Source: a virus. Taken from it: DNA of 29,375 bases. Shown in pieces: positions 1 to 29,375 of the stretch. How positions within the stretch are numbered: position 1 is the stretch's first letter; each line of letters opens with the position of its first letter. The notes under the pieces are model-generated. The model worked only from the letters and a program-made list of their open reading frames with translations. It was not told the origin of the DNA and made no database searches. Both the position numbers and the translations under genes were made by a program. Location of the stretch: the IMG/VR virus record IMGVR_UViG_3300017987_000273, positions 1 to 29,375 of that record, one strand, 5' to 3'.

Positions 1-671
1 CCCGTGTTCGCGGTTGCTTGTGCTGCGTCGGCGGCGAGCTTGGCTGCGTAGGCATCGGTGACCTCGACGCAGCGGAACTGGTCGAAGTAGTAGATGTCCC
101 CGACAGGAATGTATTGACGCACGTCGATACGTGGCCGGATGGTCACCGCTCCCTCAGGCACCGTCACATACCCGGCGAGTTTGTACCAGTTGCTGGAGCC
201 GATCTGCGTGGGGCCTTTTTCGTTGACGATGATGGCGTTTGCGCCGTCGAAGTAAGCGATGAGGACGATGTTGGAGCTTGATGCGGTTAAGGCGTTGCTT
301 GGGTGTCCTTTGACCCAGATCTCCATGTAGAAAACTTGGCCGGGTAGTGCGGGGACGCCGAATGATCCAGTGGTGTTGGTTGTCCCGTACAGGGCGACGT
401 ACTGAGCGGTTGATAGGAACTTGGCTGAGTATGTGCCGGAATACTTCTGCTCGGTGGAGTAGGTGAAGTGGACGTTGCCCAGGTATTGCGTGGTGTCCTC
501 GAACCCGCCGTTCGTGGTGATGCTAGAGCCAGACAGAATCTTCTGATCTAACATTGTCTGCGCCGCAACAGCTTTCGCATCAGCCGTCGCCGCAGCCGAC
601 TGCGCCACAACAGCTTTACCGTCAGCCGTCGCCGCGTTCGTCACGCCCGTGTTCGCGGTCGCCTGTGCGGC
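1..671 (-). repeat. Direct repeat of the linker before adjacent binding modules
   Basis: Positions 1-26 and 646-671 share a near-identical start (cccgtgttcgcggt) and the same reading frame, 645 bp apart. Each lies in the Ala-rich linker that follows a jelly-roll-like module. The protein therefore seems built from a unit of about 215 residues, and another copy may lie beyond the left edge. Confidence 0.6.
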
Positions 672-3524
672 AACAGCTTTGCCGTCAGCGACATACCCCT
701 CGGTGACCCGGTAGAACCGCACGTTGTCTACGAAGTACACGTTCCCGGCAGGGGCTAGATGATGTGTGGCAATGAAGCTGTTAGGGGTTTCGTAGGCGTA
801 GTCGGGAGCCGTGATTGTGCCGGATATGAAGTGCCACTGGTCATCATGCAAACTGTTGAGGGCAGTGGGGCCGCAGCTACCGTTTGTCGTCGCGAGGCCA
901 CCGGAGCGGTTGAAGCCTTGCTGGAACCAAATGTTCTGCCCAGCAGGGGTTTCCGTGTTTGTCGATAAACCCTTCGCCCAAAACTCTATATAAAATATGT
1001 CGCCCGGTGAAACGGGGAACGCCTCGGTGCCGGTGTCGGTTACGGCTTGATTGATGAATCCGTAGTAGCTGCCGGTCTGGGTGATCTTCGCGGAATACGT
1101 TCCGGTTCGAGGTGATTCAGTTGAGCGGACTGCGTTGACACCAATGTATGTGTCGCGCTCAAAGTCACCGTTGGAAGCGATATTCGGGCCTGCCCCGATC
1201 CCAGCCTTGGCTAGTTCCTTAGCGACAGCAGCTTTCCCGTCGGCGGTCGCCGCGTTCACCAACGCAGTCGAGGACTGTGTTTCACCAGTGATAGCCGACG
1301 TGCGAACCACAGCGCCACGCTGACGAACATTCGACGGTGTCTTACCCGTCGCCGTCGTCGTCCCATCAAACGCATTAACCAGTTCATCCCAAGTGATCTG
1401 CAAATTCGTATTCGCAGTCCCAGCAGAAGAATTCGCGGTGTCAGCCGTCGACTGCGCCGTCGCCGCATTCGCCACCGCAGTCGACGCTGTACTCGACGCT
1501 GTTGTCGCAGTAGCGGTCACACTCGTCGCCGCTGTAGCAACCTGCGCCACAGTCTTATCCGCACCCGCAGTGCCAGTGAACGCCGCCCACAGATCAGACA
1601 GGAACGATCCAACCGTAGCGACACCGTCCATCACCACATCGACAAGCGAACCGATAGCAGCCGCCGGCGCGTTCAACAGGTTCCACAACAGCGTCCCCAA
1701 TTGGGATAACGCATCAGTAGCGTTCGCCGCCGCCGTGTTCGCCGTCGAGGACACCGACGCGGCAGCAGTGAACACATCATCAACCGACTTATCTGTCGGC
1801 AACACGCCACCAAACACGCCGTGCCAGAAGTTGTTCCACGCATCGGTCAGCCGCTCAACCCAACCCTGTTGCAGCAACCCAGTTTTCGTCAACGCCACAT
1901 CATCGAAATAGGCTTGCCCTGAGCTCATGCCGTTAGTGATCGCGATACGGACACGCAGCGAGGTCACGTCAGCGGGCACACTGTACTCGCCTGACAACTG
2001 TGTCCATGACGGCCGGGAGCCGGTAGCGATCATCGTCACCGCGGCCTGCTGCACAGTGCCCTGGAACGGGATAACGGACAGTATGATTGGCGAACCGGAG
2101 CCGGTGTAACCGTCGGTCTTGATCCACGCCGACAGCCGGATCTTATCGCCCTGCGCCGCCGGAATCGACTGGGTCGAATACAGTTCGTGCGCCCCGCCGT
2201 CTGCGCTGCACTTCAGGCAGCCGCCGGTGCCGGTGCGGCCCACAGCTTCCCATCCCCAATTGCTGTCGCCGTCGATAATGTCGGCTGCATCGAACCCGCC
2301 GGCAGTCAGTAGGTTTGGTTGATCGTTGCTGATGTTCGACAGCGGGATGACACCGAACAGCGCGGTGGAGATCTGGCCGATCAGGTTCTCCGCCGGTATC
2401 TTGTCGCCACGCCCCAGAAGGTTCGATGCCCACACACCCAACGCACCTACGTCGAGTTTGAACGCATCGCCGGTCAGGGCGGCGATAATCGGGCCGGTCA
2501 GGTTCTTCTCGATGAAAGTGCGGATATCGTTTAGCGGCAGTACGGTCAGGGCAATGCTCTCGATGCCGCCCAGGATGGCGTCGATAAGCGACTGGAATGT
2601 GAAATCGGGCAACCCAATCGAGTCGAACAGGCCAACGATGTTCGAGATCATGTCGAGGAACCCGGCGCGGACACCGTCAGCGATCCCGGCGAAGAAATCA
2701 ATGACCTGGCGCAGCACGTCGAGGAACCCGCTGCGGTCGACGAGGCCCATCAGGAAATCGAGGATGTCGCCCAACGCTGTCAGGACAGTGCCCAGCGCCC
2801 CGCCGCCGGCCGCTGCGAAGAAGTCGACCACCTGTCGCAGCACGTCGAGGAACCCGCTGCGGTCGATCAGGTCACCGAAGAAATTGATGATGTCGGTGAG
2901 TACCGTGAACACCACTTCGAGGCTGCCCTCAGTGATGTCCATGAAGAACTCGACAACAGCTTTCAGCACTGCGAGGAATGTGTCGAGGACGCCGTCGGTA
3001 ATGCCGCCGAAGAACTCGATGACCACCCGCAGGATCTCGAAGAAACCTGCCCGGTCGAGGATCTCCGCGAAGAACGTGATGACTTCCTCGAGCACCGTGA
3101 GGAATCCGCCTAGCCCTTCACCGACGCCCATGAAGAATTCGGTGACGATCTGGAGCACCTCAAGGAACCCGCTGCGGTCCAGCAGGTTACCGAAGAAATC
3201 GATAAGGTCACGCAGCACATCGTTGATGAGTGCATTCAGATCCGTTCCCCAACTATCAATCGCGGCCAGGACATCGGAGATGAATGTCCAATCTTCGATG
3301 GCGTCGAGCGGCAGGATCCGCCGGGCAAGTTCCTTCAGCAGGGTCAGGCCGAATGACTCCCCTGTGGGCATATCGCCCCAGAATCCGTCGCGGACAGCGG
3401 TGGCGCTGGCCCCGACGGGCGAGGTGAGGTCTGCGGTCCAGTCCTCTTCAGTTTTGGCGGCGAACGCCGCCAAACTGGTGTAGTTCGCTGCACCTTCGGG
3501 TGTGTCACCAACCGGGAATGTCAC
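1..3524 (-). CDS. Minor tail protein, modular, partial (C-terminus beyond left edge)
   Basis: The frame is open from a GTG at 3524 to the window edge, 1174 codons without a stop; I read the left third and spot-checked the rest codon by codon. The GTG overlaps the preceding stop as GTGA, which fixes the start. Residues about 80-300 are amphipathic helical repeats with the core DRSGFLDVLRQVIDFF, similar in style to tape measure repeats. Three jelly-roll, carbohydrate-binding-like modules follow at about 405-545, 780-940 and 1000-1155; the last two open with NGDFE or NGGFE and all end in a Y-F-x-D-x-V/F type strand, as in CBM_4_9-like folds. Ala/Thr-rich coiled-coil linkers such as AATADGKAVVAQ separate them. 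It follows the baseplate genes, where actinophages encode receptor-binding tail proteins. Adsorption to cell-envelope glycan is inferred; the fold assignment is by pattern only. Confidence 0.85.
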   Translation of the reverse strand, partial: MTFPVGDTPEGAANYTSLAAFAAKTEEDWTADLTSPVGASATAVRDGFWGDMPTGESFGLTLLKELARRILPLDAIEDWTFISDVLAAIDSWGTDLNALINDVLRDLIDFFGNLLDRSGFLEVLQIVTEFFMGVGEGLGGFLTVLEEVITFFAEILDRAGFFEILRVVIEFFGGITDGVLDTFLAVLKAVVEFFMDITEGSLEVVFTVLTDIINFFGDLIDRSGFLDVLRQVVDFFAAAGGGALGTVLTALGDILDFLMGLVDRSGFLDVLRQVIDFFAGIADGVRAGFLDMISNIVGLFDSIGLPDFTFQSLIDAILGGIESIALTVLPLNDIRTFIEKNLTGPIIAALTGDAFKLDVGALGVWASNLLGRGDKIPAENLIGQISTALFGVIPLSNISNDQPNLLTAGGFDAADIIDGDSNWGWEAVGRTGTGGCLKCSADGGAHELYSTQSIPAAQGDKIRLSAWIKTDGYTGSGSPIILSVIPFQGTVQQAAVTMIATGSRPSWTQLSGEYSVPADVTSLRVRIAITNGMSSGQAYFDDVALTKTGLLQQGWVERLTDAWNNFWHGVFGGVLPTDKSVDDVFTAAASVSSTANTAAANATDALSQLGTLLWNLLNAPAAAIGSLVDVVMDGVATVGSFLSDLWAAFTGTAGADKTVAQVATAATSVTATATTASSTASTAVANAATAQSTADTANSSAGTANTNLQITWDELVNAFDGTTTATGKTPSNVRQRGAVVRTSAITGETQSSTALVNAATADGKAAVAKELAKAGIGAGPNIASNGDFERDTYIGVNAVRSTESPRTGTYSAKITQTGSYYGFINQAVTDTGTEAFPVSPGDIFYIEFWAKGLSTNTETPAGQNIWFQQGFNRSGGLATTNGSCGPTALNSLHDDQWHFISGTITAPDYAYETPNSFIATHHLAPAGNVYFVDNVRFYRVTEGYVADGKAVAAQATANTGVTNAATADGKAVVAQSAAATADAKAVAAQTMLDQKILSGSSITTNGGFEDTTQYLGNVHFTYSTEQKYSGTYSAKFLSTAQYVALYGTTNTTGSFGVPALPGQVFYMEIWVKGHPSNALTASSSNIVLIAYFDGANAIIVNEKGPTQIGSSNWYKLAGYVTVPEGAVTIRPRIDVRQYIPVGDIYYFDQFRCVEVTDAYAAKLAADAAQATANT
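2640..3200 (-). repeat. Degenerate tandem repeats, partly 120 bp, in the minor tail gene
   Basis: Copies of a sequence encoding DRSGFLDVLRQVIDFF-like segments begin near 3181, 3061, 2869 and 2749, with weaker copies near 2989 and 2660. Several are spaced exactly 120 bp (40 residues). The 2749 and 2869 copies are almost identical in DNA, sharing cgaggaacccgctgcggtcg; the 3181 copy shares most of it. The rest are diverged, which suggests old duplication plus recent conversion. Confidence 0.75.
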
Positions 3525-3940
3525 AGCGTGCCCTCCCGGTGCATGCGGCCCAGACGTTCGAACAGTTCCGCCCGCTGCTGCTGCGTCAACTTGTTGATCG
3601 CTTCGTCGGCGGGATGCGCTGGCTCAGGATCAGGGTGGCTCAGTGGAACCCAGCGCCCCGGGGAGGTCATCCAGTGCGGCCCTGTAGCTGACGGGGCGAT
3701 CCACTTCTTCACCGGCTCAGCCACCGGCCGCGCCCCGCACTCCCACAGATGTTCACTGATCATCATGTTGTAGCTGACCGGAGCCGCCAGGGCGGCTCCG
3801 TTGACGCCGGGCAGCGCGACGAGCATCCACAGGAATGCCTCAGTCGGCTTGCCCGGGTCGCACCCTTCCCGTGTGGGGAACCCTGCGAAGCTGTAGTCGC
3901 TCAGGCTGCGGCCAGCCATGCCGATATTCGGGTTGATCAC
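3521..3940 (-). CDS. Small tail protein, 139 aa, DUF2744-like
   Basis: The chosen start is GTG at 3940, one base after the TGA of the preceding gene; an in-frame ATG at 3919 would remove seven residues. The protein contains GFPTREGCDPGKPTEAFLW near its N-terminus, a hydrophobic stretch, then SEHLWECGARP and HWMTSPGRWVPL, patterns I associate with the DUF2744 phage family found among actinophage minor tail genes. The C-terminus is a charged helix (LTQQQRAELFERLGRMHREG). No catalytic motif is visible. Its stop overlaps the next start as GTGA, so translation is probably coupled. A role in tail-tip assembly is inferred from position only. Confidence 0.8.
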   Translation of the reverse strand: MINPNIGMAGRSLSDYSFAGFPTREGCDPGKPTEAFLWMLVALPGVNGAALAAPVSYNMMISEHLWECGARPVAEPVKKWIAPSATGPHWMTSPGRWVPLSHPDPEPAHPADEAINKLTQQQRAELFERLGRMHREGTL

Positions 3941-3941
3941 G

Positions 3942-5699
3942 TCAGTACACTCCCAGATCACGCAGTGCGGCAATAATGTTCTCGATCTTCCCCCACGCCC
4001 GCTGCGCGGGATCCTGCAACGCACGGTCATCGCCAATGATCAGTTCGTACTCGACGAACGGATTCTCTTCATCCCACGCCATGTCGATGCGCCGGCAGCG
4101 GTCCATGTGGATGATGCCGCGAGGATCGTCTTTCAGGATGAACCCGATCCTGTCGTCGAGCCAGAAGTCCCCCAGTCCAGACGATCCCACCCTGAAGGGC
4201 GCACCGTCGACCACCGCCAGCTTTACGGAAACCGTTGTGCGCGTTGCCCAGTAGCCAGCGCGGAGCACCATCAGGGCCGCTATCGTGTATGCCTTATTGG
4301 CGCCCTCGGCCCACCACTCGAAGTAGCGGTCCCAGCCGCTGTGTTGCGCTCTCGCAGTTGACTTTACGCTCCAAAATGCCCCAAACACGTCCTCGTACAA
4401 CGGCTTTATGAGGGTGTCAACTGTGCCGCCCAATGACCCGATCTGGGCTATCCCGCCGATCACGTCAAACGCCGCCTGCACCGAAGCTGAGATCGCCTCA
4501 TTGATGCCCGGGGCGCTGTGCCCGCCGCAGTTCACCTGAACCCCTTTGGCGGGACTGACAATAACGTCACTGGTTTGGATCGCGGACTGCTCGCTTTCCT
4601 CATAGATGACGTAGGGCAGTTCTTTCTTCGTCAGCCTCAGCCCTGGCACGAAGTAGTCCTGCGGTATCGAGGTGTCCGCAATGATGTTGGTGGTCGAGTC
4701 GATGAAATCATCCGCGAATTCCGCTGCGCTGCGGACGATCCCGTCCCACCACCGCCCGCCGTGCGAGGTGCCGACGTACACGCCACTCTTATCAACTATG
4801 TCGATGAACAGTGCGCCGTTTCGCGGCTCGGTCGCTGGTTCGCCCTCCCGCGTCAACCATGGCGTCCCCTCCCATGGCAGTTCGTCGCCCGTGAGCCATC
4901 GCTCGCACACCACAGAGTATTCGCTGTCCTCCAGTAGCGTTTTCGCCATGTCATGCCACGTCTGCCACCTCGACGAGAGGACACCCCATATGGATCCGTT
5001 CAACAACTCAGAGATGAACGTCGTCGGCTTGACGATGCAATGCCACTGCGACTGGTCGAGTACGTCAAGGTATGACGCGAAGTCCAGTGGATCGTCGGGG
5101 ATTGTGATCAGCGGATTGTGCTCGCGAATGTGGGCGAAGTGCAGTGCTGTCTTCAGTATCCACGGTGTGGGTCCGGCCAGCACAAAGGAGCGTGGCGCCT
5201 GAATTATGGCTGGTAGGAACGGGTTTGACCATACCGAATACCATTTCAGGTTTTCGTAATCGTGAAGCCACGTTACCTCCAGCACTCGGGTGCCGTCCTC
5301 CAGTAGCTTCACCGCAGCCGAATCGAGCCGCCCGCCCCAGCGGGCACCCATATGGTCGACAGTGATATGCACCCCGCGCTTCTCACCCCGGTCGATACGG
5401 CCCTGCATATCGTGAATCCATTGCCCCACAGCAGTATCGAACGGAATCACCGTCTTACCAGGGCCACTGTCATTCGAAATCAAACTGAACTGCGCCGAAT
5501 ACTCCTGCGTCAGTTGATAATGCGGATCCCAATCACCATTCCAGATCATCACCACCGGCGGCTGCTGCCGCAACTTACGCTCAGCGCGGACCTGCTTACG
5601 CGTCTCAGACCAGATCTGGGCACACTGCGCCGCCAATGACGCAGACCCGTCCAACGCCACCGGGGTATAGTCGAGGACCGCCCTGTAATCGCTGCTCAC
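3942..5699 (-). CDS. Minor tail / baseplate protein (Gp37-like, Tal-type), 585 aa
   Basis: The start chosen is GTG at 5699, which overlaps the upstream TGA as GTGA. A longer GTG start at 5723 is open but would overlap the previous gene by 28 bases. The protein has the β-rich N-terminus of siphovirus baseplate hub proteins (LVLDY-like strands, then WNGDWDPHYQL) and many Trp/Asp motifs. It lacks an obvious lysin domain. Order tape measure, Dit, then this gene is the standard siphovirus tail-tip order, so it probably forms the hub that closes the tail tube and carries the receptor-binding proteins. It resembles the ReqiPepy6 Gp37-like family in position and size. Family assignment is moderate; structural role is strong from context. 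Confidence 0.85.
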   Translation of the reverse strand: MSSDYRAVLDYTPVALDGSASLAAQCAQIWSETRKQVRAERKLRQQPPVVMIWNGDWDPHYQLTQEYSAQFSLISNDSGPGKTVIPFDTAVGQWIHDMQGRIDRGEKRGVHITVDHMGARWGGRLDSAAVKLLEDGTRVLEVTWLHDYENLKWYSVWSNPFLPAIIQAPRSFVLAGPTPWILKTALHFAHIREHNPLITIPDDPLDFASYLDVLDQSQWHCIVKPTTFISELLNGSIWGVLSSRWQTWHDMAKTLLEDSEYSVVCERWLTGDELPWEGTPWLTREGEPATEPRNGALFIDIVDKSGVYVGTSHGGRWWDGIVRSAAEFADDFIDSTTNIIADTSIPQDYFVPGLRLTKKELPYVIYEESEQSAIQTSDVIVSPAKGVQVNCGGHSAPGINEAISASVQAAFDVIGGIAQIGSLGGTVDTLIKPLYEDVFGAFWSVKSTARAQHSGWDRYFEWWAEGANKAYTIAALMVLRAGYWATRTTVSVKLAVVDGAPFRVGSSGLGDFWLDDRIGFILKDDPRGIIHMDRCRRIDMAWDEENPFVEYELIIGDDRALQDPAQRAWGKIENIIAALRDLGVY

Positions 5700-6667
5700 T
5701 CCAGCCCCCACGGCCTCGACCACCGACGAGGCTGCACAAGCTGCGCCATCGCCCCACCCGCCGGCGCACCCGTGTAACTGATCGTCAAATTCTGCGGCTG
5801 CGTGTACGGCGGAACCACATGCTTAAACAGCTTCCCACCCAACAGCGGCAACATGTTCGTGTAGTGCAAGTCCCGCACCATCAAATCCTCGAGCCGATCC
5901 AGCGACACCACACAGCCACCCTGCGCCTCACCAACCGGAACCTCAATCTCGCGGGACGCGAACGTGCCACCCGGGGAGCGGTTATACTTCGGGCCACGCC
6001 ACGAAACATCAGGAACCTGCCATATCGCACGCGTCAGAATCCAACTGTGCTTCATCGGCTGATCAGTAGGATTCGACACCTCAATCTGTAACGTCGCACT
6101 CGATGACGCAGACGAAACCGTCGACACATGGTCCGGCTCATACCAAGACGGCTGCCCGGCCCGCAGCGGCAGAATCAAATTGAAGTACTGCTGCTGAATC
6201 GGATCAATATCAGAAGTGAATTGCGGTGTGTCATGCAGTAACACGTCGAGCATGCGCTCACCGGACTGCTCAGTGTCAACATGTAGCGTCGTCGGCTCAG
6301 GATCATCATCCCAAGGATCCTCCGCGTACTCGAAAATCTTTCGGAACGCGGACTCATTCTCTTCAGCGCTGGCGTCAGCGTCCTGCCCGGCCGCGAGCAG
6401 CGTCTGGGTAATGTGGAAACCTAGCATCACGTCGCGGTGCAGACGCTTCGTTGCGCGGTGCGTCGAGCCTTCCTGAAACGCTGAGCTCTTCCACGTTGTC
6501 TGGACCGGGGCGTCCCACAATCCCTGCACCTGGCCCTTGCCGTTCCAAACGCCCTGCGCCCCAGCGCCTTGCCCGTGCGTCACGAACGTACCACCGCCGC
6601 CCGTGATCCACATCTTATTGATCTTGCGGTCGAAGTAGTCGAGATCAGTGAGGAATGGTGTTGTCAC
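5696..6667 (-). CDS. Distal tail (Dit-like) minor tail protein, 323 aa
   Basis: The ATG at 6667 lies seven bases after the stop of the tape measure gene, with the downstream gene overlapping its stop. The N-terminus (PFLTDLDYFDRKINKMWITGG) and the central β-rich region with LQIEVSNPTDQPMKHSWILT are typical of actinophage minor tail proteins that sit directly after the tape measure. The late segment IEVPVGEAQGGCVVSLDRLEDL and the Pro-rich end fit a galectin-like or Dit-like ring protein joining tail tube and baseplate. The residue-level fold cannot be confirmed by eye. It acts in the virion tail tip; no enzymatic motif is seen. Confidence 0.85.
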   Translation of the reverse strand: MTTPFLTDLDYFDRKINKMWITGGGGTFVTHGQGAGAQGVWNGKGQVQGLWDAPVQTTWKSSAFQEGSTHRATKRLHRDVMLGFHITQTLLAAGQDADASAEENESAFRKIFEYAEDPWDDDPEPTTLHVDTEQSGERMLDVLLHDTPQFTSDIDPIQQQYFNLILPLRAGQPSWYEPDHVSTVSSASSSATLQIEVSNPTDQPMKHSWILTRAIWQVPDVSWRGPKYNRSPGGTFASREIEVPVGEAQGGCVVSLDRLEDLMVRDLHYTNMLPLLGGKLFKHVVPPYTQPQNLTISYTGAPAGGAMAQLVQPRRWSRPWGLE

Positions 6668-6674
6668 AGTTACC

Positions 6675-9600
6675 CTATGGCCTTCCCGCGTAGCGCATCA
6701 TCTGCAAGCGTTGACGAGAGTCCAACTCGCGCTGCATATTTGCCACATCCTGAACGTGAAGGTTTTCAATCCTGATACTATAATCGTTCGCTCCCACACC
6801 AGCGGTCTGCAAAGACTCTGTGGCACTGCTTAATACATCCCACTGCCCGGGTGAGAACACCGGCTCGGGTTGGCTGCCCAAGTTCACACCGATACCGCCG
6901 GGCGGCAGCATGCCGCCCTCGTCGAACACGCCGATCCGGCGAAGCCAATCCGACTGCCCGGCGGGCTGCTGAGGCTGCTGCTGCTGCGCCGCAGCGGCAC
7001 CCGACGTTGGTATGGGAGTTGTTGTCCCCCATGGATCCTTACCCGGCGGCGGGCCGGGATTCTGCCCTTGGCCCAACCCGTGCTGCGTGGCCTGCTGCGA
7101 ACCGCCCATGTTCGACGGCAGGAAATCCCAATGCTCACTCAGCCGCTGATCCCACTGATCCTGTGAAACACCCTGAGGCGGACTACCTTTCCGGTCCTGG
7201 GCGAGCATCGCCTCTTCAGTCGATGTGGTGCCAGTCGGCAAACCGCGCATCTGCGGCGCCATCGCCGTGTAGTCATAGCCCAGCCAGCGCGGAGCGCCCA
7301 GCGGAGTCAACTGTTCTACGAGGGAGTCAACTCCGATAGAGGCCATCTGAAAGCCATAGGACACACCACGTTTCGCGGCCTGCGTGCCGATACCGATAGC
7401 CCAGTTCGCGGCGGCGCCGGCCGCTGGAGCGCCAGCCGCACCGGCACCCATCGTCCCCGCCGCCACCCCAGCGGCAACAGCCTGTGACGCCATCTGGGCA
7501 CCGGAGTCAATCAACCCATTGATCGCCTCGGAACCCATGTTCAGCAGGCCAGCGGCGAACGAAGTCCCAGCCACACCAGTGCTGCCCGCACCCTCCGGTA
7601 TCCAGCCCTCAGTGCGGGCAACATCGCCCATGGCTGATGTGCCATAAGTTTGGCCGTCCACACCGGACTGACCGCCACCCATGGCGCCACCACCACTGCC
7701 GAATGACGTGTTCCCCCCGCCGGACCCGGCCGCACCCCAGCCCTGCGCCGCCAACCGCTGCACAGCCGGATCGTCTGCGGACACCGGGTAATACCAGTGC
7801 TCTTCGAACTGCTCATCGAGGGCACCAGTCGAACCGTTGAACACCACGCCGTCGCTACCGGACTCGACGTGGCTGCCATCCGGCATCGTCCCAGCCATAT
7901 GACTGGTGTCCATCGTCGGCCCCTTATGGACGCCGATATTGAAAGCGCCTGCCTTGTAGCCCTTCTTGAAGCCCATCGAGGCGAAGTCGCTGTGAGTGGT
8001 GAAGTGGCGCCCCGGGCCACGGCCGGTCATCACGCCCCAGTTCGCGGACAAGTAGCCCGAACAGTCGAAGCTGCCGCCGCCCTCCCCGGCGCCGCCCCAA
8101 TCGTATGGCTTGCCGGACTGGCCGTAGGCGTACCACAGTGCCGCCTCAACATCAGTGCCGCCGGCGGAACCGGATCCGCCGGAATCGGAACCGTACCCAA
8201 TCGAGGACAGCCAATCTTCGGTAGTCCTTTTCTTCCCGCCGCCGAACGGGTCGCCGCCGTCCTTGAACCCGGGCAGCACACCACGAAGGGCGCCGCTACG
8301 GGCCAGGGAACGCAACGATTCCACGCCACGATGCCCGCCCGCACCGGCCACCTCGCTGGCGCTCCACATGTGCTCGCCGTTCGACGCGAGGATCGGCACA
8401 CTGTCACTCGTCGCCGTCCCCGGGCCGCTGATCGAACCGCCCGTCGCCCTGCCCTGCGCGTTGCGGAGGATGTCGAGCGGTGTCGGGTCAGCCGCCGGGG
8501 CGGCAGGCGGTGGCCCACCGGCCACCGGCCCAACCGGCAGATAACCTTCGGCAGCCCGCTCAGCCGGATTGAGGGGCGGCGCGTCAGAAGCCATACGGGT
8601 CAGCAGGTTCGACGTGATCGTCAACTGCGACGGCACATTCGTCATCGAGTTGATGATGTCGCGCAACTGGCCCTTCACTTGGGCGTCCCCGGTGAGCGAA
8701 ATCTTCACCTGAGGCTTGCCATGCACCTCGATGTGTTCGATCTTCGCGCCCACCGACTCCAGCGCATTCTCAGCTTCTTCAGTCAGCGAATTGATGACGA
8801 TGTCCTGGCCCGGCGGCAGGGACTCCAGCAGGGCGGACACCGCAGCGATCTGCTGCGAGGCGTCATCTGTTTCGGCGTTGATCAGAGTCTGGATCGCTTC
8901 GGGGATATAGCCAAGCTGGGCGGCGTAATCCATCACCACCTCAATGTTGAGGCCATACTGCTCAGCGAGCCCCTTCAATGCCTGCTCGTTCTGCGCGAAC
9001 ACCGTCTCCATGTCGCCGCCGGCGCCAGCCACCTCAGCGGTAGCATCCTTGAGTTTCACGATCTGTTCGTGCAGCGCGGACCCGTTCTTCGTCTGCGTCG
9101 ACAACTGCCCGTTGGCGTCGAGCATCGAGTCGCCCCAGCCCTGCGTGGCGTCGAGTGTCTCCTGCGTCGAGTGCGAAAGGTCGCGCTGCACATCGTTATA
9201 CGTCTTTGTGGCCTTCAGCAGATCGGGCTGCTTACCGGCCAGCACATCCATCGCCGTCTTCAGCGCATTCGTTTTGTCGGCCGCAGTCGACGTTTCGTCC
9301 GCGAGGACAGCCATAGCTTCTTGCAGGGTCACGATCCCCGGCGTCAAGTTCGACGCAGCCTCACGGCTGTTGATGAACTCTTCGCGCAGCGGCTTGATCT
9401 GGTCGAGCAGTTCCGTTCCGCCGTCCGCCGCAGTGCGGAGCATCTGCTCCAGCCTTGACCATTCGCCGTCGGATCCGCGTACCGCGGCACCAACCTGATC
9501 GAAGTCGAGTTTGAGATCCTTCATCACCACGGCCATGCGCTCATGCGCTTCGGCTGTCTCTTGGATCTTGTAGGCGTCGAAGTCGCTGAACGGGCCGACG

Positions 9601-11744
9601 ATGGCGGTGCGGATCCAGTCACCGATCCCCGCGCCGCGCCGCAGTTCATTGAACGATGTCGACAGCGCCTGCACCTGCTCGTCGACCTGGGCCATCACTG
9701 AATCGTTGACGTTGCCGCCAGCTTTCGAGAATTCTTCGTACATCTCGCGGGACGCTGACATGATCGCCTGCTGCGATTGCTCCAGCGTCTTCGCCCGCTG
9801 GTTCGCCTGCTGAACACTTTGCGTCCAGAATGTGACGCCGACTGTCGCGGCTGTCAGTGCCGCGCCCCACGGGCCACCCAGCATGGACAGCATGTTCGAC
9901 CCGATCTGGTGGACACCGGCCATCGATCCACGCATCACGCCCAGAGTCCGATTGAAGTGCCCGCCCTGAGCCACCGTGTTCCGGTAGGCGTCTGCCATCC
10001 TGCCAAGCGTCGGGACATGCGCCTCGATGACAGCGAAACCCGCTCCCCAACGCGACAATTCGGTGCCGCCCAGCCGCGCCAGGGACTGCTGCACCTTCAT
10101 CTCATCATTGAAGTGCCGCATCGGGCCGGCAACTCCAGTCAGCCGGTCACGCAACCCTTCAACCCCGGTGTGGATCCCGCCAAGAATCGGAGACGCCAAT
10201 TTCCATGCACCCCATGCCAGCCCGGCCTTCGTCAACACGCTACCGATACCGGAATCCATGATGAATCGCAGCGCCGGAACAACCGTCACCTCAAGCACAC
10301 TGGCAATGTTCGACAGGGTCGTCGAGAAAATCCCCCACGCGCCCGACGCCAGCGAAGCTGTCGCGTCGAGTAGAGCCTCACCGATATCCCGTATCGCGGG
10401 CCACGCCTGCTCAGCGAAACGGGCCAACGAACTGAACACACCGACGTTACCCTCGAACTGATCCATCGCCGCATTGATGCCGCTGTTGATCGCATCCCCA
10501 ATCGCGATCAGCGGTCCACGGGCGAGGTCCGTTACCGCCAGCTTCGCCCGGTCAGTTGTATTCGACAGCCGCTCAAACACACCGGGCAGACCTTGAGTGT
10601 TCGCCGCCGCCACCCGGGCCGCGCCACCAACCTGATTGACCGCATCCCGCATCTCATTGAACCCGGCAGCGCCGATACGGGCAGCCACGCCGCCGATACG
10701 GGCGGCGTCGGATCCGAACGCCGTCGAGGAATGCATCGCGTACATCTCAGGTGTCAATTCCTGGGACGCCTGATGCAACTGCTCGAGAATGTTCGCCATG
10801 CCGACGAATGCACCAGTGGTATCCCACACTTGCAGCCCAAGTTCAGCGATAGCACCGGCCTGCTGCTCCGACGGGGACGCCAACGCCATCAACATCGACT
10901 TGATGAGAGTGCCTGCGTCACTGCCCTTCACGCCAGCATTAGCCAACAGGCCAAGCGAAGCGACAGTCTGATCGACCGACATGCCGAACTGATTCGCCAC
11001 CGCGCTCGACATCTGCAACCCGTGGGCGAAATCGGTCAGTTCGCCGGTCGACGCATTCGCCACATTCGCGAGATTGTCAGCAACTTTCGACGCGTCAGAT
11101 GCCGACAACCCGAACGCGTTGATCGCGTCCGCCTGAATCGTCGCAGCCTTCCCGGCGTCAATACCCGCAGCGGTCGCCAACGCCATGGTGCCACGGGCGG
11201 CTTCCATCGCCTGCTCGACCGACAGACCGCCCTTAGTCAGTTCCAGCATGCCCTGCGCGGCGGTTTGCGCCGACACACCAGTCAGGGTGACATCGTTGCC
11301 CAATTCCCGGGCTTTCTGATTCACCTGCTCCATCTGCGCGGCAGTCGCAGCCGTCACACCCTGTATGCGGTTCAATCCCGTTTCGTAGTCGATGCCGGAA
11401 CGGATAGCGGACGTGAAAGCTGCTGCCACACCGGCCAGCCCGCCGGCGATCCCGGCGGTAGCCAAACCCTGCGCGAGAGTCGAGGACAGGGCACCGGACA
11501 TCTTCCGGCCCATGCTCGCACCGACACCCTCAGCGTCCTTGACGCCGCCCTTCAGGTGCTTGTCGGCCTTGAATTTGAACCCGCTGTCGGCGCCCTTCGA
11601 CATCGACTGGCCCATGCGCTTACCGTGCTGCTCCGCGTTACGGCTCACCTGGCTGAATGTCTTATCGACATCCTTTGTAAGCTGGCTGGTTTCAGCAACG
11701 AGGGAAATGTAGCCTACAGCAAGTTCAACACCCTTACCTGCCAT
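6675..11744 (-). CDS. Tape measure protein with NlpC/P60-like peptidase domain, 1689 aa
   Basis: This is the longest gene. Residues about 30-480 match the tape measure core of actinophages: helical, Ala/Gly/Ser-rich, with the TP901-type segment around LTLTGVSAQTAAQGMLEL-like sequence and ALASPSEQQAGAIAELGLQV. Residues 480-1050 are long helices and hydrophobic segments (for example AALTAATVGVTFWTQ). After a Gly/Pro-rich linker, residues about 1205-1310 contain YDWGG then FDCSGYLS with Cys1228 and a later His in GSHVES, the layout of NlpC/P60 cysteine peptidases. The C-terminus is Gly/Gln/Pro-rich. It sets tail length; the peptidase probably helps cross the peptidoglycan. Its ATG overlaps the end of the frameshifted chaperone gene by 11 bases. 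Confidence 0.95.
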   Translation of the reverse strand: MAGKGVELAVGYISLVAETSQLTKDVDKTFSQVSRNAEQHGKRMGQSMSKGADSGFKFKADKHLKGGVKDAEGVGASMGRKMSGALSSTLAQGLATAGIAGGLAGVAAAFTSAIRSGIDYETGLNRIQGVTAATAAQMEQVNQKARELGNDVTLTGVSAQTAAQGMLELTKGGLSVEQAMEAARGTMALATAAGIDAGKAATIQADAINAFGLSASDASKVADNLANVANASTGELTDFAHGLQMSSAVANQFGMSVDQTVASLGLLANAGVKGSDAGTLIKSMLMALASPSEQQAGAIAELGLQVWDTTGAFVGMANILEQLHQASQELTPEMYAMHSSTAFGSDAARIGGVAARIGAAGFNEMRDAVNQVGGAARVAAANTQGLPGVFERLSNTTDRAKLAVTDLARGPLIAIGDAINSGINAAMDQFEGNVGVFSSLARFAEQAWPAIRDIGEALLDATASLASGAWGIFSTTLSNIASVLEVTVVPALRFIMDSGIGSVLTKAGLAWGAWKLASPILGGIHTGVEGLRDRLTGVAGPMRHFNDEMKVQQSLARLGGTELSRWGAGFAVIEAHVPTLGRMADAYRNTVAQGGHFNRTLGVMRGSMAGVHQIGSNMLSMLGGPWGAALTAATVGVTFWTQSVQQANQRAKTLEQSQQAIMSASREMYEEFSKAGGNVNDSVMAQVDEQVQALSTSFNELRRGAGIGDWIRTAIVGPFSDFDAYKIQETAEAHERMAVVMKDLKLDFDQVGAAVRGSDGEWSRLEQMLRTAADGGTELLDQIKPLREEFINSREAASNLTPGIVTLQEAMAVLADETSTAADKTNALKTAMDVLAGKQPDLLKATKTYNDVQRDLSHSTQETLDATQGWGDSMLDANGQLSTQTKNGSALHEQIVKLKDATAEVAGAGGDMETVFAQNEQALKGLAEQYGLNIEVVMDYAAQLGYIPEAIQTLINAETDDASQQIAAVSALLESLPPGQDIVINSLTEEAENALESVGAKIEHIEVHGKPQVKISLTGDAQVKGQLRDIINSMTNVPSQLTITSNLLTRMASDAPPLNPAERAAEGYLPVGPVAGGPPPAAPAADPTPLDILRNAQGRATGGSISGPGTATSDSVPILASNGEHMWSASEVAGAGGHRGVESLRSLARSGALRGVLPGFKDGGDPFGGGKKRTTEDWLSSIGYGSDSGGSGSAGGTDVEAALWYAYGQSGKPYDWGGAGEGGGSFDCSGYLSANWGVMTGRGPGRHFTTHSDFASMGFKKGYKAGAFNIGVHKGPTMDTSHMAGTMPDGSHVESGSDGVVFNGSTGALDEQFEEHWYYPVSADDPAVQRLAAQGWGAAGSGGGNTSFGSGGGAMGGGQSGVDGQTYGTSAMGDVARTEGWIPEGAGSTGVAGTSFAAGLLNMGSEAINGLIDSGAQMASQAVAAGVAAGTMGAGAAGAPAAGAAANWAIGIGTQAAKRGVSYGFQMASIGVDSLVEQLTPLGAPRWLGYDYTAMAPQMRGLPTGTTSTEEAMLAQDRKGSPPQGVSQDQWDQRLSEHWDFLPSNMGGSQQATQHGLGQGQNPGPPPGKDPWGTTTPIPTSGAAAAQQQQPQQPAGQSDWLRRIGVFDEGGMLPPGGIGVNLGSQPEPVFSPGQWDVLSSATESLQTAGVGANDYSIRIENLHVQDVANMQRELDSRQRLQMMRYAGRP

Positions 11745-12623
11745 GCTGTGACTCCAATCGTTTCACGGTGCGCCCATTGCGGCGGGCTGCGCGCTGCGCC
11801 CTACGGGCGATCTCATCGTCATGCGCCTTGCGGCGCTGCTCCAGGGTGACCTTCGACGTAGCCATGCGGTCACTGTCGGGCCGCTGGATAGCTTTCGGCT
11901 TATCGCCCTGCCCTCCAGCGCGCTGAAAGTTCGCCCATTGCAGCACATACAGTATGGCACTGAGGAATTCAGTATTCGCGTCCCACGGCCAAGACTTCGG
12001 GTTGCGTGCCCGATAGTAGGCAGAATCATTGCCCAGCCACTGCACAAACACCCGCAGATCATGCCAACTGAGATGCTCGCTACCAATGTGGTAGCGGCGC
12101 AACCCAATCCGCATCAGGTCAGCCTCGATGGCCTCCCCGAACTCGTCTAAGAGGTCGAGGAGGCCGAAGATTCCCCCAGATCCGAACCGGGATCGTTCAG
12201 TGGCTGAGTAGACGCCTCGGTCCAGTGGGCCACGATCTGATCCAGTTCGCCAACAGTCAGCCCCTGGAGTTTCTTGAACACTGCCAGTTCGACAACACAC
12301 TTCAGCATTGCCTCCGCTACAGCCCGTGTTTTCTCATGGACTGTCCGCTGCGGCTGACCCATCAGCGGAATCGGCTGGCCGTCGTCGTCGAGTTTCCGCT
12401 CACCAGCGGAATTCAACTGGTACAGCGGCTCGCCGGTGACTTGATTGAACTGCGCCACAGGCTTATCGAGGTCGAGAAGCGCCTTCTTCATGCGCCGCGT
12501 CACGTCCTCAGCCAGGAACGTCATCCTCGGTATTGTGAATTCGACAGTGCCATCTTCGGTTTCGATCTGGAACGGGATCTGAACAGTTTCAGACCGGGCA
12601 CTGGTGATTACGAACGGTTTCAT
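11734..12623 (-). CDS. Tail assembly chaperone, −1 frameshift product (G-T fusion)
   Basis: A second frame runs from inside the end of the first chaperone gene to a stop at 11734 and has no convincing start of its own. It is exactly in the −1 frame of the first gene, and both frames share the run of five G at 12173-12177. Slipping back one base after the GGG codon joins NDPGSDLG to GIFGLLDLLDEFGE, giving a product of about 296 residues (450 nt in frame 0, then resuming at 12174). The downstream part has WHDLRVFVQWLGND and a basic C-terminus (RRAQRAARRNGRTVKRL), as in the T extension of many siphoviruses. It would load onto the tape measure protein during tail assembly. Frame geometry is seen directly; slippage itself is inferred. 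Confidence 0.85.
12147..12623 (-). CDS. Tail assembly chaperone G, 158 aa
   Basis: The ATG at 12623 has a GAGAGG ribosome-binding site about nine bases upstream. The open frame extends further upstream, but that part lies in structured intergenic DNA and encodes a Pro/Arg-rich junk sequence, so the internal start is preferred. The protein starts MKPFVITSARSETVQIPFQI, a β-strand-rich N-terminus, then helices with RRMKKALLDLDKPVAQFNQV and EAMLKCVVELAVFKKLQGL, and an acidic Ser-rich tail. Its place between major tail protein and tape measure, together with the −1 overlap, identifies it as the abundant, non-shifted chaperone. Confidence 0.92.
   Translation of the reverse strand: MKPFVITSARSETVQIPFQIETEDGTVEFTIPRMTFLAEDVTRRMKKALLDLDKPVAQFNQVTGEPLYQLNSAGERKLDDDGQPIPLMGQPQRTVHEKTRAVAEAMLKCVVELAVFKKLQGLTVGELDQIVAHWTEASTQPLNDPGSDLGESSASSTS
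12171..12177 (-). promoter_or_regulatory. Putative −1 ribosomal slippery site GGGGGAA
   Basis: On the minus strand the bases read CTG GGG GAA in frame 0 (CTG ends at 12177). The P-site GGG can re-pair perfectly one base back. The shifted frame continues GGA ATC TTC into the second chaperone frame. The frame-0 stop TAG at 12147-12149 follows within 25 bases. The A-site re-pairing is imperfect, so this is a good but not ideal heptamer. Confidence 0.75.
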
Positions 12624-12650
12624 TGGACCGGACCTCTCAGGTTGTAAGGT

Positions 12651-12714
12651 TGGACCGGGCAGCCCGCCCCGGCGAGGGCAGGCCCGGTCCAAGGGGGACA
12701 CTCACCGGGGCGGG
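12651..12714 (-). other. Two interleaved 10-bp inverted repeats in the leader of the tail chaperone gene
   Basis: Arms 12651-12660 and 12682-12691 are perfect complements (tggaccgggc). Arms 12663-12672 and 12705-12714 are also perfect complements (cccgccccgg). The arms alternate along the strand, so the two stems form either a pseudoknot or two mutually exclusive hairpins. Only two bases separate the third and fourth arms, which strains a full pseudoknot. There is no U-tract, so a classical terminator is unlikely. The element fills most of the gap between major tail protein and chaperone genes. Confidence 0.7.
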
Positions 12715-12727
12715 ACCACACCTCGAC

Positions 12728-13309
12728 TTAGCTGTCGAGGGTCAGATCGTCGGCATCGTCGATCAGGCTGTACACCGGCGGGTTGCCGTTGGACGGGGCG
12801 TAGCAGTTGATCGTGATCGAGTACTTCACCAACGAATCGTGAACGTACTCAACATCATCCAGTTCGACAACCTGGCCTTCCTCGATGATGTGCAGGCCGG
12901 TCTTGTTGCCGTCGATGAACCGGATCACGAACACGCTTCGGGGAAGTTGCGTCCGATCCCACTTCACCGTGTACTTGACGTGACCGCCGACATCGGTAGC
13001 GGTGACGTTATCGTCACCGAACACCGTTTTGAGCGAGTTGACGTTCGTCTCGTACAGGGTCACCTTGACCTGCACCTCGAACGAATCCTGCGTCACCTTC
13101 ACGGTTTCACCGCCGAATGCCTTGTGCTGCTTGACATCGCGCTTCGGTGAGATCTTGAACCCGTCATCACCGACGAATCCCTGATCCTTGTAGTCGACGG
13201 CGAGAGCCGCCACCGGGTCGCTGGGGATTGCCGTGCCCAGCGGAGCGCGGTAGAAAGCACCGCCGTCCGCAGCGAGCGTGGCAGCCCAGATCTGCTGTGA
13301 GTTAGCCAT
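12728..13309 (-). CDS. Major tail protein, 193 aa
   Basis: The ATG at 13309 is preceded by a strong AGGAGGG site at 13317-13323, seven bases away, fitting a very highly expressed gene. The protein is β-rich, with MANSQQIWAATLAADGGAFY at the start, then DDGFKISPKRDVKQHKAFGG and repeated strand patterns such as VTQDSFEVQVKVTLYETN, and ends in an acidic tail (DDADDLTLDS). This matches actinophage tail-tube subunits in size and motif style, and it lies exactly between tail terminator and chaperones. It polymerises as hexameric rings around the tape measure. A weak hairpin (tcccg/cggga, 13356-13368) lies just after the upstream stop. Confidence 0.93.
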   Translation of the reverse strand: MANSQQIWAATLAADGGAFYRAPLGTAIPSDPVAALAVDYKDQGFVGDDGFKISPKRDVKQHKAFGGETVKVTQDSFEVQVKVTLYETNVNSLKTVFGDDNVTATDVGGHVKYTVKWDRTQLPRSVFVIRFIDGNKTGLHIIEEGQVVELDDVEYVHDSLVKYSITINCYAPSNGNPPVYSLIDDADDLTLDS

Positions 13310-13316
13310 AGTTCAG

Positions 13317-13323
13317 CCCTCCT
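13317..13323 (-). promoter_or_regulatory. Strong ribosome-binding site of the major tail protein gene
   Basis: AGGAGGG on the minus strand, seven bases before the ATG at 13309. It is the closest to consensus of the sites I examined in this window. Confidence 0.85.
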
Positions 13324-13369
13324 AAGAGCCAATGGGGGAATGTGTTGAAAGCGAATCCCGTTGCGGGAC

Positions 13370-13795
13370 TCAGTTAGTCGAGACGAGAAGCGACACCTGA
13401 AACTGATACCGCTCATGTGACTCGATGAGAGGGTCGGAATAGTCCACCGGCCCGTCGTCGACACCGCCGCCACCGCGAACGAAACCGTACTCGGTCTTCG
13501 TCCCGTGGCTCGCCACCAACAACGCCCTGGCCGCGTTAGCCAGAGCCTCAGCATCGACACCGTCGTCAGACCAGCACTCGATGAGTAGTCGCGCATTGTC
13601 AGTGACACGATTGAGCATGCCGCCGCCCGTGCGCGTTACGCGCACGAACCTCTTCGGCAGCGCTGTATGGCCCGTTCGAGGCCCGGGTGTTCTCGTACCA
13701 ACGAACACCCCGCCGAAGCCAGCCGTGGACAAACCGGCCTTCAGCACGCTGATCGCAACCGCGACAGCAGGTTTGGGGATGATGACCTCAGCCAT
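13370..13795 (-). CDS. Tail terminator protein, 141 aa
   Basis: It starts inside the end of the preceding connector gene (8-base overlap). The N-terminal part is MAEVIIPKPAVAVAISVLKAG, followed by a β-rich stretch with TRTGGGMLNRVTDNARLLIECW and DAEALANAARALLVASHG, and ends with the β-strand RYQFQVSLLVSTN. The α/β layout with VTDNARLLIECW then a helix resembles the tail-terminator or neck-ring proteins that lie just before major tail protein in HK97-like actinophages. The protein would cap the finished tail tube and dock it to the head. Identification rests on position, length and pattern. Confidence 0.82.
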   Translation of the reverse strand: MAEVIIPKPAVAVAISVLKAGLSTAGFGGVFVGTRTPGPRTGHTALPKRFVRVTRTGGGMLNRVTDNARLLIECWSDDGVDAEALANAARALLVASHGTKTEYGFVRGGGGVDDGPVDYSDPLIESHERYQFQVSLLVSTN

Positions 13796-14057
13796 CCTGA
13801 AGGTGCCTCACCAGCGCCTGCGTTTCGGCATTGTGCCGCATCGCTTCCGCCCTCGCAGTGATCACCGTTGTGCGCCATCGACCGAACGGCCGGCGGGCGC
13901 CCTGCATGGAACTTGTGCGGTAGCCGTCCCCGCCGCCGGCCTCACGATTACAGGCAGCGGCAATAAGTTTCGCTCGACGCTCAAGCTCAGCCCGAACCTT
14001 CGGCGCTGAACGGATCTGGTAGTAGCCCTCCCAGTTGTGTTCAAGTTTGCGACCCAT
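13788..14057 (-). CDS. Head-tail connector / neck protein (HK97 gp10-like), 89 aa
   Basis: The ATG at 14057 overlaps the stop of the previous small gene as TGATG. The protein is basic and mostly helical: MGRKLEHNWEGYYQIRSAPK, then VRAELERRAKLIAAACNREA, then a Gly-rich turn and GYRTSSMQGARRPFGRWRTTV. The region of helix, glycine turn, then basic strand is typical of HK97 gp10-like minor tail/neck proteins in actinophages, where the gene lies between the stopper and the tail terminator. No enzyme motif is present. Function is assigned by synteny and pattern, not by a diagnostic residue. Confidence 0.8.
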   Translation of the reverse strand: MGRKLEHNWEGYYQIRSAPKVRAELERRAKLIAAACNREAGGGDGYRTSSMQGARRPFGRWRTTVITARAEAMRHNAETQALVRHLQDG

Positions 14058-14218
14058 CAGTCAGCCACCTTCTCCGCGCACATCCACTTACCCTCCGCGA
14101 ACACCACATAGCGTGTCGCAGTCTGCACCACGAGATTGTTCGTCAGATCCTCCGTATGGAAGTCACCGTCCCCGGCGAACGTGTGTACGCCGCTCGTGGC
14201 GTCCGTAACGAGAATCAT
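14057..14218 (-). CDS. Small coupled protein in connector cluster, 53 aa
   Basis: An ATG at 14218 overlaps the upstream stop as ATGA, and its own TGA overlaps the downstream ATG as TGATG. Translated by hand it begins MILVTDATSGVHTFAGDGDF and continues with VVQTATRYVVFAEGKWMCAE, a small β-rich protein with no membrane segment or zinc motif. Perfect coupling on both sides and the lack of any other gene in the 150-bp gap make it credible despite its size. Similar tiny genes occur in actinophage head-tail connector clusters; the function is unknown. Confidence 0.78.
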   Translation of the reverse strand: MILVTDATSGVHTFAGDGDFHTEDLTNNLVVQTATRYVVFAEGKWMCAEKVAD

Positions 14219-14604
14219 CCCTCAACCCTTTGCAAGTCAATGACTTTCCCGGCCTGCCAGCCATGAAAGCCATGCGTGTAATCACGGGGCCAGCCCTGCA
14301 CCTCGTACTCGATGAATTGATCGCCATCGGGTAGGTCGATCACATCCATCGGCCCTGGTGCCTCGACCGCGGCGCCGTCCTCGCCACGCAGCACGGGCGG
14401 GACGAACAGTTCCATGCGCTCGACCGAACGGTTCTGCTCAGGCTCATACGTCGGCCCGGCGTTACCCCAAGAGATCACCTTCACTGCAACGCCCTGCGTT
14501 CCTCGAGCGGGAACCCAAGACTTTACCGGGACTCCATGCGCGTTCGTAACTCCCGGCGTGTACCTATGCAGGTACACCGTCCATGGCGTCGGGAACTCAC
14601 GCAT
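14215..14604 (-). CDS. Head-tail stopper-like connector, 129 aa
   Basis: ATG 14604 overlaps the end of the upstream adaptor gene by eight bases; an upstream ATG at 14646 would extend it deeper into that gene and is less likely. The protein starts MREFPTPWTVYLHRYTPGVT and continues with repeated β strands: VPARGTQGVAVKVISWG, ERMELFVPP, and late PDGDQFIEYEVQGWPRDY. A small β-barrel of this size just after the adaptor is typical of head-tail stoppers, which plug the portal channel until tail joining. Assigned by gene order and strand pattern. Confidence 0.8.
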   Translation of the reverse strand: MREFPTPWTVYLHRYTPGVTNAHGVPVKSWVPARGTQGVAVKVISWGNAGPTYEPEQNRSVERMELFVPPVLRGEDGAAVEAPGPMDVIDLPDGDQFIEYEVQGWPRDYTHGFHGWQAGKVIDLQRVEG

Positions 14605-14974
14605 CAATTTCGTCCTGACCCAACGTGATTGTGAAAGCGCCACCACGGGTGATGCCGCAGATCTGTTGCAGTTCGCGGATCTCTTCCGGCCGGAATCGTT
14701 GCGCCCGGCGCTTCGTGGTGTCGATGGTCTGCTGGAACGAACCGGCCATCATCGTTGTCACTTCGCCGGTCCCGACTTCCAGTGCGCGGAGGATGACCCC
14801 AACGAGGACATCTTTGGCCGCAGCCATTGAGTCCTCGTCGAGGTCATCCCCCTTCAAGCAAGGGGCGATCTTGGCCGCACGGGCTAGGGTGCCCGCGATC
14901 AACGCCTCCACTGCATCCTCAGATGCGTTGGGGGAGAACGTGGTTACGTCGGAGACTGTTATCTCTACGGCCAT
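14597..14974 (-). CDS. Head-tail adaptor (connector), 125 aa
   Basis: The ATG at 14974 lies nine bases after the major capsid stop. The protein is helical: MAVEITVSDVTTFSPNASED, then helices VEALIAGTLARAAKIAPCLK and MAAAKDVLVGVILRALEVGTG, then a region with FRPEEIRELQQICGI and the strand GGAFTITLG. This helical bundle with a short C-terminal extension matches gp6/gp15-type adaptors that attach beneath the portal. Its location immediately after capsid and before the stopper supports this. It probably acts as a 12-fold ring in the head-tail interface. Confidence 0.85.
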   Translation of the reverse strand: MAVEITVSDVTTFSPNASEDAVEALIAGTLARAAKIAPCLKGDDLDEDSMAAAKDVLVGVILRALEVGTGEVTTMMAGSFQQTIDTTKRRAQRFRPEEIRELQQICGITRGGAFTITLGQDEIDA

Positions 14975-14983
14975 GAACCTATC

Positions 14984-15886
14984 CTAGCTTTCGTTGTCGG
15001 TGACAGCGCCGGTGATGCGGACGAAACGGTTCGCGTCACGGATCGCGAACCCGATCTCGAACTCGACCCGCACCGCGAACATGTTGCGCTGCCACAGGTT
15101 CAGCGGAGTGCCGGCGTCGTTCAGGGTGGCCTGATCCGACACGTCGACCCGCAGACCCTCGACGTAGCCCCAGAAGGCGCTCGACCACTCACCGCCGAAG
15201 CCAATGGTGGCTGCCTCGTCCTCGACCGCGTTGTAAGCATGGGGATGCTTGACAACCTCGCGGCCCAGCACCTCGCGGGACACGCTGCCCTGCGCGGTGA
15301 CGCTGTCGATGAACAGCGGACGCCCCTGGAGATCCTTCGCCCCAAGGGCGGCGATCTCAGCCTGTGCGGTCAGCACCCACTTCTCCACGTCGGAGCCGGG
15401 GACGCCGGTCGCCACGCTCGACAGCGCTGAGACGAAGCCATCGTAGACATCGGTGTTGAGGGAGACGGCGGGAACCGCTGCGAGAGTGTCGAACCCGGTG
15501 CCGGGCGAGGCTTCGAAGCCAAGCGCGGTGCGGTCGAACTTCTTCGCCAGGACGAGCGGCAGACGCTCGACGAGGGCGTTGTACAGGGTGTTGAGATCAC
15601 GCCGGAACTCGTTCGAGAATGGCACGATCACAGCGAGCTTGTACGCCTTCATCGACTTCGTGCCGAATGTCGGTCGGCTCAGCGGCTTCTCAGCCGTTTC
15701 AGCCACCCACTCGGCCTCGGGATCCCCGGTGATGATCGGGATGTCGAGCCCACCGGCCGGAACCTGAATCTTCGGGCACAGGTTCTGCACGATGGATGCG
15801 TGCTGGGTGTTCTTCCAGATCTCCTTCGAGACCTCAGCCGGGAGAAGCACATTGGTGCTTCCCCGGTAAACGTCAACACCAGTCAT
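14984..15886 (-). CDS. Major capsid protein, HK97 fold, 300 aa
   Basis: ATG 15886 has AAAGGA ten bases upstream (15897-15902). The sequence reads as an HK97-type capsid protein: an N-arm (VYRGSTNVLLPAEVSKEIWK), the E-loop/P-domain region with PAGGLDIPIITGDPEAEWVAE and FGTKSMKAYKLAVIVPFSNE, a spine helix with VERLPLVLAKKFDRTALGF, and a late A-domain strand set ending in FEIGFAIRDANRFVRITGA. At 300 residues there is no room for a fused scaffolding delta domain, which fits the separate scaffold gene upstream. It forms the icosahedral head. The 51-base gap before it holds only the ribosome-binding site. Confidence 0.95.
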   Translation of the reverse strand: MTGVDVYRGSTNVLLPAEVSKEIWKNTQHASIVQNLCPKIQVPAGGLDIPIITGDPEAEWVAETAEKPLSRPTFGTKSMKAYKLAVIVPFSNEFRRDLNTLYNALVERLPLVLAKKFDRTALGFEASPGTGFDTLAAVPAVSLNTDVYDGFVSALSSVATGVPGSDVEKWVLTAQAEIAALGAKDLQGRPLFIDSVTAQGSVSREVLGREVVKHPHAYNAVEDEAATIGFGGEWSSAFWGYVEGLRVDVSDQATLNDAGTPLNLWQRNMFAVRVEFEIGFAIRDANRFVRITGAVTDNES

Positions 15887-15937
15887 GGTGTCACCGTCCT
15901 TTCGGTTTGTTGTGCCGCCCTGGTCGACGGCGTTGTG

Positions 15938-16546
15938 TTACAGCAGTTTTGAGAACAGCGCGCTGAATTCCTCACGCGCCGAAATGCCGTTCTGTCCGCC
16001 ACGTCCCGCGAGGGGATTCGGTGCCGGCCGGCGTGGCTCGCCAACCTGCTGTGAGACATACTGGGCGAGAGCGGTTTTCAGTTCCGCTACCTGCTCAGTG
16101 ATCTCATCCTCGCTGGTTCCCGTAACCAGGCCCATTGCGAATTCGGGGACACCTTCGGATAGCTTGTACCGCAGCAGCTTCGCTTCGGCCTCAGCCTTTG
16201 CGGCTTCGACTTCCTCGATGCGGCGGGCAGCTTCGGCCGACGCCTCGGCCTTGATCTCGTCGGGCGTTTTGTTCTGCTCCTGACGTTGCTGTTCGCGTTC
16301 GTAGGCTGCGCGGAACTTCTCGTAGTCGGCGTCGAATGCCTTCGCCTTCTCAGCGTTGGCCTTCGCCCGGGACTCGTTGGCCCGTGCAGTCTTCTTCCAC
16401 TTGTCGCGCTCAGCGAGCAGATCCTCGTAGGCAGGACTGTCGCCGTTGTCGGCTTGATCCTGGGCCTGCGACTCGACATCGCTGCCGGCGCTGGCGCCGG
16501 GCATGTTCAGCGGCGTCGGGCCGACTGTGGCGTCTTGATCGGACAT
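15938..16546 (-). CDS. Capsid scaffolding protein, 202 aa
   Basis: ATG 16546 is preceded by AGGGAG (16555-16560), eight bases away. The protein has a disordered acidic N-terminus (residues 1-40), then a long charged coiled coil rich in Ala, Glu, Lys and Arg (about 40-135: for example KWKKTARANESRAKANAEKA, RRIEEVEAAKAEAEAKLLRY), and a C-terminal segment with NGISAREEFSALFSKLL that should dock to the capsid subunit. This architecture and the position directly before the major capsid gene are diagnostic for scaffolds of the DUF4355-like type. It would direct procapsid assembly and then leave. Confidence 0.92.
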   Translation of the reverse strand: MSDQDATVGPTPLNMPGASAGSDVESQAQDQADNGDSPAYEDLLAERDKWKKTARANESRAKANAEKAKAFDADYEKFRAAYEREQQRQEQNKTPDEIKAEASAEAARRIEEVEAAKAEAEAKLLRYKLSEGVPEFAMGLVTGTSEDEITEQVAELKTALAQYVSQQVGEPRRPAPNPLAGRGGQNGISAREEFSALFSKLL

Positions 16547-16601
16547 GGTTGTAACTCCCTTGCGTTACGCATCTGGAGGTGGCACCCGTTTCGGGGCGCA
16601 A

Positions 16602-16619
16602 CCCGCCACGGTTGGCGGG
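16602..16619 (-). other. Hairpin in the capsid operon leader
   Basis: cccgcca (16602-16608) and tggcggg (16613-16619) form a perfect 7-bp stem with a 4-base loop in the 160-bp gap (16547-16706) between scaffold and plus-strand cassette. No U-tract follows on either strand, so terminator function is doubtful. I found no convincing minus-strand promoter in this gap; capsid genes may depend on read-through from upstream. Confidence 0.4.
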
Positions 16620-16639
16620 AAGAATGTGGGGATCCGGTA

Positions 16640-16668
16640 TTGACCAGATGGTGTAGCCCGGTCTACAG
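16640..16668 (+). promoter_or_regulatory. Promoter of the plus-strand cassette
   Basis: TTGACC (16640-16645) and TACAGT (16663-16668) are separated by exactly 17 bases. Both are close to the consensus for housekeeping sigma factors. The predicted start near 16675 gives a leader of about 30 bases before the ATG at 16707. This is the best-looking promoter in the window. Confidence 0.75.
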
Positions 16669-16706
16669 TCGGGTCATCAGTTGATCGACAGACAGGAAAT
16701 CGAAAG

Positions 16707-16931
16707 ATGTACACACTGACCATCAGCCCGGTGGGCGATCCGAAGGGCACCACCAGGACCGCGCATGCAGATCGGCTGGATGCCGCGAAGGCGCTGATCC
16801 TGAAGGCTCGCACCTACAAGATCAACACCTCGAACACCACGGCCGACACTGTTAGTGGCACGCTGACCTCGCCGTCCGGCCCTCGCGGTGTCCAGCGGGC
16901 CGCGTATGTGTGGGTTATCCGCCCCGCCTGA
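16707..16931 (+). CDS. Hypothetical small protein of moron-like cassette, 74 aa
   Basis: This gene is on the strand opposite to the structural genes, with its own promoter (16640-16668) and intrinsic terminator (16946-16973). It begins MYTLTISPVGDPKGTTRTAH and has a helix around residues 24-36 (LDAAKALILKARTY), flanked by β strands ending AAYVWVIRPA. I do not recognise the family. The α/β pattern with a β-strand at each end might be a small RNA/DNA- or protein-binding fold, but no residue proves it. An upstream aggaaa at 16694-16699 could serve as a weak ribosome-binding site. Confidence 0.7.
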   Translation: MYTLTISPVGDPKGTTRTAHADRLDAAKALILKARTYKINTSNTTADTVSGTLTSPSGPRGVQRAAYVWVIRPA

Positions 16932-16945
16932 TCGGCCCTCTGAAG

Positions 16946-16973
16946 CGCCCCAGCCAATCGGCTGGGGCGTTTT
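16946..16973 (+). terminator. Intrinsic terminator after first cassette gene
   Basis: A perfect 10-bp GC-rich stem (cgccccagcc / ggctggggcg) with loop aatc is followed by TTTT on the plus strand. On the minus strand no U-tract follows, so it stops plus-strand transcription only. Confidence 0.88.
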
Positions 16974-17008
16974 CGCATGTAGATGCCTATGGTGCCCAGC
17001 ATGTGGAG

Positions 17009-17027
17009 CGGTCTACAATCGAGGCAT
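17009..17027 (+). promoter_or_regulatory. Second promoter-like element, probably for a leaderless mRNA
   Basis: This 19-base element matches 16659-16677 at 16 of 19 positions (both cggtctaca-tcg). It contains TACAAT at 17013-17018, ending seven bases before the ATG at 17026. A start site at the usual distance would fall on or beside the A of the ATG. The −35 region is weak. The shared sequence could instead be an operator; promoter function is inferred. Confidence 0.55.
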
Positions 17028-17313
17028 GAGCGAAACACAGAGCACCTTCACCCTCGACTTCACTGACAAGACATGGAACGCCGTCAGCTTCGGGAAGCCA
17101 TGGAACGGCTGGGCCACACCCGTGGTCACCCTCGAAACCTTCGAGGACATCGTCGCGTGGGCGGCGGACACCATGACGGTCAACTTCCACACCAATGGCA
17201 CGGCCATGATCGAGGAACCCTTCGGTAAGGAAACGATCTACTTCGAGATCACACCCGACGCCAACGGCAACTACGATCTAAGCCAACTGGGCTGGACATT
17301 CGAGACGGCCTAA
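17026..17313 (+). CDS. Hypothetical small protein of moron-like cassette, 95 aa
   Basis: Start ATG 17026 is chosen because the promoter-like TACAAT lies only seven bases upstream; a longer frame from 16888 would cross the terminator. The protein is acidic and aromatic: MSETQSTFTLDFTDKTWNAV, FGKPWNGWATPVVTLETFED, then DTMTVNFHTNGTAMIEEPFG and a late YDLSQLGWTFETA. The layout is β-rich with one helix (FEDIVAWAADTM). I do not recognise the family. It has no membrane segment, signal peptide or metal motif. It lies between an upstream terminator and a third cassette gene, consistent with an accessory lysogeny-expressed gene, but this is inference. Confidence 0.78.
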   Translation: MSETQSTFTLDFTDKTWNAVSFGKPWNGWATPVVTLETFEDIVAWAADTMTVNFHTNGTAMIEEPFGKETIYFEITPDANGNYDLSQLGWTFETA

Positions 17314-17356
17314 ACCGAACACCAACAGCAACAGCAACCCGAAAGAGAGAAACACA

Positions 17357-17614
17357 ATGAACGTCAACCCGAAGTTCGAAATCGGACAGCTTGTCTACCA
17401 CCTCGGGGAGGGCATCCGCGAGCCGCGCCCCGTCACCGTGGTGGGCCACACCATCGAGGGCCACCCGCTCTACATCGAGGGCCACGCCGCAGTGATGGTC
17501 ACCACCGCAGGCAACCTCGCCGTCCGCGAGGATATCCCGAACCACCCGCTGACCAAGCGCCGCGAACGGATCCTCGCAGACGGTCGCTGGCCCGACGGCG
17601 TCCTCAATAAGTAG
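17357..17614 (+). CDS. Hypothetical small protein of moron-like cassette, 85 aa
   Basis: It follows the previous cassette gene by 43 bases with a purine-rich site (gaaagagaga) before ATG 17357, and no separate promoter, so it is probably co-transcribed. The sequence is MNVNPKFEIGQLVYHLGEGI then PRPVTVVGHTIEGHPLYIEG and a basic end (HPLTKRRERILADGRWPDG). The start (F-x-I-G-Q-L-V-Y) and the repeated short strands suggest a small β-barrel of SH3 or KOW type, which is a guess from pattern. A strong terminator lies immediately downstream at 17633-17660. Function unknown. Confidence 0.75.
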   Translation: MNVNPKFEIGQLVYHLGEGIREPRPVTVVGHTIEGHPLYIEGHAAVMVTTAGNLAVREDIPNHPLTKRRERILADGRWPDGVLNK

Positions 17615-17632
17615 GGCGCAAACCGCCACACA

Positions 17633-17660
17633 GCGCCCCGGCCACCGGCCGGGGCGCTTT
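17633..17660 (+). terminator. Intrinsic terminator closing the cassette
   Basis: A perfect 11-bp stem (gcgccccggcc / ggccggggcgc) with loop acc is followed by TTT on the plus strand. It lies between convergent genes ending at 17614 (+) and 17662 (−). No U-tract follows on the minus strand, so it probably acts mainly on the cassette transcript. Confidence 0.85.
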
Positions 17661-17661
17661 C

Positions 17662-17958
17662 CTATGCGCCCCTACCCTTTCGGCCGTCCACGGGGCGCAC
17701 AGACGGGCGCAGCGCACGTTCCCGCTCAGCCAGCAGCCTCGCCCTCGCATTAGCTCCCGACAACTGGCCCTCAAGGGCATCCCGGGCACGCTGCAACGCC
17801 AGATCACTCGACGGGTCAGCACTCAACACCCACAGCGCCTGCTCGACCTCGTCATCGAACCCGACGCCAGTCGGCGGCGGGCCACCGCGCTGCGCCTCAG
17901 ACAGCGCCACCTCAAACCGGCGGCGCACCTCAGCATCAGTCGGCGGACGCCTAAGCAC
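17662..17958 (-). CDS. Hypothetical helical protein, 98 aa
   Basis: GTG start at 17958 overlaps the stop of the upstream gene by eight bases. The product is mostly helical and highly charged (RPPTDAEVRRRFEVALSEAQ; DDEVEQALWVLSADPSSDLA; RARLLAERERALRPSV) and ends basic. It is the last gene of the run that begins with terminase, converging on the plus-strand cassette. I do not recognise the family. It could be a virion-associated or accessory protein, but nothing in it proves that. Confidence 0.75.
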   Translation of the reverse strand: MLRRPPTDAEVRRRFEVALSEAQRGGPPPTGVGFDDEVEQALWVLSADPSSDLALQRARDALEGQLSGANARARLLAERERALRPSVRPVDGRKGRGA

Positions 17959-18217
17959 TCGACACCTCCACGCCGTAGGCGCGGCGGATCTCGTTCATCA
18001 CCTTGCCCACCCGATCCCCCGGGATCCGCTCCCAGTCGCCGGTCCCCAACACGTCAGCCTGCACAGTGTCAGACCTCTTCCAAGTGTTCGTCACAACCTG
18101 CCACCGCTCAGCCGACGCGGCGTAAAACTCAGCCGTCGAGGCACTCTCGTCCACCCGCACACGCGCCAGCCCGGTGGCCGGACCACCGCAGCCATCACTG
18201 AAATACCGGAACGTCAT
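17951..18217 (-). CDS. Hypothetical protein, 88 aa
   Basis: ATG 18217 is chosen because it follows the preceding stop by seven bases with a GGTGG site. A frame extension upstream (to 18430) reads as shadow of the previous gene. The protein begins MTFRYFSDGCGGPATGLARV, then SASTAEFYAASAERWQVVTN and a C-terminal helix VGKVMNEIRRAYGVEVSS. It appears α/β with no recognised motif. Its stop is overlapped by the next start, so the small genes are translationally linked. Confidence 0.7.
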   Translation of the reverse strand: MTFRYFSDGCGGPATGLARVRVDESASTAEFYAASAERWQVVTNTWKRSDTVQADVLGTGDWERIPGDRVGKVMNEIRRAYGVEVSSA

Positions 18218-18224
18218 ACCACCA

Positions 18225-18464
18225 TCATAGATTATCGTCCGCCACCACGGGAGTGACGCCATCATCGCCGTACTGCCTGAAGTCAGGGTTGCGCTCATAC
18301 CCGCCATCAGCCCACCACCCGACAGTCTCCAACCGGCCGGTGTCATCCCGAAGCACCGTGATACGCCCTGGCCGATCCAGCCGCCGGATCGCGTCGAGGC
18401 TGTCATACACCTCGACCCGCTCGCCGTCATTGAACTCGACGAACACCCGCATCCCGTGAACCAT
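18225..18464 (-). CDS. Hypothetical β-rich protein, 79 aa
   Basis: The chosen ATG at 18464 overlaps the stop of the large MuF gene as TGATG. A start at 18494 is possible but lies inside the MuF gene. The sequence MVHGMRVFVEFNDGERVEVY, then IRRLDRPGRITVLRDD and GWWADGGYERNPDFR, reads as alternating β strands. I do not recognise it. Its coupling to the MuF effector gene makes an immunity or chaperone role conceivable, but the sequence gives no evidence for that. Confidence 0.68.
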   Translation of the reverse strand: MVHGMRVFVEFNDGERVEVYDSLDAIRRLDRPGRITVLRDDTGRLETVGWWADGGYERNPDFRQYGDDGVTPVVADDNL

Positions 18465-21400
18465 CAGAACGAGCTCTGCCTCGACGCGCCCCACGTCCCC
18501 GCCTGAATGTGCTTCGCCAGCAGATCCTCATAGCCGTTAGCCCGGGCCAGTTCCCTCGACGCCGGATCCAGTTCGCGGATAATCGGCAGCGCCCGCCGGG
18601 TAGCCTCAGCGAACTCCTGATAGATCTGGTTCTTCTCATCCTGATTAGCGTTAGGCACACCCTTGGGCATCACGCCGTCGAGGACACGCCGCGCCTCGCC
18701 CAGATCGTTGCGGATCCCCAGCTTGATGCGGGCATCCCAAGTGTCGACCGTGACGGCCCACGCATCCTCTTCATCGAGGACGTTCAGCGCATGGTTGTAG
18801 ATCTTGCCAGCCTCAAGTGCAGCTTGATCTTTCGGCCCGCGCTGCACCATCAGGAACAGTTCCTCTAACTGTTGTCCTGGGGCGCCGGCGTCGGCTCGAG
18901 CGCCTGCCGATACTTCGTCAACGCCAGTTGCGCTTCGGCTTTCAGCGTTTCGCTCGACTTCCCTTCGGTGCCGATTATGAAGATCGGACGCCTTACCGGC
19001 TGGTTCGTAGGTTCCATCAGACAATTCCTCACCAATCGGAACAACATCGAGTGTCTTCAGATCATACACAGCCAACTGGTCGACATCCTGAGCCGCCTTG
19101 ATCGTCGCAGCCGAAGGCTTCCCAACCTTCGACACATCGAGGAACACGTTGTCGCCCTCGACCCACAGACCCAGATGGCACCCGGGCCGGTTCAACTGAT
19201 CCCAGTGCGCGTCGATGAAGTGGTCGACATCCTCAGGCTTGAACACAGCCTTCGGGATCCGCGTCTCAGTGCCCTTCGACGGGGCGAACGCATACCCGTC
19301 GACCGGCGAGCCACCGGCCAGGTCAATCGTGATGCCGCCGTTCGACTTAACAGCCTCATACACCCTCGCCTCGTACCGCTCCCGTAGCCGCGCCATAGAC
19401 TCGTTATGCTTCCGCGCCTCAGGGATCGCACGCGGCTGCACAATCCAACTAGGGTCGATGTCGCCAGTCTGCAACGCGAAGTGCTTCTCCCCGCCCGGGA
19501 ACTCGTCATCCACCCGTCCGGCAATGCCGTGAAACACGCCGTCATCATCGATACCCGGCGTCCACTCCTGCTTCTTCGGCTGCCACTTCGAACGCGGAAC
19601 GTCCACCGCCACAACACCGTTGCCGTAGCCCAGCGCCGCACCGTCGAGCCGGTCAGACAGGAACACGTCGCCCTGCTCCCTCGACAGGAACCGCCGGTCA
19701 ACCCGAATCGAATCGGCCGACTCGAGCGAGGTCCGGTGATACATGCGAACCCTGTTCCGGGCAGGCTGCGGATAGAACAGATCGTCGGCGTCCTTACCGC
19801 GCAGCGCCCACACCGGATCACTCACAACCCACTTGCCATCGTCATCGACAGCGAGCAGACGCTTCACCCGCTCAAGATTGTCGGGGATCACACCATTCAG
19901 GAACGGCCGCGGGCCGAACTCGTCAGTCGGGATATGCTGACCCGGCTTCGGCTTCGGCACAAGCCGCGCAACATCTTTCGGATCCATCGCCAAGACCTGG
20001 CGCACCGCAGCATAATTCACGTCGAAGTCCGTTCGAGGTGACAGCGCAGCGTAGATCGAGGCAGCCCTGCGGATATCCCCCTCATACACGGTGCCCAGCG
20101 AATCCTCAGCGAGGAACCACCGCAACCGCTTGTACCACAGGATCCCCCACTCTTTCTCCTCCGGTGTCAGCCGCTGCCACGCCGCCATATCGTCCGACAC
20201 CACATTGCGGACCATCAGATCGAGGGGAGGATGGATAGCCCCAGCGGGCTTCGCCCCATACGGCAGATGGACCGAACCGTCAGCCTCATGGATGATCGGC
20301 ACAGTCGGCCCACGATGCCGGGTAGTGGTCGCCTTAAACCACACCTCAGTGTCCTTGCCCTTCCGAATCACCGGAGTGCCCTTAGTGATTGGGATCGTGT
20401 CCCACAGCCGCTGCTGCTGCTCCCGAAGTTCCACCTTCCGCGCCTCAGGCGTGCTCGGCAGACGTTCCTCTTCGTACAGCTTGTGGCACACATCCTTCAC
20501 CGACATCGACTTCTCAGTGTGGATCTGTAGCTCGAACTCCAAGCCGTTCAGTTCGAACGTCATGTTCCGGCCGCGATACCCCTCGAACGCGATACCGGCA
20601 GGCTGTTTCTTCGGCACCGCACCCAAGGCGATCAACTGATCACGAATATCGTTGCCAGACTTCCAATATCCCTCGGCCGGCACCACCGCCGTGAAACGAA
20701 CCGTGTCCCGCATCTTGTCGAGGGCCGCTTCAGCGCCGATCCCCTTCTCCACCATCTCGTCCTGCACCTTGCGGTACAGCGACGGCGGATCCTTCAGCCG
20801 ATACTCCAAGCCGTGCGGAGTGGCACCGGCATCAACCATCGTTTGATACACAGTGGCGGAAATACCCGGCTCGACGTTCTCAGCGAGATCCTTATACCGG
20901 CTGTCCACGATGCGGCGAACCTCAGCCCGCTGTTTCGCCGTCAACCTTTTATCGTCGACCTTCGCGTACTGTTCTTCGGTCCACTCGACGTTCTTCAGCG
21001 GCGGCAGACCCTGCTCCTGCCACGTCGAGGTCGACTCGTCAACCTTGAACCTACGCTGCCCACGCGCCCGCACGTCGACAAACTCGACGACGCCTTTATC
21101 GTCCCGCGTGATCACGCCGTCATAGCCGTCGGCCCGCAGCTTCACAGACAGTTCCTGCCCAGTCGCGCCGCCGTACTGCGCCGACAGTTTCTCCTTCCAC
21201 GCCCCACCGTTGTGGTCGACGTACAGCGGCCGATCCAACGTGGCGGTCCCCCGCTCCCACCCCTTCGACGGCAGCGGAGTGTCCACGTCAGCCGGTGACA
21301 TGTAACGCCCCCACGGCTCACTGTCCTGGCCGAACCCGGTCACCCCACGCATCCCCGTGTTGTTACGGAGATAAGGGATCTCAACCCTCGTCGACTGCTC

Positions 21401-23317
21401 GACCGTCGAGGCACCCTTCGTTGCACCCGGCAGCGCCTTCGTCATGTCCGCCGGCCGGGTGCCCGCGCTACGATGCTCCCAATACCGCAGCGCGGCAGGC
21501 GCTTCACCATCCTTCGGCCTGAAGTCAGGCCAGTCGAAGAATTCAGGGCCGCCGTTATTGAGATCCCTGCGCGTGTACGGGCTATCACCCTCGTAGTAGT
21601 CGACCAACACCCGGTGCAACACCTTCGACGATTCGTGCGCGTAGTTGCCGTTGATCTCCACGTCAGCGAAAGCCTCAGCGATAGCCTCACTGCCCTTCAC
21701 CATGGCGCCGCCGCTGCTGCCGTCGAACGAGTAGCCGGACAGGTTATCCCGCTTCCACTCGTCGAACTCGTAGTACTGCTGCGGCGTCCACTGCCCGCCC
21801 TGATCTTTCCACTTCTTCGCACCGACACGCGTTTTCGCATAGTAGTCGGCCAGGGCCTGCTCAACCCGATCCCCCGCATTGTCCGAACCGGCGGGTGTAT
21901 TCAGCTTCACCAGATACCCGGGCGCCGTCGGATCCCCCATCGCTGCGCGGGGATGGTTCGTCAGGCCGTGCCCAAGTTCATGCATCATCACCGCGTAGGA
22001 CGAAGGCTGAGACACCTCACCACTGCCGCCATCGTTTCGGTAGTGGAACCCGCTGTTGACGCTGTCCCTGAAGTCGGTGTCCATCGTCCGGCCCATCCGC
22101 AGCCCGGGGATGTTGTCACTCGCAGCATTGATGTACTTCGAGTTCATGTTGATCTTGCGGGAACCCTCATAGTTCCACAGCCGCCATGTCGCCGCGAACG
22201 TATTGTCATCATCCGAATGGAATGTGACCTGCTGCAACGTGACACCGGGATATCGGTGCTTGAAGTCGTCGACAGCGCGGATCGCCCCACGAACCTGCTC
22301 ATACACACCCGGCGTGAGATCCACCGCCGGCGGCGGGTTGTAGAACAGGGCGTTGGCGTTATTGTTGTGCTTCTTCTGGGTCATGATCACCGTGGTGTCC
22401 GAACCCAGCAGCTTCTGCGCCGCGTCCTCGAGCGCCCCGGGCGTGTCCGCAGCGTCGAGGGCCTCACGCAACTTCACCCGCTCTGGCGTCCAGTCGGCCC
22501 GGTCCCAAGCCGTAGTCATACCAAGCTCTTTCGGGACCGCCGCCTCAATCTCCCGCATCTTCGCCAACAGCGCCTTGAAGTAGGCGTTCTCGTCGGGATC
22601 ATCCTTGAACGCCGACGCCGGCGGCATCTGCTTCCGCGCTTCGATGTAACGCTTGTTGTACATCTCGTAGTACTCAGGCTCAACGAACTTCGTACCCGGG
22701 CGTTCCGGCACAGCATCGCACTTACACCAATCATGCCCAGCCAGAGCAGCTTCGGCGCTGTAATACACCGCGCCACGGGTCGCCAACGTCGCACAGAACA
22801 AGCACGCGTCCGGCTGCGCCACCCGATACAACTTCACACGCGGCTTCCCCCGCTCGTAACCCTCAGCGCGGGCGTTCACGTCGACCGTCTGCCTCGACCC
22901 GTCGAACACAGCCCGGGTAGTCGAACCCGACAGATCACTCAACAGCCGCTGCCGCCGCCCCTCATCAAACACCCCATCCGCGATATTGTTCACAGCCCAC
23001 TCGGCGCTACCGATCAACCGTGCCGCGGGAACCAGATCCCCAGTCGGCGCCGTAGGAACGTAATCCTGATCCGGTGCGAGTTCCCCGTACCACTGCGCCG
23101 TCGACTCAGCCGCAGCATCCACGAACCCGCCCACAATCTTCGGGAACATGTTCACCACCACGGCCTCAACCTCAGCCGGGGACATACCATCCCGAAGATA
23201 GCGCTTAATCATCTGCTCAATCCGGTCGACGGCCTGCTCACTCAACCGGGACAACAACTTACGCAACGAGTTAGCCTCAGCGACAAGGTCGACCTGCCGC
23301 GAAAGAGACGCAGTCAT
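18464..23317 (-). CDS. MuF-type minor capsid protein fused to multiple effector-like domains, 1617 aa
   Basis: ATG 23317 overlaps the portal stop as TGATG. Residues 1-230 match the MuF/SPP1 gp7-like head: N-terminal helices and CLFC (172-175) with HDWCKC (195-200), a likely zinc site. Residues 430-560 contain HELGH (446-450) and a later EAIAEAFAD (544-552), the layout of a zincin metallopeptidase. Residues 650-760 (GYDGVITRDD, then EFVDVRA) resemble an ADP-ribosyltransferase-like fold. Residues 838-975 resemble a RelA/SpoT synthetase (K842..S845..K849, D871xxR874, EFELQIHT, CHKLYEE). Residues 1055-1112 and 1499-1613 look like the two halves of a DUF7178-like domain. Between them lie a second ART-like region at 1188-1295 (MYHRTSLESADSI) and a GYAFAPSKGTE segment. 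MuF proteins enter the capsid, so the extra regions may be injected effectors. MuF is secure; the enzymatic calls are pattern-based. Confidence 0.85.
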   Translation of the reverse strand: MTASLSRQVDLVAEANSLRKLLSRLSEQAVDRIEQMIKRYLRDGMSPAEVEAVVVNMFPKIVGGFVDAAAESTAQWYGELAPDQDYVPTAPTGDLVPAARLIGSAEWAVNNIADGVFDEGRRQRLLSDLSGSTTRAVFDGSRQTVDVNARAEGYERGKPRVKLYRVAQPDACLFCATLATRGAVYYSAEAALAGHDWCKCDAVPERPGTKFVEPEYYEMYNKRYIEARKQMPPASAFKDDPDENAYFKALLAKMREIEAAVPKELGMTTAWDRADWTPERVKLREALDAADTPGALEDAAQKLLGSDTTVIMTQKKHNNNANALFYNPPPAVDLTPGVYEQVRGAIRAVDDFKHRYPGVTLQQVTFHSDDDNTFAATWRLWNYEGSRKINMNSKYINAASDNIPGLRMGRTMDTDFRDSVNSGFHYRNDGGSGEVSQPSSYAVMMHELGHGLTNHPRAAMGDPTAPGYLVKLNTPAGSDNAGDRVEQALADYYAKTRVGAKKWKDQGGQWTPQQYYEFDEWKRDNLSGYSFDGSSGGAMVKGSEAIAEAFADVEINGNYAHESSKVLHRVLVDYYEGDSPYTRRDLNNGGPEFFDWPDFRPKDGEAPAALRYWEHRSAGTRPADMTKALPGATKGASTVEQSTRVEIPYLRNNTGMRGVTGFGQDSEPWGRYMSPADVDTPLPSKGWERGTATLDRPLYVDHNGGAWKEKLSAQYGGATGQELSVKLRADGYDGVITRDDKGVVEFVDVRARGQRRFKVDESTSTWQEQGLPPLKNVEWTEEQYAKVDDKRLTAKQRAEVRRIVDSRYKDLAENVEPGISATVYQTMVDAGATPHGLEYRLKDPPSLYRKVQDEMVEKGIGAEAALDKMRDTVRFTAVVPAEGYWKSGNDIRDQLIALGAVPKKQPAGIAFEGYRGRNMTFELNGLEFELQIHTEKSMSVKDVCHKLYEEERLPSTPEARKVELREQQQRLWDTIPITKGTPVIRKGKDTEVWFKATTTRHRGPTVPIIHEADGSVHLPYGAKPAGAIHPPLDLMVRNVVSDDMAAWQRLTPEEKEWGILWYKRLRWFLAEDSLGTVYEGDIRRAASIYAALSPRTDFDVNYAAVRQVLAMDPKDVARLVPKPKPGQHIPTDEFGPRPFLNGVIPDNLERVKRLLAVDDDGKWVVSDPVWALRGKDADDLFYPQPARNRVRMYHRTSLESADSIRVDRRFLSREQGDVFLSDRLDGAALGYGNGVVAVDVPRSKWQPKKQEWTPGIDDDGVFHGIAGRVDDEFPGGEKHFALQTGDIDPSWIVQPRAIPEARKHNESMARLRERYEARVYEAVKSNGGITIDLAGGSPVDGYAFAPSKGTETRIPKAVFKPEDVDHFIDAHWDQLNRPGCHLGLWVEGDNVFLDVSKVGKPSAATIKAAQDVDQLAVYDLKTLDVVPIGEELSDGTYEPAGKASDLHNRHRREVERNAESRSATGVDEVSAGARADAGAPGQQLEELFLMVQRGPKDQAALEAGKIYNHALNVLDEEDAWAVTVDTWDARIKLGIRNDLGEARRVLDGVMPKGVPNANQDEKNQIYQEFAEATRRALPIIRELDPASRELARANGYEDLLAKHIQAGTWGASRQSSF

Positions 23318-24780
23318 CAGGCGTTAGCGTCCCCCTGGCCGCGCCTAGCAGCCAGCTTCGACGCATTCTCACTCACTGGCGGCGCCGAACCCAGCGACGA
23401 CACAAGCTGCGACACTGTCTGTTTCCGCAGATCCGCCTGCAACTGCTTCTGCTCAACCCGGCTGATATCCAGCCGATCCCACGTCACCGTCGACTCAGCC
23501 GGCAACACCCCAGCCTGAATCAACTTCGTGGTCGCATCTGCTGTCGCCGCCAACGTCGGCGTATGGGCCGGGCGCCACTTCGGGCGCACCAACATAGCCT
23601 CTTTCGGCAGATCCGAACTGCCCTCACGAACCATCGTCGCCAACCTGGCAAGCTGCGTCCAACCGCCACCGAACTGACGCTGCCGACGCTCCGCACGCTT
23701 CACCAACCGGAACTCCATCGCGTTAATCGCCTCAGCAGACGGCGGATTGTCAGTCGCGAAACCAAGATAATTCTGCGGGATCCCAATATGGCCCGACAAC
23801 AGTTGCGCGTACATCTTCATCATCCCGAAGAACGTCTCCAGGCCCTGCCCGCGAAACTCCTTGATATCAGGCAGATCCCCATACTCGTCCCGCTCAAGCG
23901 CCAGCATGCGCCCCATATAAGACTTCCACGCCGGAACCGGATCGCCGTTGCCATCGAGGAAGAAACTCTCCTTCGCGCCAAGAACGAACCGCTGCGGCGC
24001 AGCGTAAAACTCCCGCGCCAGTTCAGCATTCGCCAACGTCCGCAAACCAGACTGGGTCAACCGGCGCACAGTCTCAGTGATCTCAGAATGACCGCGAGGC
24101 CCACTCGACCTCGACTGATTCACAAACGCCGCAACCGCAACCTCGCCCAAACTGTGCCGGTCACGCTGAATCACAGACCAGCCCGACGGGCTACCCGCCG
24201 ACGGTGACTTGTTCTCCAACCAAATCGTCTCATTCGGCAGGAACAGCGCACCATTAACGATGCGATCCTCCACATCGAGGCGCTGCATATACGCCGCCGT
24301 CACCTTACGGGTCCGCGCATCAATCGTCGCCGTCATGTTCAACGGCGACTCCACCGTCACCAGAGGATCCGGCTCGCCCTCGAAACCAGTTGTCACAGCA
24401 GCGAACCCGACACCGTAAATCAATGCGTCGAGGTGGATCTTAATCGACTCCACATCGAGGTCATTCGCCAGGTACAACTCTTCCAGGCCGAAAGGATCAT
24501 CACCCTCGACGCCAGTCGCAGCAGTATTCCAACCCTCGAAATCGAGGCGTTCCTCCACACAGTCCACGGCGGCGGCAGGCCAGCCGACAGCGACAGCCAA
24601 ACCAGCCAACGTCGGCGGCAACGCGATACGCAGATCCTCGAGCCTCGACTTGCCGTCATAATAGTCGGCCTTAATCAGGTTCTCAGGCCGAAACCGCGCC
24701 AACTGCACAGTCAACTCGTCCAAAACCTGATGCTCATCACTGCTCAGGGACAGTGATGGAAGTGCAATGGCGACAGTCAT
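23317..24780 (-). CDS. Portal protein (SPP1 gp6-like), 487 aa
   Basis: ATG 24780 overlaps the terminase stop as ATGA. The N-terminus has short helices with DELTVQLARFRPENLIKADY and YDGKSRLEDLRIALPPTL, the opening typical of actinophage SPP1-like portals (NxxYYxG-like). The middle has WLENKSPSAGSPSGWSVIQR and SEITETVRRLTQSGLRTLAN, followed by the helix region GMMKMYAQLLSGHIGIPQNY and NPPSAEAINAMEFRLVKRAE, which is the crown/tunnel helix pattern. It forms the dodecameric ring through which DNA enters, binding terminase outside and adaptor below. Between terminase and MuF is its usual place. Length is normal for the family. Confidence 0.94.
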   Translation of the reverse strand: MTVAIALPSLSLSSDEHQVLDELTVQLARFRPENLIKADYYDGKSRLEDLRIALPPTLAGLAVAVGWPAAAVDCVEERLDFEGWNTAATGVEGDDPFGLEELYLANDLDVESIKIHLDALIYGVGFAAVTTGFEGEPDPLVTVESPLNMTATIDARTRKVTAAYMQRLDVEDRIVNGALFLPNETIWLENKSPSAGSPSGWSVIQRDRHSLGEVAVAAFVNQSRSSGPRGHSEITETVRRLTQSGLRTLANAELAREFYAAPQRFVLGAKESFFLDGNGDPVPAWKSYMGRMLALERDEYGDLPDIKEFRGQGLETFFGMMKMYAQLLSGHIGIPQNYLGFATDNPPSAEAINAMEFRLVKRAERRQRQFGGGWTQLARLATMVREGSSDLPKEAMLVRPKWRPAHTPTLAATADATTKLIQAGVLPAESTVTWDRLDISRVEQKQLQADLRKQTVSQLVSSLGSAPPVSENASKLAARRGQGDANA

Positions 24781-27700
24781 CCCAGCACCAACATCCTTCC
24801 CTTAGATGACGCATTCACACGCACACCGAAACCGCGTGCAACACAATCCAAACGGGCCTTATAAGCCATGATCGCCGCATACGCCGCGTCAATCTTCTGC
24901 GGCGACTCAGGGTAAGCCTTATAGATCAAATAACCGCGGCTCGCCGGCCGCATACGGGCATTAAGAACATGCCGCGTCAGCGGCAACGAACCATCATGCG
25001 TCACCTCAGGCTTCAACACACCCTCCGGTGTCCGCTGGCCCGACACCACAATCGCGTGCCGCAACCGCTCCACAAACTCAACCACGTTGACGCCCTTACC
25101 CTTCGGCCACGCCATCATAGGATTCGCCACCGAACACTTAACGCGCAACTTGCGGCCATGGTCCTTCTCCCACGCCGCCACATGCTCAACCCAACCAGAC
25201 GGGTCCGCATAAAACGCACCAACCCTGTACCGGCGAAACACATCATCGACAGTCGCGTCGACCTCCGCAACCGGCGGCGTCCACGTCCGGTCCCGCATGT
25301 CACCCTCCCACACGCCCAACGTGAACAGATGCCCATCATAGATCCGGCAGCCGATCAACGCCGTCGCATCAGCCTTGCCCTGGACGCGGCCCATCGAGCC
25401 ATCGAAACCGACAGTGATAGCGTCCCCCGGCGCCAACGGCCGAACCTTCAGCGGCTCAACAGGATTAAACTCCTGGCCCGGCTCAAGATACGTCGCCTTA
25501 ATCCTCGACCACTCGACCTGAGACACCCAACTATCACTGGCATGCGTCAACTGATTCAGGAAATAACGTCGAGCATCCTGCGGATCCGTATCCGCATCCC
25601 AATACTCCGCAATGATCCGGTCCAGGTTGACCCAGCCGCCATTATCGTTCGCGCTGTCACCATAGGACACCCGCAAACCAGCCCGAAGCGAATCCAGTTC
25701 CTGCGGATCAGTTTCCGCCGGCGCCTCGCGGTGATCGTACAGCAGACCACTCGACTTCGACCGGCCCTCACGCTGCGCCTCGAACGCCTTCCAACTAGCC
25801 TCAGCCACAGACTCCTCGCCCGGCAAGAACGCGTTAGGCGTCTCCACGCTGCACCCGTTCACCTTCGCAATGTTGCGGCGGATCGTGCGTGCCAGCTTCC
25901 AGCCGCCGTTCGACTCAGTCCAAGACTCAGTGTTATGTGTCATGTGGCAGCCCACGCCCGCAGCGAACAGGTGATCGTCCGACTCGACCGCGATACAGCG
26001 AACAGGGACGCGAGGCACAAGGGTGATCGACCGAATTGTGATCCATTGCGGCGAGTTACGATGCTGCCGAACACGTTTGACTTTGCGCCGCAGATTGAAC
26101 GGCACTAGCCCGCCGCGTGGCGTGAAGTCAACCCGATACTTACCGCCACCGGTGTAGCGAGCATCAGCCACCCACTTCGGATCTGAGCAGACCTGCCCCA
26201 GCGAACGTAATAGCTCAACCACCGCATAGGCAATACCCTTGTTGGTGTTTACGAATGTGCAAGTGCCGGTAGCTGTTACGCAGCCGTCAGAGTCCATCAG
26301 CCCGCGCAGCAGATCAGTTCGCTGGCGCACTGAACCCAGTAGGTAGTCCGACGGGACGTGCTTATCCTCAAAACAGTCCAGCCCACGAATTGCAACAGCT
26401 TGGGGCGGACGATTCGCCCTCGACGCCGACGAGAAACTCAAGTTACATGCCGGCGAAACACCATCCCTACGGGGATACCAACGCTGATGAGTCGGAATGC
26501 CGCGATCTGCCAGGATCGCCTGCACATCAGGCACATCTGATTCCCCAACCGATAGCTCACACTTCGCCCTAGTGCCATCCCCAAGCCAATACCCCAGCAG
26601 GTACGGGTCAACCGGGAGATCACTTTCAGGCCGCTCGAGCGGCTCACCAACCGGCACCCGGTACGAATAGCCATCCAGCATGCCCTCAGTTGTGCGTACA
26701 CACTCATATTGCTTAGGCCAATTGATACGCTTCGAGTGCCACAAGTGTCCAGCCGACGCGATCACATCAGTGCCATCAGCGAATGCAACACGGTAGCAGT
26801 CATGCTCATTGGAAACAGGTTTCGCCTCACTCACGCGCACCGGCTGCCCACTGCTGCCGTAGACGTAGTCGCCAGTCTCAATCTCCCCCATGGTTGTCCA
26901 ACCGGACGGCGTCGGGATGGGAGTGTCCAGAGCGAGGGCCTGATCCATAGCGGTGAACACCGGCCGGAACCCCTCCCGGGACAGACCAGCCGAAGTAGCC
27001 GCCTCAATCTTCCCCGACGGCACCAAGATCGCTGTCTCCATTGGGGATACGTCATAGTCATCGAGCAGCGCATCACTCGACCGCACCATGTCGAGGCACG
27101 GCTCCCAAGTGTTCGCCGTCTGATCCTCCGACACCGCAACGATCTGAACCTTCGGCTTGATACCCGTTGTCCACCATGGCTTGCCCACCGGCTGACCCTC
27201 AGCGTCCCAGCCGTCCATCACCACCGGGCCTAACGCCTCAACGATGCACAGCGCCGCGACAACGGGACTGTTGTGAGTAACCCACATCGACTCCCCGGTG
27301 AGATACAGGCCGTCCGGCGAGCTCACCGTGATGCAGCGCATAGGCGTAGCCTCGACCGGCTCAATCGACTTAATCACACGCGGCAGCGGTTTACGCTTAC
27401 GCTCAACGAGGCGCTCAGCTTTGCGCGGCAAGCGCACCACCGGCAGATCCGCATACGGCCTGAACTTCAACCGATATCGCGTGCCAACAACCCGCCCATT
27501 CAGCACCGCGTCAGACTCCCGCACAGACACCCGCATGCCCAGCGTGCGAACCAATTCGGCGACACCATCCGCCAGGGCGCGGCGCACCGTGCAAAACTCA
27601 GCGGTGCCGAACTTGTCGATGTGGCCGTCGGTGTCCATCAGACCCTGCAATAGCGCCAGCCTCTGTCCGATAGAGGCGCGGAGATACAGCGCCGGAACAT

Positions 27701-28568
27701 GCTTATCGCCAAGCAGATTCAAGCCCCGCAGAGCCTGCATGGCCCAACCTCGACCGAAGCGGACCCGCCACGCCGTCGAGGTTACTGTCGGCTCGCCATA
27801 CTCAACACCCGCTGCCTCAATCTGCGACAGCATGTGCGGTAGATCCTCTGAGCCACACGTTAACCGTGGGCAGTCGGAGTCACCATCCCCCAGCCATGCG
27901 CCCAACAGATACGGGTCGACCGGCAGATCCGCTTCGGGCAATTGCAGCACCGGCTGCTGCGGCAGAGCAAACCGCGCAACGCCCGGGTTGACGGCCTTAG
28001 TCCTACCCGCCGTCAACGGGCGAGGAAACACCAACCCTTCTTCACGCATCTCAGCGACACTCAGCGTCTTACGGACACGCATCGCCCCACCGACAAACAC
28101 GTCGACATCAAATAGATGCTCACCGTGGAACACGCTCGACGTGCCATCCGACAGGGTCACCCTATAGCCGCGATCCACAATCACCGGCTGCGCCGCAACG
28201 CAACGAATGATCTCCCCGTCAACCCCAAACAGTTCATCACCCGGCCGAATGTCGCCAACCGTTGTCCAGCCCTGCGGGGTTGGAATGCGCGCATCGAGGC
28301 GCTCTGCCTTCCCCCAGCCCTTTGGCCTCGACAGGACAGCACGCCGAATCAGCCTGCCGTTGTTGATTGTTCGCCCCTCGATGGCACGGCCATCGAACCC
28401 GGGATCCACCTCATACAACTTGAGAATGAACCGGATCTGCTCGTCAGTGAACCGCAGCGGCTCACCAACCGCAGGGCCATCGACTACCTGCAAGTAGTAC
28501 TCACACCAGTCGATGACAGCGTTGCCCAGCGTCGGCCGTTCACCGGGAACGGACGGCTTCCAACCCAT
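24777..28568 (-). CDS. terL: Terminase large subunit containing two inteins, 1263 aa
   Basis: ATG 28568 directly follows the small-subunit stop (TAG ATG). Unspliced the product is 1263 residues; removing residues 88-433 and 544-879 leaves 581, normal for a TerL. After splicing, the N-terminal ATPase has Walker A GWGKSP and a Walker B region FTAMDQTESW, then NAFLPGEESVAEASW. The C-terminal nuclease has the RNase H-like acidic residues in FDGS (D1056), FYADPSGW (D1122) and KIDAAYAA (D1227). The protein cuts concatemeric DNA and drives it into the portal. Both inteins sit in the ATPase, between K and S of Walker A and between Q and T after Walker B. Unspliced protein should be inactive. The frame is intact throughout. 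Confidence 0.95.
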   Translation of the reverse strand: MGWKPSVPGERPTLGNAVIDWCEYYLQVVDGPAVGEPLRFTDEQIRFILKLYEVDPGFDGRAIEGRTINNGRLIRRAVLSRPKGWGKAERLDARIPTPQGWTTVGDIRPGDELFGVDGEIIRCVAAQPVIVDRGYRVTLSDGTSSVFHGEHLFDVDVFVGGAMRVRKTLSVAEMREEGLVFPRPLTAGRTKAVNPGVARFALPQQPVLQLPEADLPVDPYLLGAWLGDGDSDCPRLTCGSEDLPHMLSQIEAAGVEYGEPTVTSTAWRVRFGRGWAMQALRGLNLLGDKHVPALYLRASIGQRLALLQGLMDTDGHIDKFGTAEFCTVRRALADGVAELVRTLGMRVSVRESDAVLNGRVVGTRYRLKFRPYADLPVVRLPRKAERLVERKRKPLPRVIKSIEPVEATPMRCITVSSPDGLYLTGESMWVTHNSPVVAALCIVEALGPVVMDGWDAEGQPVGKPWWTTGIKPKVQIVAVSEDQTANTWEPCLDMVRSSDALLDDYDVSPMETAILVPSGKIEAATSAGLSREGFRPVFTAMDQALALDTPIPTPSGWTTMGEIETGDYVYGSSGQPVRVSEAKPVSNEHDCYRVAFADGTDVIASAGHLWHSKRINWPKQYECVRTTEGMLDGYSYRVPVGEPLERPESDLPVDPYLLGYWLGDGTRAKCELSVGESDVPDVQAILADRGIPTHQRWYPRRDGVSPACNLSFSSASRANRPPQAVAIRGLDCFEDKHVPSDYLLGSVRQRTDLLRGLMDSDGCVTATGTCTFVNTNKGIAYAVVELLRSLGQVCSDPKWVADARYTGGGKYRVDFTPRGGLVPFNLRRKVKRVRQHRNSPQWITIRSITLVPRVPVRCIAVESDDHLFAAGVGCHMTHNTESWTESNGGWKLARTIRRNIAKVNGCSVETPNAFLPGEESVAEASWKAFEAQREGRSKSSGLLYDHREAPAETDPQELDSLRAGLRVSYGDSANDNGGWVNLDRIIAEYWDADTDPQDARRYFLNQLTHASDSWVSQVEWSRIKATYLEPGQEFNPVEPLKVRPLAPGDAITVGFDGSMGRVQGKADATALIGCRIYDGHLFTLGVWEGDMRDRTWTPPVAEVDATVDDVFRRYRVGAFYADPSGWVEHVAAWEKDHGRKLRVKCSVANPMMAWPKGKGVNVVEFVERLRHAIVVSGQRTPEGVLKPEVTHDGSLPLTRHVLNARMRPASRGYLIYKAYPESPQKIDAAYAAIMAYKARLDCVARGFGVRVNASSKGRMLVLG
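25932..26939 (-). mobile_element. Intein 2 after Walker B of TerL, class 3, LAGLIDADG type, 336 aa
   Basis: Residues 544-879 start ALALDTPIPTPSGWTTMGEI and end CHMTHN, followed by Thr880. The class 3 set is complete: Ala at position 1, Trp610 after SAGHL in block B, Cys858 in VRCIAV (F:4), and Thr877 in block G. The endonuclease helices are PYLLGYWLGDGT and LLRGLMDSDGCV. DKHVP before the second helix is also present in intein 1, so the two are related. The exteins join as MDQ-TESW. Confidence 0.93.
27270..28307 (-). mobile_element. Intein 1 in Walker A of TerL, LAGLIDADG type, 346 aa
   Basis: Residues 88-433 start AERLDARIPTPQGWTTVGDI and end MWVTHN, followed by Ser434. There is no Cys or Ser at position 1. 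Instead, block F has MRCITV with Cys412 in the F:4 place, and block G has Thr-His-Asn, the hallmarks of class 3 splicing. The block B region is FHGEHLFD, with Phe153 where class 3 inteins have Trp. The endonuclease has PYLLGAWLGDGD and LLQGLMDTDGHI, both LAGLIDADG helices with their acidic ends. The insertion site is the catalytic P-loop, a typical conserved homing target. Confidence 0.9.
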
Positions 28569-29021
28569 CTACTCACCAACGAGACGGCGGCGGTTCGCAT
28601 GCGGCACAGCCGGATTGGCCTGCGGTCCTCGAGCCTCGACATGGTCAGCAGTCGCGAACTGGATCCGCAGCCGCGCCCGATCCTCAGGTGTCGCACCGAA
28701 CTTCGCAACCCGCAACCGGAGCTCGCCGGCGATCTTATGCTCACCGGCCCAGAAACGGGCATGCAGCATCGCCGTATCCCGCAACTCACTCCAATCAGTG
28801 TCAGTGAATTCCCTCGACAGCGGCGACGCGGCCCACATCGCCCACCACTGCCGGGTGATCTCAGGCCACACGAACGGCTGGCCGTCGACCTCGACCTCCG
28901 GTAGCGGCGGCTGCGAAACCGGCTGCACCGGAATGACCCGCAGCACAGCATCTCTCGACTTCGCACCGCCGTGCCCGACGAGTTGGTCTGGATTCTTCGG
29001 CCGTGGCCCGATTCCTGCCAT
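28569..29021 (-). CDS. terS: Terminase small subunit, 150 aa
   Basis: ATG 29021 is preceded by GTGAGG eight bases away; a longer upstream frame is an Arg/Ser-rich shadow. The protein begins MAGIGPRPKNPDQLVGHGGA, the disordered start seen in many actinophage small terminases. It then has QPFVWPEITRQWWAMWAASP, ELRDTAMLHARFWAGEHKIA and RLRVAKFGATPEDRARLRIQ, which match the conserved region of P27-like small terminases. The end is basic (PHANRRRLVGE). It recognises the packaging site and recruits the large subunit encoded immediately downstream. Confidence 0.92.
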   Translation of the reverse strand: MAGIGPRPKNPDQLVGHGGAKSRDAVLRVIPVQPVSQPPLPEVEVDGQPFVWPEITRQWWAMWAASPLSREFTDTDWSELRDTAMLHARFWAGEHKIAGELRLRVAKFGATPEDRARLRIQFATADHVEARGPQANPAVPHANRRRLVGE

Positions 29022-29031
29022 CAGGTGTACC

Positions 29032-29325
29032 TCACTGTACCGGGTCGATCTCGTCGACCGGCTCATCGTCAGCCTCGACCGGCACGCCCTCGACCGCCGG
29101 TTCCGGCACCTCGACGGTATCCTCGACCTCGACCTCGACCTCGACCGGATCCGGCACAATGTCATCGAGTGCCTGCGCCGCCGCGACAAGCGCCGAAAGG
29201 TCAACCTGCCCAGCGGCTCCCGCAGCCTCGATCTGCGCCTCGACATCAGCGATCTTCGACATGATCTCGCCGTGCGCCTTGTTCAGTTGCGCCACAACGG
29301 TATTCACTGCATCTTGAATCGACAC
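29032..29325 (-). CDS. Small acidic coiled-coil protein upstream of terminase, 97 aa
   Basis: A strong AAGGAG at 29334-29339 lies eight bases before GTG 29325, so this start is preferred over the in-frame ATG at 29352, which has no ribosome-binding site. The protein begins MSIQDAVNTVVAQLNKAHGE and continues IMSKIADVEAQIEAAGAAGQ, a coiled coil, followed by an acidic Val/Glu/Pro tail built on a VEVEVEVED repeat. Similar small proteins precede terminase or head-decoration genes in actinophages. The function is unknown; the tail may be disordered. Its stop is 10 bases before the small terminase start. Confidence 0.8.
   Translation of the reverse strand: MSIQDAVNTVVAQLNKAHGEIMSKIADVEAQIEAAGAAGQVDLSALVAAAQALDDIVPDPVEVEVEVEDTVEVPEPAVEGVPVEADDEPVDEIDPVQ
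29122..29145 (-). repeat. Hexanucleotide tandem repeat (four ctcgac units)
   Basis: Four perfect copies of ctcgac encode alternating Val-Glu in the acidic tail of the coiled-coil protein. Such a repeat can expand or contract by slippage without breaking the frame. Confidence 0.85.
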
Positions 29326-29333
29326 TAGGATCA

Positions 29334-29339
29334 CTCCTT
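29334..29339 (-). promoter_or_regulatory. Ribosome-binding site deciding a GTG start
   Basis: AAGGAG on the minus strand, eight bases before GTG 29325. It decides the start of the coiled-coil gene in favour of GTG over the upstream ATG 29352. Confidence 0.8.
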
Positions 29340-29375
29340 GGTTGTTGTACATGCCGTGGTCGATCCACAGCAGGA

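What the first reader, a model, noticed from the sequence alone, without database searches (positions are those of the whole stretch)
16640..17660. Plus-strand moron-like cassette inside the structural operon
Three small unknown genes run against the whole structural operon, with a near-consensus promoter, a repeated promoter-like element and two strong plus-only terminators. It sits between the MuF side genes and the scaffold. Such cassettes are often expressed in the lysogen and can give the host a trait such as phage exclusion.
Basis: partly seen in the sequence, partly recalled or inferred. Interest (0 to 1): 0.6.

Follow-up and report, generated by a model that had tools for sequence, protein, structure and literature searches.

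The report
Reverse-strand moron cassette in capsid operon
A probable mycobacterial phage carries three small genes, with their own promoters and terminators, pointing against its capsid-building genes at a spot where a related prophage keeps a different backwards gene known to be switched on while the virus is dormant, so this is most likely an ordinary exchangeable cargo cassette of still unknown function.

Summary
Three real plus-strand genes (16707-16931, 17026-17313, 17357-17614) lie in an otherwise all-minus structural operon. They are the three best-coding plus ORFs among 63 of 70 aa or more, and a home-made gene finder calls only these on the plus strand. They form two stacked units: gene 1 with a 9/12 promoter and hairpin terminator, then genes 2-3 behind a second copy of the promoter element (gene 2 apparently leaderless), ending in a second hairpin. 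A 15/16-nt direct repeat brackets the block.

The moron reading is supported at anatomical level. The closest structural relatives, the MabR prophages of M. abscessus/M. chelonae (MCP 68-69% identical), carry an unrelated reverse gene at this site in one of five genomes, and nothing in the others. That gene, McProf gp56, is published as expressed, at low level, in lysogens. Proteins 1 and 2 have distant relatives elsewhere in mycobacteriophages; protein 2 also on actinobacterial plasmids. Protein 3 is an orphan.

No trait is shown. Phage exclusion is only a guess, and the test of the cassette as MuF-toxin immunity came out negative. Expression in this phage is unmeasured. Verdict: a new member of a known kind, of modest interest.

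The parts
16640..16669 (+). Promoter 1: TTGACC-18-TACAGT; inferred start of transcription near 16676
   Evidence: start site inferred from the usual -10 to start distance
16652..16680 (+). Copy 1 of the repeated promoter element (TGTAGCCCGGTCTACAGTCGGGTCATCAG), near-palindromic (7 of 8 pairs)
16707..16931 (+). Gene 1 (74 aa), SD-like AGGAAA upstream; relative of Thonko gp82 (46% identity) and PHROG 3097 (E 1e-4); function unknown
16943..16972 (+). Terminator 1: GC-rich hairpin followed by GTTTTC
17002..17030 (+). Copy 2 of the promoter element, -10 TACAAT at 17014-17019; the A of the gene 2 ATG lies 7 nt after it, so a leaderless mRNA is likely
17026..17313 (+). Gene 2 (95 aa), 'PWNGWATPVV' family found in mycobacteriophages and actinobacterial plasmids; alpha/beta model, pLDDT 80
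17357..17614 (+). Gene 3 (85 aa), orphan, 43 nt after gene 2, probably the same transcript
17632..17658 (+). Terminator 2: 12-bp perfect GC hairpin, weak T tail
16594..16609 (.). Left copy of a flanking direct repeat GGGCGCAACCCGCCAC, inside the scaffold leader
17614..17629 (.). Right copy of the flanking direct repeat (15/16 identical, 1020 nt away); 0 of 300 simulated sequences had such a repeat at 900 nt or more
15938..16546 (-). Scaffold gene, left neighbour of the site
17662..17958 (-). Small gene downstream of MuF in operon sense, right neighbour of the cassette
17951..18265 (-). Small gene directly downstream of the MuF fusion, the usual place for an immunity gene
   Evidence: PMC5576092
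18464..23317 (-). MuF/VG15 multi-domain protein (1617 aa) with an Apk2-like toxin domain around residues 776-980

Best explanation
The block is a moron-type accessory cassette: two stacked, self-contained transcription units inserted, by recombination of unknown kind, between the end of the MuF-side genes and the scaffold leader, in antisense orientation. Host RNA polymerase with the main sigma factor would transcribe gene 1 from promoter 1 to terminator 1, and genes 2-3 from promoter 2 (leaderless start of gene 2) to terminator 2, at a time when the late structural operon is silent, most likely from the prophage. The products are three small soluble proteins from a pool that moves among actinobacterial phages and plasmids, and they probably act on the host or on competing elements. 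Shown: genes, promoter-like and terminator-like elements, lack of conservation at the site, a different reverse gene at the equivalent site in McProf. Taken from the literature: that McProf gene is expressed in lysogens. Inferred: expression in this phage, its timing, and any function.
For: Coding statistics and gene calls. Promoter, repeat and terminators. Nearest relatives: MCP 68-69% in MabR prophages. McProf gp56 is reverse at the same site; FSQJ, FSIL, FSAT and FVLQ have no reverse gene there. The IMG/VR contig L013 (MCP 75%) has yet another cassette-sense ORF nearby, with a TTGACA-17-TAGCGT promoter. McProf gp56 is expressed at low level in M. chelonae lysogens (PMC8191103). Flanking 15/16 direct repeat. 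Gene 2 family on other phages and on plasmids; gene 1 relative in Thonko.
Against: No RNA data for this phage. Base composition matches the phage. The right flank is not homologous to MabR, so the insertion boundary is defined on the left side only. Relatives of gene 2 in DreamTeam1, Anthony and WXIN lie in runs of co-directional small genes, which could be early lytic genes. Promoter 2 has no clear -35. The record is one metagenomic fragment of 29 kb, and whether the phage is temperate cannot be read from it.
Confidence: 0.68

Rival explanations
1. The cassette is an early-lytic unit: small host-takeover or anti-defence proteins made just after infection, relocated into the late operon with their own promoters, not a lysogenic cargo.
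For: Relatives of gene 2 (DreamTeam1 gp90, Anthony gp81, WXIN) lie in long co-directional blocks of small genes at the genome end. SigA-like promoters would also fire on entry.
Against: The equivalent reverse gene in McProf is expressed in lysogeny. The position inside the late operon with separate terminators is typical of lysogenic morons.
Confidence: 0.2
2. The cassette encodes immunity against toxin domains of the neighbouring MuF fusion, expressed in the lysogen so that a superinfecting particle cannot poison it.
For: The MuF protein carries a domain related to the Apk2 (p)ppApp-synthetase toxins of Streptococcus and Mannheimia phages (PMC12226406), and the cassette is nearby.
Against: No similarity to IapK or Aph1. 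The classical immunity position is filled by two sense genes, 17951-18265 and 17662-17958. None of the 45 phage records with the Apk domain is a Mycobacterium phage, so the phages with relatives of genes 1 and 2 lack it at that sensitivity. McProf gp54 is 92% identical over its whole length to its FSIL counterpart, which has no gp56.
Confidence: 0.08
3. The main role is transcriptional: antisense RNA or hairpins insulating the scaffold-capsid genes from upstream transcription, the proteins being incidental.
For: MabR empty sites carry an operon-sense terminator at this very place, so transcription is probably broken there in relatives.
Against: Three ORFs with clear coding signal and two with conserved relatives are not needed for that.
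Confidence: 0.04

Closest known systems
McProf gp56 and its site (cluster MabR prophage of Mycobacterium chelonae, BK061309)
   Same: Small reverse-oriented gene between the MuF-side gene and the scaffold, with its own start region and a hairpin behind it; lysogenic expression published (PMC8191103)
   Different: One gene, not three; no sequence similarity to any of the three; its promoter carries a strong GTAGANNNNTCTAC operator-like palindrome that the window copies match only imperfectly
Phage morons as defined for mycobacteriophages (PMC3029335)
   Same: ORFs flanked by promoter and terminator, inserted between genes that are neighbours in related phages
   Different: Two stacked units with a duplicated promoter element; benefit to host unknown; no compositional anomaly
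Prophage defence operons of mycobacteriophages such as Sbash 30-31 (PMC6426596)
   Same: Small lysogenically expressed genes of variable content (if expressed)
   Different: No defence model matches the three proteins; they were not compared with Sbash gp30-31 directly; the site lies inside the head genes; no phenotype known
MuF polymorphic toxin-immunity modules (PMC5576092, PMC12226406)
   Same: The neighbouring MuF fusion has an Apk2-like domain
   Different: Cassette genes are antisense, not directly downstream, and unlike IapK or Aph1

Membership tests
Moron | ORF(s) with own promoter | tested here: met
   Promoter 1 is 9/12; a second copy of the element precedes gene 2. Sequence evidence only, no transcript mapped.
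Moron | Own terminator | tested here: met
   Two stable hairpins, z -3.7 and -4.7; T tail good for the first, weak for the second, and the T-tract scan called neither
Moron | Present in one genome, absent at the same site in related genomes | tested here: met
   Absent from four MabR prophages, unrelated gene in McProf and in L013; right flank not alignable
Moron | Atypical base composition (common, not required) | tested here: not met
   61.8% GC against 61.4% for the window
Moron | Expression from the repressed prophage | not testable with these tools
   Only by analogy with McProf gp56
Moron | Dispensable for lytic growth, trait for the host | not testable with these tools
   Lack of conservation suggests dispensability; trait unknown
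Prophage-encoded phage-exclusion system | Similarity to a known defence protein | tested here: not met
   No hit among 5027 PADLOC models; small new systems would be missed
MuF toxin immunity module | Sense gene directly downstream of the toxin, similar to IapK or Aph1 | tested here: not met
   Antisense, two other genes lie between, no similarity
MabR lysogenic operator regulon (motif found here) | TTGGTAGANNNNTCTACCAA operator at the promoter | tested here: inconclusive
   The window sites are the only matches with one mismatch or fewer in the window, but a motif matrix ranks them only 7th and 15th

The most novel reading that the evidence does not exclude
The gap upstream of the scaffold leader is a dedicated cargo bay of this head-gene family, kept insulated by terminators, where unrelated lysogenically expressed genes are swapped, and whose promoters are tuned by a prophage-specific operator shared with the right-end lysogenic genes.
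Probability: 0.2. Interest if true: 0.55.

Novelty: new member of a known kind. Interest (0 to 1): 0.36.

Why it matters
If expressed in lysogens, these would be three new candidate prophage effector proteins, two of them from families that circulate among mycobacterial phages and (protein 2) plasmids, including plasmids of M. abscessus and, weakly, M. intracellulare. The comparison also ties an anecdotal published observation (McProf gp56) to a recurrent insertion site, which makes it simple to look for further cargo in prophages by position instead of by similarity.

Tried and rejected
DNA-level search for the cassette in 50,697 phage records: nothing. Single-protein scans of IMG/VR for each of the three proteins gave no true relatives; the one hit for protein 3 lies in a tape-measure gene and was rejected. 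Genus-wide search of 376 mycobacterial genomes: none for proteins 1 and 3, two for protein 2. Promoter-element search in IMG/VR: 15 matches, which look like chance. PHROG 3097 could not be located in the fetched phages. Structure of protein 3 without an alignment is worthless (pLDDT 36). Protein 2 gave a usable model (pLDDT 80) but no solved structure at E 0.001 or better, only weak SH2-like partial matches; the viral library returned what looks like its own family. Immunity-protein hypothesis tested and not supported. Operator link between the window and MabR tested by motif matrix and left unproven. Some minus calls of the home-made gene finder on short GC-rich contigs (e.g. L017, L048, L058, L089) look like frame errors and were not used.

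Full report
What was checked. The window is a 29,375-base virus record. Almost every gene runs on the minus strand, in the order terminase, portal, MuF fusion, two small genes, [cassette], scaffold, major capsid protein, tail. Three plus-strand ORFs break this at 16707-16931, 17026-17313 and 17357-17614. With codon statistics trained only on the structural genes, they rank as the three best of 63 plus-strand ORFs, and antisense alternatives in the same stretch score about zero or below. A simple gene finder with no knowledge of the finding calls exactly these three on the plus strand. So the genes are real beyond chance.

Anatomy. Promoter 1 (TTGACC-18-TACAGT, 16640-16669) drives gene 1 with a short leader and an AGGAAA ribosome site, and ends in hairpin 1 (16943-16972) followed by GTTTTC. 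A 29-nt element that includes the -10 of promoter 1 recurs at 17002-17030 (76% identical). In the second copy the ATG of gene 2 begins 7 nt after the -10, where transcription should start, so gene 2 probably has a leaderless mRNA, a common arrangement in mycobacteria (general knowledge). Gene 3 follows after 43 nt and the unit ends in hairpin 2 (17632-17658). A 16-nt direct repeat, 15/16 identical, brackets the block at 16594 and 17614; none of 300 simulated sequences of the same composition had such a repeat at 900 nt or more, and 1.3% had one at any distance of 100 nt or more. It may be a recombination scar, but it was noticed after the fact.

Comparison with relatives. The capsid protein is 68-69% identical to that of the cluster MabR prophages of M. 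abscessus and M. chelonae. All share the scaffold leader just left of the cassette. In McProf the space holds one small reverse gene, gp56. The four other MabR records have no reverse gene there, only a hairpin and an operon-sense terminator. In L013 (capsid 75% identical) another cassette-sense ORF with a good promoter lies nearby. None of these proteins resemble the three cassette proteins. More distant relatives mostly show structural-sense genes only, though gene calls on short GC-rich contigs were noisy. So the site tolerates different reverse cargo or none, and the genes are not structural parts.

Expression. Nothing is known for this phage.

Families. Protein 1 resembles Thonko gp82 (46% in the alignment) and PHROG 3097 (E 1e-4). 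Protein 2 belongs to a family with a PWNGWATPVV signature in phages DreamTeam1, Anthony and WXIN, on plasmids of Gordonia, Tsukamurella, M. abscessus and, weakly, M. intracellulare and in 2 of 376 mycobacterial genomes. Its neighbours on plasmids and phages are mostly small unknown genes. Protein 3 has no relative found here. No defence model matches.

Is it toxin immunity? The MuF fusion carries a domain related to the Apk2 (p)ppApp-synthetase toxins (PMC12226406), so the cassette was tested as its immunity module. Proteins 1-3 are unlike IapK and Aph1; the usual immunity position is occupied by two sense genes; relatives of proteins 1 and 2 occur in phages without the domain; and in MabR the reverse gene comes and goes while the MuF fusion stays 92% identical. 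This reading is unlikely.

A regulatory motif found on the way. GTAGANNNNTCTAC occurs five times exactly in McProf, more than any other of 1024 half-sites: at the gp56 start, in the gp87-gp88 gap (two exact and one near match), and twice near gp92-gp94. gp85-86 and gp91-92, in these neighbourhoods, are named as lysogenically expressed (PMC9434293). The other MabR prophages keep the right-end sites, and in FSQJ and FVLQ the divergent cluster sits directly before a helix-turn-helix gene. The two window promoters overlap imperfect copies (one mismatch each), the only such matches in the window, but a motif matrix ranks them only 7th and 15th. The link to the window is therefore not shown.

Conclusion. 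A moron-like cassette, most likely expressed from the prophage, function unknown; phage exclusion is possible but has no positive evidence. New member of a known kind.

Noticed in passing
window 24777-28568 (-): Large terminase gene interrupted by two probable inteins: aligned blocks 3-88, 433-543 and 879-1263 are contiguous in McProf, and LAGLIDADG/Hint domains match in the gene.
   Followed up: partly
window 18464-23317 (-): 1617-aa MuF/VG15 fusion with a metallopeptidase-like HELGH stretch, an Apk2-like (p)ppApp-synthetase toxin domain around residues 776-980 and DUF7178; only the first ~270 residues are shared with MabR.
   Followed up: partly
window 16547-16622 (-): Scaffold mRNA leader with three small hairpins conserved in the window, L013 and five MabR prophages, some pairs changed on both sides; no Rfam match.
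   Followed up: partly
L004, L144, L145, L147-L150: Operator-like palindrome TTGGTAGANNNNTCTACCAA at promoters of lysogenically expressed genes in MabR prophages, often in clusters 24-26 bp apart, next to a helix-turn-helix gene in some.
   Followed up: partly
L004 15037-15219 (-): McProf gp56 is annotated as 46 aa from GTG; an in-frame ATG directly after the palindrome gives 60 aa and a leaderless start, the same layout as FSAT gp89 and FVLQ gp91.
   Followed up: partly
L009-L012, between MuF-side gene and scaffold: Strong operon-sense terminator (GGCCCCTAAC...GTTAGGGGCCTTTTT) upstream of the scaffold leader, so scaffold and capsid genes probably need their own promoter or antitermination.
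   Followed up: no

What the first reader, a model, noticed from the sequence alone, without database searches (positions are those of the whole stretch)
18464..23317. A capsid minor protein that seems to carry several effector domains in one chain
A MuF head is normally a few hundred residues. Here it is the first fifth of a 1617-residue chain with a zincin-like site, two ART-like regions, a RelA/SpoT-like region and a split domain. MuF-linked polymorphic toxins are known in temperate phages, but I do not know of one with this set combined. Its place between portal and scaffold puts it inside the capsid, so it could be delivered with the DNA.
Basis: partly seen in the sequence, partly recalled or inferred. 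Interest (0 to 1): 0.8.

Follow-up and report, generated by a model that had tools for sequence, protein, structure and literature searches.

The report
Multi-enzyme phage head protein
A phage of actinobacteria carries, next to its DNA-packaging portal, an unusually long head protein that strings several predicted enzymes behind a capsid-binding part; this looks like a new, larger variant of the known class of multi-domain proteins that phages may inject with their DNA, and no activity has been shown.

Summary
The ORF is real: window 18464-23317, MINUS strand, 1617 aa, directly after the portal gene. Its halves (1036-1175, 1499-1614) keep 16 of 22 columns invariant in 13 solo members and model together; the best structural match is 8-oxoguanine DNA glycosylase (Z 8.0, modest for a helical fold). 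The insert holds a second ART-like stretch (unconfirmed) and a small domain found with DUF7178 in other phages. The theme is published: MuF toxins, Apk2, polyvalent proteins. New are this set in one chain, the glycosylase-like domain and the nesting. Of 56 complete genes behind related portals the longest are 1180-1196 aa. Packaging, injection, processing and activity are inferred; no Apk2-type immunity gene was found. Verdict: new variant of a known kind.

The parts
18464..23317 (-). Giant MuF minor capsid protein gene, 1617 aa
22640..23278 (-). MuF-type head domain (VG15), residues 14-226
   Evidence: Pfam VG15 E 5.5e-35; PHROG 1752/193/13257 head proteins
21584..22447 (-). Zincin metallopeptidase, about residues 291-578; HELGH at 446-450 (21968-21982), EAIAEAFADVEI at 544-555 (21653-21688)
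   Evidence: alignments A4, A10; model and VIA Z 9.8 to lethal factor catalytic domain; BFVD matches to phage MuF-like and lethal-factor-like proteins
21053..21379 (-). ART-like domain 1, about residues 647-755; R651, Y672 and E745 invariant in the three-sequence alignment
   Evidence: (50% identity to Skog gene 167), alignment A5, positions; fold not tested
20375..20905 (-). RelA/SpoT-like alarmone synthetase, residues 805-981; D871 and E929 present
   Evidence: 8VX3, E 3e-16; PHROG 7625; phage MuF-type proteins; positions
19793..20212 (-). DUF7178, first half, residues 1036-1175
   Evidence: alignment A9; model pLDDT 62-91 per ten-residue block over 1031-1170
18824..19792 (-). Insert between the DUF7178 halves, residues 1176-1498
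   Evidence: absent from the 13 solo DUF7178 proteins of A9
19433..19756 (-). ART-like stretch 2, residues 1188-1295 (unconfirmed)
   Evidence: PHROG 6170 E 0.0056; model pLDDT about 26-36
19043..19345 (-). Small domain of unknown function ('GGW' domain, name given here), about residues 1325-1425
   Evidence: relatives: Madraxi gene 108, C-terminus of Skog gene 165, a small ORF of an actinobacterial genome
18476..18823 (-). DUF7178, second half, residues 1499-1614 (K1505, VTVD 1522-1525, QAGTW 1605-1609)
   Evidence: alignment A9; model pLDDT 59-93 per block over 1501-1610
18225..18464 (-). 79-aa ORF whose ATG overlaps the giant's stop codon; position of an immunity gene, no recognised family
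17951..18217 (-). 88-aa ORF, no recognised family (PHROG 18406 at E 0.012 only)
17662..17958 (-). 98-aa ORF related to small ORFs just downstream of two other MuF-zincin genes
23317..24780 (-). Portal protein gene
   Evidence: SPP1_portal E 9.4e-20; PHROG 104

Best explanation
It is a head-delivered polyvalent effector. The N-terminal MuF domain docks a few copies near the portal inside the capsid; on infection the chain leaves with the DNA; the zincin cuts it (or a host target) so that separate enzymes are released in the new host: an alarmone synthetase that drains ATP into (p)ppApp and/or (p)ppGpp and stalls growth, one or two possible ADP-ribosyltransferases that change host proteins, and a DNA-glycosylase-like domain that acts on bases of host DNA, nucleotides or nucleic acids of a defence system. 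Shown by computation: the gene, its place, the MuF, zincin, synthetase and DUF7178 domains with key residues. Inferred: packaging, ejection, processing, all activities and the benefit to the phage.
For: Position between portal and small ORFs/scaffold/capsid genes. Domain evidence. Catalytic residues present: zincin HELGH and downstream Glu; synthetase D871, which aligns with an Ala of 8VX3 in the VRYT motif (8VX3 is a D121A mutant: PMC12691689, passage), and E929; DUF7178 K1505 and VTVD. The same domains recur in phage proteins that look virion-borne or late: MuF-like zincin proteins in viral contigs, Skog genes 165-167 behind minor tail genes, E3 gene 205 annotated as structural protein. Precedent in print: polyvalent proteins with proposed zincin processing (PMC5512222, passages) and the delivery hypothesis for MuF toxins (PMC5576092, sections 5 and 13).
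Against: No virion proteomics and no activity data. No relative with the whole architecture was found, so joint function cannot be tested by conservation; only L002 supports continuity, and only to residue 431. ART1 fold untested and ART2 unconfirmed. The DUF7178 halves depart from the family at 6 of 22 invariant columns, among them W1098 to F and F1509 to H, so activity may be altered or lost. The glycosylase match is Z 8.0 at 10% identity and a plain Foldseek search did not list it; the tool warns that helical models can reach such values by chance.
Confidence: 0.55

Rival explanations
1. It is a MuF polymorphic toxin in the strict sense: a weapon of lysogens against non-lysogens, in which the small ORFs just downstream protect the producer, and the extra domains are accessories to the synthetase.
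For: A 79-aa ORF starts inside the giant's stop codon, as a 68-72-aa ORF, taken here as iapK, follows the MuF-synthetase gene in one Mannheimia and two Streptococcus phages; Jamet et al. report a small ORF after 89.4% of MuF toxin genes (PMC5576092, section 5). A 98-aa ORF recurs behind two other MuF-zincin genes.
Against: No Aph1-type hydrolase matches the window (best E 0.07, inside the giant itself) and the 79-aa ORF has no IapK match (E 2.5), though IapK proteins diverge fast (control: the three IapK proteins find each other at E about 1e-4 or better). The synthetase is not at the C-terminus. No integrase was seen in the ORFs scanned, but the record is a 29-kb fragment.
Confidence: 0.22
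2. The long C-terminal part is used during head assembly in the producing cell (zincin as maturation protease, other parts as ballast or remnants) and is cut off before packaging.
For: Relatives of the head domain are filed as head maturation proteases in PHROGs; phage P1 DdrB is cleaved before encapsidation (PMC5512222, passage). The DUF7178 halves lack 6 of 22 family-invariant residues.
Against: Most relatives downstream of related portals are short (52 of 56 complete genes are 187-560 aa; many of these contigs are near copies of each other), so a long extension is not needed for heads; the synthetase and zincin keep their key residues, unlike remnants.
Confidence: 0.13
3. The chain is partly an assembly chimera, or a recent fusion of unrelated genes without common function.
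For: No second copy of the whole architecture: at most 16% of the chain covered in the 60 phage rows listed of 629, at most 13% in the 12 plasmid rows listed of 38.
Against: One open frame with even codon composition; an independent contig carries MuF and the start of the zincin in frame (99 of 200 residues identical over 231-431); MuF-like zincin fusions exist elsewhere.
Confidence: 0.06

Closest known systems
Polyvalent proteins (Iyer et al. 2017, PMC5512222; passages read)
   Same: Several unrelated enzymatic domains in one phage polypeptide; zincin-like peptidase, ART and RelA/SpoT domains all listed there; MuF as a virion domain; delivery with DNA proposed.
   Different: No word beginning with 'glycosylase' occurs in its main text; no MuF + zincin + ART-like + synthetase + DUF7178 chain appeared in the passages I read (figures not held).
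MuF polymorphic toxins (Jamet et al. 2017, PMC5576092; abstract, sections 5 and 13 read)
   Same: MuF head domain after the portal; metallopeptidase, ART and RelA-like toxin domains; small ORF downstream.
   Different: Described there as a head plus a C-terminal extension with a toxin domain; here several domains, with the synthetase in the middle.
Apk2, MuF-(p)ppApp synthetases (PMC12226406; abstract and sections 3, 12, 18 read)
   Same: MuF plus alarmone synthetase; 26-34% identity to the synthetase part of head proteins of Streptococcus, Mannheimia, Pasteurella and Haemophilus-group phages.
   Different: Apk2 ends with the synthetase and, in S. pneumoniae, is followed by iapK and aph1; neither gene is recognisable here. 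[quoted passage not shown]
MuF-ART fusion proteins of M. abscessus-group prophages (prophiFSAT01-1 gene 53 and kin)
   Same: Closest long MuF relatives; portal 55-58% identical, head domain 37-39%.
   Different: 1180-1196 aa; the C-terminus is an ADPrib_exo_Tox ART; BLAST aligns only residues 10-269 with the window chain.
DUF7178 phage family (Madraxi gene 106, Skog gene 165, S-CRES3 gp63)
   Same: 16 of 22 family-invariant columns kept; DUF7178 and the GGW domain also share a protein in Skog.
   Different: 54 of 55 viral-contig members measured are no longer than 300 aa; not joined to a MuF head in the loci I opened.

Membership tests
MuF polymorphic toxins | N-terminal MuF-superfamily head domain, gene next to the portal | tested here: met
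   VG15 E 5.5e-35, head PHROGs, portal directly upstream; that VG15 belongs to the MuF superfamily is from recall and from the MuF-like labels of matching phage genes
MuF polymorphic toxins | Toxin-type domain in the C-terminal extension | tested here: met
   Synthetase and zincin; toxicity itself not tested
MuF polymorphic toxins | Small ORF (under 150 aa) downstream | tested here: met
   79-aa ORF overlapping the stop codon
MuF polymorphic toxins | Temperate phage | tested here: inconclusive
   Window is a 29,375-base virus record; ten further ORFs scanned, none an integrase
Apk2 (MuF-(p)ppApp synthetase) | MuF and alarmone synthetase in one chain | tested here: met
Apk2 (MuF-(p)ppApp synthetase) | Synthetase is the C-terminal domain | tested here: not met
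   805-981 of 1617
Apk2 (MuF-(p)ppApp synthetase) | aph1 hydrolase gene downstream | tested here: not met
   No match of four Aph1-type proteins in the window (best E 0.07); a gene beyond this fragment is not excluded
Apk2 (MuF-(p)ppApp synthetase) | iapK gene downstream | tested here: inconclusive
   79-aa ORF in the right place without sequence match (E 2.5); IapK proteins are divergent
Apk2 (MuF-(p)ppApp synthetase) | Makes only (p)ppApp | not testable with these tools
   needs an enzyme assay
Polyvalent proteins | Several domains of unrelated biochemistry in one polypeptide of a phage | tested here: met
Polyvalent proteins | Carried in the virion and transferred to the host | not testable with these tools
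   needs virion proteomics and a transfer assay
Zincin metallopeptidases (lethal-factor-like) | HExxH and a downstream Glu | tested here: met
   HELGH 446-450 and EAIAEAF 544-550; HExxH and EA[IM]AEAF in all six zincin relatives of A10
Zincin metallopeptidases (lethal-factor-like) | Zincin fold | tested here: met
   VIA Z 9.8, rmsd 3.8, 180 aligned to 4WF6; rows 1-11 of the 50 listed are lethal factor (Z 9.8 to 7.8), row 12 an aminopeptidase at Z 6.5. Against: plain PDB Foldseek E 0.82 or worse with other proteins on top. BFVD E 1.1e-7 to a phage MuF-like protein
RelA/SpoT-type alarmone synthetases | Synthetase sequence with catalytic Asp and Glu | tested here: met
   E 3e-16 to 8VX3; D871, E929, R840/K842
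DUF7178 | Family profile and invariant residues | tested here: met
   35.9 bits against cut-off 27; 16 of 22 columns invariant in 13 members kept, against a mean of 1.3 and a maximum of 7 with random window residues (the alignment itself leans towards matches)
HhH-GPD DNA glycosylases | HhH-GPD fold | tested here: inconclusive
   8-oxoguanine glycosylase 3I0W Z 8.0, rmsd 4.7, 168 aligned, across both halves; three entries of this enzyme lead, next row Z 3.6; no sequence match in PDB; not among the plain Foldseek rows
HhH-GPD DNA glycosylases | Catalytic Asp after the HhH motif | tested here: inconclusive
   Invariant D1525 in VTVD lies where recalled glycosylase motifs have it; not checked on coordinates
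ADP-ribosyltransferases (ART1) | ART fold and catalytic triad | tested here: inconclusive
   R651, Y672, E745 invariant in a three-sequence alignment; fold lists were filled by the zincin; no Pfam, PHROG or PDB family match to its relatives

The most novel reading that the evidence does not exclude
One virion protein that delivers at least three different attacks at once: a peptidase, an alarmone synthetase and a DNA-base-excising enzyme, the last being a glycosylase split by a 320-residue insert that itself holds further effector domains. The nesting could keep the glycosylase inactive until the zincin or another protease removes or opens the insert after injection. A head-borne, injected DNA glycosylase of this kind was not found in print (searches; listings only, plus the passages read).
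Probability: 0.25. Interest if true: 0.78.

Novelty: new variant of a known kind. Interest (0 to 1): 0.52.

Why it matters
Multi-enzyme head proteins are predicted widely but little tested. This chain offers separable domains, two of them with intact catalytic residues, and a clear parts list, so packaging, zincin processing and multi-target action of an injected protein could be tested directly. It also gives DUF7178, of which one member found 118 phage records, a probable fold and a place in a head protein.

Tried and rejected
Full-length relatives: none. P0001 in viral contigs gave only L002; residues 983-1617 gave none (3 stretches matched, none confirmed); genome contigs with a MuF alignment confirmed none of 44 stretches, with a portal alignment 1 of 267. 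'Two ARTs' was not accepted: ART2 has only E 0.0056 and a low-confidence model; ART1 was not isolated by any fold search. Profiles of DUF7178, ART1 and the GGW domain found no PDB sequence match better than E 0.22. Plain Foldseek of both models against PDB gave nothing below E 0.8. The last viral scan, for the GGW domain, confirmed none of 69 stretches. PF23802 was absent from 296 bacterial genomes, but its control also rang nowhere, so this shows no absence. An E3 virion-proteomics paper was looked for; none was recognised among the 6 titles listed of 16, so 'structural protein' for E3 gene 205 is the record's label only. My own errors: and one row used an out-of-frame stretch (18227-18463) for the 79-aa ORF; redone in frame. 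Before the count five loci were dropped (L089, L096, L101, L106, L107: little or nothing left after the portal match); of the 62 examined, six next-gene frames run off the contig. For the DUF7178 length count 55 of the 80 loci were measured, and 13 went into A9.
Full report
What is there. The ORF lies at 18464-23317 on the minus strand and encodes 1617 aa. The order on that strand is terminase small subunit (28569-29246, Pfam Terminase_7), terminase large subunit with two intein-like inserts (24777-28568), portal (23317-24780), the giant, three small ORFs (79, 88, 98 aa), then scaffold-like (15938-16546) and major capsid (14984-15886) genes. Third-position GC is high in every block of the frame. 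The window is a 29,375-base virus record; a megablast of 17000-29375 against phage records found no match (records very near the window may be left out there). The portal is closest to M. abscessus-group prophages (55-58% identity).

Head domain. Residues 14-226 match VG15 (E 5.5e-35) and three PHROGs named head maturation protease. 629 phage records match the chain; in the 60 listed no match covers more than 16%, and none of the 629 covers 80%. In 62 contigs with a related portal I read the next gene: 56 are complete, 52 of them 187-560 aa and four 1180-1196 aa; six run off the contig, the longest open frame being 955 aa (L049), so L049 may be longer still (five loci dropped beforehand; many contigs are near copies). 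The window gene is the longest seen. The four long ones are 68-87% identical over their length to prophiFSAT01-1 gene 53, which ends in an ADPrib_exo_Tox ART.

Zincin. HELGH at 446-450 and a conserved EAIAEAFADVEI helix at 544-555 are shared with solo proteins near the left end of Mycobacterium phage genomes (Fayely gene 2 and kin) and with MuF-like proteins of 516, 716 and 578 aa in viral contigs (L152, L153/L154, L155; that these are MuF heads I judge from recalled cysteine motifs). The model (525 residues, 9 sequences, mean pLDDT 59; over the zincin the ten-residue means run from 33 to 86, 17 of 29 at 70 or more) aligns best with the catalytic domain of anthrax lethal factor (Z 9.8, rmsd 3.8, 180 residues, 14% identity) and then with other metallopeptidases. 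Iyer et al. placed the polyvalent peptidase with the same enzyme (PMC5512222, passage). BFVD gives phage proteins labelled MuF-like minor capsid protein (E 1.1e-7), lethal factor and metalloprotease.

ART-like 1. About 641-776 is 50% identical over 136 residues to gene 167 of Gordonia phage Skog (202 aa) and 39% identical over 122 residues to the C-terminus of a 960-aa phage protein. R651, Y672 and E745 are invariant in the three-way alignment and the model shows strands and helices in a plausible order (ten-residue means 41-71). No profile library names its relatives. It is a real domain; ART is a reading, not a result.

Alarmone synthetase. 805-981 matches SaEAS (8VX3) at E 3e-16. Of 45 phage records that match, 42 are phages of Streptococcus, Pasteurella, Mannheimia and the Haemophilus/Aggregatibacter group, at 26-34% identity, mostly labelled head proteins or hypothetical, and three are Helicobacter phage records. 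D871 aligns with an Ala of 8VX3 at the VRYT motif, and 8VX3 is a D121A mutant; E929 aligns with its Glu. In 249 genomes of the order of Mycobacteroides sp. LB1, 22 had a match to any part of the chain; 13 of the 24 match rows are synthetase, 8 MuF, 2 zincin, 1 GGW (two candidates per genome at most were scored). Seven synthetase rows that I opened lie in ORFs of about 1,350 to over 6,600 aa, several of which by eye resemble type VII-exported proteins; such exported synthetases are described in PMC12691689 (abstract and passages).

Split domain. Pfam DUF7178 matches 1036-1159 (E 9.4e-9). Searching its profile in 46 records behind my loci gave 5 matches: Madraxi gene 106 (annotated glycosyltransferase, E 2e-58), Skog gene 165 (glycosylase) and its viral-contig copy, a Skog-like contig, and the contig that holds another ART1 relative. 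Madraxi gene 106 finds 118 phage records; of the 30 rows listed five are named glycosylase, one N-glycosylase/DNA lyase, one glycosyltransferase, most of the rest hypothetical. In an alignment with 13 such proteins, 22 columns are invariant in the 13; the window chain keeps 16: G1058, W1061, Y1062, S1093, P1094, N1101 before, and K1505, V1522, D1525, Y1566, A1576, A1591, Q1605, A1606, T1608, W1609 after, an insert that none of the 13 has. It departs from the family at six: 1065, 1098, 1509, 1513, 1528 and 1573. In the model (617 residues, 14 sequences, mean pLDDT 56.6) both halves are fairly confident (means 62-91 and 59-93) and the insert is not. Structural realignment gives 8-oxoguanine DNA glycosylase 3I0W at Z 8.0, 168 residues, rmsd 4.7, across both halves; three entries of this enzyme lead, the next row is at 3.6. 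Against this: identity is 10%, plain Foldseek did not list it, and Z 8 can be reached by unrelated helical models.

The insert. About 1325-1425 is related to Madraxi gene 108, two genes from its DUF7178 gene, to the C-terminus of the DUF7178 protein of Skog, and to a small genomic ORF. DUF7178 with GGW, and ART1 two genes on, thus recur together in Skog. 1188-1295 has only PHROG 6170 at E 0.0056.

Downstream genes. The 79-aa ORF starts inside the stop codon of the giant, much as a 68-72-aa ORF follows the synthetase-bearing head gene in three phages, but has no Pfam family, only PHROG 3174 at E 0.07, and no IapK match. No Aph1-like hydrolase is in the window. The 98-aa ORF has relatives just behind the MuF-zincin genes of L152 (E 1e-6) and L155 (E 0.004), and none at E 0.01 or better in the other 254 loci held apart from the window's own copy, L153/L154 included.

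Support from an independent contig. L002 (4,084 bases) has portal 431/487, terminase 378/424, MuF 1-230 154/223 and 231-431 99/200 identical residues. So MuF and the start of the zincin are joined elsewhere too, and the part behind the head changes faster. Beyond 431 I found no independent support.

Mechanism. I favour injection with the DNA and action early in infection over a lysogen's weapon, because several different activities and no recognisable immunity pair fit host take-over or counter-defence better. This is inference; PMC5576092 offers both readings (section 13).

Novelty. The parts and the idea are published. The set, the glycosylase-like domain in a MuF protein and the nesting were not met in the passages and sections I read or in the listings of searches (supplements and figures not readable here). 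Hence: new variant of a known kind.

Noticed in passing
window 24777-28568 (-): The terminase large subunit carries two intein-like inserts with LAGLIDADG signatures; the second, after FTAMDQ and before TESW, is absent from the close relative L002.
   Followed up: partly
window 17662-17958 (-); L152 3602-3790; L155 3630-3836: A small gene family found behind three MuF-zincin genes; could be an immunity, chaperone or head gene.
   Followed up: partly
L004 2686-6423 (Skog genes 165-167); L173 2852-5428 (E3 gene 205): DUF7178, the GGW domain, ART1 and another conserved part with an HD[FA]FGHA motif form a recurring set; in E3 the FGHA part and DUF7178 are fused in a protein annotated as structural (E3 read by eye and by tblastn).
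   Followed up: partly
L257 4472-5696 (Rhodococcus aetherivorans plasmid pRaL13d): An HD-domain gene related to phage Aph1 proteins and an alarmone synthetase gene overlap as a likely toxin-antitoxin pair near type I restriction genes.
   Followed up: no
window 6675-11744 (-): The tape-measure protein has a weak NlpC/P60-like stretch (E 0.085) with an FDCSGY motif, possibly a wall-cutting domain.
   Followed up: no
L137-L141, L147-L148: Very long actinobacterial ORFs (up to over 7,300 aa) hold the same zincin (twice in G501) or synthetase.
   Followed up: partly
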